From Acidicapsa ligni (GTDB taxonomy: Bacteria; Acidobacteriota; Terriglobia; Terriglobales; Acidobacteriaceae), in contig NZ_JAGSYG010000003.1 in NCBI RefSeq assembly GCF_025685655.1, positions 744,001 to 808,000 on the forward strand: a stretch of 64,000 nucleotides of DNA, read 5' to 3'. The notes below the pieces were generated by a model, which saw nothing but the letters and a program-made list of their open reading frames with translations, made no database searches and was not told the origin of the DNA. Shown here in pieces: positions 1-64,000 of this stretch (its first letter is position 1; every line of letters starts with the position of its first letter). The position numbers and the translations under genes are program-made.

Positions 1-336
1 CATGGTCACATCGACGCCCGGTAATTGCACAGTACCGCCGAGATTGATTCCGATAGTGGATGCAGCCCCTTTGCCGGCCATATATCCAGCCAATTCCACG
101 ATGGCGATGATTGTAGAGCCATGTTTAGTCGCGACGGGAATAGCATCTGCCGTGTGATCGAAATGCGCATGGGTTAGCAGCACATAATCAATCTTCTCTG
201 GCAAAACAAAACCTTTAGGATATTTAGGATTGTGCTCGATGAAAGGATCGATCAGCAGATTTGTGCCGTTGGGCAATTGAACGAGCACAGTAGCGTGCCC
301 AAGCCAGGTGATTTTGGTTCCATTAGATAAGCTCAC
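1..336 (-). CDS. UPF0173-type metal-dependent hydrolase (C-terminus cut by window edge)
   Basis: This is the N-terminal half of a metallo-beta-lactamase-fold hydrolase; 112 codons are visible and the frame is open to base 1. The translation starts VSLSNGTKITWLGHATVLVQ and carries the zinc-binding motif THAHFDHT (His56, His58, Asp60, His61), followed by a Gly-rich loop. The 'WLGHATVLV' opening strand is characteristic of the UPF0173/YtkL group, whose members are usually about 225-230 residues. The start is a GTG preceded by GGGAGA. The substrate is unknown. The fold is certain and the subfamily likely. Confidence 0.85.
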   Translation of the reverse strand, partial: MSLSNGTKITWLGHATVLVQLPNGTNLLIDPFIEHNPKYPKGFVLPEKIDYVLLTHAHFDHTADAIPVATKHGSTIIAIVELAGYMAGKGAASTIGINLGGTVQLPGVDVTM

Positions 337-476
337 GAATTTCTCCCTAAAATTAAAATTGATAGAACTAATTGATCGAATACATGGATGAAGCTACATG
401 GACGGAACTAGGTGAATGGATCAAGGACAAGCAGCCCCAGAAACCGGCTTGGCAGTATGCCCCAGTGGTTAGATGT

Positions 477-1151
477 CTAACGAACGATAATCGCTTCGGA
501 GACTCCATCTTTAGCTAAAAACTGCTTTAGGCCTGACCAGTCCGCGAAGAGGCGCTCGATATTGCGATTCGTCAGAGCACGCTGTTGCTGCACCGATTGA
601 GCAAGCTGCAGCTCAACATCGTCCGCAGGCGTGATGTGAAAGCGATGATAAGGTGCGTGCTCCGGTTCGAGCTTCGTATGAAAAAGGGCTATCAACTGGC
701 CACCCTGCTCCATCGAACGATGAAGGGCCTGTATAACGGGAACAACGAGAGCCTCTGGCAGATAGTCCAGAGTCGTCCAAAGCAGAATCATGTCGAAGGT
801 GCGCCCCGAGAAGTGGAGATTCTGCTTGGAAAAGCCTTCTGTGTCCCAGACCTGCTTTCCGTCCTCATCAATTCCCTTTTGCCACTCTCCAGTAAACGCG
901 TCTTCAATCAGATCGGCCATATAGACGCTGTGGCCAAGGCTGGTGAGGTAATTGATGTTGTTCGGAGACGTGCTGCCCACATCCAGTACGCGCAGCCCCG
1001 GCTCGGATGCAAGACGCTTGCGCAGCATGCCCCAACCGCCCGAATGGCGCGGAACTCTGGGCCCACCACCAGCATTCGCGCCGGATGAGCCCTGCCTGTC
1101 AAACAGTTTTCCGAGCATGGTCACTGCCTCCGGAGACTCCGTGGTCCGCAT
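477..1151 (-). CDS. SAM-dependent methyltransferase-like protein
   Basis: 224 residues if the first ATG is used; an internal Met at residue 12 is an equally good start. Residues 50-80 read LRVLDVGSTSPNNINYL then an acidic VYMADL strand, which fits motif I and the ribose-binding acidic loop of a class I (Rossmann) methyltransferase. 'FDMILLWTTLDYLP' around 119-132 fits motif II/post-I, and 'LHRSMEQGGQLIALFHT' fits the strand-5 region. The glycine-rich motif I is degenerate (VGSTSPNN instead of GxGxG), so catalytic competence is uncertain. It is followed on the same strand, after a 140-base gap, by the hydrolase fragment. The substrate is unknown. Confidence 0.65.
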   Translation of the reverse strand: MRTTESPEAVTMLGKLFDRQGSSGANAGGGPRVPRHSGGWGMLRKRLASEPGLRVLDVGSTSPNNINYLTSLGHSVYMADLIEDAFTGEWQKGIDEDGKQVWDTEGFSKQNLHFSGRTFDMILLWTTLDYLPEALVVPVIQALHRSMEQGGQLIALFHTKLEPEHAPYHRFHITPADDVELQLAQSVQQQRALTNRNIERLFADWSGLKQFLAKDGVSEAIIVR

Positions 1152-1207
1152 CTGTTCCGTCCGGAAACGAATATAGCGAAGTCTGGTTCGTCACCCAACC
1201 CGCCCTG

Positions 1208-1609
1208 TTAAAACAGTCCGCTGGGTTGTGCAGCATCGGCAGAGGCTGCTCCCGCCTCTGCGCCCTTGGCCGGGGTTTGCGCCTGGGTCAGATCGACCTT
1301 GCCGCGAAATACGGCATTGTCTTCAATCGCCAGTCGCAGGGCGCGTACATCGCCAATCATCTGGCATCCGGCGCGCAGTTCCACGCGGCCGGTAGCAAAG
1401 ATGTTGCCCTGCACCTGCCCCTGCACAAGAACATCCTTCGCAGTCAGGTCAGCAGCCAGCACGGCGTTGGGACCAATGGTGAGCCGGCTCTCGCTGAGGC
1501 TGATCGTGCCCTCAACGCGTCCGTCGACAAAGAGATCTTCGCTTCCCTTAACTTCTCCGCGAATGAGAACAGATTTACCGATTCGTGCGGGTGTGTTATC
1601 CACTGCCAT
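1208..1609 (-). CDS. Bactofilin-family polymer-forming cytoskeletal protein
   Basis: 133 residues. From residue 10 to about 105 the sequence is a right-handed beta-helix with roughly 17-residue rungs: 'VLIRGEVKGSEDLFVDGRVEG', 'LTIGPNAVLAADLTAKDVLVQGQVQGNIFATGRVEL', 'MIGDVRALRLAIEDNAVFRGKVDL'. This is the bactofilin (DUF583) pattern. The flanks are short and disordered: Ala/Gln-rich at the C-terminus and a charged N-terminus, as usual for bactofilins. Family members self-assemble into filaments at the inner face of the membrane and scaffold cell-shape or polar proteins. It lies 56 bases upstream of the methyltransferase-like gene on the same strand, so the two may be co-transcribed. Confidence 0.9.
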   Translation of the reverse strand: MAVDNTPARIGKSVLIRGEVKGSEDLFVDGRVEGTISLSESRLTIGPNAVLAADLTAKDVLVQGQVQGNIFATGRVELRAGCQMIGDVRALRLAIEDNAVFRGKVDLTQAQTPAKGAEAGAASADAAQPSGLF

Positions 1610-1722
1610 TGGCTCAATCCTCTTAAGGGTCCATCATGGATCCCTGCCCGCACTATAACAACCCCGGGGGGACATCACAAAACAGTTGCAACGACACGGC
1701 CTAAACTGCGTCTAAAAAAGGA

Positions 1723-2661
1723 ATGTCCACACTCCCCCAGCAAACAATCTCCAGGTATGCCAAAGCGCACGCGCTGCACTCATCCGGCTACCGGAACAGG
1801 TATCGGAACATCGGACTTCTGCTGGCCATATGTTTTGGGTGGAGATTCGCCGCACTGTCACAGAACACCCCAGCTCCCGCTCTTTCTACGGCTGAAACAC
1901 AGGCGCTGGTGCAGCGTGTCCTGCATACGGAACTGGAGGCGGCACAGGACACCAGCCACCCCATGCAATATCAGCTACGCAAAGCGAGCCCACGATTTAC
2001 CTCGACCAAGCTGCTCGTCGAGACCAAGGATGGAGACGTCGCACGACTGATTGCCGTCAATGACCAGCCGTTAAGCGCAGAGGCTCAGCAGAGCGAAGCG
2101 GTTCGTCTGCAAGGTCTTCTCGCTGACCCCGGTCTGCAGCGGCATCGCAGGGAGCGTGAGCAGGGCGATACAGAGCGCGCCCGCAAAGTCATGCAGGCGC
2201 TACCCGATGCCTTTGTGTATCAATACGCCGGAATAGTCGACACCCCGCAAGGCCCCAGCTACAGGATGACCTTCCAACCCAATCCCAACTTCGATCCTCA
2301 GGATTTAGAAGCGCAGGTGCTCAAAGCCATGGCCGGCGAATTGTGGATTGATGTTGCCCAGCAGCGAGTTACGCGGCTGGAGGGCAAGCGCATCCACGAC
2401 GTTGCCTATGGATGGGGCCTGTTAGGCAAGCTGGACCAGGGCGGTACTCTACTGCTTGAGCAAGGGGACGTCGGCAATCACCAGTGGCGCACCTTGCACA
2501 TGGTGCTGGTGATGAACGCACGCGTGTTACTGAAGTCCATCAAGCTCGACACCACGCTCGAACTCTCCCAATTCCAGCCGGTTGCCAACGGCATCAGCTA
2601 TCAGCAGGCAATTGAGATTTTGAATTCGCAGCAAGCCAAGCCATCAAAAGCGGGAAAATAG
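1723..2661 (+). CDS. Secreted or membrane-anchored protein of unknown function
   Basis: 312 residues. The basic N-terminus is followed by a hydrophobic stretch at about residues 30-47 (IGLLLAICFGWRFAAL), which could be an uncleaved anchor or a signal peptide. The rest is soluble and predicted beta-rich, with repeated strand-turn segments such as 'VYQYAGIVDTPQGPSYRMTFQPNPNFDPQ' and 'GELWIDVAQQRVTRLEGKRI'. This arrangement (a measured Gln/Asp-rich strand, then a 'W-I-D' strand) recalls LolA/LolB-like lipoprotein-sorting folds, but I cannot make a firm assignment. The ATG directly abuts an A-rich AAAAAGGA, so the start is not certain. It converges on the DUF2076 gene with a shared terminator between. 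Confidence 0.65.
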   Translation: MSTLPQQTISRYAKAHALHSSGYRNRYRNIGLLLAICFGWRFAALSQNTPAPALSTAETQALVQRVLHTELEAAQDTSHPMQYQLRKASPRFTSTKLLVETKDGDVARLIAVNDQPLSAEAQQSEAVRLQGLLADPGLQRHRREREQGDTERARKVMQALPDAFVYQYAGIVDTPQGPSYRMTFQPNPNFDPQDLEAQVLKAMAGELWIDVAQQRVTRLEGKRIHDVAYGWGLLGKLDQGGTLLLEQGDVGNHQWRTLHMVLVMNARVLLKSIKLDTTLELSQFQPVANGISYQQAIEILNSQQAKPSKAGK

Positions 2662-2670
2662 TCCGCAAGA

Positions 2671-2702
2671 AAAGAGGGACAAGCTCGCGCCTGTCCCTCT
2701 TT
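2671..2702. terminator. Bidirectional intrinsic terminator
   Basis: A perfect 11-bp stem, AAAGAGGGACA paired with TGTCCCTCTTT, has a 10-base loop. It lies between two convergent genes (ends at 2661 and 2718). The stem carries A-runs on one flank and T-runs on the other, so it can serve both directions. Confidence 0.85.
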
Positions 2703-2717
2703 CGCTGGGATTCCGTT

Positions 2718-3614
2718 TTAGAGAATGCCGTCGTTGCCGCTGTCAAAATTGCCGTTGTCATCGGCAGTACTGTTTGAGTCGTCAAAGCTGGAGTTATTGT
2801 CAAAGTTGGACTGTGAGTCACTCCAGCTCGCATCAGAAAACTGACCGTCCTGCTGACTCGCGCTCTCGTGAAAATGGCCGCCATGTTCCCCATGCTCTCC
2901 ACCGCCACCGGGAGAGTCGTAATAGTTATTCACGACCGTCTCTTCGACAGGGCGCTCGAATCCCATACCGCCGCCCATCAAACCAGGCCCCATGCCCATC
3001 CCTATGCCGGGCATGCCCCAGCCTCCCATGCCATAACCCATGCCAGGATGACCGAAGCCACCATGCAGCAGCGCTTCCACTCCCTCAAAAGCCAGTGCTC
3101 CGGCAGCAACTCCCGCAGCCGTCTGCGCTGCGGAGCGCAAAAAGCTCGGCGGCCCCGATGCGGCAGGAATATATTGCGGACCACCATAAGGCTGCCCCTG
3201 GTATGGCTGGTTAGCATACGGTTGGCCATACGGAGGGTTTTGATACTCTGCCTCAGCCTGCGGACTGTAGACAGGCTGATAAGGCGGTTGTTGAGGCAAT
3301 GGCGGCGGCTGAGGGTCGCGATGGCCAAGCAGGTTTCCGAGAAAACTGGTGGCGTGAGCCGGCTGCTGAGCCTGTTGATCCAGTTGCTGCTGCAAGCGCC
3401 TTGCCTGCTCCTGCACAGCCGTAAGCTGCGTGTGCGCCTGCTCCAGGGCAATGTTCTGCACCAGCACCGATTGCGCCAGCACGTAAACAGCATCGGGATT
3501 AGGCGCAAAGCCTCGCTCCAGGAGCGTAGCCGCGTCCGGGTCTTTTTCTGTCAATTGTGTTGAATTCACTCGCTCGACGAGCGAGTTGAGCATCTGTTCT
3601 TCCTGAGAAGTCAC
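2718..3614 (-). CDS. DUF2076 domain-containing protein
   Basis: 298 residues from a GTG at 3614; the frame runs further upstream, but GGAGGA sits 6-8 bases before this GTG and family proteins begin M-T-x-x-E. Residues 1-80 (TSQEEQMLNSLVERV, then DPDAATLLERGFAPNPDAVYVLAQSVLVQNIALEQA) are the conserved DUF2076 helical domain, ending in a short Gln-rich coiled coil. Next come a Pro/Gln/Tyr-rich linker, a hydrophobic Ala/Gly helix near 185-205, a Met/Gly repeat (GMGYGMGGWGMPGIGMGM) and an acidic Asn/Asp/Ser tail of about 60 residues. DUF2076 proteins are annotated as putative periplasmic ligand sensors, but no signal peptide is present here and the role is unknown. Confidence 0.85.
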   Translation of the reverse strand: MTSQEEQMLNSLVERVNSTQLTEKDPDAATLLERGFAPNPDAVYVLAQSVLVQNIALEQAHTQLTAVQEQARRLQQQLDQQAQQPAHATSFLGNLLGHRDPQPPPLPQQPPYQPVYSPQAEAEYQNPPYGQPYANQPYQGQPYGGPQYIPAASGPPSFLRSAAQTAAGVAAGALAFEGVEALLHGGFGHPGMGYGMGGWGMPGIGMGMGPGLMGGGMGFERPVEETVVNNYYDSPGGGGEHGEHGGHFHESASQQDGQFSDASWSDSQSNFDNNSSFDDSNSTADDNGNFDSGNDGIL

Positions 3615-3783
3615 GGATCGATCCTCCAGCGGCTGCCTGCCAGCGATTACTGGCATTGAACGCGAGCCGCTTCTCTTCATTGAGACGCAAGCCCACACTC
3701 AAAGTTGCACCGCATATAGAACTACGCCAGATCTGTGCGCCGAGTTCCAATTCGCAGAAGAGACAGCGACCTGCAAATTACAC

Positions 3784-4908
3784 TCAGCCGACGAGTGCGT
3801 GGGCGCGAATCTCCTGCTTGCGAACCGTCAGCCGTTCGACCAGGTCGGTGCGTACTTCAAAACCGCGTCCCGGCTCGGTTGAAATCGCAATCTCACCCTG
3901 CGCCGAAACAGTCACCTCCGGCTCGATGATGTCCTCAGCCCAATAGCGCTTGGATGCGGAAACATCGCCGGGTAGAGAGAAGTTTTCGAGCGTCGAGAGA
4001 GCGATGTTATGCGAACGTCCGATACCCGCCTCCAACATACCTCCACACCAGACAGGAATGCCCCGTTCATAGGCCGCGTTGTGCACCGCAACCGCCTCGG
4101 AAAAGCCGCCAACGCGCCCCAGCTTGATGTTGATGATGCGGCAGGACTCCATCTCGATAGCTGCCAGGGCATCGCGCCGATTGCGAATCGACTCATCCAG
4201 GCAAATGGCTGTATCGAGGCGTTTTTGCAGCATGGAGTGGTAATAGAAATCGTCATACCAGAGAGGCTGCTCGACCATCAGCAGATCAAAGCTGTCGAAG
4301 GAAGCAAGATGATCGGCGTCCTTCAGGCGATACGCGGAGTTTGCATCGCAGCTTAAAGTGATTTCCGGAAAGCGTGCGCGAACTTTTTCGAATACCTTTA
4401 CATCCCAGCCAGGCTTGCACTTCAGCTTGATGCGCTGATAACCGGCAGCAACCTCGCGATCAATGAGATCAAGCAGTTCCGCCACCGAAGGCTGAATGCC
4501 GATGGAGACACCGCAAGGAATCGCCTCGCGAACACCGCCCAGCAACTGGCTCAGAGAAATGCCCTTGCGCTGCGCTTCAAGGTCCCAGATGGCGTTTTCG
4601 AGCGTCGCCTTGGCCATGCGGTTGCCGCGAACTAGCCCTAAGATTCGCGGGCATTGCCCACCGTTTTCCGGGGACGTCGCAGCAAGCATCGGACCGAGTT
4701 CCTGGACAATAACCTGCCAGCAGGAATCGACCGACTCTTCAGAGAAATGTGGATGCTCTCCAGCAGTACACTCACCCCAGCCAATCAGGCCCTCGGAATG
4801 AATCTCCGCGAGCAGGACGCGACGATCGGTGGTGATTCCAAAACTGGTCTGAAACGGACGCACGAGCGGCAGATTCAACTCGCGGAGATAGATGGCATCA
4901 ATTTTCAT
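3784..4908 (-). CDS. menC: o-Succinylbenzoate synthase / N-succinylamino acid racemase family (enolase superfamily)
   Basis: 374 residues, full length for the MenC class II (OSBS/NSAR) family. The catalytic set of the muconate-lactonizing-enzyme subgroup is complete: the K-x-K motif (Lys163 and Lys165 in IKLKCKPG), metal ligands Asp188 (CDAN), Glu213 (VEQP) and Asp238 (LDES), and the second base Lys262 (INIKLGRVGG). Members either dehydrate SHCHC to o-succinylbenzoate in menaquinone synthesis or racemise N-succinyl amino acids. No other men gene is in the window. The gene follows mazG and a COG3375-like GNAT gene on the same strand, the pairing known for NSAR operons of Bacillales, so racemase activity is a serious alternative to the menC name. 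Confidence 0.88.
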   Translation of the reverse strand: MKIDAIYLRELNLPLVRPFQTSFGITTDRRVLLAEIHSEGLIGWGECTAGEHPHFSEESVDSCWQVIVQELGPMLAATSPENGGQCPRILGLVRGNRMAKATLENAIWDLEAQRKGISLSQLLGGVREAIPCGVSIGIQPSVAELLDLIDREVAAGYQRIKLKCKPGWDVKVFEKVRARFPEITLSCDANSAYRLKDADHLASFDSFDLLMVEQPLWYDDFYYHSMLQKRLDTAICLDESIRNRRDALAAIEMESCRIINIKLGRVGGFSEAVAVHNAAYERGIPVWCGGMLEAGIGRSHNIALSTLENFSLPGDVSASKRYWAEDIIEPEVTVSAQGEIAISTEPGRGFEVRTDLVERLTVRKQEIRAHALVG

Positions 4909-5011
4909 ATAGGTTTAGTCCTGGCTGCGAATCCTGGCTGACAAATGAATAGCCGTCACATTTCGTAGGCAATCGATGGATAGAGATTTGGCCTCGCGAT
5001 CTGGCTGACGA

Positions 5012-5842
5012 CTATGGTTGTTCGGATGAGGAAATAGGGCGAGGATCGGGCTCGATCCACTTTCCAAGATGAAATATTCCGTTTCCTTCCGCATCGCGGG
5101 TGAAGGCCACGACGGCCAGCCCCTGAGAAAATGCCTGCTGAAAATGCAGACGATTTTCCGCCTGCACCTTTCGTGCCTGATCCCGTTGCTGATCGTCAGC
5201 CTTCCATTGGTAGATGGCGGCCGGTACTACGATTTCCTCTGTTGCAGCTTCTACTGACGCTGGAGCCCCTTCGATTGTCGCAAGTACGCGTGGGGAGGAT
5301 AGCCACCACTCCGCCACCAGGCGGTCCGTGGGCAAGCCACCCTGCAATCGAGATGAGGATACACCATAAAAGTCCGGAATATAGGTACGAACTATCGCTC
5401 CGAGCTTATGAATGTTGAGAAAAGAATTTTTGATCTCCAGCGGATCGAAGGTCCACTCCATGCGGGTAAAGCCACGCGAACGGGCCTCATCTCGCTGGGC
5501 CAGCTTGAGCCGGGAGCCGATACTGCGGTCGCGATAGCCTTCCTTTACTGCCAGCATGTGCGAGTGCAGGTAGCTCTCCGGCCTGCCTGTCGAGGACTTG
5601 ACGCCGGTTTTCACGCCTGGCAGCGAGAACGCGAACCCTATCAGGGATGCGGCATTTCCCTGCTCTGAAGCGTCAGGGAGATCGGTGTCGAAGGCGCCGA
5701 TAACCTGCCCGCCGATTTTCTGAGCGACAAGAAAAACGCGGCGAGGAATGACATCTCCATCGCTGTAGCCCCAGACCTCAATCTGGAGATCCACGCACGC
5801 TTGCAACTCGTCAAAGCCCTGGCAGGATCGAATGAGAATCAA
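5012..5842 (-). CDS. GNAT-family acyltransferase (COG3375-like)
   Basis: 276 residues. The N-terminal half is a GNAT fold: 'LQACVDLQIEVWGYSDGDVIPRRVFLVAQKIGGQVIGAFD' gives strands 1-4, and 'HMLAVKEGYRDRSIGSRLKLAQRDEARSRGFTRMEWTFDPLEIKNS' carries the pyrophosphate-binding R/Q-x-x-G-x-G/A-equivalent (RDRSIGSRL). The opening 'CVDLQIEVWG' and the 'TFDPLE..N' segment are typical of COG3375 proteins. The start codon overlaps the mazG stop by 4 bases (ATGA), so translation is coupled, and menC follows 103 bases downstream. In characterised NSAR operons the GNAT partner is an N-succinyltransferase acting on D-amino acids. That role is inferred here from context only. Confidence 0.82.
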   Translation of the reverse strand: MILIRSCQGFDELQACVDLQIEVWGYSDGDVIPRRVFLVAQKIGGQVIGAFDTDLPDASEQGNAASLIGFAFSLPGVKTGVKSSTGRPESYLHSHMLAVKEGYRDRSIGSRLKLAQRDEARSRGFTRMEWTFDPLEIKNSFLNIHKLGAIVRTYIPDFYGVSSSRLQGGLPTDRLVAEWWLSSPRVLATIEGAPASVEAATEEIVVPAAIYQWKADDQQRDQARKVQAENRLHFQQAFSQGLAVVAFTRDAEGNGIFHLGKWIEPDPRPISSSEQP

Positions 5843-6846
5843 GAAAATTTCTCCCTGACTGAATCCATAGCTGGGTCAATAGCGGGGGCAACGGTTGAGT
5901 GAGAAGTTGAGTAGGCCTGATCCGCCAGCGTGCGCTTGGCGCCGATCCAAAGTGCTTCCAATTGCTCTGGCGCGAGTTCTGAAAGCGGGCGGTCCGTGGC
6001 CAGTTCCATCTGGCGAAAGCGCTGCCGAAAACGAACGTTCGTTCCACGCAGGGCCATCTCCGCATCGACGCCCAGATGACGGCCAAGATTAACCGCTGTG
6101 AACAACAAATCACCGAATTCCGCTTCCACTGCCGGCTGGCGCGCGGGATCGTTCGGGAGAGCCTCAGCTTCAACGATCAGCTCCGCGGTCTCCTCATCGA
6201 GCTTCGCCAGCAGATCGCGCCAGTGGCTCCAGTCAAAGCCCACTTTAGCCGCCTTGGAACTAATCTTTGCCGCCTCCGCCAGGGCAGGCTGGGAACGCTG
6301 CACCGAATCCAGAAGTGAAGCTTCCTGCTGGTCTTTGCTGGCGGATTGCTTCTCCGCGAGCTTGATCTGCTCCCAGTTGGCCAGCACTTTTGCAGCCGAA
6401 CCATCAACCTGCCCATCGACATTCGCCTGATTTCCAGCAGCAGCCGACGCCTCGTCGCCAAAGACATGTGGATGGCGGCGAATCAATTTACGGTTCAGAG
6501 TTTGAAGCACGTCGGCGATGGTAAAGTGTCCTTCATCCGCAGCCATTTGCGAGTAAAAAAGCACCTGCAACAGCAAATCGCCAAGCTCTTCCTTCAGATT
6601 AGGCCAGTCACGGCGTTCAATCGCGTCGAGGACTTCGTAGGTCTCTTCGAGCGTATGCTTGCGAATCGAATCGAAGCTCTGTTCCTGGTCCCACGGACAA
6701 CCGTCAGGGCCCCGCAAGCGAGCCATGATCGCGACAGATTCAGCGAAGGCTGTGGGTGCTTCTGCAGGGACAATTGCGGAAGGCTCACAAATATTGCTGG
6801 AGATTGGCTCCATAACAATACTGTAACCTGCGAGTGGGGCCAGCAC
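5839..6846 (-). CDS. mazG: Nucleoside triphosphate pyrophosphohydrolase MazG
   Basis: 335 residues from the first ATG; the Met at residue 11 (MEPISSNICE) is the likelier start because the preceding residues are hydrophobic and atypical. The first MazG domain contains GPDGCPWDQEQSFDSIRKHTLEE, with the EExxE-type metal motif (LEETYEVLDAI and KEELGDLLLQV, about 70-95). A second, weaker MazG domain lies at about 240-300 (EAEFGDLLFTAVNLGRHLGVDAEMALRGTN). It hydrolyses NTPs and dNTPs to the monophosphate plus PPi, acting in nucleotide-pool sanitation or (p)ppGpp-linked responses. The two domains are separated by a longer-than-usual Ala/Gln-rich linker. It is the first gene of a mazG-GNAT-menC unit. 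Confidence 0.92.
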   Translation of the reverse strand: MLAPLAGYSIVMEPISSNICEPSAIVPAEAPTAFAESVAIMARLRGPDGCPWDQEQSFDSIRKHTLEETYEVLDAIERRDWPNLKEELGDLLLQVLFYSQMAADEGHFTIADVLQTLNRKLIRRHPHVFGDEASAAAGNQANVDGQVDGSAAKVLANWEQIKLAEKQSASKDQQEASLLDSVQRSQPALAEAAKISSKAAKVGFDWSHWRDLLAKLDEETAELIVEAEALPNDPARQPAVEAEFGDLLFTAVNLGRHLGVDAEMALRGTNVRFRQRFRQMELATDRPLSELAPEQLEALWIGAKRTLADQAYSTSHSTVAPAIDPAMDSVREKFS

Positions 6847-6911
6847 GAAGCAGGTAACCAGTTCTCGAACGGCGCTGAGTTGCCTGCCGTCTATAGAAAC
6901 AGCGGGAAAGT

Positions 6912-7829
6912 GTGACTAGAATTTTCAGCGAAATAGAAGTTGCCGGGGCGGTCTTTGCAGGATTGCTGGGTCTGGCGTTCGGCAGTTTTTTGAACGTCTG
7001 CCTCTCTCGTCTGCCCGAAGGCGAAAATATCGCATGGCCCGGCTCGCACTGCCGCACCTGCGATCACACCCTCGCGTGGTGGGAAAACCTTCCTCTCCTG
7101 AGTTGGATCATCCTCCGTGGCCGCTGCCACACCTGCCGCGACTGGATCGGCTTCCGCTATCCGCTCGTAGAGCTGGCCGTTGGACTCTGCTGGGCAGGCT
7201 GCTGGCTTAAATTTGGCCCGGCCTTATTTGTCCTTGGCGATGCACCGCACCAGCCAGCCTGGGGCATCGTTTCGCTACTCGGCTCTCTTCTGCTCTGCTG
7301 GCTGCTGGTCGCGCTTGCGGCACTCGACGCGGAGTATTTCTGGCTGCCGGATTGGGTAACGCTACCCGGTATTGGACTTGGCTTCATCTTCACATTGCTG
7401 CAGTTTCGTCCAGGGTTGGAGCATCCGATATTTTTCCTGGATGGACCACAGACGCTCACGCAAGCTGCATACTGGTCGGGTATCGGAATCCTCGCCGCCG
7501 CTGGACTCGTTCTCGCCATCCGGCTTGCCTACTGGCTGGTTCGCCGCAAAGAAGGCATGGGACTTGGCGACGCAAAACTCATGGCTATGCTGGCAGCGTG
7601 GCTGAGCCTGCCCGCAGCTTTCGAAAGCTTTGCATTAGCCATTCTCGGTGCGACGGCCTTCGCGATTGTGTGGTTTGCTTTCGCAGCAATTCGCAACCGC
7701 TCTCAGACCTCCGAAGGATGGGCGCAGATCCCGTTGCCGCTGGGAACATTTCTCTGCCTCGCCGCTCTTACGCAGATCTTTTATCCCAACTGGCTCTGGA
7801 TCGCGTGGAGCCGGATATTCCTGGCCTGA
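6912..7829 (+). CDS. pilD: Prepilin peptidase / N-methyltransferase (A24 family)
   Basis: 305 residues from a GTG. The N-terminal domain has GSFLNVCLSRLPEG and the zinc-like double C-x-x-C (CRTCDHTLAWWENLPLLSW, then CHTCRDWIGFRY). The two aspartates of type-IV prepilin peptidases are present: Asp in 'LAALDAEYFWLPDWVTLPG' and the GxGD motif in 'GMGLGDAKLMAML'. About seven to eight hydrophobic helices are visible. The enzyme cleaves the short leader of type IV pilins/pseudopilins and N-methylates the new N-terminus in the inner membrane. No pilin gene is in the window. It diverges from mazG across 65 bases. Confidence 0.93.
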   Translation: MTRIFSEIEVAGAVFAGLLGLAFGSFLNVCLSRLPEGENIAWPGSHCRTCDHTLAWWENLPLLSWIILRGRCHTCRDWIGFRYPLVELAVGLCWAGCWLKFGPALFVLGDAPHQPAWGIVSLLGSLLLCWLLVALAALDAEYFWLPDWVTLPGIGLGFIFTLLQFRPGLEHPIFFLDGPQTLTQAAYWSGIGILAAAGLVLAIRLAYWLVRRKEGMGLGDAKLMAMLAAWLSLPAAFESFALAILGATAFAIVWFAFAAIRNRSQTSEGWAQIPLPLGTFLCLAALTQIFYPNWLWIAWSRIFLA

Positions 7830-7859
7830 TCTCCAATACTGATGCCCAACACGGCCCGG

Positions 7860-8396
7860 CTACACCCGGCTCGCACTACGCGCGTTTTGAATTGCCTTGT
7901 GCAACTGGGATGCATGATGGCGAGCATGAATTGCGTGATAGCGACGCCACTCATCTATGCGCATCACTCCAAAAAACGGATGCTCTCCGCATGCCTGTAT
8001 GCCAAACTTCTTTCGCCCTGCCACGAGCAGGCTATCCATCTCTTCGGCCGCCGCCAGGAAGCGCGCAGCAATAGCCGGCCCGGCTTCCGGTGTGTATTCC
8101 AAAGGACGCACCGCAAGCATTGCAGGCACGCCTCTCGGCATGTATCCCAGGCCCAGAGTCTGAGCGCGAAGCAGAAACTTCAGCAGCCTGCGGTGGTTTT
8201 TAACCACACGCCCCGACTCTAACTGTCGGCTGACCGAATTTGACGTGAGTTTATAGGTCAGTATGAGGTGTTCGATGATCTGTTGGGGCGACCAGCGATC
8301 CTGTCCAGGCAATGGATGAGCCTGGGCTTCTTCTTTACTTACGGTAGCGATCTGTGTCGCCAATGGTTGAAGGGCGGACTTTAGAACTGGGTGCAT
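7860..8396 (-). CDS. DinB/DUF1569-like four-helix protein
   Basis: 178 residues. It has the DinB-superfamily layout: 'WSPQQIIEHLILTYKLTSNSV' is the first His-bearing helix, and 'DEWRRYHAIHARHHASQLHKAI' supplies the C-terminal His pair (HAIHARHH), giving the usual three-His metal site. Members of this fold are metal-dependent thiol or small-molecule transferases, or are uncharacterised. It converges with pilD, leaving only about 30 bases between the stops. There are two further DinB/DUF1569 genes in this window (20330 and 49200); they share the fold but are not close copies. Confidence 0.8.
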   Translation of the reverse strand: MHPVLKSALQPLATQIATVSKEEAQAHPLPGQDRWSPQQIIEHLILTYKLTSNSVSRQLESGRVVKNHRRLLKFLLRAQTLGLGYMPRGVPAMLAVRPLEYTPEAGPAIAARFLAAAEEMDSLLVAGRKKFGIQACGEHPFFGVMRIDEWRRYHAIHARHHASQLHKAIQNARSASRV

Positions 8397-8551
8397 AAAA
8401 GATATACGTCGATCTTCTTTCCACCTTGGTTTATGCCTGTGAGCTCAGACACGACTGCAAGGATATGTCATAAAGTTAACCGTTGGCTGCAACGAATTAA
8501 TACAAATAAAAATTAGGCTTCGTACTGTACGAGCCCGCTAGCTCAATATTG

Positions 8552-9373
8552 CTATTTGGGTAAGTTTACACCCTGAGTCTGCGCGGCTGGCTTCGCAGAT
8601 TCTATCTCATCAAGCGCTTTACGAGCTGCGCGGCTGTGCGGACCGTCCGGGTCGTAGGTGAGGAACAGCTTGTAATGAGCGCCTGCCTTATCGAGAAGAT
8701 TTAAATGGCGCTCAGCTTCGGCCAATCCCCACACAGCATCTTCGTTCTCCGGATCCAGCCGATAAGCATCCTCGAAGCGGAACTGCGCGCCTCGCCAGTT
8801 TTTACTGCTCAAATTAAATTCGCCGACATTGATGTCTTCGCTCAACACCTGGGCCCTGGTTTTCGTTTTGATGGAACTGCCAGCCTTGGCATCTGTGCTG
8901 CTCTCATCCCCCATCGGCTTCAAACCTGCGCGGCTCGAACTGAATCCGTCATTGGCCGCGTCCCCCTGCGGATCGGGCGAGCGCACAGGATCGCCATCCG
9001 TATTGGGATTTCCATAGTGCGACTGGGAAGGCGAATAATCAGGACGGCCGGAATGCCCCGCTCCCGGATCAGGATCGACCGGAATGATCGGAGCATTGGT
9101 ATCCTCGCCAGGAAACGGATTCTGGCTTCCCGAGGCTGGCGGCACTGGATTCGTTTTGTCTGGCGGCAGCGGATTCGGTTGCGCCTGGCCCTGCTGCTTT
9201 TGCGTTGAATCCTCAGGAAACGGATTGTCCTGCTGGCTCGGCGGCGGCGCCTGCTGTTGAGATTGCGCCATCAGTTGAGGCACACCCACCGCTCCGCACA
9301 CGCCCGCCGCGAGTACCAGTGACCCTATTCGAATTGGCAATCTTTCCAGCAATTTCAGCACTGTTTCTCTCAC
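8552..9373 (-). CDS. Exported Pro/Gln/Asp-rich protein with C-terminal TPR
   Basis: 273 residues. A signal peptide is visible at residues 1-36 (basic start, IGSLVLAAGVCGAVGVP, then LMAQSQQQ as the likely cleavage region). Residues 37-165 are low-complexity, with repeated 'NPFPGED' / 'QDNPFPEDS' / 'QNPFPGEDT' and 'NPLPPDKTNPVPP' segments. Residues 175-260 form about two TPR units (NLSSKNWRGAQFRFEDAYRLDPENEDAVWGLAEAERHLN, then LDKAGAHYKLFLTYDPDGPHSRAARKAL). It is probably a periplasmic scaffold. The same tripeptide NPF/NPL recurs at 20-30 residue spacing, which suggests a docking repeat rather than a random linker. Confidence 0.75.
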   Translation of the reverse strand: MRETVLKLLERLPIRIGSLVLAAGVCGAVGVPQLMAQSQQQAPPPSQQDNPFPEDSTQKQQGQAQPNPLPPDKTNPVPPASGSQNPFPGEDTNAPIIPVDPDPGAGHSGRPDYSPSQSHYGNPNTDGDPVRSPDPQGDAANDGFSSSRAGLKPMGDESSTDAKAGSSIKTKTRAQVLSEDINVGEFNLSSKNWRGAQFRFEDAYRLDPENEDAVWGLAEAERHLNLLDKAGAHYKLFLTYDPDGPHSRAARKALDEIESAKPAAQTQGVNLPK

Positions 9374-9504
9374 CCAGCCCCTGCAATGTTAGGATGCGTT
9401 TCTAGGAGACAAAATACTCCTGAATCACGTCAACACCCCACAGCCATCATTTCACTAGACAACTGAAAACCGCTCTACTAACAGGATATTGGATCACGCC
9501 CACT

Positions 9505-10002
9505 ATGGCACTCATCGTCCGCTCGTCTGCCATCCACGCTGCCGGTTGCTATACCACCGCAGCCGTCCGTAAGGGAGAACGCCTGGCCGAATATACCGGT
9601 CGGCGCATAACCAAAGAAGAGGCCGACGTCCTCTACCAGGATTACCCCGTCACCTATCTGTTTGGACTGGGCGACGGCGCCATAGTCATAGACGGTTTTT
9701 GTACGGCAATGTTTATCAACCACAGTTGCGAAGGCAATTGCGAGACCGCCGAAGAAGATGGCCGCGTCTGGATCACGGCGATTCGCGACATTCTCGCTGG
9801 CGATGAAGTCACCTACGACTACTGCCTCTACGACGGCGGAGACGACCCTTGCACCTGCAACTGCGGCTCAAAACTCTGCCGGGGTTCCATGTATTCCGAT
9901 GAAGAGTTGAAGCGTCGCCGGGCAGAAGCACGCAAAATCGGGCAACGCAAAAAACGCGGCAAGCGCAAAGCCCTCAAGACCAAAAGCAAAAGTGCCAAGT
10001 AA
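9505..10002 (+). CDS. SET-domain protein lysine methyltransferase with basic tail
   Basis: 165 residues. It is a compact SET domain: N-SET strand 'VRSSAIHAAGCYTTAAVRKGERLAEYTG' (5-32), the knot motifs NHSCEGNCE (72-80) and GDEVTYDYCLYD (99-110), then a post-SET cysteine cluster CTCNCGSKLCRG (Cys116, 118, 120, 125) that with Cys75 can hold zinc. Residues 134-165 are a Lys/Arg/Ala tail (KRRRAEARKIGQRKKRGKRKALKTK) resembling nucleic-acid-binding or histone-H1-like tails. Bacterial SET proteins methylate lysines of DNA-binding or other proteins; the target is unknown here. It is upstream of dnaX on the same strand with a hairpin between, so it is probably a separate unit. Confidence 0.9.
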   Translation: MALIVRSSAIHAAGCYTTAAVRKGERLAEYTGRRITKEEADVLYQDYPVTYLFGLGDGAIVIDGFCTAMFINHSCEGNCETAEEDGRVWITAIRDILAGDEVTYDYCLYDGGDDPCTCNCGSKLCRGSMYSDEELKRRRAEARKIGQRKKRGKRKALKTKSKSAK

Positions 10003-10006
10003 ACGG

Positions 10007-10030
10007 TAGCGGACTAGCCAGGGTCCGCTA
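10007..10030 (+). terminator. Hairpin after the SET-domain gene
   Basis: An 8-bp perfect stem, TAGCGGAC/GTCCGCTA, has an 8-base loop and starts 5 bases after the stop codon. No T-run follows, so termination is probable but not certain. Confidence 0.5.
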
Positions 10031-10139
10031 TGACCCGTTTCCAACCGTTGACAAGTAGTTTTATCGCAGTTTTCCACCTTCGCGGCAAATCACCGCCAAG
10101 GCGTAAAACGATACAATCGAGCTAGGAGAGCTTGCAGCT

Positions 10140-12365
10140 ATGGGGTATCAGGTACTGGCACGGAAATACCGTCCGCAGCGTTTTGCGGATGTCGCCGGGC
10201 AGGACCATGTCACTCGCACCCTGACCAACGCTCTTACACAACAGCGCATCGCGCACGGCTACATCTTCTCCGGCCATCGCGGCATCGGCAAGACCACCAT
10301 CGCCCGCATTCTGGCGCAGGCGCTCAATTGCCGCAACGTCATCGGATCCGACCAGCGCCCAACAGCCGAACCCTGCGGCGTGTGCGATTCCTGCATTGAG
10401 ATTCGCCAGGGCAACGCCGTAGACGTCATCGAAATCGACGCAGCCACCAACCGCGGCATCGACGAGATTCGCGAGCTGCGCGACGCCGCCCGCTACTCGC
10501 CGTCCCGCGACCGCTACAAGATTTATATCCTCGACGAAGCCCATCAAATCACCGATGCCGCTTTCAATGCGCTCCTCAAGACACTCGAAGAGCCGCCCGC
10601 GCACGTGATCTTCATGATGGCCACGACCGAGCCGGAGAGCATTCCACAGACGATCCGCTCTCGCTGTCAGCACTTCAGTTTTCACGCCGTAAAGTTCGAC
10701 GATATCTTCGCCCAGCTCAAGGCCATCTCCCTGCAGGAAGATGTAATCACCGAGGATGCCGCTCTTGCCCTGCTCGCCGAAGCCGGTGATGGATCGATGC
10801 GTGACGCGCTCTCCATCATGGATCAGGCAATTGCATCCGCTCCCGTCGAAAATGGCAAAGCCGTTTTACAGACGGACCAGATTCGCGAACTCATGGGCTC
10901 GGTTCCCAATGCGGTTTTTGAGCGCCTCATGGAAGCAGTCAGCGCCCAGCAAAGCGCACGCTTGATGGAAGACCTCGATAAGCTTCTCGCATCCGGCAAC
11001 AGTCCGTCAGCCCTGGCCCGGCAAATGGTGCGGTATCTGCGCAACTGTCTGATGGCCAAGCTGGGCGGCGAAAACACCGGCCTGCTTGAGATTGCCTACG
11101 ACGAACGCGCCCGTGCCGCACGAACGGCACTTCTCTTCACCGAAGAAGAACTGACTCGCAACCTGCAGATTGTCCTGCGCACCTTTGACGAGTTGAATTA
11201 CCGGCAGGAGCAACGCTTTCACCTGGAACTCGGCCTGCTCAAGCTGATTCAGGCGCAGCGTCTACTGCCGATGGAAGAGATTCTCAGCGGACTGGCCAGC
11301 CAGGCCAGCCCAGGCACGCGGCGTCCATCCGCTCCGGCAGCATCGCCAGCGCGCAATGCATCCCAGCCCTCGTCGCCCCAGTCCGCGCCCGCTTCACGCG
11401 CATCTGCTCCAGCAGCGGCTCCGGCGCCACCTGCCGCGCCTTCACTTTCGCCCTTCGCCCAGAGCAATCAACGGTCTGCCGATGTTTCCACATCCCGTTC
11501 CAGTGCTCCGGTTCGCGATGTGCCCAATGCTTCCAGTTCGCGAGAGCCGCTTACACAGTCGCTGCGAGAACCCGGAGTTACCCCGATCTCGCAGTCTCCC
11601 AGCCCTCTGACGCCGATTGCCGTCTCGAACTACACCCTCGGCAGCGTCAGCGAAACCCTGACCGAGGGATCGCTGGCTCGCGTCGCCGTCGCTACGCCGG
11701 AAGAAAAAGCCACACAATCCAAATCAGAACAAACAGGCCAGGTCGAGTCTTCCAGCCCGGAAACCAAACTCGAAATCGTTCCCGATATTGCTGCTGAAAT
11801 TCCAGCTCCGATTGCTTCCATGCCGGCTGCTTCCATGCCGGCTGCTCCCGAGCCGACTGCTGCCAAGCCAATTGCACAGCCCGCAGCCCCGCCGATTCCC
11901 GTCGACACGATTGCGTCCAGTGCCGCTCCCAGCCCAGCAATTGCAACACCAGCGGCCACAGCCATCAGCAGCGCCGATGAAGATAGAATCGCCGAGGTTC
12001 GCTCCGCCGTAGCGCAGGCGCTTGAGGCCGGTGGACACGCAACCGCCGCCACCCTGATCGACGACGGCAAATGGACAATCGAAGCCAGCAGCGTTCGCAT
12101 CGAAGTAGGTGCGAAGGCAACCATGATTCGCCTGACATTCAACGCTGCAGCCGAGAAGTTCATTCGCCAGGGATTGACCCAGGCTGGAGCACCGACACGT
12201 TTCATGATCGTGCCGGGCGAGAATCCGACAAGCTCCAGCTCCACAAGTCGCCGCGCTCCACAGGGCAGCGTCGACGCAGAAGCCCGCCAACATCCACTGG
12301 TGCTGAAAGCGCAAGAGCTTTTCAAAGCCGAAGTCGTCAGCGTGGTCGATCTACGAGAAAAGTAG
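10140..12365 (+). CDS. dnaX: DNA polymerase III subunits gamma/tau
   Basis: 741 residues. The AAA+ clamp-loader module is in the N-terminal 370 residues: YRPQRFADVAGQDHVTRTL, Walker A GHRGIGKTTIAR (about 44-54), the zinc-module cysteines (CRN, then EPCGVCDSC), Walker B with DEAH, and sensor 1/arginine finger in RSRCQHFSF. A long Pro/Ala/Ser-rich linker (about 385-620) leads to a tau-like C-terminal domain of about 110 residues. It loads the sliding clamp and couples polymerases at the fork. I found no A-AAA-AAG slippery heptamer, so a gamma product by frameshifting is not evident. RBS TAGGAGAG. It heads the dnaX-ybaB-recR operon. Confidence 0.97.
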   Translation: MGYQVLARKYRPQRFADVAGQDHVTRTLTNALTQQRIAHGYIFSGHRGIGKTTIARILAQALNCRNVIGSDQRPTAEPCGVCDSCIEIRQGNAVDVIEIDAATNRGIDEIRELRDAARYSPSRDRYKIYILDEAHQITDAAFNALLKTLEEPPAHVIFMMATTEPESIPQTIRSRCQHFSFHAVKFDDIFAQLKAISLQEDVITEDAALALLAEAGDGSMRDALSIMDQAIASAPVENGKAVLQTDQIRELMGSVPNAVFERLMEAVSAQQSARLMEDLDKLLASGNSPSALARQMVRYLRNCLMAKLGGENTGLLEIAYDERARAARTALLFTEEELTRNLQIVLRTFDELNYRQEQRFHLELGLLKLIQAQRLLPMEEILSGLASQASPGTRRPSAPAASPARNASQPSSPQSAPASRASAPAAAPAPPAAPSLSPFAQSNQRSADVSTSRSSAPVRDVPNASSSREPLTQSLREPGVTPISQSPSPLTPIAVSNYTLGSVSETLTEGSLARVAVATPEEKATQSKSEQTGQVESSSPETKLEIVPDIAAEIPAPIASMPAASMPAAPEPTAAKPIAQPAAPPIPVDTIASSAAPSPAIATPAATAISSADEDRIAEVRSAVAQALEAGGHATAATLIDDGKWTIEASSVRIEVGAKATMIRLTFNAAAEKFIRQGLTQAGAPTRFMIVPGENPTSSSSTSRRAPQGSVDAEARQHPLVLKAQELFKAEVVSVVDLREK

Positions 12366-12412
12366 GATGCACTCAACCCCTGCCGAATAAGTGAAAGCAG
12401 AACGGAGCTATC

Positions 12413-12739
12413 ATGTTTAATCCACTCAAAATGCAGGAGATGCTCTCCCAGGCAAGCCAGATGCAAGAAGAGGTTCAGCGCAAGCTGAGCCAGACCGTTC
12501 TGGAAGGAAGCAGCGGAGGCGGAGCAGTCACAGCCACCATGAATGGCAAGAAGCAGCTTCTCAAGATTCACATCGATCCCGCTGCCACGGTGAGCCTGAC
12601 CGGCAATGCAGCAGATGTGGAAATGTTGGAAGACCTGATCGTTGCCGCAGTCAACGACGCCGGACGGCGAGCCGAAGAAGCGCTCCAGGGGCAACTGAAA
12701 GGGATGCTCGGCGGTCTGAATCTGCCCGGCGCAGACTAA
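12413..12739 (+). CDS. ybaB: YbaB/EbfC nucleoid-associated protein
   Basis: 108 residues, standard length. N-terminal helix NPLKMQEMLSQASQMQEEVQRKLSQ is followed by the conserved GSSGGGAVTATMNGKKQLLKIHIDP beta region and a C-terminal helix (EMLEDLIVAAVNDAGRRAEEALQGQL). This is the tweezer-like dimeric DNA-binding fold. It sits between dnaX and recR, 47 and 55 bases away, as in most bacteria, and probably acts in nucleoid structure or recombinational repair. Confidence 0.95.
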   Translation: MFNPLKMQEMLSQASQMQEEVQRKLSQTVLEGSSGGGAVTATMNGKKQLLKIHIDPAATVSLTGNAADVEMLEDLIVAAVNDAGRRAEEALQGQLKGMLGGLNLPGAD

Positions 12740-12794
12740 GCTCAACCTGTAACCATCTTTTAGATCATTCAGATACCAGGAAAAGGTAAACCAC

Positions 12795-13409
12795 ATGTCA
12801 CGGTATGCCGAGCCGATGGCACGGCTGATAGAGGAACTGAAAAAGCTGCCCGGCGTTGGAACAAAAAGCGCACAACGCTTTGCCTTCCACGTGCTGCGTT
12901 CCTCCGATGAAGACGCCAGGGCGCTCGCGGACGCGGTTCGCGAACTCAAGGCCAGCCTGCGCCTATGCTCCATCTGCAATAACGTGACCGACACCGACCC
13001 CTGCGCGTATTGCACCAGCCCGGTGCGCAACCTCAGGATGATTTGCGTAGTGGAAGAACCAACCAACATCGCATCCGTGGAGAGAACCCGCAGCTACCAG
13101 GGCGTCTACCACGTGCTGCATGGGACACTATCGCCTTTACATGGCATTGGCCCCGATCAACTGCGCGCGGCAAATTTGCTGGCACGTGTGGAGCGGGGTG
13201 AAGTGGATGAAGTAATTCTGGCGACAAGTCCGACATTGGAGGGCGAAGCAACGGCAAGCTGGCTGGCTGCTGCCTTACGCGCTCAGGCCATCGTCGGCCA
13301 ACCCATCAAAATCACGCGCATAGCCACCGGCGTCCCAGCCGGAAGCGATATTGAATATGCGGATGAAGTGACCATGTCGCGTGCCATGGAAGGCAGGCGG
13401 GAGCTGTAG
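12795..13409 (+). CDS. recR: Recombination mediator RecR
   Basis: 204 residues, typical length. It has the helix-hairpin-helix (LKKLPGVGTKSAQRFAFHVL), the zinc finger CSICNNVTDTDPCAYC (about 56-71), a Toprim domain starting CVVEEPTNIASVERT, and the C-terminal Walker-B-like segment. RecR with RecF/RecO loads RecA at single-strand gaps. An AGGAAAAG Shine-Dalgarno precedes the ATG. It converges with the receiver gene; the 18-base gap leaves no room for a hairpin outside the coding sequences. Confidence 0.96.
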   Translation: MSRYAEPMARLIEELKKLPGVGTKSAQRFAFHVLRSSDEDARALADAVRELKASLRLCSICNNVTDTDPCAYCTSPVRNLRMICVVEEPTNIASVERTRSYQGVYHVLHGTLSPLHGIGPDQLRAANLLARVERGEVDEVILATSPTLEGEATASWLAAALRAQAIVGQPIKITRIATGVPAGSDIEYADEVTMSRAMEGRREL

Positions 13410-13427
13410 ACAGCCCGCTGTTGCAAA

Positions 13428-13799
13428 TCAGCTACGCAGACGCGCCAGCAGATCCTGTGGATGGACCGGCTTGGCCAGAATCTCAAATTCATAGCCTTGC
13501 GTACGGGCCTTTTCAAGCAGATCGGCTGTAGCAGCCTGCCCCGAAAACAATAGGATCTTGATCGACGGCAGCAACTGGCGAATGCGAATTGCCGCATCGA
13601 TGCCATTGAGGCCGCCCATGATCACGTCAGAAATCAGCATGTCCGGCTGAAACTCGCTCGCCAACTCAACAGCTTTTTCGCCGGTATAGGCTACGCGCGC
13701 CTGAAATCCACTCTGGTTGAGAATCATGGCCAGCGTATCTGCGATGACTCGTTCGTCATCGGCAACCAGCACCTTCGGTTTCGTTATGATGTCAGGCAT
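13428..13799 (-). CDS. Stand-alone CheY-like response regulator receiver
   Basis: 123 residues, one receiver domain and no output domain. The acidic pair is in 'VLVADDERVIADTL', the phospho-acceptor Asp in 'MLISDVIMGGLNG', the Thr/Ser switch in 'ILLFSGQA' and the Lys in 'ILAKPVHPQDLLARL', so the active site is intact. The closing KP.HP.DLL segment is typical of this receiver-only type in Acidobacteriota. No histidine kinase is nearby. A second, degenerate receiver lies at 52417. Confidence 0.9.
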   Translation of the reverse strand: MPDIITKPKVLVADDERVIADTLAMILNQSGFQARVAYTGEKAVELASEFQPDMLISDVIMGGLNGIDAAIRIRQLLPSIKILLFSGQAATADLLEKARTQGYEFEILAKPVHPQDLLARLRS

Positions 13800-14214
13800 G
13801 GACCCTCAAAACAATGTAGTGGCGCAACTTCTCGCCTGAACTTCCGCCAGAAACGCAAAGTAAAGCACGCAGTGACGTCATCGAAAAATGCCCAGGCTGG
13901 CTGAATGGACAAAGGAACATTCGGATTGCACTAGAAGAATGATACGCTGTGGCGAGAGATCAGCGACATAATTGCCCTTCTTTTGTTCACCCCGTGCCAG
14001 ATTTCAAAACCTTTTCAATACTCCAAGGCATCTTTAGTTTAACCACGCAGCGACACAGCGGTTAAGTTCGTCTGGCGGAACACGGGTTGCTCAAAACCTT
14101 ATAACATGAGTTGTAACCATTCATCGTTCTGCAACTCATCTGCAATAAACTAATTGGAACCCTTAAACACGTCACAGGCAGAGCCTTGACACACTGAATT
14201 CCGGAGACTGTCTG
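13800..14214. other. Intergenic region upstream of the ABC transporter
   Basis: About 415 bases without a gene, holding the upstream regions of both the receiver gene (minus) and the ABC operon (plus). Two interrupted palindromes are visible: TTAACC (14039-14044) with GGTTAA (14060-14065), and ATGAGTTG (14106-14113) with CAACTCAT (14132-14139, 18-base spacer). Either could be a regulator site for the transporter. The sequence TTGACA at about 14189 lies too close to the start codon to be the -35 of this operon. I recognise no riboswitch. Confidence 0.4.
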
Positions 14215-15600
14215 ATGCAGGAAGCTGCCAACAACAGCACGAGCCAGGTCAGTACGAGCCAGGTCAGCCCGATCATTCGCGCCGAGCAGATCGAAAAGTA
14301 CTACGCCCAGCCGAGCCAGAATCGTATCCAGGTCATCTCTCCGACGGATCTCTCAATCGTCCCCGGCGAAATCCTCGCCCTGCTTGGCCCTTCAGGCTCC
14401 GGCAAATCGACCATGCTGCGTATGCTCACCGGCCTCTCCAAACCCAGCGCAGGCCAGGTCTACTGGCATGAAAAGCCTATCGCCGACGCTGAAATCAACG
14501 TCTCCATCGTCTTCCAGAGCTTCGCCCTGTTTCCATGGCTGACCGTACTCGAGAACGTCGAAGCTCCCCTGCAGGCCCGGGGCGTTGAGCCCGAGGCGCG
14601 CCGCGAACGCAGCCTGCGCATGTTGGACACAGTCGGTCTGGACGGATTCCAGGCAGCATTCCCCAAGGAGCTCTCCGGCGGCATGCGGCAGCGTGTCGGC
14701 TTTGCCCGCGCCCTGGTTGTCGAACCAGAAGTGCTCTTCATGGACGAGCCGTTCTCAGCGCTCGATGTCCTGACCGCCGAGAACCTGCGCAGCGAACTCC
14801 TGGAACTATGGGCCAAGAAGACCATGCCCACCAAGGCCGTCTTCATCGTCACCCACAACATTGAGGAAGCTGTCCTGCTCGCCGACCGCATCATCGTGCT
14901 CGGGCGTAACCCAGGTCACATTCGGACAGACTTCAAAGTACAACTGCAGCACCCGCGTGATCGGAAATCCGAGCCCTTCACCCACCTCGTTGATTACATC
15001 TACAAGGTTCTCACCCGGCCTGAAGTCGTCCCGGCCGCACCCGATCAGACTACCGGCAAACCAGTCCGCGACCAGCGTCAGATGCACTACCAGATGCTGC
15101 CTCACGCGCGGCCCGGAGGCGTCGCCGGTCTGCTCGAACTTCTGCTCGACAAAGGTGGCAAGGACGATATCTATCGCCTGGCCGACGATCTGGCCTTCGA
15201 GATCGACGACCTGCTGCCCATCGTCGACGCCGCCCAATTACTCGGATTTCTCAAGATCGAAGAAGGCGACGCCGCCATCACTCCCACCGGATCGGCCTAC
15301 GCCAATTCAGAAATTCTCCACCAGAAAGAGCTCTTCCGCGTGGCGGCGACAGAGCATGTACTGCTCCTGCGCCAGATTCGCCGCGCCCTCGATACCAAGA
15401 GCGACCACACCGTTCCAGAGGAATTCTTCCTCGACATGCTCGACGAGCAGTTCAGCGCCGATGAAAGCCAGCGCCAGGTAGAAACCGCCGTCAACTGGGG
15501 CCGCTATGCAGAGCTCTTCGACTTCGACGCCTCTCGTCGGCGCTTCATCCTGCCCGAGCCGCAGGAAGAGGTAGTTGCCAGCGAAGAGGGTGCTGAATGA
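14215..15600 (+). CDS. ABC transporter ATP-binding protein with AAA-associated C-terminal domain
   Basis: 461 residues. The nucleotide-binding domain (about 20-265) is of the nitrate/sulfonate/taurine (SsuB/TauB) class: Walker A GPSGSGKST, Q-loop VFQSFALFPWLTV, signature LSGGMRQRVGFARAL, Walker B VLFMDEPFSALD and H-loop IVTHN. Residues 285-445 form an extra helical/winged domain (HYQMLPHARPGGVAGLLELLLDKGG, then DDLAFEIDDLLPIVDAAQLLGF) that matches the 'AAA-associated C-terminal' extension found only in this transporter subclass. The stop overlaps the next gene's start by 4 bases. It powers the double permease encoded next. The substrate is unknown, and no binding-protein gene is adjacent. Confidence 0.92.
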   Translation: MQEAANNSTSQVSTSQVSPIIRAEQIEKYYAQPSQNRIQVISPTDLSIVPGEILALLGPSGSGKSTMLRMLTGLSKPSAGQVYWHEKPIADAEINVSIVFQSFALFPWLTVLENVEAPLQARGVEPEARRERSLRMLDTVGLDGFQAAFPKELSGGMRQRVGFARALVVEPEVLFMDEPFSALDVLTAENLRSELLELWAKKTMPTKAVFIVTHNIEEAVLLADRIIVLGRNPGHIRTDFKVQLQHPRDRKSEPFTHLVDYIYKVLTRPEVVPAAPDQTTGKPVRDQRQMHYQMLPHARPGGVAGLLELLLDKGGKDDIYRLADDLAFEIDDLLPIVDAAQLLGFLKIEEGDAAITPTGSAYANSEILHQKELFRVAATEHVLLLRQIRRALDTKSDHTVPEEFFLDMLDEQFSADESQRQVETAVNWGRYAELFDFDASRRRFILPEPQEEVVASEEGAE

Positions 15601-17354
15601 AACTTCAGAGCCCGCTCCAGCACCCGTTCGCCCGGTCGCTGGTCACCGTTCGGACATGGCCCGTCGTCATCGACGTGGGCATCGCCGCCTGCGGGCTGGC
15701 CATCTTCTTCGCCATCGTCCACACCGGCGCCTATTGGCTGGGCGCGCCAGTCCCGGTCGTTCCAATCTCCCACTCAATTCACGCTTTGCCCGTGTACGCC
15801 TTTTACTCGGTCGTACGCATCGGAATCGCGTACCTGCTGAGCTTGGCTTTCGCCATCACCTATGGCTACACCGCCGCCTACAACCCTCGTGTTGAAGGCT
15901 GGATGGTCGCCACCCTGGATATTCTCCAGTCCATCCCCGTACTCAGCTTTCTGCCTCCGGTTGTCCTGGCAATGGTCGCCCTGATCCCCGGCCATCAACT
16001 CGGCATTGAACTCGGCGTCATCCTGCTGATCTTCACCGGCCAGGTCTGGAATCTGGCGTTCAGCTTCTACTCCTCCTTGAAAAATATCCCCAAGGAAATG
16101 CTGGAAGCATCGCGCATCTATCGCTACTCTCCCTGGCAACGATTCTGGCAATTGGAGATGCCCAATGCCACCATCGGCCTGGTCTGGAACTCGATCGTAT
16201 CCGTGGCAGGCGGCTGGTTTGCACTCATCGCCTGCGAGATGTTCACCATGGGCGACCGCAACTTCCAGCTTCCCGGCCTGGGTAGCTACCTCAAAACAGC
16301 GACAGACTCCGGAGACATCCGCGCCCTGGTCGCCGGAATCGTAGTTGTAATCCTGATCGTGATCGCCACCGACCAGTTACTCTGGCGGCCTCTTATTGCA
16401 TGGAGCGACAAATTCAAGTTCGAGCAGGTTGAGTCGGCTGATCGCGTCACGTCTCCCATTCTTACCCTGCTGCAGCGCTCGACTCTTCTGAGTTCCATAC
16501 CGGGCCGCGTTTGGACAAGCATCGAAGAACCCATCTACCGGCGCATGTCGAAGACCGCCTCCTGTCGTGTCGTACAGCCGTTGGATGAGGACGAAAGCAA
16601 ACACAAGAACTCCATCGGCCTTTGGATTGTCGCGGCCGTCGCTCTGGCTCTCGTCGGCTGGGGAGCAGTCCAGGCCATCATCATGCTTCGGCAGATTACC
16701 TGGGCCGACCTGAAACTGCTGCTCGAAGGTGCAGGCGCAACCTTCCTTCGCGTCAACGCTTCCCTGCTGATCTCTGCCGCATGGACAATTCCCGTCGGCG
16801 TAGCCATTGGATTCAACCCCAAGCTGGCGCGGGTCGTACAGCCAGTCGCCCAGGTCATGGCGTCCGTCCCAGCCACCGCGTTTTTCCCAATCCTGCTCAT
16901 CGGACTGGTCAAAATCGGCGGCGGCCTCGGCGTTGGATCCATCGCACTGATGCTTCTCGGTACCCAGTGGTATGTCCTGTTCAACGTGATCGCCGGAGCC
17001 ATGTCCATCCCCTCAGACCTGCGCGAAGCTGCCTCGCTCTATCGCTTCACCCGCTGGCAACGCTGGACCACCCTGATCCTGCCCGGCATATTCCCCTACC
17101 TCATTACCGGCATGGTCACTGCCTCCGGTGGCGCATGGAACGCCTCGGTCTTCGCCGAGTATTCCAAGCTGAACGACCATACCCTTTCCACAATCGGGCT
17201 AGGCGCGCAGATTCAAGCTGCTACCGACAGCAATCACCTGCCAATTTTGCTACTGGCTACGATCCTGATTTCGCTCATGGTGGTCAGCATGAACCGGCTG
17301 GTCTGGCGCCGCCTCTATCGCCTGGCCGAAACCAAATACAAACTGCTCGGCTAA
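15597..17354 (+). CDS. ABC transporter permease with two fused BPD transmembrane domains
   Basis: 585 residues. Two SsuC/TauC-like membrane domains lie in tandem (about 60-275 and 365-580). Each has its own EAA coupling loop: 'LEASRIYRYSPWQRFWQLEMPNA' in the first and 'REAASLYRFTRWQRWTTLILPGIFPYLITG' in the second. The halves are joined by a charged cytoplasmic segment (KFKFEQVESADRV, to KHKNSIG). One polypeptide therefore supplies both permease halves, pairing with a homodimer of the ATPase upstream (ATGA overlap). Related systems move anions, sulfonates or metals inward, but the direction and ligand are not fixed by the sequence. Confidence 0.92.
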   Translation: MKLQSPLQHPFARSLVTVRTWPVVIDVGIAACGLAIFFAIVHTGAYWLGAPVPVVPISHSIHALPVYAFYSVVRIGIAYLLSLAFAITYGYTAAYNPRVEGWMVATLDILQSIPVLSFLPPVVLAMVALIPGHQLGIELGVILLIFTGQVWNLAFSFYSSLKNIPKEMLEASRIYRYSPWQRFWQLEMPNATIGLVWNSIVSVAGGWFALIACEMFTMGDRNFQLPGLGSYLKTATDSGDIRALVAGIVVVILIVIATDQLLWRPLIAWSDKFKFEQVESADRVTSPILTLLQRSTLLSSIPGRVWTSIEEPIYRRMSKTASCRVVQPLDEDESKHKNSIGLWIVAAVALALVGWGAVQAIIMLRQITWADLKLLLEGAGATFLRVNASLLISAAWTIPVGVAIGFNPKLARVVQPVAQVMASVPATAFFPILLIGLVKIGGGLGVGSIALMLLGTQWYVLFNVIAGAMSIPSDLREAASLYRFTRWQRWTTLILPGIFPYLITGMVTASGGAWNASVFAEYSKLNDHTLSTIGLGAQIQAATDSNHLPILLLATILISLMVVSMNRLVWRRLYRLAETKYKLLG

Positions 17355-17366
17355 ACTAGTCTGAGT

Positions 17367-17738
17367 ATGTCCCCAGAAATCACCATCGCTGAAGATGAAA
17401 TCGGCCGGGTTCGCAGATGCGCGTTGGCGCTCCCCGGCACCTCAGAAAAACTCTCCCACGGCGAGCCCACCTTTTTTGTTCAAAAACGCGTTTTCGTAAT
17501 GGTGGCCAACAACCATCACAGCGATGGCCACACCGCCATCTGGATTCCAGCGATACGCGGCGCTCAGGAAGCAATGATTGCCGAGGCTCCCGGAACATAC
17601 TTCAAGCCTCCGTATGTCGGAGTCAAAGGTTGGGTAGGGGTTGAACTACCCAAGGTCAGCGACGAAGTCCTCGGTGAACTTATTCGTCGAGCCTGGCGGT
17701 TGACCGCACCAAGAGCACTGCTGCGCGCTAACCCCTGA
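17367..17738 (+). CDS. MmcQ/YjbR-family protein
   Basis: 123 residues, full length for the YjbR/MmcQ fold: 'VRRCALALPGTSEKLSHGEPTFFVQKRVFVMVANNHHSDGHTAIWIP', then 'YFKPPYVGVKGWVGVELPKVSDEVLGELIRRAWRLTAP'. The family has a CyaY-like alpha/beta fold and is often described as DNA-binding. Its biochemical role is unknown. It starts 12 bases after the permease stop and could be transcribed with the transporter, but YjbR genes travel widely, so a functional link is weak. Confidence 0.85.
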   Translation: MSPEITIAEDEIGRVRRCALALPGTSEKLSHGEPTFFVQKRVFVMVANNHHSDGHTAIWIPAIRGAQEAMIAEAPGTYFKPPYVGVKGWVGVELPKVSDEVLGELIRRAWRLTAPRALLRANP

Positions 17739-17760
17739 TTCCGCAAAAACAGGCCGGTGC

Positions 17761-17784
17761 TATAATTTGAGACCGGACGGTTTC
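17761..17784 (+). promoter_or_regulatory. Promoter -10 and TetR-type operator ahead of the tetR gene
   Basis: TATAAT at 17761-17766 is directly followed by GAGACCGGACGGTTTC (17769-17784), a near-perfect 16-base palindrome (GARACC-N4-GGTYTC), 24 bases ahead of the regulator's ATG. The position just downstream of the -10 box fits autorepression. Confidence 0.6.
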
Positions 17785-17807
17785 TTCTACTGTCCGCAGG
17801 TCTGATT

Positions 17808-18464
17808 ATGAATACAGTTAAGTCCAAAGGCGAGGAAACCCGCCAGCGCATCATCGCTGAAGCCGCTCCCCTCTTCAATAAACGCGGCTACGAAGGCTGC
17901 TCCATCCAGGACATCATGAGCGCGACCGGTCTTGAAAAGGGCGGCATCTACCGCCATTTCGAGAGCAAAGAAGAGCTGGCCGCCGAGGCATTCGACTACG
18001 CCTGGACCTACGCCACAGCCAAGCGGCGTCAGAATCTGGATATGATTCCCGACCAGGTCGATCGCATCAAGCAACATGTCGCCAACTTCACAACTCGAAG
18101 TGGCATGCCCGGCGGATGTCCGCTGCTCAATACCGCCGTCGACTCCGATAATGGCAACCCGGTTCTGCGCGAACGAGTCTGCAAGGCGCTTCGCAACTGG
18201 CAATCGTTTTTGCAAAACGTCCTCGCGGAAGGCATTCTGGCCGGGACAGTTCGTGCAGACGTGAATCCTGCACAAGTTGCAAACCACATCATCGGCGCAC
18301 TGGAAGGCGCGATGCTCATCAGTCGAATCGAGCACAACGATCAGGCATTGCACCATACGGTTGAATATCTGAACCGGTATCTCGAATCGGAAGTCCGCCA
18401 ATCGCAAACGAAACCTGCCCGCAAAACAAAGAACTCAACCAATGAGATGCCTCTGCTTTTCTAA
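17808..18464 (+). CDS. TetR/AcrR-family transcriptional regulator
   Basis: 218 residues. The N-terminal helix-turn-helix is classic: 'TRQRIIAEAAPLFNKRGYEGCSIQDIMSATGLEKGGIYRHFESKEELAAEAF' (10-62). The ligand-binding C-terminal half contains 'GGCPLLNTAVDSDNG..VLRERV', a segment seen in the YxaF/LmrA-like TetR C-terminal group. It precedes an MFS drug exporter on the same strand by 115 bases. Palindromes of the same GACC-N4-GGTC type occur in front of both genes, so it probably represses itself and the exporter. Inducer unknown. Confidence 0.9.
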   Translation: MNTVKSKGEETRQRIIAEAAPLFNKRGYEGCSIQDIMSATGLEKGGIYRHFESKEELAAEAFDYAWTYATAKRRQNLDMIPDQVDRIKQHVANFTTRSGMPGGCPLLNTAVDSDNGNPVLRERVCKALRNWQSFLQNVLAEGILAGTVRADVNPAQVANHIIGALEGAMLISRIEHNDQALHHTVEYLNRYLESEVRQSQTKPARKTKNSTNEMPLLF

Positions 18465-18483
18465 TCTCTCGTAGGCTATTGCC

Positions 18484-18538
18484 TCACCGGTGACATTTCA
18501 CCCTTTCTTTTCTTGCATCTTATTGCGACCAATTGGTC
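18484..18538 (+). promoter_or_regulatory. Candidate operators ahead of the MFS exporter
   Basis: Two palindromes lie in the 115-base gap: TCACCGGTGA (18484-18493, perfect) and GACCAATTGGTC (18527-18538, perfect 12-mer inside GCGACC-AATT-GGTCTC). The second shares the GnGACC-N4-GGTYTC layout with the site before the tetR gene. They end 41 bases before the exporter's start. Confidence 0.5.
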
Positions 18539-18579
18539 TCAAATAATGAGCAGCTTCAAGCAAAAGGAATTGTCGCTTC

Positions 18580-20214
18580 ATGGCCGCAGCCAATGTACTT
18601 CCGGCACCACAATCCGGCGTTTCAGGCATAGTGTCAAGAGCCAGAAAGCCTATCAATCCGTGGGTTGTAGCGCTGACGGTAACGCTGGCTACGTTCATGG
18701 AACTCCTCGATACTTCAATCGCGAACGTCTCGCTACCCTACATTGCTGGAGGCCTCGGCCGCAGCTTTGACGAGGTAACCTGGATCCTGACGACATACCT
18801 TGTGGCGAACGCGGTCATCCTGCCGATGAGCGCGTTCTTCAGCCGTGTCTTCGGGCGAAAAAATTACTACATGGGCTGCGTCGCGCTGTTCACCATCACT
18901 TCGCTATTTTGCGGACTGGCGCCCAGCCTGGGAGTGCTGCTGATCAGCCGCGTACTCCAGGGAATTGGCGGCGGCGGGCTGGCACCGGTCGAGCAATCGA
19001 TCCTGGTTGACACTTTTTCGCCAGCGAAACGAGCCTCAGCTTTTGCACTTTATACCATCGCAATTGTGACCGCCCCGGCTATTGGTCCCGTGCTCGGCGG
19101 CTGGATCACGGATAACTACAACTGGCGCTGGGTGTTTCTGATCAATCTGCCCATCGGAATCCTCTCACTATTTCTGACCAGCCGCTTCGTGCACGACCCA
19201 CCGGCTTTTGAGGCCGAGCGTAAGAAGGCGCGCGAATCCGGTGGTCTGCGCATCGATACAATCGGCATTCTGCTGGTTGGAGTTGGCTCAGCAACATTGG
19301 AGCTTTTCCTGGATCGCGGCCAGATCGACGACTGGTTTGGCAGTCCGTTCATTTCGTGGATGTTCGCCATCTCGATCGCCTGCTGGGCTCTCGCCATCTA
19401 TTGGGAGCTGACGCATGACGATCCAATCATCGACCTGCGCCTGCTGGCCAATCGGAACTTCGCCATCGCGACAGCGTTCTACTTCATCTTCGGTGTGGGA
19501 CTGTTCGCCACCACAACGATGATCCCGCAGATTTTGCAATCGCTTTACGGCTATCGGGCAATCGATGCCGGATTGGTCCTTGGACCGGGAGCCTTTGTAA
19601 TTACGCTGCTCGCTCCGGTAGGTGCCCAGTTGATTCAGCGTGGGCTTGTCCGTCCCAAAGTGCTGCTCATCTTCAGCCTGCTGGTCGTGACCGGCGCGAT
19701 GATGAACTACAGCGGGTTTACCTTGCAGACGGACTACAATCACTACGCCCTGGCACGCTGCCTGCAAGGATTTGGCTATGCCTTCTTTTTCGTGCCGATT
19801 TCGGTAATCGCCTACTCTCAGCTCAGGCCAGACCAGAACAATCGCGCATCGAGTCTCACTAACCTCTTCCGCAACTGGGGCGGCAGCTTTGGCATCGCGC
19901 TGGTCACTGCCCTTAGCGAGCGTCGTCAGAACTTCCACCAGTCCGTTGTCGGCGGCAATCTGCCTGGCTCTAACGGCAGCCTGCAGCAGTCGGTGAAATC
20001 AATGTCCGCTTACCTTGCGGCCCACGGTTACTCCACGGCAGATTCGACGCGCGCAGCCTACCTTCACTACTACACCGAGTTGGGCAACCAGACGCGACTG
20101 CTCGGCTTTATGGACTGCTTCCGCGTGATCGGCTGGCTGACGTTTGCAATGATTCCGGTAGCGCTTTGCATCCGTGCCTTTAAGGTCGGAGGCAAGGCTC
20201 CGGCTGGGCACTAA
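18580..20214 (+). CDS. DHA2-family MFS multidrug exporter (EmrB/QacA type)
   Basis: 544 residues, 14 hydrophobic helices expected for DHA2. Hallmarks: 'ALTVTLATFMELLDTSIANVSLPYIAGGL' in helix 1 (motif D1), 'LTTYLVANAVILPMSAFFSRVFGRKNYYM' with motif A, and motif C in helix 5 ('ALYTIAIVTAPAIGPVLGGWITDNYNWRWVFLINLPIG'). The family exports hydrophobic drugs and cations by proton antiport, usually with an EmrA-like adaptor and an outer-membrane channel. No adaptor is adjacent here, although an orphan membrane-fusion protein (35157) and a TolC-family gene (27928) are further along. Probably under control of the TetR gene upstream. Confidence 0.93.
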   Translation: MAAANVLPAPQSGVSGIVSRARKPINPWVVALTVTLATFMELLDTSIANVSLPYIAGGLGRSFDEVTWILTTYLVANAVILPMSAFFSRVFGRKNYYMGCVALFTITSLFCGLAPSLGVLLISRVLQGIGGGGLAPVEQSILVDTFSPAKRASAFALYTIAIVTAPAIGPVLGGWITDNYNWRWVFLINLPIGILSLFLTSRFVHDPPAFEAERKKARESGGLRIDTIGILLVGVGSATLELFLDRGQIDDWFGSPFISWMFAISIACWALAIYWELTHDDPIIDLRLLANRNFAIATAFYFIFGVGLFATTTMIPQILQSLYGYRAIDAGLVLGPGAFVITLLAPVGAQLIQRGLVRPKVLLIFSLLVVTGAMMNYSGFTLQTDYNHYALARCLQGFGYAFFFVPISVIAYSQLRPDQNNRASSLTNLFRNWGGSFGIALVTALSERRQNFHQSVVGGNLPGSNGSLQQSVKSMSAYLAAHGYSTADSTRAAYLHYYTELGNQTRLLGFMDCFRVIGWLTFAMIPVALCIRAFKVGGKAPAGH

Positions 20215-20257
20215 GTTCGACATCGCTGTTCGACATCGCGAAGCTGGCGTATTTTTG

Positions 20258-20331
20258 ATTCGAGAAAGTCTTCCACGCATCCAAGGAAGGACTCACCCAA
20301 ATTTCCAGGACCAGGAAAGACTTTCTCGAAT
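20258..20331 (+). promoter_or_regulatory. 15-bp inverted repeat occluding a start codon
   Basis: ATTCGAGAAAGTCTT (20258-20272) is perfectly complementary to AAGACTTTCTCGAAT (20317-20331), with 44 bases between. The right arm runs through the A and T of the ATG at 20330, and the purine-rich candidate ribosome-binding site (CAGGACCAGGAAAG) abuts or enters the stem. If transcribed, the fold would hide the initiation region of the following DinB gene. Confidence 0.55.
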
Positions 20332-20824
20332 GACTACTGAACTCTCCAATGAACAGATTTTTGTCAAAACAGCCATCACCGCCTGGGAACAATGGGCGGC
20401 CCGTGCGACAAAGTTTTTCAATTCCTTAAGCGATGAGCAGATGCTGCAGGAGATCGCACCCGGCAAGAACCGCGCCATCTACCTGTTCGGCCATCTTCTC
20501 GTTGTGGATGACGCGATCATTCCACAGTTACGCCTGGGCGAGGCTCGTTTCGAATCCTTACGTGAAACGTTTGTGAAGCAGCCTGATGGCGCAGTTACCG
20601 ATCTGCCTTCCATCGGGGAGCTGCGTCAGGGCTGGAAAGATACGCACGCTGAACTGACTGAGCTGCTCTCAAAGCTGACACCCTCGGAATGGCTGGAGCG
20701 CCACTCAGCCGTATCCGAAGAAGATTTCGCCAAAGAACCTCATCGCAACCGACTGGCCATTTTGCTGAGCAGAACCAGCCATCTCTCCTACCACGTCGGG
20801 CAATTGCTCCTACTTAAGAAATAA
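20330..20824 (+). CDS. DinB-family protein
   Basis: 164 residues from the ATG at 20330; the frame is open to 20174, but the extra residues are unlike the family and start inside the exporter gene. 'AITAWEQWAARATKFFNSLSDEQMLQEIAPGKNRAIYLFGHLLVVDDAIIPQL' gives the first helix pair with metal-ligand His, and 'LSRTSHLSYHVGQLLLLKK' is the closing H-x3-H helix. This is the metal-binding four-helix DinB/YfiT fold, commonly a thiol-S-transferase or stress protein. An inverted repeat covers its start codon. Confidence 0.85.
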   Translation: MTTELSNEQIFVKTAITAWEQWAARATKFFNSLSDEQMLQEIAPGKNRAIYLFGHLLVVDDAIIPQLRLGEARFESLRETFVKQPDGAVTDLPSIGELRQGWKDTHAELTELLSKLTPSEWLERHSAVSEEDFAKEPHRNRLAILLSRTSHLSYHVGQLLLLKK

Positions 20825-20860
20825 CTTTAAGTATTAGCCTCAAGCATCTCATTCCAAAAT

Positions 20861-20897
20861 CACAGGCTGTGGACTTTCGATATCGTCCCAGCCTGTG
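20861..20897. terminator. Hairpin between DinB and oxidoreductase genes
   Basis: CACAGGCTG (20861-20869) pairs with CAGCCTGTG (20889-20897), 9 bp, across a 19-base loop and followed by GAAAATC. It may be a weak terminator for the DinB gene or a regulator site before the oxidoreductase. Confidence 0.4.
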
Positions 20898-20973
20898 GAA
20901 AATCTACAGACCCATATAAAGCCCGAACTGCTAGACTCGGATGCAAGTTGGAGCAACCGGAGGCAGTGGGCAA

Positions 20974-22029
20974 ATGATTCGTGTGGGGTTGGTTGGATTC
21001 GGCATGGCCGGGAAAGTCTTCCACGCGCCAATGATCACAGCAGTCGATGGACTGGAGCTGGCAGCAGTCGTTGAGCGGCATACCCGCAACGCCGAGCTGA
21101 TGTATCCCGACATCACAACCTACACATCCCTCGAAGCCATGCTGGCCGACACCACGCTTGAGCTGATCGTCGTCGCCACCCCCAATACGCTTCACGTTCC
21201 TCAGGCCCACGAAGCACTCGCCGCAGGCCGACATGTCGTAGTGGACAAGCCGGTTGGGATTACTCCCGCAGAAATCGCCGATCTCATCGCCCATGCGAAA
21301 GAGGTCGGAAGATACGTCATGCCATACCATAACCGTCGCTGGGACAACGGTTTCCGGACACTTAAGAAGCTTTTACATGAAGAGAGACTGGGCGAGATTG
21401 TCTCTTTTGAAGCCACCTTCGATCGCTGGCGTCCACTTCCCCGAGGAAGTGCCTGGCGTGAGACCGCTGGGCCCGGAAGTGGCATTCTGTTAGACCTTGG
21501 AACTCACCTTGTAGATGAAGCTCTACAGTTATTTGGCCTGCCCCTCTCTGTCAGTGCCGAGGTAATCTGTGAACGCCCCTGGGCTGTGGCCAATGACTCA
21601 TTCACAGTTCGCCTGAGATATTCGCACATGACGGCGACGCTGACAGCGAATTGCCTGGCAGCGATGCCCCGGCCACATTACAACGTGCGTGGAACCAGGG
21701 GTGGATATCTGAAATGGGGGCTGGATCCCCAGGAAGCACGGCTGAAGGAAATCTTCCGTATCGAGGAACCGGGCTGGGGCGTAGAACCATCCTCGGGCTG
21801 GGGCACTCTGGCCATCGATGTGGATGGCAACATGGTCAGCCAGCCGATCGAACCGATTCCCGGGGACTACAGGCTGTACTACTCCGGAGCGCGCGATGCA
21901 ATTATCGGCAAAGCAGCCCCGCCAGTGGAGGCAATCGACGCTCTTCGCGCAGCTAAAGTTCTGGATTGGGCCGAACAAAGCTCGACGGAACATCGCGAGA
22001 TTGTCTGCGATTGGGAGTCAACCAACTAG
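20974..22029 (+). CDS. Gfo/Idh/MocA-family NAD(P)-dependent oxidoreductase
   Basis: 351 residues from the ATG at 20974, chosen because GGAGG lies 10 bases upstream and the Rossmann strand begins at once (MIRVGLVGFGMAGKVFHAPMI, the GxGxxG variant GFGMAG). The catalytic-site signature 'VVVDKPVGITPAEIADLIAHAKEVGRYVMPYHNRRWDNGFRTLKKLL' includes the EKP-like DKP lysine and the N-R-R-W-D motif of the YdgJ/scyllo-inositol dehydrogenase subgroup, and 'GPGSGILLDLGTHLVDEALQLFGLP' supplies the active-site D-x3-H. It probably oxidises or reduces a sugar or inositol derivative; the substrate is not determinable. Confidence 0.93.
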   Translation: MIRVGLVGFGMAGKVFHAPMITAVDGLELAAVVERHTRNAELMYPDITTYTSLEAMLADTTLELIVVATPNTLHVPQAHEALAAGRHVVVDKPVGITPAEIADLIAHAKEVGRYVMPYHNRRWDNGFRTLKKLLHEERLGEIVSFEATFDRWRPLPRGSAWRETAGPGSGILLDLGTHLVDEALQLFGLPLSVSAEVICERPWAVANDSFTVRLRYSHMTATLTANCLAAMPRPHYNVRGTRGGYLKWGLDPQEARLKEIFRIEEPGWGVEPSSGWGTLAIDVDGNMVSQPIEPIPGDYRLYYSGARDAIIGKAAPPVEAIDALRAAKVLDWAEQSSTEHREIVCDWESTN

Positions 22030-22042
22030 ATCGTTCAAACAG

Positions 22043-22093
22043 GCCAAACTTAATAGCCAGGCCCGAGAATCAGACCTGGCTATTAAGTTTGGC
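22043..22093. terminator. Perfect 19-bp stem-loop between convergent genes
   Basis: GCCAAACTTAATAGCCAGG (22043-22061) pairs exactly with its complement at 22075-22093 around a 13-base loop. It lies between the oxidoreductase stop (22029) and the lgt stop (22106). It is a bidirectional terminator or a transcript-stabilising hairpin; no strong T-run follows on either side. Confidence 0.7.
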
Positions 22094-22105
22094 TGTTAAA
22101 TTTGG

Positions 22106-22948
22106 CTAAGCCACTTTGGCGATTCGAGCGGAATCTTCCGGGCTTCGCTTGGCCCTGGATGCGGCGTACCACATTAGGAGCAGACCCGCGGCAACCGACC
22201 CCAGGCTGGCCAACTGCGCATTCGATAACCCAATTATTATCTTAGGATTACGACGAATAAATTCAACCAGAAAGCGAGCTGCTCCAGTCAACAGCAAGTA
22301 CTCTCCGACAATTGCACCTGTCCCAAGCGACCGTCCGGTCTTTTTGCCTGCGCGATGCCAGAGCCACCACGCAATGAGCAGTCCTACGATCAGTTCATAA
22401 ATAGGCGTGGGATGCACACGAACGCCCGGAGGAGTTGGCACGATTCCATCAGGGAAGCCGATAGCCCAGGGGAGATTGCTCGGAATTCCATAGTCGCCAT
22501 CGCCCGAGGTGAAGCAGCCGATGCGGCCCATCGCATACCCGACAGCAGCCGCCGGGGCTGCGAGATCCAGAGTACGAAGACCGCCAAGGCCAGCAGACCG
22601 GCCTTGCAGGATGAGGGCCACGATACCAGCCACCAGGCCACCAAACCAGGCGAATCCTCCTGTGGACCAGAGAACCGACCAGCCATCCAATTGAAACTCC
22701 TGTGGAGAATCAAGCACATGCCAGAGCTTGGCTCCGATGATGCCGGCGACGACGGTCATGGCGACAATGCCCAGAGCGTCCGCGTCGATATGTTCGCGGC
22801 GAAAGCTCAGGTGCATGACGATGGCGCCGCAGACGGTAGCAACCCAGAGCATCAGGCCAAAGGTGGGCACGTTCCACGGACCGACCGGAATCAGTCGACC
22901 GCCAAAGTGAAGAACAAAATGAATTCCAATGTGTATGTAGGGCAGCAT
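22106..22948 (-). CDS. lgt: Prolipoprotein diacylglyceryl transferase family protein
   Basis: 280 residues with seven hydrophobic helices, standard for Lgt. The signature region reads GYAMGRIGCFTSGDGDYG (137-154), containing the essential Arg142 of the GRIGNF motif, and HPTPIYE (179-185) matches the conserved HPSQLYE. Two residues important in E. coli Lgt differ: the His of HGGL is Phe (FAWFGGL, about 102) and the Asn of GRIGN is Cys145, as in the 'GRIGCF' Lgt subgroup. The enzyme moves diacylglycerol from phosphatidylglycerol to the lipobox Cys at the inner membrane. A lipoprotein substrate is encoded at 47236. It diverges from hpt, with a TATACT-like -10 on the minus strand near 22960. Confidence 0.9.
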   Translation of the reverse strand: MLPYIHIGIHFVLHFGGRLIPVGPWNVPTFGLMLWVATVCGAIVMHLSFRREHIDADALGIVAMTVVAGIIGAKLWHVLDSPQEFQLDGWSVLWSTGGFAWFGGLVAGIVALILQGRSAGLGGLRTLDLAAPAAAVGYAMGRIGCFTSGDGDYGIPSNLPWAIGFPDGIVPTPPGVRVHPTPIYELIVGLLIAWWLWHRAGKKTGRSLGTGAIVGEYLLLTGAARFLVEFIRRNPKIIIGLSNAQLASLGSVAAGLLLMWYAASRAKRSPEDSARIAKVA

Positions 22949-23053
22949 CGCTATTCAGAGTATAGACGGGGATCGGCCTGACTCTGTCACGCGTCGACAG
23001 GCAAGATGATCCCGGGTTGGCTACCGGGCGTGTCACGGGTGATACTACTTGAC

Positions 23054-23599
23054 ATGGCTAACCCTACCTACCAGGGCCTTGAGGTCCTCTATACCCGTGA
23101 GCAGATTGCCGAGCGGGTGCGTCAGATTGGTGAGCAGATCACAAAAGATCTTGCCGGAGAAAAGTTGGTCATGGTGGGAGTGCTGAAAGGCGCGGCCCCG
23201 TTTTTAGCTGACCTGGCTCGTGCAGTCACTGTGGACACTACATTCGATTTCGTTGCCGTTTCAAGCTATGGGAAAAGCAACCGCACCTCAGGCGCGGTAA
23301 AGCTCATCAAAGATCTGGACGAGCCGGTTGAGGGCAAGAATGTTCTTGTTGTAGAAGACATACTCGACACCGGTTTGACGCTGACCTATTTGCGCAAAAT
23401 CTTCCTTCAGCACCATCCAAAAAGTTTGAGGATCGCAGCACTGCTCGATAAGCCCTCAAGACGCATCGAAAAGATAGAGGCCGATTATATTGGTTTCTCT
23501 ATCCCGAACCTGTTCGTGGTCGGGTACGGAATGGATTATGCGGAACGCTACCGCAATCTCCCCGATATCTGTCTTATGCCCCCAGGCGCACCGGAATAG
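23054..23599 (+). CDS. hpt: Hypoxanthine phosphoribosyltransferase
   Basis: 181 residues from the ATG at 23054 (MANPTYQGLEVLYTREQIAERV). The upstream in-frame ATG at 23006 would add 16 residues not typical of the family. The PRPP loop is VLVVEDILDTGLT (about 100-112), preceded by 'AVSSYGKSNRTSGAVKLIKDLD' (the flexible SYG loop), and the base-specificity region is 'ADYIGFSIPNLFVVGYGMDYAERYRNLPDI'. It salvages hypoxanthine and guanine to IMP/GMP. The Shine-Dalgarno is weak. It is followed 65 bases later by deoC, another nucleoside-salvage gene. Confidence 0.95.
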   Translation: MANPTYQGLEVLYTREQIAERVRQIGEQITKDLAGEKLVMVGVLKGAAPFLADLARAVTVDTTFDFVAVSSYGKSNRTSGAVKLIKDLDEPVEGKNVLVVEDILDTGLTLTYLRKIFLQHHPKSLRIAALLDKPSRRIEKIEADYIGFSIPNLFVVGYGMDYAERYRNLPDICLMPPGAPE

Positions 23600-23664
23600 C
23601 GATATACTCCTGTTCCGGTGCGAAGAATAACCTCAGGCAAGCTGGAACCCCAGGAGTATCAAAG

Positions 23665-24435
23665 ATGTCTACCTTGACCCAAATGACCGATCCCCTCGTC
23701 CGGGATATTGATCTCGATTTTGATAACGGCTACTTTGACGCCGCAGGTTTTGCCGCGGAAGCATTGTCTGGCCCACTTCCCCTGGCTGCGGTGATCGACC
23801 ACACACTGCTGAAGCCGGAAGCGACTCGCACTCAGGTTGAAAATCTATGCGACGAAGCCATCCGGTATCGCTTCGCCTGCGCCATGGTGAACCCGGTCTG
23901 GGTTTCGACCGCCGCTTCCCTGCTCGCTGGAACCGGCGTTCCCGTCGGAGTGGTTATCGGCTTCCCGTTAGGTGCAACGCTTGCTTCAACCCTGCGCCAT
24001 GAGGCAGCGTCCCTGGCTCGGCTCGGTGCGAAAGAGCTGGACATGGTCATCTCCATTGGGCAGTTGAAGAGCGGTGAACATGCTGCCGTCGAGCGAACGA
24101 TCAGAGGAGTAGCCGAGGTCGTCCACGATCATGGAGCGCTGCTCAAGGTCATTTTGGAAACATGCCTTCTCTCGGTTGAAGAAAAGCTTCGCGCTTCGGA
24201 GATTGCCATCCAGGCGGGCACAGATTTTCTCAAGACCTCTACCGGCTTCTCTACCGGCGGAGCAACCGCGGCCGACGTAGCTCTGCTGCGTGGAGTCGCC
24301 GGTGCGCGATCCGGAGTGAAAGCCTCAGGCGGCATTCGTACGCTGGCCGATGTCCGCACCATGCTTGAAGCAGGAGCCAACCGTATCGGAGCATCCGCCT
24401 CTGTGGCTATCGTCCGCGAATTGGGCGCCGAATAG
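23665..24435 (+). CDS. deoC: Deoxyribose-phosphate aldolase
   Basis: 256 residues; class I aldolase barrel. 'VIDHTLLKPEATRTQVENLCDEA' begins the barrel, the Schiff-base Lys is in 'TDFLKTSTGFSTGGAT', and the assisting Lys is in 'GVKASGGIRTLADV'. The Asp of 'KELDMVISIGQLKSG' is also conserved. It splits 2-deoxyribose 5-phosphate to glyceraldehyde 3-phosphate and acetaldehyde in deoxynucleoside catabolism. A 40-residue N-terminal extension (from MSTLTQMTDP) precedes the barrel. RBS CAGGAGTATC. Likely co-transcribed with hpt. Confidence 0.96.
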   Translation: MSTLTQMTDPLVRDIDLDFDNGYFDAAGFAAEALSGPLPLAAVIDHTLLKPEATRTQVENLCDEAIRYRFACAMVNPVWVSTAASLLAGTGVPVGVVIGFPLGATLASTLRHEAASLARLGAKELDMVISIGQLKSGEHAAVERTIRGVAEVVHDHGALLKVILETCLLSVEEKLRASEIAIQAGTDFLKTSTGFSTGGATAADVALLRGVAGARSGVKASGGIRTLADVRTMLEAGANRIGASASVAIVRELGAE

Positions 24436-24464
24436 CCTCATCGAAATCAGGAACTGTTCCCTGT

Positions 24465-24490
24465 GCCCGGTTTTCGAATTGAAACCGGGC
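24465..24490 (+). terminator. Hairpin after deoC
   Basis: GCCCGGTTT pairs with AAACCGGGC (9 bp, 8-base loop), 30 bases after the deoC stop. It is followed by GCAACC rather than a T-run, so termination strength is uncertain. Confidence 0.6.
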
Positions 24491-24502
24491 GCAACCTTGT
24501 GC

Positions 24503-24552
24503 GAACCACGCAGATGTAAACCACAAACGTGCAAACCACGAACATACAAACC
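24503..24552. repeat. Three 15-base tandem repeats
   Basis: Units GAACCACGCAGATGT, AAACCACAAACGTGC and AAACCACGAACATAC follow one another directly, then a partial AAACC. They lie 50-100 bases before the phosphatase start and may be a decayed microsatellite or an iterated regulator site. Confidence 0.6.
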
Positions 24553-24599
24553 CAGAAGTCGAATCTATCTTCGACCACATTCCGATACAATCACACCCA

Positions 24600-26447
24600 A
24601 TGCTGAAAAAGCTGCCACCCCCCGCTTCACCATCGGAACCAGCGCCCGAGAGCATCCCCGACTCCGAGCTGGAGGGGGATTATCGTCCGCCAGTCGGCAC
24701 CGGCACCTATCTGGATCCGATCAACGCCCGCGTGGAGCCCGGCGACTACAGCTACCTGCTCCGGCTCTCAGAAGCACTGAACACAACGCTCGACCTGCGC
24801 ACCCTGCTGAATCGAACTTCGGAGCTCGTTCGCGTCGTGATTCAGTACCGCATCTTTGCCATTCTGCTGGTCGACGAACGCAGCCAGGAGCTGCGGATGC
24901 GCTTTCAGATCGGCCACACGCCAGAGATTGAGCGGCTTCGCATTCCCATCGGAGAAGGCGTGGTCGGTCAGGTCGCCAAGACCAGGCAGGCTATCCTGCT
25001 GAACGATGTTGCAAATGCCGAGAACTATATTGCGGCAAACGAAGCGGTGCGCAGCGAACTCGCCGTGCCCCTCATCAACAAGAACAAGCTGATCGGTGTG
25101 CTGGATATTGAGAGCGAGCAGGCTGGCTATTTCCGCCCCGAGCATCTGCACCTGCTCACACTAACGGCGTCGCGCATCGCTCAGTCGATCCAGAATGCGC
25201 GCCTCTATTCCCGCGTGACACGGCAGGCGCAGGCGCTTGAGGTGTTGAACGAGATCGCGGTGGAGCTGACATCCATCCTCGACCTCGACCAGCTTTTTGA
25301 ACGCATCGGTCAACTGCTGCGGCGTTTGATCGATTACCAGATGTTTTCAATCATGCTGATCGACTCCACCGGGCAACGGCTCGTAACTCGCTACACCTGG
25401 CGGTTTGGGCATGCAAGCACGCCCTCGCGCTGGCTGCCGGTTGAGACGGGGATAGTGGGCGCGGCGGTGCGCGAGTGGCGCCTGATCAATGTTCCCGACG
25501 TGAGTGAAGATCCCCGCTACCACATGATGAATCCCGAGACACGCTCGGAGATGGTGGTGCCGCTCTTCTATAAGAATCGCGTGATCGGCGTTCTCGACCT
25601 TGAGCACGTGCGCACCGGCTATTTTCAGGAGCGCCACGAGCGTACGCTGATCACCCTGGCCGCGCAGATAGCCATTGCGATTGAGAACGCGCGGTTATAC
25701 CAGCAGGTTGTGCGGCACGAACAGCAATTGGAACGCGATCTGTCGATGGCCCGACAGGTGCAGTTGCGCCTGTTACCGGCAGCATGTCCCATTCACGTGC
25801 ATGGCGAATTTGCCGCCAAATTCCTGCCCGCGCGTGCAATCGGCGGAGACATGTACGACTTTGTCGAGTATGACTCGAATAATTCCGCTATCGTACTGGG
25901 CGACGTCAGCGGCAAAGCTGCTCCGGCAGCGCTGTTCGCAGCCCTGGTCAGCGGCATCATGCGCTCGGCTGCCGTACAGAAGCCTGCCCCGGCGGAGATG
26001 CTGCGCCTGCTGAATGACGCTCTACAGGAGCGCAGGCTCGATTCGCAGTATGTAACGATGCTGTACTGCGTTTGGAACGATGATAACCAGACGCTCCAGG
26101 TCGCAAACGCCGGGGCTGTACCGCCGATTTTCTGTCGCGGCGGCGAAATCACCACCCTCAAGGCGGAAGGCTTCCCGTTGGGCATGTTTCCGGACACCGA
26201 ATACGAGGAGTTTTCCGTGGCTACGCAGCCTGGCGATGCTTTCGTTTTCGTCTCAGATGGCATAACGGACGCGGAAAATGCCCAGGGCGAGATGTACGGC
26301 ACCGAGAGGCTGACCTCGATACTCTGCGGCCATCGCGAGCTTCCGGCCGGCGCAATTGCCGACGCGATCTTCGCGGATGTTGCCCGTTTTCAAGCCGGTC
26401 AGCCACGATTTGACGACGAAACCATCCTCGTCCTGCGCGTGCGATAA
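24600..26447 (+). CDS. GAF-GAF-PP2C (RsbU/SpoIIE-type) serine phosphatase
   Basis: 615 residues. There are two GAF sensor domains (about 55-200 and 220-375; each closes with the 'VIGVLDLEHVRTGYFQERHERTLITLAAQIAIAIENARLY' type segment) and a short coiled linker (QQVVRHEQQLERDLSMARQVQLRLLP). The SpoIIE/PPM catalytic domain follows (about 395-615) with metal ligands in 'AIGGDMYDFVEY', 'IVLGDVSGKAAPAALFAALVSG', 'FVFVSDGITDAENAQGEMYG' and 'DDETILVLRV'. Such proteins dephosphorylate an anti-sigma-factor antagonist to start a general stress response, or control another partner switch. No RsbV/RsbW genes are adjacent. The first 40 residues are a Pro/Glu-rich tail. Confidence 0.93.
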   Translation: MLKKLPPPASPSEPAPESIPDSELEGDYRPPVGTGTYLDPINARVEPGDYSYLLRLSEALNTTLDLRTLLNRTSELVRVVIQYRIFAILLVDERSQELRMRFQIGHTPEIERLRIPIGEGVVGQVAKTRQAILLNDVANAENYIAANEAVRSELAVPLINKNKLIGVLDIESEQAGYFRPEHLHLLTLTASRIAQSIQNARLYSRVTRQAQALEVLNEIAVELTSILDLDQLFERIGQLLRRLIDYQMFSIMLIDSTGQRLVTRYTWRFGHASTPSRWLPVETGIVGAAVREWRLINVPDVSEDPRYHMMNPETRSEMVVPLFYKNRVIGVLDLEHVRTGYFQERHERTLITLAAQIAIAIENARLYQQVVRHEQQLERDLSMARQVQLRLLPAACPIHVHGEFAAKFLPARAIGGDMYDFVEYDSNNSAIVLGDVSGKAAPAALFAALVSGIMRSAAVQKPAPAEMLRLLNDALQERRLDSQYVTMLYCVWNDDNQTLQVANAGAVPPIFCRGGEITTLKAEGFPLGMFPDTEYEEFSVATQPGDAFVFVSDGITDAENAQGEMYGTERLTSILCGHRELPAGAIADAIFADVARFQAGQPRFDDETILVLRVR

Positions 26448-26546
26448 AAACTTTCGGCATAATCTCCGACGAGCTTTCATATGGCTGTGGCCCATCTCCC
26501 CGGCCTGGTTCGATAGACTCTAAGAGAGATCAATTTCGGAGTATCT

Positions 26547-27848
26547 GTGCACACCGTTTCTGAAGAACGCCTCATCCGCCCCGCCAAAAATATTTACGGC
26601 AGTCTTCGCCTTCCTGGCGATAAATCTATCAGTCACCGCTACGGCATGCTGGGCTCTTTTGCCGAGGGCACTTCGCGCTTCTCCAACTTTTCCACAGGAG
26701 CTGACTGCGCATCCACCCTCGCCTGCATGGAAGCCCTGGGAGCCAAGGTCACTCGCACCGAAGACGGTATAGTGGAAGTCACCGGCGTCGGCGGCGTTGT
26801 GAAGCAACCTGCCGGACCGCTCGATTGCGGCAACTCAGGTTCGACCATGCGTATGATTTCCGGATTGCTGGCCGCGCAGCAGGGCGAGTTCACGCTTATC
26901 GGCGACGATTCCCTTTCCCGGCGACCGATGGAGCGCATCCGCAAGCCCTTGGAGAAGATGGGCGCACGGCTCACGCTTACGGAAGGCCATGCCCCAATCC
27001 ATATTCTTGGCGGCCCGCTCCAGGCGATCGATTTCACCACGCCAGTGCCGAGCGCACAGGTGAAAACCTGCGTCCTGCTCGCCGGGCTGCAAACACCCGG
27101 TACAACAACCATTCGCGAGGATATCCGCACCCGCGACCATAGCGAACTGGCCCTGCGAGCCTTTGGAGCCAACGTTCATCGCACCTCCAACTCCGTCTCG
27201 ATCACCGGACCGCAGACGCTCTCCGCGATTGAAGCAACCGTTCCCGGAGATATCTCCTCAGCGGCATTCTTTCTTTGCGCGGCTGCACTTTTTCCCGGCT
27301 CTCAACTGTTGCTCGACTCACTCGGCCTCAATCCAACGCGCGCCACTCTGCTGGATGTACTGACCTCTCTCGGGCTTCAGATCAGCGTACTCAATCTTGA
27401 AGACAAGCATTCGGAGTTGATTGGCACTGTGCAGGTCACTTCTCCTGCCGAAGGATTGGGCAGCACCTCGATATCCGGCTCGCTCGCGGCACAGCTCATC
27501 GACGAGCTTCCCGTGCTGGCGGCCATCGCTCCGTATACAAGCGGCGGCATCCGCATTCGCGATGCACAGGAGCTGCGCGTCAAGGAGTCCGATCGCATCG
27601 CGCTGGTCGTTCAGAACCTGAAGGCAATGGGCGCTGAAGTCATCGAGTACGAGGACGGCATGGATGTACCCGGCGGACAGAAGCTGCATGGAGCGACGAT
27701 TGAGTCCGGCGGCGACCACCGCATTGCGATGGCCTTCAGCGTAGCCGCACTGCGCGCCGAGGGAGACACACTCATTCGCGGTTCGGAATCGGCGGCGATC
27801 AGCTTCCCTGAGTTCTTTGATCTGCTCGACTTCGTTGCAGAACGGTAG
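26547..27848 (+). CDS. aroA: 3-Phosphoshikimate 1-carboxyvinyltransferase (EPSP synthase)
   Basis: 433 residues from a GTG (26547) with AGGAG-like TTCGGAGT ahead. All family blocks are present: 'LRLPGDKSISHRYGMLGSFAEG' (shikimate/PEP site), 'DCGNSGSTMRMISGLLAAQQGEFTLIGDDSLSRRPMERI' and 'RIRDAQELRVKESDRIALVVQNLKAMGAEV'. It condenses shikimate 3-phosphate and PEP in chorismate synthesis. It has Gly in the LPGDKS and NSGST loops as in ordinary enzymes; I cannot assign glyphosate class from this alone. It ends at a strong bidirectional terminator. Confidence 0.96.
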   Translation: MHTVSEERLIRPAKNIYGSLRLPGDKSISHRYGMLGSFAEGTSRFSNFSTGADCASTLACMEALGAKVTRTEDGIVEVTGVGGVVKQPAGPLDCGNSGSTMRMISGLLAAQQGEFTLIGDDSLSRRPMERIRKPLEKMGARLTLTEGHAPIHILGGPLQAIDFTTPVPSAQVKTCVLLAGLQTPGTTTIREDIRTRDHSELALRAFGANVHRTSNSVSITGPQTLSAIEATVPGDISSAAFFLCAAALFPGSQLLLDSLGLNPTRATLLDVLTSLGLQISVLNLEDKHSELIGTVQVTSPAEGLGSTSISGSLAAQLIDELPVLAAIAPYTSGGIRIRDAQELRVKESDRIALVVQNLKAMGAEVIEYEDGMDVPGGQKLHGATIESGGDHRIAMAFSVAALRAEGDTLIRGSESAAISFPEFFDLLDFVAER

Positions 27849-27872
27849 AATTTTGCCGCGTTAAAAACTGAA

Positions 27873-27915
27873 ATCAAAAAGCCCGATGCTCCAATGGAGG
27901 ATCGGGCTTTTTGAT
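27873..27915. terminator. Bidirectional intrinsic terminator
   Basis: ATCAAAAAGCCCGAT (27873-27887) pairs with ATCGGGCTTTTTGAT (27901-27915), and CTCC-AAT-GGAG extends the stem inside the loop. A-run and T-run flank it, and it sits between the convergent aroA and TolC-family genes. Confidence 0.92.
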
Positions 27916-27927
27916 TCTGTAGCGAGG

Positions 27928-30120
27928 CTATTTCTGAGGCGGCGGAGTCTGCTGCATCGTCGGCCCCTTGGGGATTTCCTGTTGCTGCTGTTGCTGCTGA
28001 TTCGCATCCGGAACCGTAGGCTCCTTGCTCTGCTTCGCTGGCTCAAGTCCCGGAATGAGCGGAACTTCTTTCACGACGCCCGTCGCCGCATCTTCAAGGC
28101 TGATGCCATAGTGTTGCAGCGTGGTGGCAAGCAATTGATAGAGGCTGGCGCGATCCTTCGCGTAAGCTGCCTTGGCTGCGATCAGGCTATTCTCGGCCGT
28201 CGCCACATTGCGTGACTGCTGCAACACCAGCGCGGTTGTGGAAGCGCCAAGATGCAGCTTCTTCTGCTCAGCGTCGAGACTCTGCGCATTGAACTTCTGT
28301 GAGGCCTCGGCGGCGAGAACTGCGGCACGATCGTTCGTCAGCGCGAACTGCTGGTTGACCACCTGCATCTTGATCTCGGTATAGAGCTGCTCAAGCCGCA
28401 ACTGCGCCTGGCGATATTCAATCAACGAACGAGCCCGATCTGCCTGTGCCGTCCTGTTGCGCAGCGGGATATTCACGTTGAAGCCAGCACCTTTGTCCGG
28501 AGCCGAGCTATTGAACAGGTTCTGAAATACCGAACTGTAGTTGACGGTCGGAAAGGATCCCGGGACGTACGGCTTGCCCGTGTTGAAGTCCAATGCATCG
28601 GGACTCTGAGCGCCACCGAGCGCACTCGCTCCGTAGAACGCAAAACCATCCAGCACTGGCAGCAACCCGTTCTTCGCGCCGCGCAGTGTGATCTCATCTT
28701 TCTTGATGGAGAGCACGGCCTGCTCAAGTTCCGGTCGTTGTTTGAAAGCAATCTGCGCTAACTCATCCGCAGTTTGTTTCTCTTCCGGCAACTCTTCGAG
28801 GCTCACGCGATCCGTTGGGATAATCGGAGCAGCAAGCAACGCCTGGTCATTGAGATTACGCGCAATCGCCTGCTTGATGATTAATTGTTGATAGTTGAGA
28901 TTGCTCTGTGAACTGATCAACGCCTGCTTGTCTGCCGCCACTGAAGAATCCGCAGTCACGACATCCAGCGGAGCCATGGTGCCGATTTCCAACTGCCTGC
29001 GATCGTCATCCGCAACCTTGGTGCTCTGCTCAAGCGCATGCTCTTTCGCCTGCAAATCCTCATAGGAACTTACGAGCGCCCAGTAGATGTTTTCTACCTG
29101 GTTGACGGTGTAGAGAATCTGCTGGCGGAAGGCCGAATCCGTAATGCGGCGATCGTAAATCGCCTCTTGAATGAAGCGCTTGTTGACCCAGATACCGCCG
29201 CCCTGCAATAAATGCTGCGTCAACAGAGCCTTGAAGCTCGATGTAAGATCCGGGCTGTAGTTGGCAAATGGATTGTTCGTAGTAATGCGGCTGTTGTTAA
29301 AACCGACCTGGAGTTGCGTACCAGTCACAAATCCCTGGTTGTATACGAAGTTGTATTGATCGGTATTCGTTGTAAGAGCCGCCAGACCACCGGAAAACAA
29401 TGTGTTGGACTGCGGCGCCGAGGCACGCTCTAACTGGACGGTGCCAGTCACGTAGGGATCGAGATTTTCCGGAAGAGGCCCAGCACCGTCGGTTGAAACC
29501 ACAAGGCCGGAACTACCAGTAGCCGCACCTGCCGAGGTGCCGCCAGGACCGCCGCCAACCGTTAACGTCTGCGAACTGCCACCCAGTGTGTTGGACACGA
29601 TACCCGAATTGACGCCACGCAGGCTCGATCCGGATTTGGCACGCAACAGGTCTGTATCTGCAATGTCCAGGTTGTAGCGCGCAATTGCCAGATCGTAGTT
29701 GTTCTCAAGTGCCAGCGTAATGGCGTCGCTCAGGCTCAGGTAGATCTTGCCGTTCTTCACCAGATCGGTCAGACGAACGGAGTTCATGAAGCTGGCTGCC
29801 GGCACCTTCGTCGACTCAAAAATCCTCAGCGGGTTGGGATAAATCCCATGCGCCTTGCCGAAGTCTTTTTCGGTGTCGCGTAAAAACAGCGGCTCAGTAG
29901 GCGTAGGCGCTGGCTCGGATGGCAGCTCGTTCAGCACCTTGTTCCCAGCCTGAGGTGCAGTCTGCTGGGCAAATAGCTGTGGCGGCATCGCGGTTGTTAA
30001 TCCCAGCAAAACCACCGCAGCAACACGCAGGCGGCCTGAGCTGTTGCCATGCTTACGAACGCGGTCATGGATCTCGTCGCTTTTCACTACTTCTGTGACA
30101 CGATTCCCGTACAAATGCAT
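27928..30120 (-). CDS. TolC-family outer-membrane channel protein
   Basis: 730 residues, long for the family (about 450-500). A signal peptide ends near 51 (RVAAVVLLGLTTAMPPQLFAQQ). Two TolC/OEP repeats are seen: 'YLSLSDAITLALENNYDLAIARYNLDIADTDLLRAKSG' and 'DELAQIAFKQRPELEQAVLSIKKDEITLRGAKNGLLPVLDGFAFYGAS', with long coiled-coil helices between. The extra length comes from a Gly/Ser/Thr-rich insertion at about 165-220 (GGGPGGTSAGAATGSSG) and a Gln/Pro-rich tail. These proteins are trimeric exit ducts for efflux pumps or type I secretion. No pump is adjacent. It converges with aroA. Confidence 0.9.
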   Translation of the reverse strand: MHLYGNRVTEVVKSDEIHDRVRKHGNSSGRLRVAAVVLLGLTTAMPPQLFAQQTAPQAGNKVLNELPSEPAPTPTEPLFLRDTEKDFGKAHGIYPNPLRIFESTKVPAASFMNSVRLTDLVKNGKIYLSLSDAITLALENNYDLAIARYNLDIADTDLLRAKSGSSLRGVNSGIVSNTLGGSSQTLTVGGGPGGTSAGAATGSSGLVVSTDGAGPLPENLDPYVTGTVQLERASAPQSNTLFSGGLAALTTNTDQYNFVYNQGFVTGTQLQVGFNNSRITTNNPFANYSPDLTSSFKALLTQHLLQGGGIWVNKRFIQEAIYDRRITDSAFRQQILYTVNQVENIYWALVSSYEDLQAKEHALEQSTKVADDDRRQLEIGTMAPLDVVTADSSVAADKQALISSQSNLNYQQLIIKQAIARNLNDQALLAAPIIPTDRVSLEELPEEKQTADELAQIAFKQRPELEQAVLSIKKDEITLRGAKNGLLPVLDGFAFYGASALGGAQSPDALDFNTGKPYVPGSFPTVNYSSVFQNLFNSSAPDKGAGFNVNIPLRNRTAQADRARSLIEYRQAQLRLEQLYTEIKMQVVNQQFALTNDRAAVLAAEASQKFNAQSLDAEQKKLHLGASTTALVLQQSRNVATAENSLIAAKAAYAKDRASLYQLLATTLQHYGISLEDAATGVVKEVPLIPGLEPAKQSKEPTVPDANQQQQQQQEIPKGPTMQQTPPPQK

Positions 30121-30447
30121 GAATCCTCTCCACTCATCCTTGAGGCATGTGGGTTACCACTCAATCAAGACGCTATTACGCTCTTGCCTACTCATTCTCT
30201 CCGCCAAGATTCAGCCCGCGGTGAAGAAGCATCGGTTGGCCTGCTTTTGGTACGGAAGGGAATACGTCAATTGTATTGAATTCGTTCCCACGCTCATCAG
30301 CCGCCTGTTGGTCCCTGCGTTACACGTACCCATACGGTAACCCAATGCAGACTACGGCTCCCCCGGCACCCCTGAGTATATCCCGGCGCAGAAGCCTTCC
30401 AGACAACTCCACAGCTTGAAACTTCAGCCAGTTCAATAAGCTATGCT
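30121..30447. other. Intergenic region between divergent tolC-like and truA genes
   Basis: 327 bases holding both upstream regions. I see no gene, no tRNA and no clear DnaA box (TTATCCACA). The segment is only moderately AT-rich near 30240-30300. It sits inside the interval where the + strand skew turns from C-rich to G-rich, so it is a natural place to look for an origin, but no motif proves one. Confidence 0.4.
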
Positions 30448-31251
30448 GTGGCAGCGATGCAGAACTGGAAGTTCACCCTTACATATGACGGCACGGCCTA
30501 CCACGGCTGGCAAGTGCAGCCTGGCATCGAAACGATCCAGGGAGAGCTGCAGAGCGCTCTGCGGCGGGTGCTGGGGGCTGCATCGGGCGAAATGCCGCTG
30601 CCTCAAGGCTCTGGACGAACAGACGCCGGGGTTCACGCTCTGGGGCAGGTAGCCAGCGTTATGCTGGAGGCGCCAATCCCCGCGGAAAATCTCCAGCGTG
30701 CGCTCAACCGGACGCTGCCGCCTGCGATACGCATCCTCCGCGCCGAGCCGGTTCCACAGGACTTTCACGCGCGCCACTCCGCTATCGGAAAGACCTACGA
30801 GTACCGCATCTTTCGCGGGAGTTTGTGTTCGCCGTTTCTCGCTCGATACGTTCACCTGTGCGTCTGGAATCTGGATCTGGCGATTTTGCAACAAGCCGCG
30901 CAACAGGTAATTGGAGAACACGACTTCACCAGCCTCGCCGCTTCTGATCCCGATATGAGTAGCCGTGCTGAAGAAGATGAGGCTGCCGCCGACTCGAACG
31001 TGCGGGCTATCTTTTCCTCAGAATGGCGCGAAGAACCAGGCGACCTGCTTATCTATCATGTCCGAGGTAACGGATTCCTTCACCATATGGTGCGGAACCT
31101 GGTGGGGACGATGCTGGAGATTGCTCGGGGGCACTTCCCTGCGGATGCTATGCCGAAGATTCTCGCCGCCCAGACACGCTCCGCTGCCGGACCGACTGCG
31201 CCGGCGCGTGGGCTCTTCCTGCATTCTGTGGAATATCCACCGGGAGCTTAA
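30448..31251 (+). CDS. truA: tRNA pseudouridine(38-40) synthase TruA
   Basis: 267 residues from GTG 30448; ATG 30457 (MQNWKFTLTYDGTAYHGW) is an equally plausible start. The catalytic Asp lies in 'GSGRTDAGVHALGQVAS' (about 55), 'FHARHSAIGKTYEYRIF' is the second conserved block and 'FLHHMVRNLVGTMLEIARG' the third. It modifies U38-U40 of tRNA anticodon stem-loops. A short acidic insertion (SSRAEEDEAAADSN, about 170-184) is not usual. M20 peptidase follows by 26 bases. Confidence 0.95.
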   Translation: MAAMQNWKFTLTYDGTAYHGWQVQPGIETIQGELQSALRRVLGAASGEMPLPQGSGRTDAGVHALGQVASVMLEAPIPAENLQRALNRTLPPAIRILRAEPVPQDFHARHSAIGKTYEYRIFRGSLCSPFLARYVHLCVWNLDLAILQQAAQQVIGEHDFTSLAASDPDMSSRAEEDEAAADSNVRAIFSSEWREEPGDLLIYHVRGNGFLHHMVRNLVGTMLEIARGHFPADAMPKILAAQTRSAAGPTAPARGLFLHSVEYPPGA

Positions 31252-31277
31252 GCGCCTTCCTGCTAACCTGAAACACT

Positions 31278-32558
31278 ATGGTTTTGCTTAGCCGCAGTTC
31301 GGCTTTCTCCCGCGTAACGGCACTTGCTGAGCAAAGGCCTTTGCATGAGGCTTTTCGCTGGCTGCACTTGCATGGGCAGCAAATGCTGCATTGGCAGGCT
31401 GAGCTGGTCACCATTCCAGCACCGCCGTTTGGCGAAGAGATGCGCTCTCTCTGGATGGCGGAGCAGTTTCGATTGGCCGGACTCGGTTCGGTTGATATCG
31501 ATGGACTGGGCAATGTTTTTGGCGAACTGGCTGGGGCTGATTCGGACGAAACCGAGGCTGGGCCAGTGGTCCTGCTGTCCGCTCATCTGGATACCGTTTT
31601 TCCCGCCGACACTCCGCTTAAACCATTGATAAACGGAGATTTGCTTGAGGCCCCAGGAGCCTGTGACAACGCCGCCGGAGTAATCGGAATGCTCGGGATT
31701 GCGCACGCCCTGGTGAAGGCGCAGATGCCATTGGGCGCGATGCTGGTTTTTGTCGGAAATGTGGGCGAAGAAGGCGAAGGCGACCTGCGTGGTGTGCGGG
31801 AGATTTATCAGCATTCGCGATATGCAGGGCGCATTGCAGCGCATGTCGTTTTGGATGGTGCCGGCGCTGAAACTGCCGTTACGCAGGCCTTGGGGAGCAA
31901 GCGCTTTCAGGTAACAATTACTGGGCCGGGCGGGCATAGTTTTACCGATTCAGGAACAGTTAACCCTATACCTACATTGGGCTTAGCACTTGCCAACCTG
32001 GCACAGACCACGGTACCCGATGAGCCTCGAACCACGCTGAATGTGGGCACAATTCAAGGTGGAACAAGCGTGAATACTATTCCCGAAATGGCTACTGCGG
32101 CGGTTGATTTCCGATCCACCGATATGCGGGAACTGGTGCGGCTCGAAGTAGCTTTGCATCGCGCCGTGGAGGATTCAGTTGATCTCGCGAATGGCCGTGC
32201 TGCTGCGCGAGAACTGAAGCGCGAAGGCGGTCGAGGGCGCAATCAACTTAGCTTTGCCATTGAAACAATTGGCGATAGACCCGCTGCGAACCTCCCACCG
32301 GATTCTCCGATATTGGAAGCGTTGCGGGCTGTGGATCGGCATCTTGGGCTGCGTACGGATCTGCGGCTTGGTTCCACAGATGCCAATATTCCATTGGCGC
32401 TGGGGATTCCGGCAGTTTCGCTCGGAGCTGGCGGCGACGGTGGCGGAGCGCATACGCGGGGAGAATGGTATTCGGCTGTGAACCGGGAATTAGGGTTGCG
32501 GCGGATACTTTTGCTGACGCTGGCAATGCTCGAATGGACCGGACAGTCAATCGGCTAA
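31278..32558 (+). CDS. M20-family metallopeptidase
   Basis: 426 residues. Metal ligands: His103 and catalytic Asp105 in SAHLDTVFP, bridging Asp130 in GACDNAAG, general base Glu164 and Glu165 in VGEEGEGDL, and a C-terminal His (GGDGGGAHTRGEW). The lid/dimerisation domain is 'GGHSFTDSGTVNPIPTLGLALANLAQT'. The family cleaves dipeptides, N-acyl amino acids or tripeptides. It could supply an N-succinyl-amino-acid hydrolase for the GNAT/MenC-family pair at 3.8-5.8 kb, but it is 26 kb away, so this is only a possibility. Close to truA and likely co-transcribed. Confidence 0.9.
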   Translation: MVLLSRSSAFSRVTALAEQRPLHEAFRWLHLHGQQMLHWQAELVTIPAPPFGEEMRSLWMAEQFRLAGLGSVDIDGLGNVFGELAGADSDETEAGPVVLLSAHLDTVFPADTPLKPLINGDLLEAPGACDNAAGVIGMLGIAHALVKAQMPLGAMLVFVGNVGEEGEGDLRGVREIYQHSRYAGRIAAHVVLDGAGAETAVTQALGSKRFQVTITGPGGHSFTDSGTVNPIPTLGLALANLAQTTVPDEPRTTLNVGTIQGGTSVNTIPEMATAAVDFRSTDMRELVRLEVALHRAVEDSVDLANGRAAARELKREGGRGRNQLSFAIETIGDRPAANLPPDSPILEALRAVDRHLGLRTDLRLGSTDANIPLALGIPAVSLGAGGDGGGAHTRGEWYSAVNRELGLRRILLLTLAMLEWTGQSIG

Positions 32559-32612
32559 TCATTCCCTGCCGGATTATTTACATTTACAACGCCTAAGACC
32601 GCCAAACATTCG

Positions 32613-33551
32613 CTAACTTCTCATGCGCGGGTTGACCCACCGATACGTAATGTCAGTTAGCAGGTTAACGAGAACGTAGGTCAGTCCAATCGCGAGCAGG
32701 CTTCCCTGCACCAGCGCGTAATCGCGGCCGGAGATGGCAGCGATTACCAGGCGTCCCAGGCCAGGCCAACTGAAGATGGTTTCGGTGACGATTGCTCCGG
32801 CGAGTAGAGCGCCGAATTGCAGGCCGACCACGGTCACGATTGGAACCAGTGCATTGGGCAGGGCATGGCGGTAAACTACCGCGGTTTCGGTCAGGCCTTT
32901 GGCGCGAGCGGTGCGGATGTAGTCCTGGTTGAGTTCTTCAAGCATGGCAGTGCGGACCATGCGGGTAAGGATGGCGGCAAGCGACACTCCCATCGCTATA
33001 GATGGCAGGACCAGATACGGCCAGCCATCGAAGCTCCATAGTGGCCCGGAGCCCGACCCTGAAACCGGCAGCCAGCCAAGTTTGATAGAAAACGTAAGAA
33101 TCAGAATCGGCCCGAGCGCGAAGGCCGGAACAGACAGACCGAAGAGGCTGACGAGGCCTATGCCCTGATCCTGCCAGCGGCTACGGTAGACAGCAGCCAT
33201 AACTCCCGCGGGGATGGCCAGCAGCAGCCCGAGAATCAGGGCGCTTATGGTCAGTTCAATGGTGTAGGGATAGCGGGTGGATATTAGGTGGACCACCGTG
33301 TCGTTGAGGCGGATAGAGCGACCCAGGTCTCCGTGGAGAACGTCGCGCCAGTAATGGATATATTGCGTGCTGAGCGGAAGATCCAGTCCGTATTGATGGC
33401 GCAGGGCTGAAAGATCAGACGCGGTTGCTCCCTCGCCGAGCATTTGCTGGACAGGATCGCCAGGGACCAAATGGATCAACAAAAAGACAAGCGAGACCAC
33501 CAGCCATACGACTGGGAGGGTTAACAGGACGCGGATGAGAATAGACTTCAT
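32613..33551 (-). CDS. Oligopeptide/dipeptide-type ABC permease (DppB/OppB-like), orphan
   Basis: 312 residues with six predicted helices. 'VSLVFLLIHLVPGDPVQQMLG' at the N-terminus and 'HYWRDVLHGDLGRSIRLNDTVVHLISTRYPYTIELT' are hallmark OppB sequences; the EAA loop is 'TARAKGLTETAVVYRHALPNALVP'. Normally such a gene heads dppB-C-D-F with a binding protein. Here the downstream neighbour is the convergent M20 gene and upstream is the CNNM-like gene, so the partners must be elsewhere or lost. Confidence 0.92.
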   Translation of the reverse strand: MKSILIRVLLTLPVVWLVVSLVFLLIHLVPGDPVQQMLGEGATASDLSALRHQYGLDLPLSTQYIHYWRDVLHGDLGRSIRLNDTVVHLISTRYPYTIELTISALILGLLLAIPAGVMAAVYRSRWQDQGIGLVSLFGLSVPAFALGPILILTFSIKLGWLPVSGSGSGPLWSFDGWPYLVLPSIAMGVSLAAILTRMVRTAMLEELNQDYIRTARAKGLTETAVVYRHALPNALVPIVTVVGLQFGALLAGAIVTETIFSWPGLGRLVIAAISGRDYALVQGSLLAIGLTYVLVNLLTDITYRWVNPRMRS

Positions 33552-33575
33552 TGGTTAGCTTTTACGATAACGGTT

Positions 33576-34931
33576 TCAACCCTGGAGATCTTCTTCGACT
33601 GGTTCTACTCGGACTTGCTGGATGCGGCGGCCGTCCATCTCAGTCACTGTCATTTTTCGGCCTTCGAACATAATGCTTTCGCCGCCTCTTGGTATTTTTC
33701 CCAATCGCATCAGTAAGAAGCCGGCTAATGTTTCGACGCCGCCTTCGCGAGGCAGGTGCCATTGCATCTGGGTCTCCAAGTCGCGAAGGTTAACGCTGCC
33801 CTCCAGCAGTAAGGCACCTGACGCTGTCGTCAGGACGGGGCGAGCTGGGTCGTCGAATTCGTCATCGAGTTCGCCGGTTAGTTGTTCTATGGCGTCTTCT
33901 ACTGTGACTAACCCCACGGTCGAGCCGTACTCGTCTACTACGATGGCCATCTGGCGGCGGCGTTGCTGGAAGTCCTGAATCAGGTCCAGAACTGTTTTGG
34001 TTTCAGGGACCATGAGGACGTCGCGCATCAACTGGCTGAGTCGCAGCTCTACAAAAGGAGCGGCGGCGGAGCGAGTGCCTGCGGTACGGCGAAAATGCAT
34101 GAGTCGCGCCAGATCTTTGGCGTAGATGACGCCGATGATGTGTTCGGGGCCGCGGGTTTCGTCGTAGACGGGCACGCGAGAGTGTTGGTGATCGATCACA
34201 GCGGCGCTGGCTGCTTCGATGAGGGTATCCCCCGGCAGGGAGATGATCTTCTGGCGCGGGGTCATGATCTCGCGAATAGGCGTTTCGTCCAGTTCCAGAG
34301 CGCGATGGATGAGCCGCTCTTGAAACGCGGGAAGGACACCCATGCGACGTGCCGCAGTCGCGATGAGTTTGAGTTCTTCTGGAGAGTGGACCGCCGCCTC
34401 ATGCGACATGGGCACCTGGAAGAGGTACAGCACAATGCGTGCGGAGCCTTGCAGGAGGCGTACAGCCGGGCGGGTGAGCGCCATGAAAAGCAGCATGGGC
34501 GCAGCTATGGCGATAGCCAGGTTTTCTGCGCGACGCAGGGCCAGAGATTTGGGAACGAGTTCGCCAAGCAGGACATGAAGGTACGTGATGAGGGCGAAGC
34601 CGATTACGACAGCCGTAACGTGTGCGAAGAGGACGGCATGCGGCAATCCCTGCATTAACGGATAGAGAATTTCCTCAGCTACGGGTTCGCCTATCCAACC
34701 GAGGGCCAGGCTGCAAAGCGTTACGCCGAGCTGACCTGCGGGGAGAAATCCGTCAAGATCCTGCTGAAGGCGGCGGACAGCGTTAGCTCCCGGTACGCGT
34801 GCGGCGATAAGCTGCTCAACACGGGTGTCGCGCATGGAGACAAGTGCAAACTCTGCGGCGACGAAGAAGCCATTGGCCAGGATGAGGATGGCGACGGCGA
34901 CGATTTGGAGCAGCGGGAGACCGTGCATCAC
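33576..34931 (-). CDS. CNNM/CorC-family (hemolysin-like) transporter with CBS domains
   Basis: 451 residues. The DUF21 membrane domain (about 5-185, 'ILANGFFVAAEFALVSMRDTRVEQL') is followed by a tandem CBS pair ('REIMTPRQKIISLPGDTLIEAASAAVIDHQHSRVPVYDE' and 'MRDVLMVPETKTVLDLIQDFQQRRRQMAIVVDEYGSTVGLVTVEDAIEQLTGEL') and a C-terminal CorC_HlyC domain ('LEGSVNLRDLETQMQWHLP'). The family is linked to Mg2+/Co2+ efflux and tolerance rather than haemolysis. The second codon is also ATG. It is followed 24 bases later by the orphan permease on the same strand. Confidence 0.93.
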   Translation of the reverse strand: MMHGLPLLQIVAVAILILANGFFVAAEFALVSMRDTRVEQLIAARVPGANAVRRLQQDLDGFLPAGQLGVTLCSLALGWIGEPVAEEILYPLMQGLPHAVLFAHVTAVVIGFALITYLHVLLGELVPKSLALRRAENLAIAIAAPMLLFMALTRPAVRLLQGSARIVLYLFQVPMSHEAAVHSPEELKLIATAARRMGVLPAFQERLIHRALELDETPIREIMTPRQKIISLPGDTLIEAASAAVIDHQHSRVPVYDETRGPEHIIGVIYAKDLARLMHFRRTAGTRSAAAPFVELRLSQLMRDVLMVPETKTVLDLIQDFQQRRRQMAIVVDEYGSTVGLVTVEDAIEQLTGELDDEFDDPARPVLTTASGALLLEGSVNLRDLETQMQWHLPREGGVETLAGFLLMRLGKIPRGGESIMFEGRKMTVTEMDGRRIQQVRVEPVEEDLQG

Positions 34932-35156
34932 TCTCTCTTTCTGGCTGAGTTTAACAGTTGGTGTTGTTTTGAGAACAGATGCAGCGGCTTAACACCCCTT
35001 GGCGGCATAGCTGATTGGCGAGTCAGCTCGATTTGCGGCCCTAGGAATAAGCGCGGTGGAACCAAAAGCAGGGGGGCAACGTATCGTTGGTTTACAACGC
35101 TTATTGGAAATCAGTTGCGTTTGTAATTTTCCAGAGAAGCACTATCGGAGGCAGTT

Positions 35157-36359
35157 GTGGCTGCAGCGCGTAAGAAAGGCCGATTCTGGCTGTGGACTGG
35201 TTTGGTTGTTGTAATTGTGTTGGCTTTGGGTGGAGCGGCGATTGCCCACCTTGCTTCTGGTTCGGCGATTGACCCAAACAAGCTCGGCAAAGTGGTACGT
35301 GGCGATGTGGCGCGCTCGGTCGTGGCAACGGGTAAGATTACTCCGATCACGCAGGTTGAGGTGAAGTCAAAGGCTTCGGGCATTGTGGAGAAGCTGTATG
35401 TGGACATCAACAATGTCGTCCACAAGGGACAGTCGCTGGCACAGCTCGATCAGCAGGAGATTGCAGCTCAGGTAGCGGCGCAGAGAGCGCAGTTGCAGGC
35501 GGCGGAAGCGAATGTCTCAAACTTTGACGCGGCACTGGAACAGGACAGGGTTACCGCCGCTGCTCCAGACCTGCCTATGTACAAAGTCACTCTGGATCGC
35601 AATATAGAGATGGTGAAGCAGGGATTGGTTCCGCAGCAGTCTCTGGATAATGCCAACCGCGACTACCTGGCAGCGTTGAACAAGCGTGATTCGGCCAAGG
35701 CGCAGATTGGTGTGGATGGCGCGAAGTTGAAGCAGGCAAAGGCACAGGTAGCCCAGAACCAGGCAACTCTGAATCAGTTGGATGAGCAGTTGAGCTACAC
35801 CACGATTGTTGCTCCGATGGATGGAGTGGTGCTTTCGCGGGATGTTGAGATCGGCGATGCGGTAAGTTCGATCCTCGTGCTGGGTTCGACGGCAACACTC
35901 GTAATGACGCTCGGCGATACGACCGAGGTCTATGTGAAGGGCAAGGTGGATGAAGCGGACATTGCGCACGTCTATATGGGGCAGCCCGCGCGGATCAAGG
36001 TGGAGAGCTTCCGGGACCGGTATTTTCAGGGCAAGGTGACAAAAATTTCTCCGATGGGCGTGGAGAAGGATAACGTCACAACCTTTGAAGTGCGGGTGTC
36101 GATCAACAATCCTGGTGGAGAGTTGAAAGCGCAGATGACAGCGAATGCAGAGATTCTGCTGGATGAGCACAAGGGCGTGTTGACGATTCCGGAGAATGCA
36201 GTGATCTATGACAGTTCGAAGAATGCTTTTGTGGAGATTCCCGACAAGCAGCAAAAGGAAGGCAAGCGAAAGATTCCTGTAAAGGTTGGACTGTCGAATG
36301 GTTCGTTGACTGAAGTGATCAGCGGAATCAAAGAGGGCGACACCGTCGTATTGCAGTAG
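35157..36359 (+). CDS. Membrane-fusion protein (HlyD/MacA-like periplasmic adaptor)
   Basis: 400 residues from a GTG with GGAGG 7 bases upstream. One N-terminal anchor (about 11-32, WLWTGLVVVIVLALGGAAIAHL) is followed by a biotinyl-lipoyl half 'VEVKSKASGIVEKLYVDINNVVHKGQSLAQLD', an alpha-hairpin of two long coiled helices (about 105-205) and the second lipoyl half 'TTIVAPMDGVVLSRDVEIGDAV'. A beta-barrel and membrane-proximal domain complete it ('VTKISPMGVEKDNVTTFEVRVSI', then 'LTIPENAVI'). This matches MacA-type adaptors, which pair with an ABC efflux permease and TolC. No macB-like gene follows, so it is an orphan. Confidence 0.9.
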   Translation: MAAARKKGRFWLWTGLVVVIVLALGGAAIAHLASGSAIDPNKLGKVVRGDVARSVVATGKITPITQVEVKSKASGIVEKLYVDINNVVHKGQSLAQLDQQEIAAQVAAQRAQLQAAEANVSNFDAALEQDRVTAAAPDLPMYKVTLDRNIEMVKQGLVPQQSLDNANRDYLAALNKRDSAKAQIGVDGAKLKQAKAQVAQNQATLNQLDEQLSYTTIVAPMDGVVLSRDVEIGDAVSSILVLGSTATLVMTLGDTTEVYVKGKVDEADIAHVYMGQPARIKVESFRDRYFQGKVTKISPMGVEKDNVTTFEVRVSINNPGGELKAQMTANAEILLDEHKGVLTIPENAVIYDSSKNAFVEIPDKQQKEGKRKIPVKVGLSNGSLTEVISGIKEGDTVVLQ

Positions 36360-36603
36360 CGTGTGTTGCAGTAGCATGAATTTCGCCTCCGATTGCTGTT
36401 CGTAAACGGACACGAAAGTTACAAATCTGGACAAGTGGACAAAAAGCGCATTTTTCCTGCAGACATAACCCGTTTAGGATGAGATTCCTACGAATTCGCC
36501 GATTTGGCCACTTGGATGCAATACATTGTGCAACTAGGGGTGACTGGATTTATAGTCAGTCGCAGATTTGATGTTCAACCGTTATCGATTTGTGAGGAAC
36601 GAT

Positions 36604-37446
36604 ATGAAGCATTGGATTCCGGCAACAGCAGTTCTCCTGGCACTGGTACCTGGAGTGCTTTCACGGTCTGCGCAGGCTTCGGAGGCGACGTTTGAGCGGA
36701 CGTTGACGGTGAACGGGCATGTGATTCTGCATGTTTCCACGGGCTCGGGAAACATCCACCTGACGACTTCTTCAGGCAACCAGGTGCATGTTGTTGGGCA
36801 CATCCATTCGCATGGCGACCAGGAAGACCGTGTGCGGCAGATTGCAGCCAATCCGCCGATTGAGCAGACCGGGGACATTTTGCGCGTAGGCGCGCATCTC
36901 GACAACCTGCACAATATCTCGATCGACTATGAGATTACGGCTCCCGCAAATGCATTGCTCGAAGCCTCTTCAGGATCGGGCGATGTGGTCGATGCCGGCG
37001 TCGGGGTAGACGCCAAGCTGAATACAGGCTCGGGCAACATTCATGCGACCGGGCTGCAACAGAGCATTTCGGTGGAAACAGGTTCAGGAGATATTTACGC
37101 GGAGCAGACCGGATCTGGCGACGTGAAGGCCAACACCGGCTCGGGAAATATCGAACTGAGAAATGTTTCCGGCGGTCTGCGGGCGCAGACGGGATCAGGC
37201 GATATCAAGCTGGGTGGGCAGCCTAAAGCTGGATGGCATGTGACGACCGGCTCGGGCAGCGTAGAGCTTTGGGCTTCCAACGCCCCAATGAATCTGGAGG
37301 CATCGACAGGCTCCGGAGACATTCACACAGATGGCGTTACGATGGATGCAGTGATGACGAATCATCACAATCTCACCGCAAAGCTGCATGGTGGCGGACC
37401 AGCGGTCCGTATCGAGACAGGGTCAGGCGATATTCGTATTCATTGA
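36604..37446 (+). CDS. Exported DUF4097-like beta-solenoid protein with TGSG repeats
   Basis: 280 residues from the ATG at 36604, chosen because GAGGAA lies 6-9 bases upstream; two upstream in-frame starts have no such site. A signal peptide (1-24, ...LALVPGVLSRSAQA) precedes a repetitive region with at least nine 'TGSG(N/D)I' turns: STGSGNIHL, SSGSGDVV, NTGSGNIHA, ETGSGDIYA, QTGSGDVKA, NTGSGNIEL, QTGSGDIKL, TTGSGSVEL, STGSGDIHT, ETGSGDIRI. Spacing is 10-25 residues. This is the DUF4097/DUF2807 parallel beta-helix pattern, a likely periplasmic or surface protein. Function unknown. Confidence 0.88.
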   Translation: MKHWIPATAVLLALVPGVLSRSAQASEATFERTLTVNGHVILHVSTGSGNIHLTTSSGNQVHVVGHIHSHGDQEDRVRQIAANPPIEQTGDILRVGAHLDNLHNISIDYEITAPANALLEASSGSGDVVDAGVGVDAKLNTGSGNIHATGLQQSISVETGSGDIYAEQTGSGDVKANTGSGNIELRNVSGGLRAQTGSGDIKLGGQPKAGWHVTTGSGSVELWASNAPMNLEASTGSGDIHTDGVTMDAVMTNHHNLTAKLHGGGPAVRIETGSGDIRIH

Positions 37447-37774
37447 AATCGGGGTTGCTGCCGATACTGACAGCTTAACCCCCGATTGTTCCATCATGAG
37501 TTCAACAACAAGGGTGTTCCTCGGCGGGATTCGAAAGTGCTCCACGGGACGGATCTCGCCTTTTTTTGAATCTATAACATTTTGAAACAAAATTGAAACA
37601 TAAATTAGCTTACTTAGTAACTTTTCTTTAGTTTCGGGACAACTACCGGTTCTACTTCCAATTTGCGTAAGTTTTGGCCCCAGGTTTATCGCCAACCCGC
37701 AAGGGAGGCAGCCACTATCCTCGACTGAACAAGGGATTTTGTAACAGTCTCGTGATTTCTCATACACTGAAAGC
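37447..37774. other. AT-rich intergenic region with hairpin
   Basis: 328 bases. At its start AATCGGGGTT (37447-37456) pairs with AACCCCCGATT (37477-37487), with one bulged C, and may terminate the solenoid gene. The middle (about 37565-37640) is markedly richer in A and T than the rest of the window, a candidate promoter region for the HAD gene. I recognise no riboswitch or RNA gene. Confidence 0.4.
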
Positions 37775-38521
37775 ATGGTGCATACTTCCCGCGCTCTTCC
37801 ATTGGAATCGCTGCAGCTATTGGTCTTCGATCTGGATGGAACGCTGATTGATTCGCGGCGAGACCTCTGCGACTCCGTAAATGCTACGCTCGAAAACTTC
37901 GGCATGAAGACGCTGGAGGACTCAGTGATCGGCGGATACATTGGCGATGGAGCGGCAACTCTGATCCGACGAGCGTTGTCTGTTCCAGGCGAACTGCTAC
38001 CGGGGATGAAGCCTGACGATGAGGAGTTTTTTCAGAAAGCGTTTGCGTTTTTTCTCAGCTACTATCGCATTCACAAACTGGACTATACCTACGTCTACCC
38101 CGGTGTCTTCGAATCGCTGGAGGCTCTGAAGTTTTTGCCGGATGGCAGGCAGCGGGCGATGGCCTGCCTGACAAACAAACCTGTGGGCCCTGCACAGGCC
38201 ATCTGCGATGCACTAGGACTATCGCCTTACTTCTTCAGCGTATACGGGGGCGATACTTTTGCTACCAAGAAGCCGGATGCGCAGGGCTTGCGGACACTGA
38301 TGGCCGAGGCAGGCGTCGGTCCGGAAGAAACGCTGATGGTAGGCGACTCTGATGTAGATGTAAAAACAGCGCGCAATGCGGGGGCATGGGCATTGGGATG
38401 CAGTTTTGGGCTTTCGCCCGTCACACTGGCAGCAGCGATGCCCGATGTGGTGGTGGATCATGCTTCAGAATGGGCTGAGGCACTGCAGGGTGCGCGTTTT
38501 GCACCGCAGAACCAGGGATAA
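37775..38521 (+). CDS. gph: HAD-superfamily phosphatase (phosphoglycolate phosphatase-like)
   Basis: 248 residues. Motif I VFDLDGTLIDSRRDL has the nucleophile Asp19 and acid/base Asp21. The cap region is alpha-helical (AATLIRRALSVPGELLPG to FAFFLSYYRIHKLDYTYVYPGVFESLEAL), motif II is 'AMACLTNKP', motif III Lys is in 'GGDTFATKKPDAQGL', and motif IV is 'TLMVGDSDVDVKTARNAGAW'. This arrangement is that of Gph/PhnX-like HAD enzymes, which remove phosphate from phosphoglycolate or related compounds. The exact substrate is unverified. Confidence 0.88.
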   Translation: MVHTSRALPLESLQLLVFDLDGTLIDSRRDLCDSVNATLENFGMKTLEDSVIGGYIGDGAATLIRRALSVPGELLPGMKPDDEEFFQKAFAFFLSYYRIHKLDYTYVYPGVFESLEALKFLPDGRQRAMACLTNKPVGPAQAICDALGLSPYFFSVYGGDTFATKKPDAQGLRTLMAEAGVGPEETLMVGDSDVDVKTARNAGAWALGCSFGLSPVTLAAAMPDVVVDHASEWAEALQGARFAPQNQG

Positions 38522-38651
38522 GCAGGGAAATCTGCCGCAGCTAGAACCGGCAAAAACGAAACTTGCGTGGGCGATTGTTCGTCTAAGTTACATACCAGTT
38601 CGACATCCGGTGATTCAGACTGATCTAATCATTATTAGAAGGAGTCTTTTT

Positions 38652-41414
38652 TTGAATCGATTTATTGTACTTCTTGCTCTCCCTGTTGCCATACTCTCTA
38701 TCCATATTCTCCCTGAAACAGTTGCCTTGGCAGCTGCAAGTCCTGCGGGAACGCGGACCGTCAGTGGAAATTTTACAAGCAGTAATTCTGTGGACAATCC
38801 AGAATCGACTCCGGGATCGACCCCCTCAAACGTCGTGCGAGGCGTGGTGGCAGATCCCAGTGGCGCAATTGTGCCGAATGCCCAGATTGACTTGGTCAAT
38901 GCTGCCGGCGCCGTAACGGCGACCCTGCACTCGGATGGGACAGGAAATTTTCAGATCACCACACCTGCGGTCGGGGATTTTACGCTGGTGGTCTCTGAAG
39001 CAGGATTCGACACGGTGCGAACGCCCGTGAAACTGGCCAAGCCAATCGCCCCCGCGCTGGCCGGACCGATGCTGCACATTGTATTGCCGATCTCCACGAT
39101 GGCGACTACCGTCAACGTGAATGCCGGAAACAGCGTGGACCTGACGGCCTCGGAGTCCAATGCGGACACTTCGGTGATGAGCGCAAACGATCTAAAAGCT
39201 TTGCCCATCTTTGACAACGATTACAGCACCGCGATGAGCGCTTTTATGGATTCGAGCGCCGAGGGCACAGGCGGCGCCGGGCTGCTGGTCGATGGAGTGG
39301 AAGCGAATCGGGCAACTGTATCCGCAAGCGCGGTGCAGGAAGTTCGCATCAACCAGGATCCCTATTCGGCGCAGTATTACTGGCCGGGGCGCGGGCAAAT
39401 GGAGATCATTACGCGTTCCGCGGCAGATCACTACCACGGCCAGTTCAACTTCACCTTTCGCGACTCAGCTTTAAATGCTCAGAATGCATTGGCCGCAACC
39501 AAGCCATATGAGCAGCGACGCGTTTATGAGGGATATACGACGGGGCCGATTCCTCACGCGAAGAACAGCAGCTTCCTGGTTTCGTTTAACCGGGCAGAAG
39601 AAGATCAGGACGCGGTAGTCCTGGCGACGACTGAGGCTCCGACTTCGACAAATCCCACGGGCCAGTTCCAGGCGAATGTATCGGCGCCGACTCGGGATAC
39701 GGAGTTCAGCACCCGAGCGGCTCATCAGTTTGGCGACCGAGTCTCAGCTTATGCGCAGTATGCGTATCAGGACTCAACCTCGCAGAATGAAGGCGTAGGC
39801 GGACAGACGCTGGCGGCGGGCGGATACAACAATCACTATCACGAAGATGATGTGATTTTTCACGCAGACACGACGCTCTCGGCGACCATGCTGAACCAAT
39901 CCTCGATCGTGTTCGAACATGATCGCAACGAGACTCAGAATGCGATTGAGGCTCCCCAGGTAAATGTGTCGGGAGACTTTGTGGGCGGCTCAGCGCAGAA
40001 CGACTCAACCTCAACGGAATACAACCTGCGGTTGAGCGATACGGTAAGTTGGACGCGTGGTAAGCACTCGGTAAAAGTAGGCGCGAACGTGCCCCATCTG
40101 GATCGCCGCGTGTATGACGACAACACCAACGGCCTGGGCACATATACGTTCGCTCCAACCCTGGATGCGAATGGGGATGTGGTGACATCGGCATTGCAGA
40201 ACTACGCAACGAATCATCCTTCGGGATTTACGCAAAATACGGGCGACGTACGGTTTGTGTATCACCAGCAGGAAATGGGCGTATTTGCCCAGGACCAGTA
40301 CAAAATGACGGACCGGTTCTCAATCACGCCCGGAATTCGCTATGACTGGCAGAACTTTCTGGCGACGGACCGACTGACGTTTTCTCCGCGCGTGTCGTTT
40401 GCGTGGGTGCTTGATCCGGCTTCAAAGACCGTGCTTCGCGGTGGTGGTGGTTTGTATTACGACCGCTTCGGCGGAGGGCCGCTGCTGGACCTGGTGCGAT
40501 ATGAGAATGCGCGGCGTCGTTCGCTGACGCTGTCGCTCAATCCGGCAACCCAACCAGCGGATGGATGCGTGCCGGTGACCAATTGCGTGACACTGGGCGA
40601 TCAACCGGCCAACCTGGCGCAGTTGCAGCCGAACGCGAAGGTTCCCTACCAGATTCAATATGGACTCTCCGTGGAACGCGGTTTTGGCAAGAGCGCTGTA
40701 GCAGTAATCAGCGCCTATTCGGTACGCGGTGTGGATCGCTTCCGCTCGGTAGATATCAATGCTCCGACACCTCAATCGAATTACACAGAACGGCCGAATC
40801 CTGAGTTCGCGCGTATTCGAGAGATGCAGCCGGAGGGGACGTTCATTGGAAATGGAATGGATATCTCGTTCCATGGCGAGTTGAACAAATACTTCACTGG
40901 CTTTGGGCGTTATACCTGGTCGCATTTTGAGTCCAACCAGGAAGGTATTTCGTGGTTCCCGCAGAACCAGCAGGATCCAAACGACGAGTGGGCGAACTCA
41001 AGCTGGGATCGTCGGAATCGGCTGGGGATGTATGCCATCTTCAACCACCAGAGCGTAGCCAATCTTGCATTGGGAATCTTTGCCAATTCCGGTTCGCCGT
41101 GGACAGTGCAGACTGGAGCCGATCTGCCGTATAACGACCTCTTGTTCAACGCGCGACCGGATGGTGTGGCGCGCAATACGGAGACTCTGCCGTCGTATGT
41201 CGATCTCGATGTGCGCTGGGGCCATGATTTCCATCTGACACAGAGCAAAGAAGACGAATCGCCGAAGCTTGGTTTTTCGGCGGGCGCCTTCAATGTTCTG
41301 AACCATGAGAATGGCTCGGCAGTGGACCAGGTCGAGAGTTCGACCTCGTTTGGGCAGGTCACGTCGGTAGCTCCGGCGCGGCGTATTCAGCTGGCGATGC
41401 GGTTTGAGTTCTAA
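38652..41414 (+). CDS. TonB-dependent receptor-like outer-membrane protein with carboxypeptidase-regulatory domain
   Basis: 920 residues from a TTG at 38652, selected because AGAAGGAG ends 8 bases upstream and a signal peptide follows at once (FIVLLALPVAILSIHILPETVALA); the frame is open further upstream through the HAD gene. Residues about 60-140 form a carboxypeptidase-regulatory-like (Ig-fold) domain (VRGVVADPSGAIVPNAQIDLVN, SDGTGNFQITTPAVGDFTLVVSEAGF). A plug domain follows (about 180-260, 'GGAGLLVDGVEANRATVSASAVQEVRINQDPYSAQYYWPGRGQMEIITRS') and then a long beta-barrel ending in RIQLAMRFEF with terminal Phe. This is the Oar-like expansion typical of Acidobacteriota, presumably for large nutrients. 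Confidence 0.92.
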   Translation: MNRFIVLLALPVAILSIHILPETVALAAASPAGTRTVSGNFTSSNSVDNPESTPGSTPSNVVRGVVADPSGAIVPNAQIDLVNAAGAVTATLHSDGTGNFQITTPAVGDFTLVVSEAGFDTVRTPVKLAKPIAPALAGPMLHIVLPISTMATTVNVNAGNSVDLTASESNADTSVMSANDLKALPIFDNDYSTAMSAFMDSSAEGTGGAGLLVDGVEANRATVSASAVQEVRINQDPYSAQYYWPGRGQMEIITRSAADHYHGQFNFTFRDSALNAQNALAATKPYEQRRVYEGYTTGPIPHAKNSSFLVSFNRAEEDQDAVVLATTEAPTSTNPTGQFQANVSAPTRDTEFSTRAAHQFGDRVSAYAQYAYQDSTSQNEGVGGQTLAAGGYNNHYHEDDVIFHADTTLSATMLNQSSIVFEHDRNETQNAIEAPQVNVSGDFVGGSAQNDSTSTEYNLRLSDTVSWTRGKHSVKVGANVPHLDRRVYDDNTNGLGTYTFAPTLDANGDVVTSALQNYATNHPSGFTQNTGDVRFVYHQQEMGVFAQDQYKMTDRFSITPGIRYDWQNFLATDRLTFSPRVSFAWVLDPASKTVLRGGGGLYYDRFGGGPLLDLVRYENARRRSLTLSLNPATQPADGCVPVTNCVTLGDQPANLAQLQPNAKVPYQIQYGLSVERGFGKSAVAVISAYSVRGVDRFRSVDINAPTPQSNYTERPNPEFARIREMQPEGTFIGNGMDISFHGELNKYFTGFGRYTWSHFESNQEGISWFPQNQQDPNDEWANSSWDRRNRLGMYAIFNHQSVANLALGIFANSGSPWTVQTGADLPYNDLLFNARPDGVARNTETLPSYVDLDVRWGHDFHLTQSKEDESPKLGFSAGAFNVLNHENGSAVDQVESSTSFGQVTSVAPARRIQLAMRFEF

Positions 41415-41457
41415 GAGCCGAATATTAGACCGATATTAGAGCCAGCAATTTAGGCTA

Positions 41458-41489
41458 AACGACGTGACGACCCCGGTCGTCACGTCGTT
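41458..41489. terminator. Strong intrinsic-type hairpin
   Basis: AACGACGTGACGACC (41458-41472) pairs perfectly over 15 bp with 41475-41489, leaving two bases between the arms and so a tight C/G turn, and is followed by CGATTTTC. It lies between the convergent receptor gene and the small minus-strand gene and can serve both. Confidence 0.85.
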
Positions 41490-41495
41490 CGATTT

Positions 41496-41798
41496 TCAGG
41501 CCCAGAATGAGAGTGGACCTGAAACTGGAGCTGCCGATGAGGTGCGCTGTGTCTCGGTAGCCTGATCCTGGTCGCCGGATTCATTGGATCCGTAGTAGCC
41601 TTGATTTGCAGATGAGTCTTTTCCAGCCCAGGCAGTAACCATCCAACTAGTCTCAGTGCTGGCGGTGGCGTCGAGTTCTGAGGCCGAGGCAAAGAGCTTT
41701 TTGCGGGTGGCTTCGGACTGACGCGCGGCGGTAGCGGCTGTTGAGGCGTGCGCCGAATTCGTTTGACTGGGACTTATTTGTCCTGAATGGATATGCAT
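41496..41798 (-). CDS. Small Ser/Ala/Thr-rich protein, unknown
   Basis: 100 residues. A good Shine-Dalgarno (AGAAGGGA, 5 bases before the ATG) and placement beside a terminator support it as real. The composition is Ser/Ala/Thr/Gln-rich without hydrophobic segments (MHIHSGQISPSQTNSAHAST, then RQSEATRKKLFASASELDATAS). No domain is recognised. It diverges from the frameshifted gene at 42033. Confidence 0.55.
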   Translation of the reverse strand: MHIHSGQISPSQTNSAHASTAATAARQSEATRKKLFASASELDATASTETSWMVTAWAGKDSSANQGYYGSNESGDQDQATETQRTSSAAPVSGPLSFWA

Positions 41799-42032
41799 GT
41801 GCTTCCCTTCTCTACGTTTCTGCGTTCTCTCTTTGGCTTCTTTTTCGGTTTCTCTGTTCTCGCTGTCCGACCGGTTTCACTGCCCCGCTTCCAAGCAAGC
41901 CGAATGCCTTTCTCGGTAGGGTTTCTTGGAACTTTCCAATATGCTGCCTCGATCTATGCTGGCTTGATCGCGAATCGATTTCGTGGAACTTCTCGCTGGC
42001 AGAGTTCGTATTCGCAGACTGGGGTGAAGTGT

Positions 42033-42562
42033 ATGAGCCGTACGCGCGTTGTGGGGATCGTGCTTCTTCTGCTGATGGCTGGAATGCTGGTTAAGCCAGC
42101 GCGAGCCGCGGGGATGTGGTGCAGTTTGGTGACACCATCCAGGTAAACAAGGATGCCTCCATCCGTGATGCTGTTTGCTTTTTCTGCGGCGTAAATGTGC
42201 AGGGGACGATCAACGGCGACACGGTTGTATTTTTTGGCAGCGCACGTATTGATGGGCAGGCAAACCACGATGTCGTGGTGTTCTTTGGCAATGTAGTCGC
42301 AGCCGATAATACATCGATTGGACACAACCTGGTGAACTTTTTCGGTAGCGTGCGGCTGGGTGAAAATGTGACCGTTGGGCAGGACACGGTGGTGATGTTC
42401 GGCAGCCTGCATGCTCCGCAATCAGTGAGCTACGGCGGCGACCGCGTAGTGCAGCCTGGATTTATCTTCTGGGTGCCGTTTCTGCTGATTGTTTTTGGAT
42501 TTAGTTTTGTCGTACGCGAGCTTCGCGGCCAACGGCGCAGGCGAATGCTGCGAGGTTATTGA
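42033..42562 (+). pseudogene. Bactofilin-like membrane protein split by a 1-base frameshift
   Basis: An ATG at 42033 (GGGTGAAG upstream) encodes a clear signal peptide, MSRTRVVGIVLLLLMAGMLV to KPARAAG, but that frame stops at 42146. The mature part continues in the frame that is open to 42562: GDVVQFGDTIQVNKDASIRD, then repeated 'GTINGDTVVFFGSARIDGQANHDVVVFFGNV', a bactofilin-like beta-helix, and a C-terminal membrane helix (FIFWVPFLLIVFGFSFVV) with basic tail. One extra G in the G-run at 42110-42113 would join them as ..ARAAG-DVVQFG... It is either a true pseudogene, a phase-variable G-tract or an assembly error. The downstream part might also start alone at GTG 42116, but would then lack the signal. 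Confidence 0.75.
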
Positions 42563-42577
42563 GTTATCTTTTACTGA

Positions 42578-43357
42578 CTAGATCCAGCCACCGTCGATGA
42601 TATGGCTTTGTCCGGTGATGGCGCTGCTGTCTTCTGAGGCGAGAAAGAGCGCGAGGCGAGCCACTTCGTCCGGAACAAGATGCCGTTTGATGGCTTGGCT
42701 GGCGAGGATTTCAGCACTGTACTCGGCTGTGAGGACCAGCTTGCGTTGCTTGTCGGTGACGATAGCGCCGGGCAGGATGGCGTTCACGCGAATGTTGTCT
42801 TTGCCCAGCTCGTGAGCAAGCGTGTGGGTCATGCCGACGATAGCTGCTTTAGCTGTGACGTAGACAGGCAGGCCGACCGACGGAATCAGCCATGCGATCG
42901 AACTCATATTAAGAATGGATGCGTTGCCGGATTGCTTCAATGCAGGTATCGCTGCCTGCGTTATGAAGAACTGATGGCGCAGGTTGACGGCCATGAGCTG
43001 ATCCCACAACTCGGGGGTAACTTCTTCAATCGCGTGACGCCGGTCATTGCCCGCATTGTTGATAAGCACGTCGAGGCCGTTGAGAGATTCAATGGCCTGA
43101 GCAGTGGCTGCGCGAACGGCTTTAATGTCTGTCATGTCACAGCGGAGATAGATAGGTACAGGATGCCCTGCGGCAGCGATGCGAGCTACGAGTTCTGCGG
43201 CCAACTGATCCTGAATATCGAGGAATGCAACTGCTGCTCCCTGCGCAGCAAAGGCTGCTACGAACGCTTCGCCGATGCCGCTGGCTCCGCCGGAGATAAG
43301 TACGCGACAGCCCTTGAGACTGGGGTAAGTGGCGTATTGTGCCTGAGATTCGGTCAT
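42578..43357 (-). CDS. Short-chain dehydrogenase/reductase (SDR)
   Basis: 259 residues from the ATG at 43357 (MTESQAQYATYPSLKGCRVLISGG); the longer frame adds 80 low-likelihood residues overlapping the DUF2752 gene on the same strand. Nucleotide motif SGGASGIG (TGxxxGIG type), NNAG motif (LDVLINNAGNDRRH), and catalytic Ser (MSSIAW) with Y-x3-K (PVYVTAKAAI). 'LPGAIVTDKQRKL' and the C-terminal 'DDSSAITGQSHIIDGGW' type end are standard. It is close to sugar/polyol dehydrogenases of the classical SDR group. Substrate unknown. Confidence 0.92.
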   Translation of the reverse strand: MTESQAQYATYPSLKGCRVLISGGASGIGEAFVAAFAAQGAAVAFLDIQDQLAAELVARIAAAGHPVPIYLRCDMTDIKAVRAATAQAIESLNGLDVLINNAGNDRRHAIEEVTPELWDQLMAVNLRHQFFITQAAIPALKQSGNASILNMSSIAWLIPSVGLPVYVTAKAAIVGMTHTLAHELGKDNIRVNAILPGAIVTDKQRKLVLTAEYSAEILASQAIKRHLVPDEVARLALFLASEDSSAITGQSHIIDGGWI

Positions 43358-43415
43358 GATTTGTAAGGTCTTCCACTTACGTGAAGTTATGGCTTTCGAA
43401 TACAGCAACATGCCG

Positions 43416-43892
43416 TTATTGCAGTGGAATAGTGAACCAGGGCAATGGCAGATTGCGGACAATCCACCAGGCAATGGTGATGGCGATGAGCAGGCGCGTT
43501 GTTCTGACAGAAAGGTCAAAGTCGCGGCCATGCCAGAGGTTGAGGATGCGCAGGCCTTTCGCTCCGAACCAGAGAGCGAGGAATGGCGAGAGTACAACGA
43601 ACATGAAGTTACAGCGCAGGGCAGCGGCGAACTCGAAGTTCAAAAGATGATGCAGCGCGCGGGTAGATCCGCAGCCAGGGCAATAGAAGCCGGTGAACTG
43701 ATGAAAGGGGCACGACGGCAGATGGAGCGCGCCCGGAGCATGTGCGCGTAGCACTCCACCAGCCACTACTGCGGCCGAGACGATGAGGAGTACTCCGAGT
43801 TGACGGCCGGATGGCAGTTGCATGAGCCGCACCGGGCCGGCCTGAATCCGGTCAGGAGTCTGCGCGGGTTGGTCGACTTGCGACAGGTTCAT
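43416..43892 (-). CDS. DUF2752 membrane protein
   Basis: 158 residues. The DUF2752 signature is intact: 'CPFHQFTGFYCPGCGSTRALHHLLNFEFAAALRCNFMFVVLSPFLALWFG', with the paired-cysteine CPGCG followed by R-A. Three hydrophobic stretches are present. Its start overlaps the stop of the GYF-CD225 gene (ATGA, 43889-43892), so the two are translationally coupled. Function unknown. DUF2752 and GYF/CD225 proteins are frequent neighbours in bacteria and may form one membrane complex. Confidence 0.9.
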   Translation of the reverse strand: MNLSQVDQPAQTPDRIQAGPVRLMQLPSGRQLGVLLIVSAAVVAGGVLRAHAPGALHLPSCPFHQFTGFYCPGCGSTRALHHLLNFEFAAALRCNFMFVVLSPFLALWFGAKGLRILNLWHGRDFDLSVRTTRLLIAITIAWWIVRNLPLPWFTIPLQ

Positions 43893-44368
43893 TTCTGGCC
43901 GATGGCGAGGACAATATAGATGAGGCTGATGATGCAGCCTGCAATTGCCGAGACGATCAAAGTCGTCTTGGCAGTTTTATGTGCTTCCTGCGCTTCAGTA
44001 AAGTTGCCCAGCGCCCATTGCTTCTTGGCTTTATTGGAGTAGATAAGAGCAACGATTCCGCCGGGAAGACAACAGAAAAAGATGACCGCAACCGACCATC
44101 CGGTGAGGCTTGGCGGTGGTGTTGCCGCATAGGATTGCCCACCATAGATGCTGCCCTGTTCGCTGCTGTAGGGGCCACTGATGGAGGTCGGCGTACTCTC
44201 TGGGGAAAAGTACCACGCCTGCGTATTGGCAGGTAGCCAGGATGCCATGCCGGTTGTCCAGACAAGATCGTTGGGCGCTACCTGGCCAGCCGCGACCATC
44301 TCTTTCAATGCATCCAGGGTCATAGGACCGAAACGCTGATCTCCCTTTTGCAAATACCAGTTTTCCAT
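43889..44368 (-). CDS. GYF-like domain fused to CD225/dispanin membrane domain
   Basis: 159 residues. The N-terminal GYF_2 module (3-50) is 'WYLQKGDQRFGPMTLDALKEMVAAGQVAPNDLVWTTGMASWLPA'. A Ser/Gly linker leads to the CD225 domain (about 90-159): 'VAVIFFCCLPGGIVALIYSNKAKKQWALGNFTEAQEAHKTAKTTLIVSAIAG', where the CCxxPxGxxA motif is that of dispanins and interferon-induced transmembrane proteins. GYF folds bind proline-rich tails, so it could recruit a partner to the membrane. Coupled to DUF2752 by a 4-base overlap. Confidence 0.9.
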   Translation of the reverse strand: MENWYLQKGDQRFGPMTLDALKEMVAAGQVAPNDLVWTTGMASWLPANTQAWYFSPESTPTSISGPYSSEQGSIYGGQSYAATPPPSLTGWSVAVIFFCCLPGGIVALIYSNKAKKQWALGNFTEAQEAHKTAKTTLIVSAIAGCIISLIYIVLAIGQK

Positions 44369-44716
44369 TGAGGCAAATCTCCCTTTTTCCTTCGCTTCGA
44401 CCGTGGAGGAATCTTATCAAGTCTTAGGATTGAAAAGAAGTGACCCGCAATCTTTGGCAGCCTGTAAGTTTGCATCCAGCATCGAAGCCCCGAACTTTGC
44501 CCTTAGCATTTGCCCTTGCTTTTGCCGTTGCCGTTGCTTTTGCCGTTGTCGTTCTGTTTGTCATTCCCGAAGGGAATCTGCTTCATCCCGTCATCCCAAA
44601 AACACAATTCCCCAAACCAACCCAACACCCAACCTGTTGGTAGTAAGCCAGTTTGAAATTATGAGATTGACTCGGCTGAATGATTAAGGACTAGAGTAAA
44701 CAAAGAGGTGCCTGGT
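44369..44716. other. Intergenic region carrying dispersed repeat copy A
   Basis: 348 bases, without a supported gene. It contains repeat copy A (44461-44630, listed separately). The apparent 67-94 residue frames here are repeat translation (AFALAFAVAVAF) and not genes. The last 70 bases, after the repeat, hold the leader of the small membrane protein (AAGGACTAGAG and AGAGGT). Confidence 0.5.
44461..44630 (-). repeat. Modular intergenic repeat, copy A (inverted)
   Basis: Read on the minus strand: a G/T-rich head (GGTTTGGGGAATTGTGTTTT), a palindromic core (ATTCCCTTCGGGAAT; 44563-44577), GACAAACAGAA, a tail of GCAANN hexamers (about 44502-44552) and an outer flank (AAAGTTCGGGGCTTCGATGC). The order and flanks match copy C. 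Confidence 0.85.
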
Positions 44717-44980
44717 ATGAAGATTCGAATCGCAATCTGGGCAGCGACTGGCGCACTGGTTGTAGGTCTCTGGTCAATTTACCTCGACGGTGCATCTGGA
44801 ACGCCGCGAGGATTAACCGCGATTTTGCTCGATTTAACCTGTCCGATAGCGCTCGGGCGTCAACACCATATGACTATCAATTTCGTGCTTCTTGCCAATG
44901 CTGTTACGTATGCTTTGGCCGGTCTGATCGTGGAAACCATGTGGCGGCCCACAAAGCGCCCGATCAAGCAGACCACTTAA
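44717..44980 (+). CDS. Small membrane protein of unknown function
   Basis: 87 residues from the ATG at 44717 (AGAGGTGCCTGGT upstream gives the RBS). Two hydrophobic helices are seen: 'IRIAIWAATGALVVGLWSIYL' and 'FVLLANAVTYALAGLIVETMW', joined by a loop with a Cys-Pro and HH pair (TCPIALGRQHHMTINF). The C-terminus is basic (RPTKRPIKQTT), so both ends probably face the cytoplasm. No family recognised; similar small proteins are common in Acidobacteriota. Confidence 0.7.
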   Translation: MKIRIAIWAATGALVVGLWSIYLDGASGTPRGLTAILLDLTCPIALGRQHHMTINFVLLANAVTYALAGLIVETMWRPTKRPIKQTT

Positions 44981-45018
44981 GATAGAACCGCCTTGCACCC
45001 TTTAGAAGATCTGCGCGG

Positions 45019-46080
45019 CTACCAGCCCTGTCTGCCCTGATTCGCGACAGTGTTGGGAGTGAAGTGCATCAGAACTCCGAGCGCGATGAGCAGGGCTGCA
45101 TAGTAGACCCAACTGCTCCAGTCGGATTGCTGCGGCTTGTCTTTGGTAAAGCAGCGCCAGGCAAAGCCCGCTGCCACGAAGAGAAAGATGCCTTCGGAGG
45201 TGAAAAGCCAGAGGCCGAGTGCGCAGACAAGCAGAGTGGCGCGTTCAGGAGCAGCGAGGGTGTTGACGGCCTGGCCTCCATCGAGCACCCAGATGGGGAT
45301 AAGGTTGAGGATGTTGAGCACGGCTCCAGTGCGGGCGAGAGCGGCCCAGAGCGGATCGTGCGTATAGGTGTAAAGGATGTAGCAGATGGCGGCAGCGATC
45401 CAACCAGCCAGTGGACCGGCGAGCGAGATTTGCGCGATCTGGCGGCGAGTGACTCCCTGGGCAGCCCAACGGACATAGGCACCGAAGCCGGGTAGAAAAA
45501 CGGGCATTTCGGCGGGCAGACCGCGGCGCTTGATGTCGGTGAAATGGCCTAGTTCATGGATGAGTATGCAGACGGAGATACCAAGGCCATAGCGCCAGCC
45601 GAAGATTCCAACATAGAGCACGATAAAGAAGGCAAAGCTAAAGAGGAACTTGAGTTTGAAAAGCGCCAGAAGCAGTGTCTTAAATTTGAGGAGCAGAAGC
45701 GCAAATGGGCCAAAGGGACCAAGCTTCTTGACCCAGTTGGGCTTTGGCGCAGGCTCTGATCGCCCTGATGCTCCTGCTGATCCTGATGGCCCTGTTGATT
45801 CTGATAATGCATTAGGTGTCGGGTTAATGGCGCCGAGATGCTGGCGAACCCACTCAGCCTGACGAGAATCATGCGGAAGCAGGGTGAGCGAGTATTCCCA
45901 CAGCTCGCGGGCTTGCGGGATAAGATTGCGAGCTTCGAGGGCGCGGGCATCTTTGGAGAGCTGTTCGAGGCGCACGCTGTGGATAAGTGCATGACACTGC
46001 GGGCAGGCAAGCGCCTCCAGTGGAAGGTCAGCGTTGCAGTTCGGACAGTTGCGAAGGATTGCGTGGGTAATGGTCGACAC
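45019..46080 (-). CDS. M50/site-2-protease-like membrane metalloprotease with zinc ribbon
   Basis: 353 residues. The N-terminal zinc ribbon CPNC..CPQC (Cys12, 15, 26, 29) is followed by a short TPR-like helical segment (LSKDARALEARNLIPQARELWEYSL) and a membrane protease domain with HELGH (175-179) in the third hydrophobic stretch and the distal Asp267 in 'IPIWVLDGGQAVNTL'. This is an M50 protease of the FtsH-less, PDZ-less type that cleaves membrane-embedded substrates. It lies 23 bases downstream of the zinc-ribbon membrane gene on the same strand. Confidence 0.9.
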   Translation of the reverse strand: MSTITHAILRNCPNCNADLPLEALACPQCHALIHSVRLEQLSKDARALEARNLIPQARELWEYSLTLLPHDSRQAEWVRQHLGAINPTPNALSESTGPSGSAGASGRSEPAPKPNWVKKLGPFGPFALLLLKFKTLLLALFKLKFLFSFAFFIVLYVGIFGWRYGLGISVCILIHELGHFTDIKRRGLPAEMPVFLPGFGAYVRWAAQGVTRRQIAQISLAGPLAGWIAAAICYILYTYTHDPLWAALARTGAVLNILNLIPIWVLDGGQAVNTLAAPERATLLVCALGLWLFTSEGIFLFVAAGFAWRCFTKDKPQQSDWSSWVYYAALLIALGVLMHFTPNTVANQGRQGW

Positions 46081-46103
46081 GATGATCTATATCAATTCTA
46101 TCG

Positions 46104-46874
46104 TTATGCGACGGTCATGCTGTAGGGTCCATCGACATAGAGGGGCTTTGCGGCCGTCATCGTCCGGGCTATGCGGAGTCCGATGAAGAGAATGAACAGG
46201 CCTATGACTCCGTGAAAGGGGTTCGCCAATTCCATGAAAGGTGAGGCAAGACCCACGAGCGCGAGTTGGGCGATCGCGCTTGCCCAATTGATGGGATGTT
46301 TCGGGGCCTGGGAGATGTGGTTTGACTGTGCGTCTCCAGGCAAGGAATTTTCGGAGGCGCTTTTTGCTGCGGTTGGAGTCTTATGTTTGATGGCGTACGA
46401 GATGCCGATGGGCACAGCGGCCATGGAGATTGCTGCATACGTGAGCAGGACGGCAGTGATCTGGAAGCGCCTGCCTCCGATGCCGTTCGAGCCTTTTGAT
46501 ATGGCCTTGGCAACGAACCAACCTACGCCAAGAGCGATGTAACCCAGATACCAGCCGGTGGCGATGGTGAACGTGGCGTATGCGATCAGTCCTACGATGG
46601 CTGCTCCTATGCCGAGAAGAAGACCGCGTACGTAGGCCGCATGGCTATCGATCGGGCTGGCCGCCTGAACTTGATGAGCGCAGGTGGCGCAGGCCATCTG
46701 GCTGTTGATGCGGTAATACTCACCTGAGACCAGGTTGCCGCAGATGCGGCAATGCTCCGTGCCGGGAATGTGGGCGTATTCGGCAGTGGCAAATTGCGGA
46801 GCGTCCGTTGGGGCCGCGGGTGGCGGGGTCACGACGGAGGTGAACTCTGGGGCGGTGTCATTGGTTTCAAACAT
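46104..46874 (-). CDS. Zinc-ribbon multi-pass membrane protein, unknown
   Basis: 256 residues from ATG 46874; an ATG 69 bases upstream is possible but its residues look untranslated. A treble-clef-like zinc ribbon (CRICGNLVSGEYYRINSQMACATC, about 45-68) is followed by four to five hydrophobic helices ('GLLLGIGAAIVGLIAYATFTIA', 'GYIALGVGWFVAKAIS', 'ITAVLLTYAAISMAAVPIGISYAI', 'AIAQLALVGLAS', 'GVIGLFILFIGLRIARTM'). DUF4190/GYF-type proteins have similar membrane organisation. It precedes the M50 protease by 23 bases, suggesting a shared unit. Confidence 0.75.
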   Translation of the reverse strand: MFETNDTAPEFTSVVTPPPAAPTDAPQFATAEYAHIPGTEHCRICGNLVSGEYYRINSQMACATCAHQVQAASPIDSHAAYVRGLLLGIGAAIVGLIAYATFTIATGWYLGYIALGVGWFVAKAISKGSNGIGGRRFQITAVLLTYAAISMAAVPIGISYAIKHKTPTAAKSASENSLPGDAQSNHISQAPKHPINWASAIAQLALVGLASPFMELANPFHGVIGLFILFIGLRIARTMTAAKPLYVDGPYSMTVA

Positions 46875-47235
46875 GATTTTGCTCAGGGTAGCAGTTCGGT
46901 TGAGTGGCTGCAATGCATTCATGCAGGCAGGCACAGCAAACAAAGAATGGCGCCATGACGAGGCCCTGATGGGAAAGCTGGGTAGCTCGAATCACCACCT
47001 GCTTAAACCCTTCGTGAGTTGCAAGGACGGGCCTCTGATAATTTTCCTAAATTATGTCATCTGATCAGATGTAGTTTCGTCTAATTTTCCTGAGAATTAT
47101 GTCCTCTGATGCAGATGTGATTTTGCCCTTGTCGCATAGGGGACGTTTGTCTTTTTTGTGCTGCAACTTCCCTATTTCTTTAGCACATGATCCTAACAAT
47201 TGAATGTACAATTAGCGAAGATTTAACCAATAAAC
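46875..47235. other. Intergenic region with duplicated palindrome repeats
   Basis: 361 bases between divergent genes. It contains a tandem pair of about 43-45 base repeats (47039-47126), each with a palindrome (listed separately). The rest, including 46880-47030, shows nothing I recognise. The promoter of the lipoprotein gene probably lies around 47130-47220, an AT-rich tract. Confidence 0.45.
47039..47126. repeat. Tandem direct repeat with palindromic centre
   Basis: Copy 1 (47039-47081) and copy 2 (47082-47126) both run TAATTTTCCT..ATTATGTC.TCTGAT..CAGATG. Copy 1 holds the perfect 14-base palindrome CATCTGATCAGATG (47058-47071); copy 2 has CCTCTGATGCAGATG (47103-47117), with one inserted G. 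They lie 110-200 bases before the lipoprotein start and look like a double regulator site. Confidence 0.7.
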
Positions 47236-49173
47236 ATGAAAATTGCCGCGAGTTCTCTCTCTTGTCTTCTGGCCGTTGGCGTGGTTCTCTGCCTCAACGG
47301 TTGTGGTTCGTTGAATCCCACTTTCCCTCTAGCCGCACCGGCTCAGATTTCTGTCTCTTCGACACGCGCCGCGCTGACGGTGTCACAGAGCTATTCAATT
47401 GCTGCGACTACGAAAGATCTATCGGGCGTGACATGGACAGCGACCGGGGGCGGCCTTTCTGCGGACACGAGTATGACGGGCAAAATGGTCACTTATACGG
47501 CGCCCGCCAAGGCTGGCATTTACACTGTGACCGCTGCCAATGTAAAGACTCCCTCGCAGACTGCTGCCATGACCGTATACGTTACGGATCTGGGCGGCGT
47601 TTACACCTACCATAATGATCTGGCGCGAGATGGTGTCAACAGCCAGGAATATGCGCTGACGACAACGACGGTGGCTTCCTCCTCCTTCGGAAAATTGTTC
47701 TCATGCCCTGTAGATGGCGCCGTCTATACACAGCCGTTGTGGGTTGCTAACCTTACTATCGGCAACGCGAAGCATAATGTGGCCTTCGTCGCTACACAGC
47801 ACGATAGCGTGTATGCCTTTGATGCGGACGCCAGCCCGTGTCAACAACTTTGGATGGCTAGCCTGGTTGATACGAACCATGGTGGGAGCAGTGGGGAAAC
47901 TGCTGTGAATTCGACCTTGCTGGGACAAGGGAACGGGGATATCGCTCCGGAGGTCGGCGTAACTGGAACACCTGTGATCGATCCATCCACGGGCACACTT
48001 TACGTGGTCTCTAAATCGATGAATTCTGCCTCAACTCTTTTTTATCAACGCATGCACGCGATCGACATTACGACAGGTAGCGAGAAATTCAGTGGGCCAG
48101 TCGATATTGGAGCTAATATCACTTTTCCAGGCACAGGGGATGGCGGGTCAACTGTGACGTTTAATGCGAAACAGGAAAACCAACGGCCTGGTCTCGCGCT
48201 CGTTAATGGAGTTGTATACGTTGCCTGGGCTGCGCACGAAGACGCGAATCCTTTCTATGGATGGTTAGTCGGATACAAGGCATCCGATCTGACGGTCGCA
48301 AGTATTTTGAATATAGACCCGAACGTAACGCAGGGTGGCATCTGGATGAGTGGTGGTGCGCCTTCAGCAGACGCGAACAATAACCTTTATCTGATCTCGG
48401 GGAATGGCGGGTTTGATGCAACCAGCACCAGTATGCCGAATAACGATTATGGCGACTCCTTCCTCAAGATATCGAATGGATTGACGGTTTCTTCCTATTT
48501 CACTCCTACGGATCAGGAGAGTGATGAAACGAATGACGCTGACTTTGGATCGGGTGGTTCGGCGGTGTTGGTGAATGTAGCTTCAGGAGCCTTGAGACAC
48601 CTGGTAATCGGCGGAGGAAAAGATGGTTCGTTGTATCTTCTGAATGGCGATTCGATGGGGGGGCTTGGGGACACGAATGCCAGGCAGGTTATCAGCGTTG
48701 GCAGCGGAATTTTCTCCACTGGAGCTTTCTGGAATAACACGTACTATGTGGCTCCGCTCAATGGCTCAATGGTAGCTTATGCATTTGATCCATTCGCCAA
48801 TCTTCTCAATCCGTCGGCGAGTACCAGGTCCTCCAACACCTATGGGTTCCCTGGCGCTACACCATCGGTTTCGGCATCAGGAGCTTCGAATGGAATCGTT
48901 TGGGCTTTGAACAGCAATAGCTACTGCACGAGCCAATCGAAATCCTGTGGGCCTGCAGTGCTTCATGCCTATGATGCTACAAACCTTGGTACGGAGTTGT
49001 GGAACAGTTCTACAACCAGTACGGATGCGGCGGGCAATGCTGTCAAATTTACGGTACCGACTATTGCCAATGGGCATGTTTATGTGGGGACTCGTGGCAA
49101 CAACGCGGGTGGTGTAGACAGCACAACCAGTACTCCCGGGGAGTTGGATGTTTACGGAGTCACGACCGACTGA
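47236..49173 (+). CDS. PQQ-type beta-propeller lipoprotein with Ig-like domain
   Basis: 645 residues. Lipoprotein signal peptide: MKIAASSLSCLLAVGVVLCL, then NGC with lipobox L-N-G-C (Cys23). An Ig-like domain (about 35-115, 'AQISVSSTRAALTVSQSYSIAATTKDLSGVTWTATGGG') precedes a propeller (about 120-640) whose blades repeat 'G.LY...' strands (FGKLFSCPVDGAVYTQPLWVANLTI, ALVNGVVYVAWAAHED, HLVIGGGKDGSLYLLNGDSMGG, ATPSVSASGASNGIVWAL, FTVPTIANGHVYVGTRG). No quinone-specific catalytic residues are evident, so it is likely a structural or binding propeller on the outer membrane or cell surface. Confidence 0.9.
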   Translation: MKIAASSLSCLLAVGVVLCLNGCGSLNPTFPLAAPAQISVSSTRAALTVSQSYSIAATTKDLSGVTWTATGGGLSADTSMTGKMVTYTAPAKAGIYTVTAANVKTPSQTAAMTVYVTDLGGVYTYHNDLARDGVNSQEYALTTTTVASSSFGKLFSCPVDGAVYTQPLWVANLTIGNAKHNVAFVATQHDSVYAFDADASPCQQLWMASLVDTNHGGSSGETAVNSTLLGQGNGDIAPEVGVTGTPVIDPSTGTLYVVSKSMNSASTLFYQRMHAIDITTGSEKFSGPVDIGANITFPGTGDGGSTVTFNAKQENQRPGLALVNGVVYVAWAAHEDANPFYGWLVGYKASDLTVASILNIDPNVTQGGIWMSGGAPSADANNNLYLISGNGGFDATSTSMPNNDYGDSFLKISNGLTVSSYFTPTDQESDETNDADFGSGGSAVLVNVASGALRHLVIGGGKDGSLYLLNGDSMGGLGDTNARQVISVGSGIFSTGAFWNNTYYVAPLNGSMVAYAFDPFANLLNPSASTRSSNTYGFPGATPSVSASGASNGIVWALNSNSYCTSQSKSCGPAVLHAYDATNLGTELWNSSTTSTDAAGNAVKFTVPTIANGHVYVGTRGNNAGGVDSTTSTPGELDVYGVTTD

Positions 49174-49199
49174 TTTGAGGCGACATCTCCAGCTCGTTG

Positions 49200-49649
49200 T
49201 TAGAGGTTAAACTGCCGCAGGTGGTGGTCGAGGTGTTTATACATGCCTTTGCCCCACTCTTCGACTGAGAGCTTGCCAAAGAAAGCGTGGGGCGCTTGTG
49301 TGCAGGCTACGGGGCCTCCTTTTTGAAAGCGGTCTATCAGGAGGAGGAGGCGTTCGCGTTCTGCATTGAGATCGCGTTCCTCGCTGATGATGTAGGCCGG
49401 GACGGTTGGAGAATTCTTTCGCCACAGCTTGTCTCTTGAGAATTCGGACTTGAAGAGTGGGCCGATGAGTTTGCCGATGAAACTTCTTGGCTGGACGTTA
49501 TCGCCGCAGGCGGTTTCCAAATTTAAGCAGCAATGTGCGAGCATCTGGGCTGCGTTCATTTTGCCCCAGAGACGTTCGCTAGTTGGAGTTATGGCTGCGA
49601 GGCGATGCTTGATTTCTTCTGCTGCCGAGGAATCATAGAGGCTTTTCAT
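49200..49649 (-). CDS. DUF1569 (DinB-like) protein
   Basis: 149 residues from ATG 49649 (MKSLYDSSAAEEIKHRLAAI); an ATG 24 bases earlier adds eight residues. 'LWGKMNAAQMLAHCCLNLETACGD' contains the first His ligand of the DUF1569/DinB metal site, and 'FFGKLSVEEWGKGMYKHLDHHLRQFNL' the last. A conserved 'HPFFGKLS' variant (HAFFGKLS) is typical of DUF1569. Function unknown. It converges with the PQQ lipoprotein gene. Confidence 0.85.
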   Translation of the reverse strand: MKSLYDSSAAEEIKHRLAAITPTSERLWGKMNAAQMLAHCCLNLETACGDNVQPRSFIGKLIGPLFKSEFSRDKLWRKNSPTVPAYIISEERDLNAERERLLLLIDRFQKGGPVACTQAPHAFFGKLSVEEWGKGMYKHLDHHLRQFNL

Positions 49650-50090
49650 GCGCCACAGTTTACTGATCGGCATGGTCTGCGGGGAAGCTGATTTCTATTC
49701 GCGAAAATCATGCCATCCTGAGTGACGCGATGGCTTTGGGGCTTACCTTAAAGAATTTGACCTACCCCAGGGGGGCTATGTAGCTGTTTGCCGGTGTCCC
49801 TAAGGATGCCCCTTGCTATACCTGTTGCCCTGATAACTCAGGCATCCTTTTTCTGGGTGCGATGGGCATGTCAGACAGACGTGTCTGCCTGGTATTTCGG
49901 CTTTTGATTGGTTCTGACGGGGCTTTCATTGATTATGCGCGGTTGGGGGATAATTCTCTGCACGGTGTGGCTGCCGCATTGATCAAGTTTTGCTGGGGAA
50001 TGGCAATGACCATGATCAGAAGTCGATTGTGGCCAATCCTGCAGAGGCTTTATTTCGCCTTATTTTCGCCTTGCTTGTATACTTAATTTT
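49650..50090. other. Gene-free stretch upstream of uvrB
   Basis: About 440 bases. A 74-codon frame at 49862-50086 exists, but its residues (MGMSDRRVCLVFRLLIGSDG) are unlike any family and no clear ribosome-binding site precedes it, so I do not call it. A small inverted repeat, CAGAC-AGACGT-GTCTG (49873-49888), is visible. The end (TTTTCGCC..TATACTTAATTTT) resembles a -10 region for uvrB. Confidence 0.35.
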
Positions 50091-52082
50091 ATGGACTTTC
50101 AGTTGGTTACGCCTTATCAGCCTAAGGGAGATCAACCTCGGGCTATCGATGAACTAGTGCAGGGTTTGGCGGCTGGGGAGAAGCACCAGGTGCTGCTGGG
50201 TGTGACTGGTTCAGGCAAGACTTTTACGATGGCCAAGGTCATTGAGGAGTTGAACCGTCCGGCGCTGATATTGGCGCATAACAAGACGCTGGCGGCGCAG
50301 TTATATAACGAGTTCAAGCAGTTCTTTCCGGGCAATGCGGTTGAGTATTTTGTCAGTTATTACGATTACTATCAGCCGGAAGCTTACATCCCTGCGGGGG
50401 ACTTATATATCGAGAAGGAAGCTACGATCAATGAGGAGTTAGACAAGTTACGGCTTTCAGCTACGCGGTCGCTATTTGAACGGCGAGATTGCGTTATTGT
50501 CAGTTCGGTTAGCTGTATCTATGGTTTGGGCTCTCCTGAGGCTTATTACGGCATGTTGCTGCTGCTGGAGAAGGGGCAGCGGATTCATCGCAACGATATT
50601 GTACGGCGGCTGGTGGAGATACTTTACGAACGGAACGATGCGGACTTTCGCAGAGGCACTTTCCGGGTGCGGGGCGATGTTATCGAGGTCTTCCCTACTT
50701 ATGATGAGAATGCTTTTCGGATTGAGTTATTCGGCGATGAGATTGAATCGCTATCGCAGATAGATCCGCTGTTTGGCACAGTGAAACAGAAGTATGCGCG
50801 GCTACCGATTTATCCCAAGAGCCACTATGTTGTGCAGCCGGAGCGCAAGGCGCAGGCGATTGAAACGATCGTGGCGGAGCTGACGGATTGGGAAGCGGAG
50901 TTGGAGAAGCAGGGGCGCATGGTGGAGGCGCAGCGGATTCATCAGCGGGTGCGGTTTGACCTGGAGATGATCAAGAGCATGGGTTACTGCCATGGGATTG
51001 AGAATTATTCGCGGCACTTTAGCGGGCGGCTGCCGGGTGAGGCTCCGCCGACGCTGCTGGATTATTTTCCGAGGGACTTTCTGCTGTTTGTGGATGAGTC
51101 GCATGTGACGATTCCGCAGGTGCATGGGATGTGGCATGGGGATCGAAGCCGGAAGGCGAACCTGGTGGATTATGGGTTTCGATTGCCGTCGGCGATGGAT
51201 AACAGGCCGCTGAAGTTCGATGAGTTTGAGAACCGGATTCACCAGACGATTTATGTTTCGGCGACGCCGGGCCCGTTTGAGTTGACGAAGGCTGCGGGCG
51301 TGGTGGTGGAACAGGTGATTCGGCCTACGGGGTTGGTTGATCCGGAGATTGAGATCAGGCCGGTGAAGGGGCAGATTGACGATCTGTTGGGCGAGATTCG
51401 CGACCGGGCAAAGCGCAATGAGCGGGTGCTGGTGACGACGCTGACCAAGCGGATGTCTGAGGACCTGGCGGGGTATTACACAGAGGTTGGGGTGCGCTGC
51501 CGGTATATGCATTCGGAGATTGAGACGCTGGAGCGGATCAAGATTTTGGCGGGGCTGCGCAAAGGCGAATACGACGTGCTGGTGGGGATCAATCTGTTGC
51601 GCGAGGGATTGGATCTGCCGGAGGTTTCGCTGGTGGCGATTCTGGATGCGGATAAGGAAGGTTTTTTGCGCTCGACCGGAGCGCTGATTCAGACGATTGG
51701 ACGTGCGGCGAGAAATGTCGAGGGGCGAGCGATTCTGTACGCGGACAAGATGACGGATTCGATGCGGCGGGCGATTGATGAGACGGATCGAAGACGGGAG
51801 ATTCAGCGAGCTTATAACGAGGAGCATGGGATTGTGCCAACGTCGGTGTTGAGCAAGATGGACAATTCGCTGGCGTCGATTTTGAAGGCGGAGTATGGCG
51901 ATCCGCTGGAAGAGGCGGCGGAAGGGATGCCGGAGTTTGCTTCTCAGGTTGAGTTGGACAAACACCTGGCGAAGATGGAAGTGGAGATGCGGGAGGCCGC
52001 GAAGAAGTTCGAGTTTGAGAAGGCGGCTCGGCTGCGGGATACGATCAAGGATTTGCGGGCCAAGGAGTTTCTTTTCGGGTAG
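50091..52082 (+). CDS. uvrB: Excinuclease ABC subunit B
   Basis: 663 residues, standard length. Walker [17 protein letters not shown] (about 38-53), the beta-hairpin motif '[24 protein letters not shown]' that inserts between DNA strands, motif II '[14 protein letters not shown]', motifs IV-VI ('[10 protein letters not shown]', '[33 protein letters not shown]', 'QTIGRAARN') and the C-terminal UVR helix pair ([16 protein letters not shown]) that binds UvrC. It performs damage verification in nucleotide excision repair. A stem-loop ends the gene. Confidence 0.97.
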
Positions 52083-52416
52083 TGTTTTCGGGCTGGGGGT
52101 GAGGCGAGTTCTGGAATGGGAGTGGTTACTCCCATCCTTCGCAAAAAGCGTGAAAGGATGGGACGCCCGAATTTTCTTTTGTTTTGGGAATTGTGTCGCT
52201 GCTCCAGGTGAAAGGGAGAACAATTTCCCTAAATTGTTGGAATACGGGCATCTTTGCGAACGAGAAGGGCATCTTAAGGTTGGTATAAAGCTTCTTTGCG
52301 GTCTATTACGGTTGTGATTACTGAAGCAACTGCTTATCGGATCGGGACATCTAATTTATTTAATGGTAAACACCAGAGGAATTCGATTATTACGTTTCAT
52401 CCGGTTATCGGGACAT
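52083..52416. other. Gene-free stretch after uvrB
   Basis: 334 bases. Beyond the terminator hairpin (52131-52162) there is a perfect short hairpin AACAATTT-CCCT-AAATTGTT (52221-52240). Otherwise I see nothing. The last 50 bases are AT-rich and probably hold the promoter of the receiver-like gene. Confidence 0.35.
52131..52162 (+). terminator. Stem-loop after uvrB
   Basis: CCCATCCTT pairs with AAGGATGGG (9 bp) across a 14-base loop, 48 bases after the uvrB stop, followed by ACGCCCGAATTTTCTTTTG. The preceding GTTACTCCCATCC recurs almost unchanged at 59795, so it may also be a dispersed repeat unit. Confidence 0.65.
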
Positions 52417-52797
52417 ATGGGGACAATTTTACTTGTAGATGACAATCCGCTTCGTGCGTCTCTGCGGAAATCAATTCTGGAGCGTGGTGGCGCAGGTGTG
52501 GCGCGGACTTCGGATGCGGCTGAGGCGCTCTGTTATATCGAAGTGCCCTCGCAAACGCAGAAACTTTCGCTGATTATTACCGGGCATACGACGGCTGGGA
52601 TTTCGGGGCCTGAGTTTGTGGCAGAGTTGCGGATGCGGATGCCGAGGGTTGCGGTGCTGGTGTTGAGTTCGGTGGGAAATGTGGAATCGCAGTATGAGGG
52701 AATTTCCGGTGTAACGCATTCACAGGCAAATTCGCCGGATGAGCTTTGGCCGGTGGTAAACCAGATATTGCAGCGGGTGGAGAAGCAGTCCGCTTAA
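52417..52797 (+). CDS. Degenerate (pseudo-)receiver domain protein
   Basis: 126 residues from ATG 52417 (GTILLVDDNPLRASLRKSIL); the longer frame has no family support. It is a single receiver-like domain. The acidic pair DD and the SS of 'VLVLSSVGN' are kept, but the phospho-acceptor position reads 'LSLIITGHTTAGISGPEF', with Gly in place of Asp, and the final Lys is absent ('THSQANSPDELWPVVNQIL'). It cannot be phosphorylated in the normal way and probably acts by protein interaction. No output domain. Its closest structural neighbour here is the intact receiver at 13428. Confidence 0.82.
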   Translation: MGTILLVDDNPLRASLRKSILERGGAGVARTSDAAEALCYIEVPSQTQKLSLIITGHTTAGISGPEFVAELRMRMPRVAVLVLSSVGNVESQYEGISGVTHSQANSPDELWPVVNQILQRVEKQSA

Positions 52798-52853
52798 ATA
52801 TGTTTCTGCAAATTCGATAGATTGTGACGACGAGCAGATTGATTGCTCGTTTT

Positions 52854-53303
52854 TTATTTTCTTCTTTTCGATCTACCTCTCGACAATCGTGAGTTTGCTG
52901 CTCGGGCGGTGAGCCGGGCTGCTTGATCCACGATGGCGGTTATGGCGATTGCTGCCCAGTAGGCGAGGAAATGCCAGGGGGTGAAGACGCGGCCGAGGAG
53001 CAGTGCTCCGGCGAGGGTGAGGCGAAAGGCGTCAAGGCCGGGAGAGTGATAGAGGCGCGAGAGTTCGACGAGGGCGGCGAGGATCGAGGCGAGGATCGCG
53101 AGGGTCAACGGCGTTCGCTTTGGCTGGATGGTGGCGAAGAGCAGGTAGAGCATGGTGGCCCAGAGGACGGAGCCTCCGTATCTGACGATTAAAAACGGGA
53201 AGCCGAGTGGGACGAGGCGCAGAAACAGGCCGACCAGGATGGTGAGGACGGCCAGGATGAGGTAGATGCTTCTATGGGTGCGGCCGTCTCTATTCGTAGG
53301 CAT
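52854..53303 (-). CDS. DUF2809 membrane protein
   Basis: 149 residues with about four helices. DUF2809 features are present: 'FLIVRYGGSVLWATMLYLLFAT' (G-(D)-x-LWATM), 'LAALVELSRLYHSPGLDAFRLTLAGALLLGRVFTPWHFLAYWAAIAI'. The C-terminus is basic (RAANSRLSRGRSKRRK). Function unknown; members are small inner-membrane proteins. It is divergent from the secreted protein at 53725 across repeat copy B. Confidence 0.85.
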   Translation of the reverse strand: MPTNRDGRTHRSIYLILAVLTILVGLFLRLVPLGFPFLIVRYGGSVLWATMLYLLFATIQPKRTPLTLAILASILAALVELSRLYHSPGLDAFRLTLAGALLLGRVFTPWHFLAYWAAIAITAIVDQAARLTARAANSRLSRGRSKRRK

Positions 53304-53724
53304 ATGTTGTTTGCGACAGTGCAGGTTACCTTTCTATATTTTGTTTCGATTGAACGATCATAGCGGTTTCCTGGTGGTGTTTTTAGATGCGGGCTTGTTG
53401 GGGAGCTTCTCGCGATATGGAATTTGGTGTGGTGGGTCAGGTTGGGATAATTGTTTTTTTTGTTCGGAGTAGGGGAAGGAGATTCCCTTCGGAATGACAA
53501 ACAGAACTGCAAGGGCAACGACAAAGGCTAACAGCAGATTCCCTTCGGGAATGACAGCTAGAAAGGCAACGGCTAACGGCAGATTCTCTACGGGGATTGT
53601 AGACAGAAAGACAAGGGCATGTGGATTGCAGACGAGAGGCGTGTTTCTTGTTACTTATCTGACTCTTCATACGTCTTTGTTTCAGAACCTCTCAGCATTA
53701 GGTTCTTCTGCAGGAAAAGTGGAC
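53304..53724. other. Intergenic region carrying repeat copy B
   Basis: 421 bases, mostly occupied by the three-core repeat copy B (53431-53618). The frame open through it toward 53725 is repeat translation and is not counted as coding. Upstream of 53431 there is a plain AT-rich spacer. Confidence 0.5.
53431..53618 (+). repeat. Modular intergenic repeat, copy B (three cores)
   Basis: Head GGTGGGTCAGGTTGGGATAA, then core 1 (ATTCCCTTCGGAAT, one G missing, 53482-53495), core 2 (ATTCCCTTCGGGAAT, 53538-53552) and a decayed core 3 (ATTCTCTACGGGGATT, from 53583). Hexameric GCAACG/GGCTAA tails separate them, with 45-56 bases from core to core. Confidence 0.85.
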
Positions 53725-54921
53725 ATGAGAATCAACGGGAACGCCTACATCTACGGTCTGACAATCTTCTCGGTGGTGTCCGTTGTTGCTCATTCCCAGA
53801 TCGTTCCAAGCCAAGCGACAAATCATGAGATCAACCTCTGGCTGCGTGACGGGGATCCACGTATGGTCGCCTGGGGCGCAACCTTTGCCGCAAAGTCCGG
53901 TGATAAGGATGAGCTGCCTGTCTTGGCGGCCCTCGCGGAAAACTATGAGTCTGTCCCACGCCATGAGTATGACGCGCGTGGCAACTACATACCCAGAACT
54001 CCTGAACAGAAACAATATCTGGATTCTATGCAGGCTGTTCTTGACTCGATAATCCAACTCCATGGAGAGGTTTCCTGCGAAGCTGTTGTCGCGGTCGTAC
54101 CGGACTTTCCAGCCCAGGCCCTCACGCTCCTCGCAACTATGCCAGAGCCTGAGCGCTCGCAATGTGCAGCCGATATCTATGAGACCCGGGATAAATCGGA
54201 CCAACCTTATGATTGGCACCGCATCGCCCACCTGCAGATGATCCACATGGCCGCTGCCATCCTCGCACTGCACCCTCCGCCGGGCTTCACTGCCACTCTT
54301 CTCAACGAGGCTACCGTCATCCTGAAGATCAGCGTGACCGATGATGACCAGAAAGACAATGGACCGTTTTCCAGCGGAACGTGCGGAGATTCCTTTGGGC
54401 TTGTAGCAGCCCCGGGCTGGCCCCAGCCCTATACCTATGTTGTCGAACAGCACTGGAACAGCCAAGGACCGGCAGAAGGAATCCTCATTCCCGGAGAGCC
54501 CGCCATCACTGGGCGCCGTGCACTCAGCAACAGTTCTTGCTCCACTCTGCCAGGTTTTACGAGCGTGCAGAAGGTCTTGTTGGCGCGACAAGAGGCCAGC
54601 CTCTTACCCGGTGATCCCGGCCCTGGCACCTATCAGCACGACACGCTTCGCTATACCGGTCGGGCGAGCTTTCTCGCTTCCTTGTCAGTCATGATCACCC
54701 TCCATGAGGAACCATTCCAAAAACTCGCGGCAACTCTCGCCAGCAAGTCTTACCTGACGGCGACTGAGTCTGCGACTGTGATGCCCACGTTTGCAGTCGA
54801 AGTCGAAGATCAGAGAAAGAACCAAAGCCAGGCCCTCCAAATTCCTGAGTCTCTCGGTCCACATACGACTGTTGGCCCATACAAGCATGAGAGTGGATGG
54901 TTCCCGAGACAATTGGACTGA
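53725..54921 (+). CDS. Secreted protein of unknown function
   Basis: 398 residues from ATG 53725, preceded by CAGGAAAAG. The frame is open to 53494, but that part is repeat-derived. Signal peptide at 1-24 (AYIYGLTIFSVVSVVAHSQ). The mature part begins with a HEAT-like helical segment (INLWLRDGDPRMVAWGATFAAKSGDKDELPVLAALAENY) and continues with mixed regions lacking a recognised domain; Cys pairs near 200-215 and 260-285 may form disulfides. A recurrent 'PGFT' and an 'HE-F' occur. No function can be given. Confidence 0.75.
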   Translation: MRINGNAYIYGLTIFSVVSVVAHSQIVPSQATNHEINLWLRDGDPRMVAWGATFAAKSGDKDELPVLAALAENYESVPRHEYDARGNYIPRTPEQKQYLDSMQAVLDSIIQLHGEVSCEAVVAVVPDFPAQALTLLATMPEPERSQCAADIYETRDKSDQPYDWHRIAHLQMIHMAAAILALHPPPGFTATLLNEATVILKISVTDDDQKDNGPFSSGTCGDSFGLVAAPGWPQPYTYVVEQHWNSQGPAEGILIPGEPAITGRRALSNSSCSTLPGFTSVQKVLLARQEASLLPGDPGPGTYQHDTLRYTGRASFLASLSVMITLHEEPFQKLAATLASKSYLTATESATVMPTFAVEVEDQRKNQSQALQIPESLGPHTTVGPYKHESGWFPRQLD

Positions 54922-55388
54922 GCGTTTTCAGATTTGCAATTGGACTATATGCCTGCTTGAAGTTTCTCGGAAGTTGATGCTTCCTTATTTGTTATTCCTG
55001 AAAACGACGTTGTCCTAAAACGCTGATCTGATCTGTCAACCACGTACTCGGTATGCTCCTGTCCATCTTTGGGTGGAATGCAAGGGGCTTTTCTTTGCTT
55101 AGTATCAGGGTTGAGCTACTTTTTTGTGGTGGGTCGGATTTGGGGAATTGTGCTTCTGTTGGGAGTGGGAGAAGCAGATTCCCTTCGGGAATGACAGACA
55201 GAACTGCAACGGCAAATGCAAATGCAAGGGCAAAAGCAAGGGCGACGGCAGGAGCTTGGGACAGGAGCAAAGTTCTGAACTTCTATGCTGTATGCAAGTT
55301 GGGCCACTGTTTACTTTTTGTTGGGTTTTGTCTGGTGCTGGTGCTGGTGCGACAATCGTAGTAGATTGCGTGGGGTTATGGATTTCTT
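54922..55388. other. Intergenic region carrying repeat copy C
   Basis: 467 bases ahead of ccmF, mostly repeat copy C (55128-55306). The 92-residue minus-strand frame at 54992-55270 (AFALAFAFAVAV) is a translation of the hexamer tail, not a gene. The 80 bases directly before ccmF hold its leader; GTGGGGTT is the only purine-rich stretch. Confidence 0.5.
55128..55306 (+). repeat. Modular intergenic repeat, copy C
   Basis: This is the most complete copy in + orientation: head GGTGGGTCGGATTTGGGG, GAAGCAG, palindromic core ATTCCCTTCGGGAAT (55178-55192), GACAGACAGAA, then about eleven hexamers GCAAAT/GCAAGG/GCGACG, and an outer flank AAAGTTCTGAACTTCTATGC that matches copy A. Confidence 0.9.
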
Positions 55389-57461
55389 ATGGCGGCATTT
55401 GGGGCGTTTGCTCTTCTAATTGCGTTGGTGCTGGCTGCTTATAACCTGGTGGCTGGTGGGGTTGCGCTGCGGTTGCTGGCGGTTGGCGGGCGGGCACGAA
55501 TTGCGCCGGAGCGACTGGCGGAGACGGCTCGGCGGGCTGGTATTGCTGGTTTTTTTGCGATAATGGCGGCGGCGTTTGCGCTCGTTTGGTCGGTGTTTCA
55601 CAACGACTTTACGATTGAGTACATTGTCGAGCACTCGAACCGTGCTTTGCCTGCGGCTTACAAGTTTGCTGCGTTGTGGAGTGGGCAGGAGGGTTCGCTC
55701 CTGCTCTGGGCTTCGCTGCTGGCGATCTATGGGTTTGTGCTGCGGGTGCGGCATCACTCGGATGTGAAGCTGCATGCTTATGCGGGGACGATTCTGGCCG
55801 GGGTGCAGGTCTTCTTTCTTCTGCTGCTGAACTTTGCTGCGCCGCCATTTTCCGGGGTGCGTGGGGGGATTGCGCCTCCGGATGGAAATGGGTTGAATCC
55901 TCTATTGCAGTATCCGGAGATGGTGATTCATCCGCCGATGCTGTACCTGGGGTATGTGGGATTTTCGGTGCCGTTTGCGTTTGCGCTGGGCGCGCTGATG
56001 ATGCGGTATCCGGGTGAGAAGTGGATTCACATTACGCGGCGCTGGACGATGGCTACGTGGATGTTTCTGACGATCGGGATTTTCCTTGGAATGCACTGGG
56101 CGTATGCGGTGCTGGGCTGGGGCGGGTACTGGGGTTGGGATCCGGTGGAGAATGCTTCGCTGATGCCGTGGTTAACGGGTACGGCGTTTCTGCATTCGGT
56201 GATGATGCAGGAGAAGCGCGGAATGATGAAGAGCTGGAATGTCTGGCTCATCTTCGCGACGTTTCTGCTGACGCTGCTGGGGACGCTGCTTACGCGCGCG
56301 GGGCTGGTGAGTTCGGTGCATGCGTTTGCACAGTCTTCAATTGGCGACTGGTTTGTCGGGTTCATGGTGATTGTGCTGGCAGTTTGCTTGTTCACATACA
56401 TTCTGCAGCGGGATCATTTGAAGAGCGAGCACCAGATGGAATCACTGGTCAGCCGCGAGTCGAGTTTTCTCTTCAACAATCTTGTGCTGCTGGCGGCCTG
56501 CTTCACGATTCTTTGGGGGACGCTGTTCCCGGTGCTTTCGGAGTATTTTGAAGGGACGAAGAAGACGGTTGCGGGGGCTTACTACTCGCATGTGGCGATT
56601 CCGATTGGGGTGTTTCTGCTGTTCCTGACCGGGGTTGGGCCGCTGCTGGCGTGGAGAGCTTCTTCGTTCAAGAGCCTGCGGAAGAACTTTGTGCTGCCGG
56701 GGATTGCGTTCCTGGCAACGGTGGTGGTGTGCATCGCTGCCGGGCTGAAGCCGTGGGCGGATGAGGGTATTTTTTATTCGACGATGACCTTTGCGCTGGG
56801 CGTGGCGGTGGCTACGGCGATCTGCTCGGAGTTTTTGCGCGGGGCGGGTGTGTTGCATCGGCAGACGGGTAAGAATTTCGCGGCTTCGACGGTGCTGCTG
56901 GTGCGCAGGAGTACGCGGAGATATGGCGGGTACATTGTTCACCTGGGGCTGGTGGTGATCTTTATCGGGTTCGCGGGATATGCCTTCAATCGCAGTGCGG
57001 AGAAGGAAATGGCGGTGGGCAGCAAGATGGAGATTGGCCCGTATACGCTGGTGAACCTGGGCAATACGGAAGAGTCGAACGCGAATTACGATACGGAGTT
57101 TTCTCAACTAGATGTGTTTGAGAATGGGAAGAAGATTCTGGACCAGCCGATGTCTCCGGAGAAGCGGGTTTACCTGGTGAATGGGCAGCCGCAGACGATG
57201 GTGGCAAATCACTCGACGCTGCGGTGGGATCTGTACGTGGTGTATGAGGGCAAGAATCCTGACACAGGGCTGCCGATCATCAAGGCGTTTTTGAATCCGC
57301 TGGTGACCTGGATCTGGATTGGGCTGGTGGTTGTGGTGTTTGGCACGCTGGTGGCGCTGGTGCCGAGTCTCAGTCCGGTGCGGGCGGTGGTGGCGGTGCC
57401 TTCTTCGACAGGACCTTTGCCGGGAGCTGCGGCGGTCAGGGCGACGGGAGGCGGCAATTGA
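55389..57461 (+). CDS. ccmF: Cytochrome c haem lyase subunit CcmF
   Basis: 690 residues, about 15 hydrophobic helices. The tryptophan-rich haem-handling WWD region is 'WGGYWGWDPVENASLMPWLTGTAFLHS' (about 240-266). Flanking His-bearing periplasmic motifs are 'YPEMVIHPPMLYLGYVG' (near 180) and 'SVHAFAQSSIGDWFVG' (near 306), and 'YGGYIVHLGLVVIFIGFAGYAF' lies late in the protein. It joins haem to apocytochrome with CcmH. The last 60 residues (LVPSLSPVRAVVAVPSSTGP) form a loose tail. ccmH follows with a TGATG overlap. Confidence 0.96.
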   Translation: MAAFGAFALLIALVLAAYNLVAGGVALRLLAVGGRARIAPERLAETARRAGIAGFFAIMAAAFALVWSVFHNDFTIEYIVEHSNRALPAAYKFAALWSGQEGSLLLWASLLAIYGFVLRVRHHSDVKLHAYAGTILAGVQVFFLLLLNFAAPPFSGVRGGIAPPDGNGLNPLLQYPEMVIHPPMLYLGYVGFSVPFAFALGALMMRYPGEKWIHITRRWTMATWMFLTIGIFLGMHWAYAVLGWGGYWGWDPVENASLMPWLTGTAFLHSVMMQEKRGMMKSWNVWLIFATFLLTLLGTLLTRAGLVSSVHAFAQSSIGDWFVGFMVIVLAVCLFTYILQRDHLKSEHQMESLVSRESSFLFNNLVLLAACFTILWGTLFPVLSEYFEGTKKTVAGAYYSHVAIPIGVFLLFLTGVGPLLAWRASSFKSLRKNFVLPGIAFLATVVVCIAAGLKPWADEGIFYSTMTFALGVAVATAICSEFLRGAGVLHRQTGKNFAASTVLLVRRSTRRYGGYIVHLGLVVIFIGFAGYAFNRSAEKEMAVGSKMEIGPYTLVNLGNTEESNANYDTEFSQLDVFENGKKILDQPMSPEKRVYLVNGQPQTMVANHSTLRWDLYVVYEGKNPDTGLPIIKAFLNPLVTWIWIGLVVVVFGTLVALVPSLSPVRAVVAVPSSTGPLPGAAAVRATGGGN

Positions 57462-57973
57462 TGCTCGCTGGGCGGCTGTACAAAATGATCTCTTCGCGAT
57501 TGCTGCTTGGGGTGCTGGTGGCTTCGGTGGTTTGTTTTTCGCTGGGGGCTACGGACCCGACGGAACACTTCAACAAGCTGGGTAACAAGCTGATGTGTAC
57601 CTGCGGGTGCGCACAGTCGTTGCTGCTCTGCGACCATGAGGGCTGTCCTTCGCGTGGGCAGGAGATGGACGATCTGCGCAGCGGAATCAATAGCGGGCAG
57701 AGCGACGAGGCTATCCTGCAGGGCTTTGTCGGGCGGTATGGAACGGTGGTGCTGGCGGCGCCGACGACGCATGGATTTGATTTGCTGGCGTGGATCATGC
57801 CGTTTGCGGTGGCGCTGGTGGCGTTGCTGGGAACGATCTTCCTAGTGCGGCATTGGGCGGCACAGCAGCCTAAGCTGGCTGACCATGCTTCGCTGAGCCC
57901 GGCGCAGGCGAGGGCCGAGGATGAGATGCGGGAACGAATTCGCCGGGAGACCGGAACGGATGGGGGAGTTTAA
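57461..57973 (+). CDS. ccmH: Cytochrome c maturation thiol-reductase subunit CcmH
   Basis: 170 residues from ATG 57461, whose A is the last base of the ccmF stop (TGATG). A signal/anchor (MISSRLLLGVLVASVVCFSLGA) precedes the redox domain 'KLMCTCGCAQSLLLCDHEGCPSRGQEMDDLRSGINSGQSDEAILQGFVGRYG' with the CTCGC pair plus extra cysteines. A second helix (WIMPFAVALVALLGTIFLV) anchors it. It keeps the apocytochrome CXXCH thiols reduced for CcmF. The motif is the C-x-C-G-C type found in delta-proteobacterial and acidobacterial CcmH, not the LRCxxC of E. coli. Confidence 0.93.
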   Translation: MLAGRLYKMISSRLLLGVLVASVVCFSLGATDPTEHFNKLGNKLMCTCGCAQSLLLCDHEGCPSRGQEMDDLRSGINSGQSDEAILQGFVGRYGTVVLAAPTTHGFDLLAWIMPFAVALVALLGTIFLVRHWAAQQPKLADHASLSPAQARAEDEMRERIRRETGTDGGV

Positions 57974-57975
57974 AT

Positions 57976-58260
57976 ATGTCTAGCGACGCGGGTGTAATTC
58001 TCGGGATTGTGCTTTTTCTGGCGCTGTTTCTGTACATTTTGTGGCCGGAGAAGTCGGCTGCGGTGCAACGGGAGAAGACTCGGCTGGATTTTCTGGAAGA
58101 GTTGAAGGATCAGATCTACGCCAATCTGCGGGATTTGAATTTTGAGTTTCAGGCGGGGAAATATCCGCAGGAAGATTATGCGGCGCAGCGGGCGATCTTG
58201 GAGAAAGAAGCTGCTACGGTTCTGGCGGAGATGGATTTGCTGGGGCGGGTTCGGGTTTAG
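57976..58260 (+). CDS. Small CcmI-like protein
   Basis: 94 residues: one membrane helix (VILGIVLFLALFLYILW) and a cytoplasmic coiled segment 'REKTRLDFLEELKDQIYANLRDLNFEFQAGKYPQEDYAAQRAILEKEAATVLAEMD'. The pattern (L-E-L-KDQIYANLRDL-F-AGKYP-EDY-R-LE-EA) is the N-terminal CcmI/CycH-like region, without the TPR that full CcmI has. It is directly behind ccmH (2-base gap). It shares its coiled motif with the end of the next gene (residues about 380-431). Confidence 0.85.
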   Translation: MSSDAGVILGIVLFLALFLYILWPEKSAAVQREKTRLDFLEELKDQIYANLRDLNFEFQAGKYPQEDYAAQRAILEKEAATVLAEMDLLGRVRV

Positions 58261-58420
58261 TTTTTCTTTCTGTTCCTAGATGTAAAGGCCTGGGTGAAGC
58301 AGATTCCCTTCGGGAATGACAGACAGAAAAGCAAGTGCAGAACAGAACAAACAAAAGGCTGAAAAGCAAGTACAGAACAGGTTCCATAGCAAGTACGGAA
58401 CAGACAGAAGGCACGTACGG
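58245..58420 (+). repeat. Modular intergenic repeat, copy D
   Basis: Core ATTCCCTTCGGGAAT (58303-58317) is preceded by GTGAAGCAG and followed by GACAGACAGAAAAGCAAG. The hexamer tail is diverged, with GCAAGT/ACAGAAC units repeating three times (58325-58415). The G-rich head GGGCGGGTTCGGGTTTAG overlaps the last codons and stop of the CcmI-like gene. Confidence 0.8.
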
Positions 58421-58483
58421 AGTTGTTATGCCTGCCTGGTGGTTGAAGCTGGAGAAAAGATTGTTGCGAGGATTGATACATTG

Positions 58484-59779
58484 ATGCGATTTACTTCTTT
58501 TTCTTTGCGGGCGGTGGCTCTGCTGGTGTTGGCTGCGGGCACGTTTGCGATGGCCGATTCGATTGATGGCACGGTTACGAACAAGACCAATGGCAAGCCT
58601 TCGGTGGGCGATAAGGTTACGCTGCTGAGCCTTTCGGCGGGGCTGGATGAGGTGGGGACGGCGAAGACGGATGCTCGCGGGCATTTCACGCTGAACCGGC
58701 CTACGGCTGCGCCTTATTTGATCAAGGTGGAGCACCAGAAGGGCGCTTACTTCAAGAACGTGCCGCCTAATGTTACTTCGGTAGAGATTACGGTTTATGA
58801 CGTGGCGACGAAGGTCGAGGGGGTTTCGACTGAGGCGGATGTGCTGCGTGTCGAGGCCGATAGCGGGCAATTGAAGGTGACGGAGAACTACTTCGTTAAG
58901 AACGTCTCTTCTCCGCCTCGCACGGAGTCGAGTGAGCATACGTACGAAGTAGTGATGCCTGCAGATGCGGTGCTGGATGGTGCGGCGACGGTGGGGCCGA
59001 GCGGGATGCCGCTGGCGGCTACTCCGGACCCGGTTACGCCGAAGGGGCATTATGCATTTTCGTTCCCGATTCGCCCGAATGAGGGAGACCAGGGGACGCG
59101 CTTTCAGTTGAGCTATCACGTGCCTTACTCGGGCAGCTACAAGTTCACGCCGAAGGTGATGCAGGATACGGACAACCTGGCGGTGATGGTGCCGAAGGGC
59201 ATGAAGTTCGAGCCGGGAGCGGGGACCAGCTATCAGACGGTTCCTCCGGATGGGACGGATGGACAGACGTTCCTGGTGCGGGGCGTGAAGCCGGGCGAGC
59301 CGCTGGAGTTTGCGATTTCCGGCACTGGAACCTGGCCGCGTGAGGCACAAGGTGGCGGTGCGGGGATGGCCGGTGGTCCGCAGGGGCCGCAGGTGGGCGG
59401 GGATGCTGCGCCGCAAGGTGGTCCGAATGGGGCGCCGGGCGGTGGTTTGGGGAATCCTATCGATACTCCTGACCCGTTGAGCAAGTACAAGTATTGGATT
59501 CTGGGTGCGCTGGCACTGGTGTTAGCTGCTGCGGCGGCGTTTCTGCTGAAGAAGCCGGCGGGGGAAGTTGCTGTTGCTCCGCCTGCTGCGCCGGAGCCAC
59601 AGATTGCTGCTTTCGCTGTACCTGTGGAGAGCAAGCGTCAGTTGTTGCTGGAGGCGCTTAAGGAGGAGCTGTTCGCGATTGAGAGTGAGAAAATTGCGGG
59701 CAAACTTTCTCCGGAAGAGTATGTGGATTTGAAGGCGGCGCTGGAGACGGTTTTACGGCGGGCTTTGGGTCGGAGTTAG
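58484..59779 (+). CDS. Envelope protein with carboxypeptidase-regulatory-like domain and CcmI-like tail
   Basis: 431 residues from ATG 58484 (MRFTSFSLRAVALLVLAAGTF), where a signal peptide begins; the frame is open upstream only through repeat copy D. Residues 25-105 form a carboxypeptidase-regulatory-like/beta-sandwich domain ('DGTVTNKTNGKPSVGDKVTLL', 'TDARGHFTLNRP'), followed by a beta-rich middle and a Gly/Pro-rich segment (about 285-330: GGAGMAGGPQG.QVGG). A membrane helix (YWILGALALVLAAAAAFLL) leads to a cytoplasmic tail 'KRQLLLEALKEELFAIESEKIAGKLSPEEYVDLKAALETVLRRAL'. It follows the ccm genes and probably belongs to their operon. Confidence 0.82.
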   Translation: MRFTSFSLRAVALLVLAAGTFAMADSIDGTVTNKTNGKPSVGDKVTLLSLSAGLDEVGTAKTDARGHFTLNRPTAAPYLIKVEHQKGAYFKNVPPNVTSVEITVYDVATKVEGVSTEADVLRVEADSGQLKVTENYFVKNVSSPPRTESSEHTYEVVMPADAVLDGAATVGPSGMPLAATPDPVTPKGHYAFSFPIRPNEGDQGTRFQLSYHVPYSGSYKFTPKVMQDTDNLAVMVPKGMKFEPGAGTSYQTVPPDGTDGQTFLVRGVKPGEPLEFAISGTGTWPREAQGGGAGMAGGPQGPQVGGDAAPQGGPNGAPGGGLGNPIDTPDPLSKYKYWILGALALVLAAAAAFLLKKPAGEVAVAPPAAPEPQIAAFAVPVESKRQLLLEALKEELFAIESEKIAGKLSPEEYVDLKAALETVLRRALGRS

Positions 59780-59836
59780 GGGTTTGAGGAGTTGTTACTC
59801 CCACCCTTTGTGGGGTATTGGTTAGGGGCTGAACTG

Positions 59837-60337
59837 ATGAAGACGCTGATTCGGACTTTGTTGATGCTTTCGTTGATTGTCTGGCTGGGAGCGGAGATTT
59901 TCTTCCCGGTGGTGGCGGCGATTACGTTCATGAACCTGGCTCCCGATACGCATGAGGCCGGGTTGATCGTCGGGGCTTTATTGCGGATCATGCATGTGAT
60001 GGGGCTGGTGTCCGGGATCGTGCTGGTGGCGTTGCTGGCGCTGGCTCCGGCGTGGGGTGTGTTCAAGCCACGGACGGAGCTGGCTTCTATAGGGCTGGTG
60101 CTGGTGATGATGGGGCTTACGGCTTATTCGCAGTTTGGAATTCTTCCGGCGATGGATCGGGATCGAGCGGCGGCGGGCGGGGTGGTCGATGCCGCGGCTC
60201 ACGATAATCCGGCGCGAGTGCACTTTGAGTTGCTGCATCGCCGGAGCGAGCATGTGGAAGTTGGCGTGTTGCTGCTGGGGATTGTCGTGGTGGCGCTGAT
60301 TGCGAATGCGGAGACGGCTGCGGCTGCGCGGGTGTGA
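59837..60337 (+). CDS. DUF4149 membrane protein
   Basis: 166 residues from ATG 59837; a longer frame adds 15 residues that are part of a shared intergenic sequence. Four helices are visible: 'LIRTLLMLSLIVWLGAEIFFPVVAAITF', 'GALLRIMHVMGLVSGIVLVALLALAP', 'ASIGLVLVMMGLTAYSQFGILPAM' and 'EVGVLLLGIVVVALIANAE'. The DUF4149 hallmarks are 'WLGAEIFFPVVAAITF' and 'ARVHFELLHRRSEHVE' (R..F..LH..S). Function unknown. Confidence 0.85.
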   Translation: MKTLIRTLLMLSLIVWLGAEIFFPVVAAITFMNLAPDTHEAGLIVGALLRIMHVMGLVSGIVLVALLALAPAWGVFKPRTELASIGLVLVMMGLTAYSQFGILPAMDRDRAAAGGVVDAAAHDNPARVHFELLHRRSEHVEVGVLLLGIVVVALIANAETAAAARV

Positions 60338-60472
60338 TCTTAGATTAGAGAATGTTCCTGCCAGGTTTTTCTGCTGACAGGCTGTTTGATCTGCGGGGCT
60401 GAGGGCCCTGCTTCCTCCAATCCAATCTGACCGCAAGATATTGTGGTCCGAGCACGCGTAGTATTCTGACAG

Positions 60473-61198
60473 ATGCTTAAACTTTCTTTGCTGTTGGGGA
60501 CGATTGCTGCGCTGGCGGATGTGGTCGGCGGCCTGGTGCTGGTCAGGGCCAGGGGTGTGCAGCGCTATTTGCGTTATTTTGTGGCTCTTGGTGCGGGTTT
60601 TTTGATGGCTACTGCTGTCCTGGAGATGCTGCCAGAGAGTCTCAAACTGGATATGAAGCTGGCTCCGGTATTGGTGATGGCGGGGTATTGTGCGCTGCAT
60701 TTTCTGGAACACACGATTGTGGCGCATTTTCATTTTGGAGAAGAGACGCATCACGGCGAATTTGTGTCGGCGAAGACCAGCTATTCGGTGCTGGGAGGGC
60801 TGGCGGTTCATGCGCTGTTTGATGGAGTGGCGATCGGCTCGGGGTTTGCTTTGTCCGGCGCGCTGGGGATGCTGATCTTTCTGGCCATTCTGCTGCACAA
60901 GGCTCCGGAGGGGTTCACCATGGCGAGCGTGATGCTGGCCAGTGGGAAGAGCCGGACGGCGGCGTTTTTCTCGGCTGTGGCGCTGGCTGGGGCTACTTTG
61001 CTGGGAGTCCTGGTGATCGGGATGGTTCCGCAACTGGTGCGGTATGGGCTACCGGTTTCGGCGGGAGTGGCGCTGTATGTGGCGGCTACGGACCTGGTGC
61101 CGGAGGTGAATCGGGAGCCGGGGATCAAGATGGCGCTGGTGTTCTTTGCCGGGGTGGCTGGGTTTCTGTTGTTGCGAATGATTATGCCTGCGGTTTAA
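60473..61198 (+). CDS. ZIP-family metal ion transporter
   Basis: 241 residues with eight hydrophobic helices. Metal-site motifs are 'HALFDGVAIGSGFALSGA' (His and Asp of helix 4) and 'ILLHKAPEGFTMASVMLASG' (His-x3-Glu of helix 5), together with 'LEMLPESLK' and a His cluster before the first of these ('HFLEHTIVAHFHFGEETHHGEF') typical of the variable loop. Members take up or export Zn2+ and other divalent ions. No regulator is adjacent. Confidence 0.92.
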   Translation: MLKLSLLLGTIAALADVVGGLVLVRARGVQRYLRYFVALGAGFLMATAVLEMLPESLKLDMKLAPVLVMAGYCALHFLEHTIVAHFHFGEETHHGEFVSAKTSYSVLGGLAVHALFDGVAIGSGFALSGALGMLIFLAILLHKAPEGFTMASVMLASGKSRTAAFFSAVALAGATLLGVLVIGMVPQLVRYGLPVSAGVALYVAATDLVPEVNREPGIKMALVFFAGVAGFLLLRMIMPAV

Positions 61199-61305
61199 TT
61201 TTTCTGCCGGGGATTTCTGCTGTTGCGGGGGAGTCGTGATTCTTCCCTGCTGCAGCTCTCTGGATTTGTGGGTGGAGTTACACTTGCAGGGATGGATTTG
61301 GAGAG

Positions 61306-61530
61306 ATGGATCTGGACGCGAATCTTCCTGCAGAGCTTTCTGAGCAACACCCCTTCCGCAAACAAGCTATACGGGACGCTATTGCGTTCGGCATTCTTTG
61401 CGCGATTACGCTGGTGCTGTTTGGCGTAACCGGGCTTTATTACGGTGCTTACTCCCGTTACCGGGCATCGATTGGGCTGCCTACAGATAATACTCCGGTG
61501 ATTACATTGCCGGTGGTGAGGCGACGCTGA
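61306..61530 (+). CDS. Small single-helix membrane protein
   Basis: 74 residues (MDLDANLPAELSEQHPFRKQAIRDAIAF). One helix (AFGILCAITLVLFGVTGLYYGAY) is followed by an R-Y-R-A-S end and a basic C-terminus (PVVRRR). The stop codon overlaps the ATG of the CLC gene by one base (TGATGG), so it is very likely a real gene translated in tandem with the channel. Family unknown; it may be an accessory subunit of the CLC protein. Confidence 0.7.
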   Translation: MDLDANLPAELSEQHPFRKQAIRDAIAFGILCAITLVLFGVTGLYYGAYSRYRASIGLPTDNTPVITLPVVRRR

Positions 61531-63287
61531 TGGCCGATCAGTCGATGTTTGGCAAGTCCGATATTAAAAATCAATCCGATCAATTAGCTAAATATCCGGC
61601 AAGCCGGGAGCGGCGTCTGTTTCTGGTGCTGCCGATCTTTATCGGGATTCTTACCGGGCTTCTGGTGGTGTGTTTTCGGATCTCGATTGAGTGGCTGCGG
61701 CTGACGTTGCTGGGCAAGGATTTGCACGGGGGCGACTGGCGGCTGCTGGCGGTTCCTACGGGAGCCGGGTTGGTGATTGCGCTGCTGGTGCGGTTTGTGT
61801 TTCCGGGGGCGCGTGGGTCGGGGCTGAACCAGACGAAGGCGGCGATGTACATCCACGATGGATATATTTCGCTGCGGACGATGTTTGGCAAGCTGATCTG
61901 CACGGCGCTGGCGCTGGGCGGCGGATTTGCGCTGGGGCCGGAGGATCCTTCGCTGCAGATTGGGGCGGCGATCGCTTCGACAGTGAGCAGGCGGTTTCGG
62001 CTGACGGCGGAAAATCTGCGACTGTTTGCGCCGGTGGGTGCGGCTGCGGGACTGGCGGCGGCGTTCAACGCTCCGATCACGGCGCTGCTGTTTGTGATTG
62101 AAGAGGTTGTCGGGAACTGGAATGCGTCGGTACTGGGGTCGATTGTGCTGGCGGCGATCTCGGGGGATGCGGTTTCGCGGTGGTATTTTGGCGATGCGCC
62201 GCTATTTCGGATTCCGGAACTGGAGTTGCGCGATCCGCGCGAGTTGGGCGCTTACGCGATTCTCGGCGTGGCGGGCGGGCTGGCATCGTGGCTGTTTGCG
62301 AGTGCGTTGCGGCAGTTGCGGCCGAGGCTGGCGGCTCTGCCGCATTGGACGCGGCTGATTCAGCCTCCGTTGGCGGGCCTGGCGATTGGGCTGATCGGAT
62401 ATCTCGGTTTTCCCCAGGTGCTGGGCGTGGGGTACGAGACGATCAACCAGGCGGCTGGCGGAGGGATGGCCTGGAAGCTGTTGTTTGCGCTGGCGATTTT
62501 GAAGATGCTGGCGACAACTCTAGGCTTTTCATCCGGAACACCAGGCGGCATGTTTGCTCCGACTTTGTTTATCGGAGCCATGCTGGGGACGGGCATCGGA
62601 ACTCTGCAACAGATGTGGCTGCCGCACCTGACGGGGCCGATTGCGTCCTACACGATGGCGGGGATGGGTGTGCTGTTTGCGGCGTTCTTGCGGGCTCCGC
62701 TGACGAGCGTGTTTATGGTGCTGGAGGTGAGCGGGAACTACTCCATTGTGGCGCCGGTGATTCTGGCGAATACGGTGGCCTACCTAATTGCTCGCAAGCT
62801 CGATCCGGTGCCGATCTTTGAGGTGTTCACCAAGCAGGAGGGGCTGGATCTGCCCTCGATGGAAGAGATGCGCGAGGAGGAACGGCTGCGCGTGGAGGAT
62901 GCGCTGGGGAAGCCAATGGTGCCGATTTTGCCCGCCAGATTACCGATCGGTGCGGCGATGGTGAAAGCGGAGCATGAGGTGGCGGTGATCGTCCAGTTTG
63001 AGAATGGAAGCGGTTATGCGTTGACACCGAAGGAGTTAGGGGAGATTGGGTCATCGTTTGCACCCGAAACGGATGTGGGCAGCGTGGTGGCGGCTCGTAC
63101 TGAGGAGCGGCTGCCGGTGATCTATCCCGATATGTCTCTGGAGGTTACGCTACATCACTTTGGCCGGTGGCCGGCGTTGCTGGTACGCAATCGGGCACGG
63201 GCGACGGAGGCGGTGGGCGTGTTGACCGAGGCGGAGGTGCTGGGATGTTTTCGCGGGGCGCACACGCATTATGAGAAGAAGTCGTAA
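61530..63287 (+). CDS. CLC-type chloride channel/antiporter with altered filter motif
   Basis: 585 residues. The CLC core is at about 30-450: 'RGSGLNQTKAAMYIHDG' (GSGIP equivalent, 96-112), 'LGPEDPSLQIGAAIAS' (gating region, external Glu138), 'FNAPITALLFVIEEV' (Glu191/192, proton glutamate) and 'GFSSGTPGGMFAPTLFIGAMLG' (GxFxP). The usual GREGP reads GPEDP, and GSGIP reads GSGLN, so ion or gating properties may differ. A C-terminal region (about 455-585) of two degenerate CBS-like units follows ('GAAMVKAEHEVAVIVQFE', 'YPDMSLEVTLHHFGRWPALLVRN'). Start coupled to the preceding 74-residue gene. Confidence 0.92.
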   Translation: MADQSMFGKSDIKNQSDQLAKYPASRERRLFLVLPIFIGILTGLLVVCFRISIEWLRLTLLGKDLHGGDWRLLAVPTGAGLVIALLVRFVFPGARGSGLNQTKAAMYIHDGYISLRTMFGKLICTALALGGGFALGPEDPSLQIGAAIASTVSRRFRLTAENLRLFAPVGAAAGLAAAFNAPITALLFVIEEVVGNWNASVLGSIVLAAISGDAVSRWYFGDAPLFRIPELELRDPRELGAYAILGVAGGLASWLFASALRQLRPRLAALPHWTRLIQPPLAGLAIGLIGYLGFPQVLGVGYETINQAAGGGMAWKLLFALAILKMLATTLGFSSGTPGGMFAPTLFIGAMLGTGIGTLQQMWLPHLTGPIASYTMAGMGVLFAAFLRAPLTSVFMVLEVSGNYSIVAPVILANTVAYLIARKLDPVPIFEVFTKQEGLDLPSMEEMREEERLRVEDALGKPMVPILPARLPIGAAMVKAEHEVAVIVQFENGSGYALTPKELGEIGSSFAPETDVGSVVAARTEERLPVIYPDMSLEVTLHHFGRWPALLVRNRARATEAVGVLTEAEVLGCFRGAHTHYEKKS

Positions 63288-63489
63288 CGAGCGGGATTTG
63301 GGGCTAATCTAAAAGCAGACCTTATTCGTCTATCAAGTGGGTAGTGCGAGCAGCTCTGATAGTTACTAAAGAAATGGATCATTGCGATGCCAGTCTCAAA
63401 TTTATTGAACTCTTACTCTTTGATCGTTGCCGCGTCCACTAAAATTGGGAGTCATTCCCATAATTTCAAGGTGTGCCAGTAGGGGTTGA

Positions 63490-64000
63490 ATGCCTGTTGA
63501 GACGTTGATCGCCCAAGCAGAGATCGAAGGTTTACCTGCTTCGGAAATTTCCGTTCGTGATCGAATTGTTGCGCATATTCGGATAGCGCGGCTGGATCAT
63601 AGCGTAAAGCAAATTTTCATTCTTCCGGGAATCGTGCTGGCAATGGCGTTGACTGGTGAGCGGCTGAGCCTGGCGCTGACCGGAAAGATTGTTCTCGGGC
63701 TGGTGGCGGCTACGCTGATTGCGTGCAGCAACTATGTCATCAACGAGATTTTGGACGCGCCGTGCGACCGGCTGCATCCGACCAAGAAATATCGTCCGGC
63801 GGCCTGTGGGCTGGTGCATATCGGCTGGGGTTATGCGCAGTGGATTGGGATGATGCTGGTTGGGCTGGCGCTGGCGAGTACGATTTCCCTCGGATTTTTG
63901 TATAGTGCCGCCGCGCTGTGGGTGATGGGATGTGTATATAACATTCCGCCGGTGCGCAGTAAAGACCTGCCTTATATCGACGTTCTGAGTGAGTCGATCA
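63490..64000 (+). CDS. UbiA-family prenyltransferase, decaprenyl-phosphate phosphoribosyltransferase-like (C-terminus cut off)
   Basis: 170 codons visible from ATG 63490 (AGGGGTTGA upstream). UbiA superfamily: the Mg-prenyl-diphosphate motif NxxxDxxxD is 'VINEILDAPCDRLHPTKKYRP' (about 80-100), followed by several hydrophobic helices. The D-x3-D-x3-HP-x-K-x2-RP extension is seen in decaprenyl-phosphate 5-phosphoribosyltransferases (DprE pathway, arabinose donors) more than in menaquinone or haem enzymes. The protein continues beyond the window, so its end and exact role cannot be settled. Confidence 0.85.
   Translation, partial: MPVETLIAQAEIEGLPASEISVRDRIVAHIRIARLDHSVKQIFILPGIVLAMALTGERLSLALTGKIVLGLVAATLIACSNYVINEILDAPCDRLHPTKKYRPAACGLVHIGWGYAQWIGMMLVGLALASTISLGFLYSAAALWVMGCVYNIPPVRSKDLPYIDVLSESI

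Follow-up and report, generated by a model that had tools for sequence, protein, structure and literature searches.

A gene-strand-independent C-to-G skew turn in Acidicapsa ligni, one of about a dozen such turns in the part of the genome read, several of them at parS sites

Along one strand of a 64-kb stretch of DNA from the soil bacterium Acidicapsa ligni, an excess of C over G gives way to an excess of G over C, and the question that this locus raises is whether such a flip marks a replication origin or the edge of a rearrangement, the two readings offered by the original prediction. The window, by which we mean the whole stretch of 64,000 nucleotides, spans positions 744001-808000 of the 961-kb contig C3, part of a genome (G000) of 5.68 Mb in 17 contigs that is 99% complete and has its relatives in the Acidobacteriaceae; on the contig, the turn lies at about 774-775 kb. 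Genes were called with a simple ORF caller based on codon usage, and skew was taken at fourfold-degenerate third positions (fourfold skew). Over the whole window the cumulative GC skew declines from position 1, reaches its only minimum at 31311 and rises from there to the end, and the cumulative keto skew has its minimum at 27409. A two-segment likelihood fit of fourfold skew between 14 and 49 kb put the change point between the gene ending at 30120 and the gene starting at 30448 (2dlnL 215), which is the very 327-base spacer that had been placed inside the turn interval in advance. The features of the window are as follows, the domains being drawn from per-gene fourfold skew.

1-30120, genes on both strands: weakly C-rich domain, fourfold skew mostly -0.1 to -0.4
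26547-27848, plus strand: aroA (EPSP synthase), fourfold skew -0.33; first gene of a conserved block, assigned by Pfam EPSP_synthase and synteny
27928-30120, minus strand: TolC-like outer membrane efflux protein, fourfold skew -0.14; Pfam OEP and synteny
30121-30447: intergenic spacer separating truA from the divergent TolC-like gene, best change point of fourfold skew
30448-31251, plus strand: truA (tRNA pseudouridine synthase), fourfold skew +0.18; Pfam PseudoU_synth_1 and synteny
31278-32558, plus strand: M20-type peptidase, fourfold skew +0.10; Pfam Peptidase_M20 and synteny; contains the cumulative GC minimum at 31311
32613-33551, minus strand: ABC transporter permease, fourfold skew +0.21; last gene of the block, assigned by Pfam BPD_transp_1 and synteny
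30448-49199, genes on both strands: moderately G-rich flank, fourfold skew about +0.1 to +0.44
49200-64000: strongly G-rich domain, fourfold skew +0.57 to +0.88, running on to about 880 kb of contig C3

Genes to the left of the turn have mostly negative fourfold skew on both strands (aroA on the plus strand, the TolC-like gene on the minus strand), and those to the right are positive on both strands (truA, plus; CNNM, +0.40, minus; the gene at 49200-49673, +0.64, minus; UvrB, +0.72, plus). This agrees with the claim that C exceeds G on the left and G exceeds C on the right whichever strand is coding, and confirms that the flip at about 30.1-31.3 kb is real and that gene direction is irrelevant to it. 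The asymmetry is uneven, weak on the left (about -0.2) and reaching +0.7 on the right only beyond 49 kb, and the gene at 53494-54921, with a fourfold skew of -0.18, is the lone exception in the strongly G-rich domain. No tRNA genes or Rfam elements were found in the window; between 29900 and 31400, promoter and terminator scans gave no match beyond chance and no notable repeats were found.

Across 1502 genes of the genome, 77% of the variance in fourfold skew is accounted for by position, against 3.5% by coding strand alone, and adjacent genes on opposite strands are correlated in their skew with r = 0.80, so that strand asymmetry is set by position and not by coding. A transcriptional or coding-strand cause is ruled out by the same small share of variance, and the coding-strand term has, in addition, the wrong sign for divergent genes to yield a C-to-G turn. 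Where G exceeds C, T exceeds A (r = 0.45); the asymmetry is thus an excess of G and T, the usual sign of the leading strand.

The proposal of a rearrangement edge is not borne out by gene order. The change point falls inside a block of five genes (aroA, TolC-like, truA, M20 peptidase, permease) whose order and strands are identical in six relatives (L129, L133, L135, L137, L138 and L143), and an inversion breakpoint at the turn is rejected because gene order is unbroken across it in all six. The polarity of the block differs among relatives: it is uniformly negative in L129 and L133 (fourfold skew -0.45 to -0.74), and its first four genes are uniformly positive in L141 and L146 (+0.23 to +0.57), which implies that polarity belongs to the chromosomal place and is rewritten after the block moves. 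In L139, of the same genus, a turn near the same genes (truA -0.15, M20 peptidase +0.17, permease +0.47, CNNM +0.62) recurs despite different left-hand neighbours, and weaker turns lie near the same place in L135 and L138. A gene-specific offset of aroA and TolC, seen in L137 and L143 and absent from L129, L141 and L146, was rejected as the source of the domain change; it may make the turn look more sharply placed at 30.1 kb, but it does not create that change.

Opposite polarities of one syntenic block also fit a broader account, in which a chromosome with a single origin at rsmG-parA-parB, strongly skewed in its ancestral state, has been scrambled by inversions and insertions, the C-to-G turns being the edges of blocks still relaxing to their new polarity; the block of the window would then often have been moved or re-read. 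The ancestral gene order that spans the turn argues against scrambling at this place, and we regard this account of the genome as possible though rather doubtful; it is nevertheless the chief rival of multiple initiation.

The window's turn is not the main origin of the chromosome. Cumulative skew along C3 has its minimum at 534.6 kb, the turn at 774 kb being a second minimum of nearly equal depth, and the strongest turn in the sequence read lies at 457 kb of contig C1. The C-to-G change advanced as the sign of an origin therefore stands as a description of polarity and fails as a pointer to the chromosome's origin. The absence of clear DnaA boxes at the spacer, anticipated by the original prediction, holds: none occurs within 2 kb of the turn at up to one mismatch. 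There is no AT-rich stretch at the turn, the lowest GC in any 100 bases being 0.43, and no parS in the window at three or fewer mismatches. The dnaA gene is on a different contig, at 88 kb of C1, in a region of modest G-to-C change. The turn is, rather, a secondary member of a larger set of turns, one without parS or DnaA boxes.

That set was defined by reading about 48% of the genome (2.72 Mb), including nearly the whole of C3; some stretches of C1, C4 and C7 were picked because sparse sampling hinted at a C-to-G turn, which introduces a selection bias. The rest of the genome was mapped by polarity proxies only, namely runs of 16 bases made up of G and T and a polar repeat, whose orientation agrees with the sign of the skew in strong domains in 99.5% and 98.8% of cases, respectively. 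About twelve C-to-G turns were found in the roughly half of the genome read, and C1, C3 and C4 each carry several divergent turns with convergence zones between them. Contigs C1 and C3 are a patchwork of strong domains (0.5 to 0.8, of either sign, 50-200 kb long) and near-zero stretches. At the strongest turn, C1:457 kb, skew passes from -0.7 to +0.7 and crosses within 4 kb; C7:254 kb and C4:442 kb are similarly narrow (6 and 7 kb), the sign changes within a few genes at C1:970 kb and C4:170 kb, and the remaining C-to-G widths are 25-41 kb (C3:255, C3:515, C3:775 and C1:149-180 kb). At C1:149-180 kb, a zero-skew insert occupies the gap. In the G-to-C direction the change is broad, spread over 65 and 67 kb for the turns on C3 and over about 110 kb on C1, where skew declines from +0.40 at 210 kb to -0.25 at 320 kb. 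Per-gene values within these turns are intermediate, with no mixture of two signs, and skew passes smoothly through zero. On C3 alone, which was fully read, the contrast in width is modest and in the same direction (25-41 against 65-67 kb). Jumps greater than 0.6 are upward at 61 positions, a count inflated by the choice of stretches, and downward at one (-0.73, at C3:443 kb, the edge of a zero-skew block). A search for clusters of DnaA boxes revealed none at the turns, near dnaA or elsewhere in the 48% of the genome read.

For a scrambled chromosome these shapes cut both ways. The zero-skew stretches look like young insertions, and the single large downward jump sits at the edge of one of them; inversions, however, predict C-to-G and G-to-C edges of equal sharpness, which is not what is seen, and they leave the smooth unimodal gradients unexplained, together with the parS sites at turns described below. 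The turns might instead be the origins of separate ancestral replicons that fused, or chimeric joins of the assembly, and the 17 contigs, as well as a genome of 5.68 Mb against 3.3-4.6 Mb in relatives of the same genus, lend this some colour. Several turns, however, lie inside single contigs of 0.66-1.56 Mb, many have parS, ancestral gene order runs across the turn of the window, and the neighbourhoods of those parS turns that were inspected hold no plasmid replication gene; fusion or artefact is accordingly an improbable source of the pattern.

The parS consensus occurs at 17 places with at most one mismatch, and a reversed control at none. The main cluster comprises seven sites at C1:456956-458527, arranged as rsmG, four parS, parA, three parS, parB, and the other loci are at C1:149, C1:970, C2:370, C2:635, C3:255, C3:400, C4:169 (two sites) and C7:254 kb (two sites); eight of the 17, one of them a one-mismatch copy, are non-independent, through the main cluster and the pairs elsewhere. 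Six of the seven loci testable by virtue of sequence on both sides rank among the top 0-4.3% of upward jumps in skew, the exception being C3:400 kb, where there is no turn. Combined by Fisher's method, the loci give p = 4e-8, and 4e-6 when the main cluster is left out; positions are autocorrelated, so both values serve as guides only. Besides the main cluster, five turns coincide with single or paired parS, and at C2:635 kb a rise is suggested by the polarity proxies and sampled skew. With the parS loci pooled, the 5 kb on the left have a skew of -0.49 and the 5 kb on the right one of +0.29, and skew fades by about 150 kb. Most of the turns have parS, but since those at C4:442 kb, C3:515 kb and in the window have none, the site is unnecessary for a turn. 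The polar repeat, the 19-mer CATTCCCGNAGGGAATCTG, is present in 179 copies, chiefly in strong domains, where its orientation matches the sign of the skew in 81 of 82 copies. On C1 all 25 copies at 344-456.7 kb are forward and all 37 at 459.5-608 kb backward, and the orientation switches again at the parS of C1:970 kb.

A correspondence this close could arise if SMC, loaded by ParB, moved outward from parS and strand-dependent mutation or selection (polar repeats and translocation cues would be examples) followed SMC and not the fork. The turns indeed match parS more precisely than they match dnaA or DnaA boxes, and the polar repeats switch there. We know of no route from SMC translocation to strand-biased mutation, however, and the strong parS-free turns just named, together with the turnless parS at C3:400 kb, speak against such an effect, which we consider improbable.

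Related genomes show how far the arrangement extends. Six closed genomes of the family (G032, G047, G095, G117, G119 and G128) each have one parS locus, about 15-85 kb from dnaA. The closed genome G017, from another genus, has a cluster of seven parS, 0.41 Mb from dnaA, and eight dispersed sites, with positions at 126, 962, 1397, 1553, 1689, 2095 and 2439 kb among them; the polarity proxy nevertheless fits one turn only in this genome, located at the cluster. In G044, of the same genus, the one parS separates negative runs from the first positive ones, and there are more sign blocks, these without parS; several sign blocks with one parS only are also what a scrambled chromosome would show. The multi-turn pattern is thus not confined to this genome, and dispersed parS are, as far as tested, peculiar to it within the genus. 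The closed genome ZG23-2 (CP085323.1, listed above as G117) was discarded as a skew comparator for its too weak skew, and its values were not used.

Bacterial chromosomes are generally held to use a single origin, and for most bacteria the natural occurrence of several is not accepted. The combination of sharp divergent and smooth convergent turns is the expected trace of several fork-initiation sites, and we tentatively favour, from sequence, the reading that there may be several such sites per chromosome, the turn of the window being a secondary one, although we would put this somewhat short of an even chance. The stricter version, a single chromosome replicated from a number of discrete and heritable origins, of which the majority carry parS and one, in the window, does not, appears unlikely, if far from negligible. 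Under multiple initiation, the window would be a secondary point of fork divergence, averaged over evolution. One dominant point would lie at rsmG-parA-parB with its seven parS (C1:457 kb), accompanied by roughly twelve weaker points at spacings of some 200-500 kb, many of them at isolated parS. Ordinary leading/lagging mutational asymmetry would build up an excess of G and T on either side of each initiation site in the outward direction, and forks from neighbouring points would meet at variable places, giving smooth G-to-C gradients and zero-skew stretches. The parS would mark an active or former origin, or ParB/SMC loading there may favour initiation.

Multiple initiation is favoured by the narrow C-to-G against broad G-to-C turns and the intermediate values in the latter, by parS at upward jumps with skew fading outward from them, by the switches of the polar repeat, and by the ancestral gene order across the window's turn and the recurrence of that turn in L139. 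Against it weigh the moderate size of the window's turn and its want of parS and DnaA boxes, the coverage of 48% of the genome by a sample in part biased towards turns, the lack of DnaA-box clusters anywhere in that sample, the modest width contrast on C3, the turnless parS at C3:400 kb and the single-turn-like polarity of G017.

The canonical oriC-proximal rsmG-parA-parB/parS region has the layout found at C1:457 kb, the strongest turn, and none of its genes or sites occurs at the window's turn; unlike in the canonical region, dnaA lies 370 kb from the parS cluster. Multi-origin, DnaA-independent replication has been measured in cyanobacteria (Synechocystis 6803, Nostoc 7120 and others; PMC7198777), which, like this genome, have no single clean V of skew and may carry dnaA; more than one initiation place is measured there and inferred here, and cyanobacterial skew is irregular, without discrete marked sites, whereas here the turns are discrete and strong and several fall on parS (PMC7198777). 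A multi-origin reading of skew plots was proposed by Xia in 2012 for Wigglesworthia, Wolbachia, Mycoplasma pulmonis and Synechocystis (PMC3269012), which likewise show several polarity changes per chromosome and to which the same cautions apply; those proposals drew on skew alone, mostly in small AT-rich genomes, and to this kind of evidence the present case adds the coincidence with parS, the polar repeats, the narrow/broad contrast and synteny. Archaeal multi-origin chromosomes (Sulfolobus, Haloferax) also have multiple skew valleys and convergence zones (PMC3269012, PMC4595724), but the host here is a bacterium with dnaA.

Reported bacterial exceptions with several origins, found among some cyanobacteria, are without discrete marked sites. 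Here sequence alone yields about a dozen precise candidate sites with steep polarity, several of them exactly on parS. If the effect of ParB-loaded SMC were true, skew minima in bacteria could mark parS instead of oriC; if the multi-origin reading is true, sites of segregation and of initiation would have been multiplied together in this chromosome.

The steepest skew turn in the part of the A. ligni genome that was read falls at the rsmG-parA-parB locus of contig C1, which carries seven sites of the chromosome-segregation signal parS within 1.6 kb; dnaA, at 88 kb on the same contig, lies 370 kb from this cluster. Isolated parS sites tend to occupy spacers between convergent genes: such spacers, which account for 19% of the intergenic length, hold four of the six isolated sites according to the main gene list, and five of the six once C1:970066, a small gene, is included.

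C1:456956-458527, rsmG-parA-parB with seven parS sites
C1:149357, isolated parS
C1:969960, isolated parS
C3:254990, isolated parS
C3:400220, isolated parS
C4:169462, isolated parS

The closed 3.7 Mb genome G017, from the same family, contains a cluster of seven parS sites and eight dispersed ones, a layout that differs from that of the other closed family genomes searched.

The 19-mer CATTCCCGNAGGGAATCTG is dispersed in 179 intergenic copies across the whole A. ligni genome (for example, at C1:344-608 kb), often adjoined by GTTGCNGTTG-type runs, and its orientation tracks the sign of the skew almost perfectly. It might be a polar element like KOPS or, alternatively, a REP-type repeat.

Two features of the window bear mention.

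10140-13409, dnaX-ybaB-recR cluster (Pfam)
53494-54921, 475-aa ORF without a Pfam match, fourfold skew -0.18

The dnaX cluster is located 17 kb to the left of the window's turn; dnaX is close to the origin in some bacteria, and this proximity was not counted as evidence. The fourfold skew of the ORF, which is possibly a recent arrival, contrasts with that of the adjacent genes (+0.6 to +0.7). Strand asymmetry is essentially absent over long stretches of C1 (1.12-1.56 Mb, sampled) and C3 (1-120 kb), and the GC content of some of these is lower than that of the strong domains. Such stretches may represent young or accessory DNA, or zones without a preferred fork direction.

Follow-up and report, generated by a model that had tools for sequence, protein, structure and literature searches.

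Canonical CcmI is described, in excerpts of PMC3884852, as having two transmembrane (TM) segments joined by a cytoplasmic region, together with a periplasmic TPR domain that is thought to bind the apocytochrome. A variant of cytochrome c maturation in which CcmE carries the motif CxxxY has been named System I* (excerpts of PMC3601427 and PMC9084895). About one third of the bacteria with a CxxxY CcmE have CcmH (excerpt of PMC3601427, whose wording we read as referring to the CxxxY form), and in the excerpted account of System I* CcmI is an enhancer which is not absolutely required (PMC3601427).

The window analysed here is a stretch of 64,000 nucleotides of the Acidicapsa ligni genome, in which the genes for two membrane proteins, designated I94 and CP431, follow ccmF and ccmH on the same strand. 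The relevant features were the following.

55389..57461, + strand: ccmF, haem lyase of 690 aa (Pfam CcmF_C 3.2e-53, Cytochrom_C_asm 1.8e-38)
57458..57973, + strand: ccmH, 171 aa, with a TTG start (Pfam CcmH 6.4e-17)
57976..58260, + strand: I94, CcmI-like membrane protein of 94 aa with an N-terminal TM helix and a predicted cytoplasmic hairpin, without TPR or second TM (AlphaFold2 mean pLDDT 88.7; sub-cut-off TIGR03142 matches among family members)
57982..58038, + strand: I94 TM helix, residues 3-21 (AlphaFold2 helix; membrane location predicted from hydrophobicity)
58081..58254, + strand: I94 helical hairpin, helices 36-59 and 65-93 (AlphaFold2; pLDDT 94-98 at residues 41-90)
58306..58326, + strand: dispersed repeat, one copy, lying between I94 and CP431 (207 genome copies at <=2 mismatches)
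58484..59779, + strand: CP431, envelope protein of 431 aa with a signal peptide, two beta domains, a Gly/Pro linker, a TM helix and a predicted cytoplasmic hairpin (AlphaFold2 mean pLDDT 84.4)
58556..58798, + strand: CP431 domain 1, transthyretin / CarboxypepD_reg-like beta sandwich, residues 25-105 (Pfam and fold match)
58811..59326, + strand: CP431 domain 2, ribophorin I / M1-aminopeptidase N-terminal-like fold, residues 110-281 (fold match)
59480..59548, + strand: CP431 TM helix, residues 333-355 (AlphaFold2)
59624..59770, + strand: CP431 predicted cytoplasmic hairpin, homologous to the I94 hairpin, helices 381-404 and 410-429 (profile comparison, AlphaFold2)

The locus resembled that of CcmI (CycH) of Rhodobacter capsulatus and Pseudomonas aeruginosa in encoding, beside ccmF/ccmH, an N-terminal TM with a predicted cytoplasmic helical region behind it. 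It differed in that I94 stopped after the hairpin and in that the periplasmic part of CP431 preceded its TM and was beta instead of TPR. A CcmE with CxxxY was shared with System I* (Desulfovibrio, archaea), whose account, in the excerpts of PMC3601427, mentions no CP431-like subunit. The zinc-ribbon I94 homologues of other Acidobacteriota also had a TM plus hairpin and occupied the same slot behind ccmF/ccmH; many of them ended in a CxxC...CxxC ribbon, unlike the I94 of the window and its listed relatives in the order, which lacked it. Searches of open-access literature brought up nothing in print on the I94-CP431 pair.

I94 began 2 bases beyond the stop codon of ccmH, and 223 bp separated I94 from CP431 when counted to the ATG at 58484. 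The open reading frame list gave CP431 487 aa from position 58316, but the true start is likely the ATG at 58484, because a signal peptide could be read there by eye, most homologues aligned from about that point and position 58316 fell inside the dispersed repeat. This repeat had 207 copies across the genome (<=2 mismatches), as compared with 0 for the backwards control. Because of this repeat-bearing 223-bp spacer, the co-transcription of I94 and CP431 in the source genome is not certain. Folding of the spacer RNA gave no signal (z 0.48), and a promoter scan found 1 site, compared with 2.5 in shuffles.

AlphaFold2 modelled both proteins as a TM helix plus a two-helix hairpin, the pLDDT of the CP431 hairpin being 77-95 in blocks of ten residues. 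No second TM was predicted after the loop, as I94 ended past its hairpin and CP431, its signal peptide aside, had one TM. The sequence-only reading of this DNA had quoted a motif from each protein and had put both on the cytoplasmic side of a single helix; the two motifs were present in the translations where it had located them, and the predicted TM and hairpin agreed with the placement beside a single helix. The signal peptide and the charge pattern indicated a topology in which the beta domains would be periplasmic and the hairpins cytoplasmic. In the I94 family alignment the invariant residues were N50, L51, D53, L54, F56, E57, G61 and K62. CP431 had a disordered Gly/Pro linker (290-327) and a disordered linker between TM and hairpin (360-380) in the AlphaFold2 model. 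Its mean column identity was highest, among the parts measured, in the TM (0.78), followed by the hairpin (0.68) and the periplasmic domains (0.67 and 0.62), so that conservation of the TM and hairpin was no lower than that of the periplasmic domains.

The predicted periplasmic part of CP431 was all beta according to AlphaFold2. The sequence-only reading had named a periplasmic carboxypeptidase-regulatory-like domain. CP431 had a predicted transthyretin-like fold and a Pfam CarboxypepD_reg match which, in the protein of the window, reached 28.9 bits, below the gathering score of 32.3; all 39 of the 39 family members had this match at E <= 1. A search of solved structures with CP431 returned transthyretin-like proteins. 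Domain 1 matched 3e8v (VIA Z 12.4, rmsd 1.9, 79 aligned); this domain is widespread and all-purpose, and the likeness indicates nothing specific. Domain 2 matched ribophorin I (8pn9_E; VIA Z 12.4, rmsd 3.3, 158 aligned, 13% identity) and the N-terminal domain of the M1 aminopeptidase ERAP1 (6q4r; Z 11.8), but CP431 had no catalytic domain of the M1 aminopeptidases and a common fold shows no function. For I94, no Pfam family scored above its gathering score, the solved-structure search gave no useful match, and the fold search yielded zero matches at E <= 0.001, returning just coiled coils and other helical pieces. TPR was absent from the Pfam families listed (at most 25) for both the I94 and the CP431 families. 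Cysteine was absent from the CP431 of the window, one of 35 cysteine-free sequences among 57 family members, so the protein would have no thiol-redox role of its own.

In order to compare the hairpins, family alignments were built from 100 genomes of the order after removing near-duplicates, which left 45 of 66 I94 and 39 of 64 CP431 sequences. Comparison of the two profiles with hhalign gave a probability of 93.6 (E 2e-7), the aligned core placing I94 residues 50-78 (NLRDLNFEFQAGKYPQEDY...) on CP431 residues 395-423 (ELFAIESEKIAGKLSPEEY...), and when the TM was removed from both sides the hairpin still matched the tail with a score of 33.8 and a probability of 91.5. Two hundred column-permuted I94 hairpin controls reached at most a score of 20.1 and a probability of 26, and the reversed profile scored 9.3. 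The periplasmic part of CP431 did not match the I94 hairpin profile, and 43 control windows taken from CcmF, CcmH and CP431 before its tail scored no higher than 12.7 when compared with I94 and 11.0 when compared with the tail. I94 and CP431 tail sets from other acidobacterial families (34 of 38 distant I94 sequences, leaving out L100, L113, L138 and L139, and the 11 distant tails judged to bear a hairpin) matched each other with probabilities of 93-97. Thus, the module common to both proteins was recovered at probabilities of 91-97%, against 26% for the best permuted control, and the profile-profile comparison that the sequence-only reading had proposed as a check did align its motifs. Only one half of the alignment it had drawn by eye stood, however: NLRDLNFE..AGK...EDY aligned, while the look-alikes LEELK and LEALK were four residues out of register. 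The order-level I94 model also matched the C-terminal TM plus hairpin of CP431 homologues directly (2.4e-4 in L108, 3.1e-4 in L103 and 6.3e-4 in L132, and weakly, at 0.045, in L107; set size 3000), and at genome scale it matched the tail of a CP431 homologue with an E of 3.3e-4.

The affinity of this module to CcmI was indicated by recurrent matches of both families to the CcmI model TIGR03142, all of them below the cut-off. They were found in 14 of 45 members of the I94 family (best 4.5e-4), in 9 of 39 members of the CP431 family (best 1.2e-3) and in 8 of 10 distant I94 homologues (best 2.4e-5, 24.6 bits). When the model was run over 100 genomes of the order, eight of the nine matches at E <= 1e-3 fell in CP431 or I94: six were CP431 tails (G097, G072, G080, G095, G081 and G022), two were I94 (G025 and G085) and one lay elsewhere (G079). 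None of the six tails was from the genome of the window, and four of the six alignments extended beyond the stop codon. No CcmI above the cut-off of 29.3 bits was found in any of the 100 genomes, the best match reaching 28.3. The I94 and CP431 proteins of the window had no TIGR03142 match at E <= 1, and in a search of the window's own genome the model matched neither gene at E <= 10. The best match in that genome (C6:265129, E 0.0065) lay in a region that looked conjugative by eye and was taken as chance. We count the genome-wide matches as the strongest independent support for the CcmI relation, since TIGR03142 had been constructed elsewhere and on a different set of sequences. These results confirmed that I94 and CP431 share a CcmI-type module.

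CP431 was present in all 100 genomes of the order and I94 in 99, the miss being a genome 73% complete. The two genes lay on the same strand and <=1.3 kb apart in 89 genomes and at 2.4-4.1 kb in four; of the remaining genomes, five had them far apart, one had each gene at a contig end and one had no I94 match. Not counted here were, for CP431, six split fragments and nine weak hits that fell within other large open reading frames (E 2e-5 to 1e-3), and, for I94, four weak hits with E > 0.02, among them the CP431 tail of G097 (0.025). Among the best 80 of 353 hits of a contig scan, all titled genome records, both genes were found in 79 loci (L200 was without CP431). Named hosts included Terriglobus roseus, Edaphobacter and Granulicella, and these point to Terriglobales as the most likely order of the window. 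All but one of these 80 were titled Acidobacteria or genera of that phylum; the exception, titled Rhodanobacteraceae (L156), is presumably a mislabelled bin. CP431 had no match in a plasmid collection at E <= 1e-3.

Forty distant regions from other acidobacterial families were chosen from the matches in a phylum-wide sample, with one to several regions for each family sampled. Their usual gene order was ccmE-ccmF-(ccmH)-I94-[CP431]-ccmA-ccmB-ccmC, with ccmE after CP431 in L100 and L139; the ccmA, ccmB and ccmC of L103 were confirmed by Pfam. In 19 of the 40 a CP431 gene stood behind I94 and ahead of ccmA or ccmE; in six of these it was recognised at no better than E 5e-5 to 6.5e-3. The CP431 slot of L124, L131, L133 and L116 held an open reading frame of 350-455 aa that was unassigned or barely matched, and in other parts of the phylum ccmA commonly came next after I94, with no recognised CP431 (for example L117, L123, L127, L128, L135 and L137). 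The link of both genes to ccm, which the sequence-only reading had drawn from their position behind ccmF and ccmH in the window, was also found in many other acidobacterial families.

Some of the distribution data would suit another explanation, namely that only I94 is CcmI-like and that CP431 is a general envelope protein which acquired a TM-hairpin docking tail, remains linked to ccm by inherited gene order and has another role, such as envelope stability or quality control. CP431 was far from ccmFH in five of the 100 order genomes, and the flanking proteins searched in four of these were not ccm proteins, penicillin amidase, M48 and M50 being among them. In the regions fetched around extra CP431 copies in G041 (L046 and L048) and G081 (L050), ccmF, ccmH and I94 gave no match; a further extra copy, in G066, adjoined a ccmF fragment. 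Among the distant CP431 homologues, 10 of 21 lacked the tail hairpin and ended soon after the TM, as judged by eye from the last 150 residues of the 21 open reading frames of at least 300 aa with E < 1e-2, suggesting that the second hairpin is not needed everywhere. A link between the zinc ribbon of I94 and the CP431 tail was considered and dropped, the ribbon being seen by eye in 8 of 11 loci with the tail and in 8 of 10 without it. I94 was also commoner than CP431 in the phylum sample (135 against 61 of 347 genomes, at the differing thresholds of E <= 0.01 and E <= 1e-13). However, CP431 was inside the ccm operon in the 19 distant regions described above, and it was never without I94 in the 61 genomes with a strong CP431 match, the 61st (G156) having I94 at its ccm locus. 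We consider the explanation of CP431 as a general envelope protein less likely than not.

Alternatively, the two hairpins might be docking motifs of a generic two-helix kind such as that of GvpG, having arisen independently in I94 and in CP431 and sharing neither a common origin nor a relation to CcmI. Weak matches to Pfam GvpG were indeed seen in both families, in 25 of 39 CP431 sequences (best 0.0055) and in 17 of 45 I94 sequences (best 0.026), and to CCDC-167 in 21 of 45 I94 sequences (best 0.0012), and the aligned core was short, 25-29 columns, in the order-level profiles. In other families, however, the alignment spanned 60-78 columns through the TM. The CcmI model picked out the I94 and CP431 genes genome-wide in the order and both genes stand side by side in a single operon, so that a separate origin appears quite improbable.

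The remainder of the maturation machinery was found at a second ccm locus on another contig, in the order ccmE-ccmA-(one other open reading frame)-ccmB-ccmC with CcmE at C6:82387, the extra open reading frame looking unrelated; hence CcmA, B, C, E and F were all present in the source genome. The CcmA (an ABC ATPase open reading frame) and the CcmC-like open reading frame of this locus, used as queries, found ccmA and ccmC of the distant operons. The CcmE of the genome carried CASKY, not HxxxY, and CxxxY was present in 30 of 31 CcmE open reading frames of the distant regions, the 31st being cut off by the end of the locus. As judged from this motif, in which Cys takes the place of the haem-binding His, the predicted maturation system of the source genome is of the 'System I*' type. 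That CP431 belongs to the haem-delivery side (CcmABC-CcmE) and not to CcmFH, its beta domains docking holo-CcmE or CcmC, has little probability in our view: I94 and CP431 were followed by ccmA-ccmB-ccmC in 17 of 40 distant regions (and CP431 likewise in L105, with I94 on another contig) and by ccmE and then ccmABC in L100 and L139, but here CP431 stands beside ccmFH-I94 while ccmE and ccmB are elsewhere, across the order it is mostly beside I94, and its tail is CcmI-like.

The sequence-only reading had suggested a split CcmI function. The common module, its CcmI affinity, the predicted cytoplasmic position and the link to ccm upheld it in part; against it stood the failure of the CcmI model to find either protein in the window's own genome, the lack of the tail in almost half of the distant homologues examined, the many acidobacterial ccm operons in which I94 had no recognised CP431, the displaced CP431 genes and the missing second TM and TPR. 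A two-protein CcmI function is plausible. The explanation we prefer, with chances that we see as evenly balanced, is that I94 is a TPR-less CcmI-like subunit and CP431 a second subunit bearing the same module, both working with CcmFH. I94 would be a stripped-down acidobacterial CcmI-like core consisting of one TM and a cytoplasmic hairpin of the CcmI N-terminal type; its place as the core subunit is suggested by its being kept where CP431 is missing. CP431 would be the second subunit, with a diverged copy of the TM-hairpin behind its pair of periplasmic beta domains. The two hairpins may help to assemble I94 and CP431 with CcmF/CcmH through the membrane module, and a possible I94-CP431 pair would between them match CcmI in having two TMs along with a cytoplasmic hairpin and a periplasmic domain. 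The periplasmic surface of CP431 would lie near the haem lyase and could contact the apocytochrome or CcmE. Ribophorin I belongs, as a subunit, to another enzyme whose substrates are exported proteins, and the likeness to it is attractive and proves nothing; that the CP431 surface holds the apocytochrome is a guess. More tentatively, and with clearly less confidence than in the two-subunit reading itself, we propose a two-part CcmFH subunit in which the transthyretin plus ribophorin I-like beta module would replace TPR as the apocytochrome holder, CP431 having originated by duplication of the hairpin inside an ancestral ccm operon.

The usual, though not settled, answer to how System I brings apocytochromes to CcmF is the CcmI TPR domain. 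Many acidobacteria appear to have no TPR domain at the ccm locus and to have instead a conserved beta-domain protein with a CcmI-type membrane module. If CP431 works with CcmFH, the membrane docking of CcmI would be separable from substrate binding, and these bacteria would provide a second, independent solution for comparison.

A single ORF of 826-953 aa was matched by both ccmF and ccmH in several acidobacterial families (L118, L119, L121, L125 and L130-L133), and this fusion by itself supports a CcmFH complex. The locus ccmF-ccmH-I94-CP431, in which I94 is the 94-aa CcmI-like membrane protein and CP431 the envelope protein encoded after it, occurred twice on the chromosome of Terriglobus roseus DSM 18391 (L161 and L162), with 460 kb between the two loci and 88% base-by-base identity across 9.3 kb. 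Another genome carried, at locus L057, a second copy of CP431, which together with the adjacent CcmF-like fragment looks like the remnant of a second ccm locus:

L057 3827-5689, plus strand, second CP431 copy, directly 3' of a 190-aa CcmF-like fragment

Two neighbourhoods in the Acidicapsa ligni genome contained further genes:

L222 932-1441, plus strand, 169-aa ORF between ccmA and ccmB
window 59837-61198, plus strand, DUF4149 membrane protein and ZIP zinc transporter, 3' of CP431

The 169-aa ORF is presumably a YbaK/Cys-tRNA deacylase-like protein. The other two proteins were identified by Pfam matches (9.1e-10 for DUF4149 and 1.6e-24 for the ZIP transporter), and neither showed any sign of belonging to the ccm set.

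The listed ORF of CP431 has a false N-terminal extension, created by a dispersed short repeat, CCCTTCGGGAATGACAGACAG:

window 44554-44574, minus strand, repeat copy
window 53541-53561, 55181-55201 and 58306-58326, plus strand, repeat copies

Allowing up to three mismatches, these were four copies against 0 expected; with up to two, the genome had 207 copies and the backwards control 0.

Finally, many distant I94 homologues from other acidobacterial families (L100-L139; for example L103, L104, L121 and L125) ended C-terminally in a CxxC...CxxC zinc ribbon, which was absent from the listed I94 proteins of Terriglobales and may be the mark of an ancestral form of this subunit.
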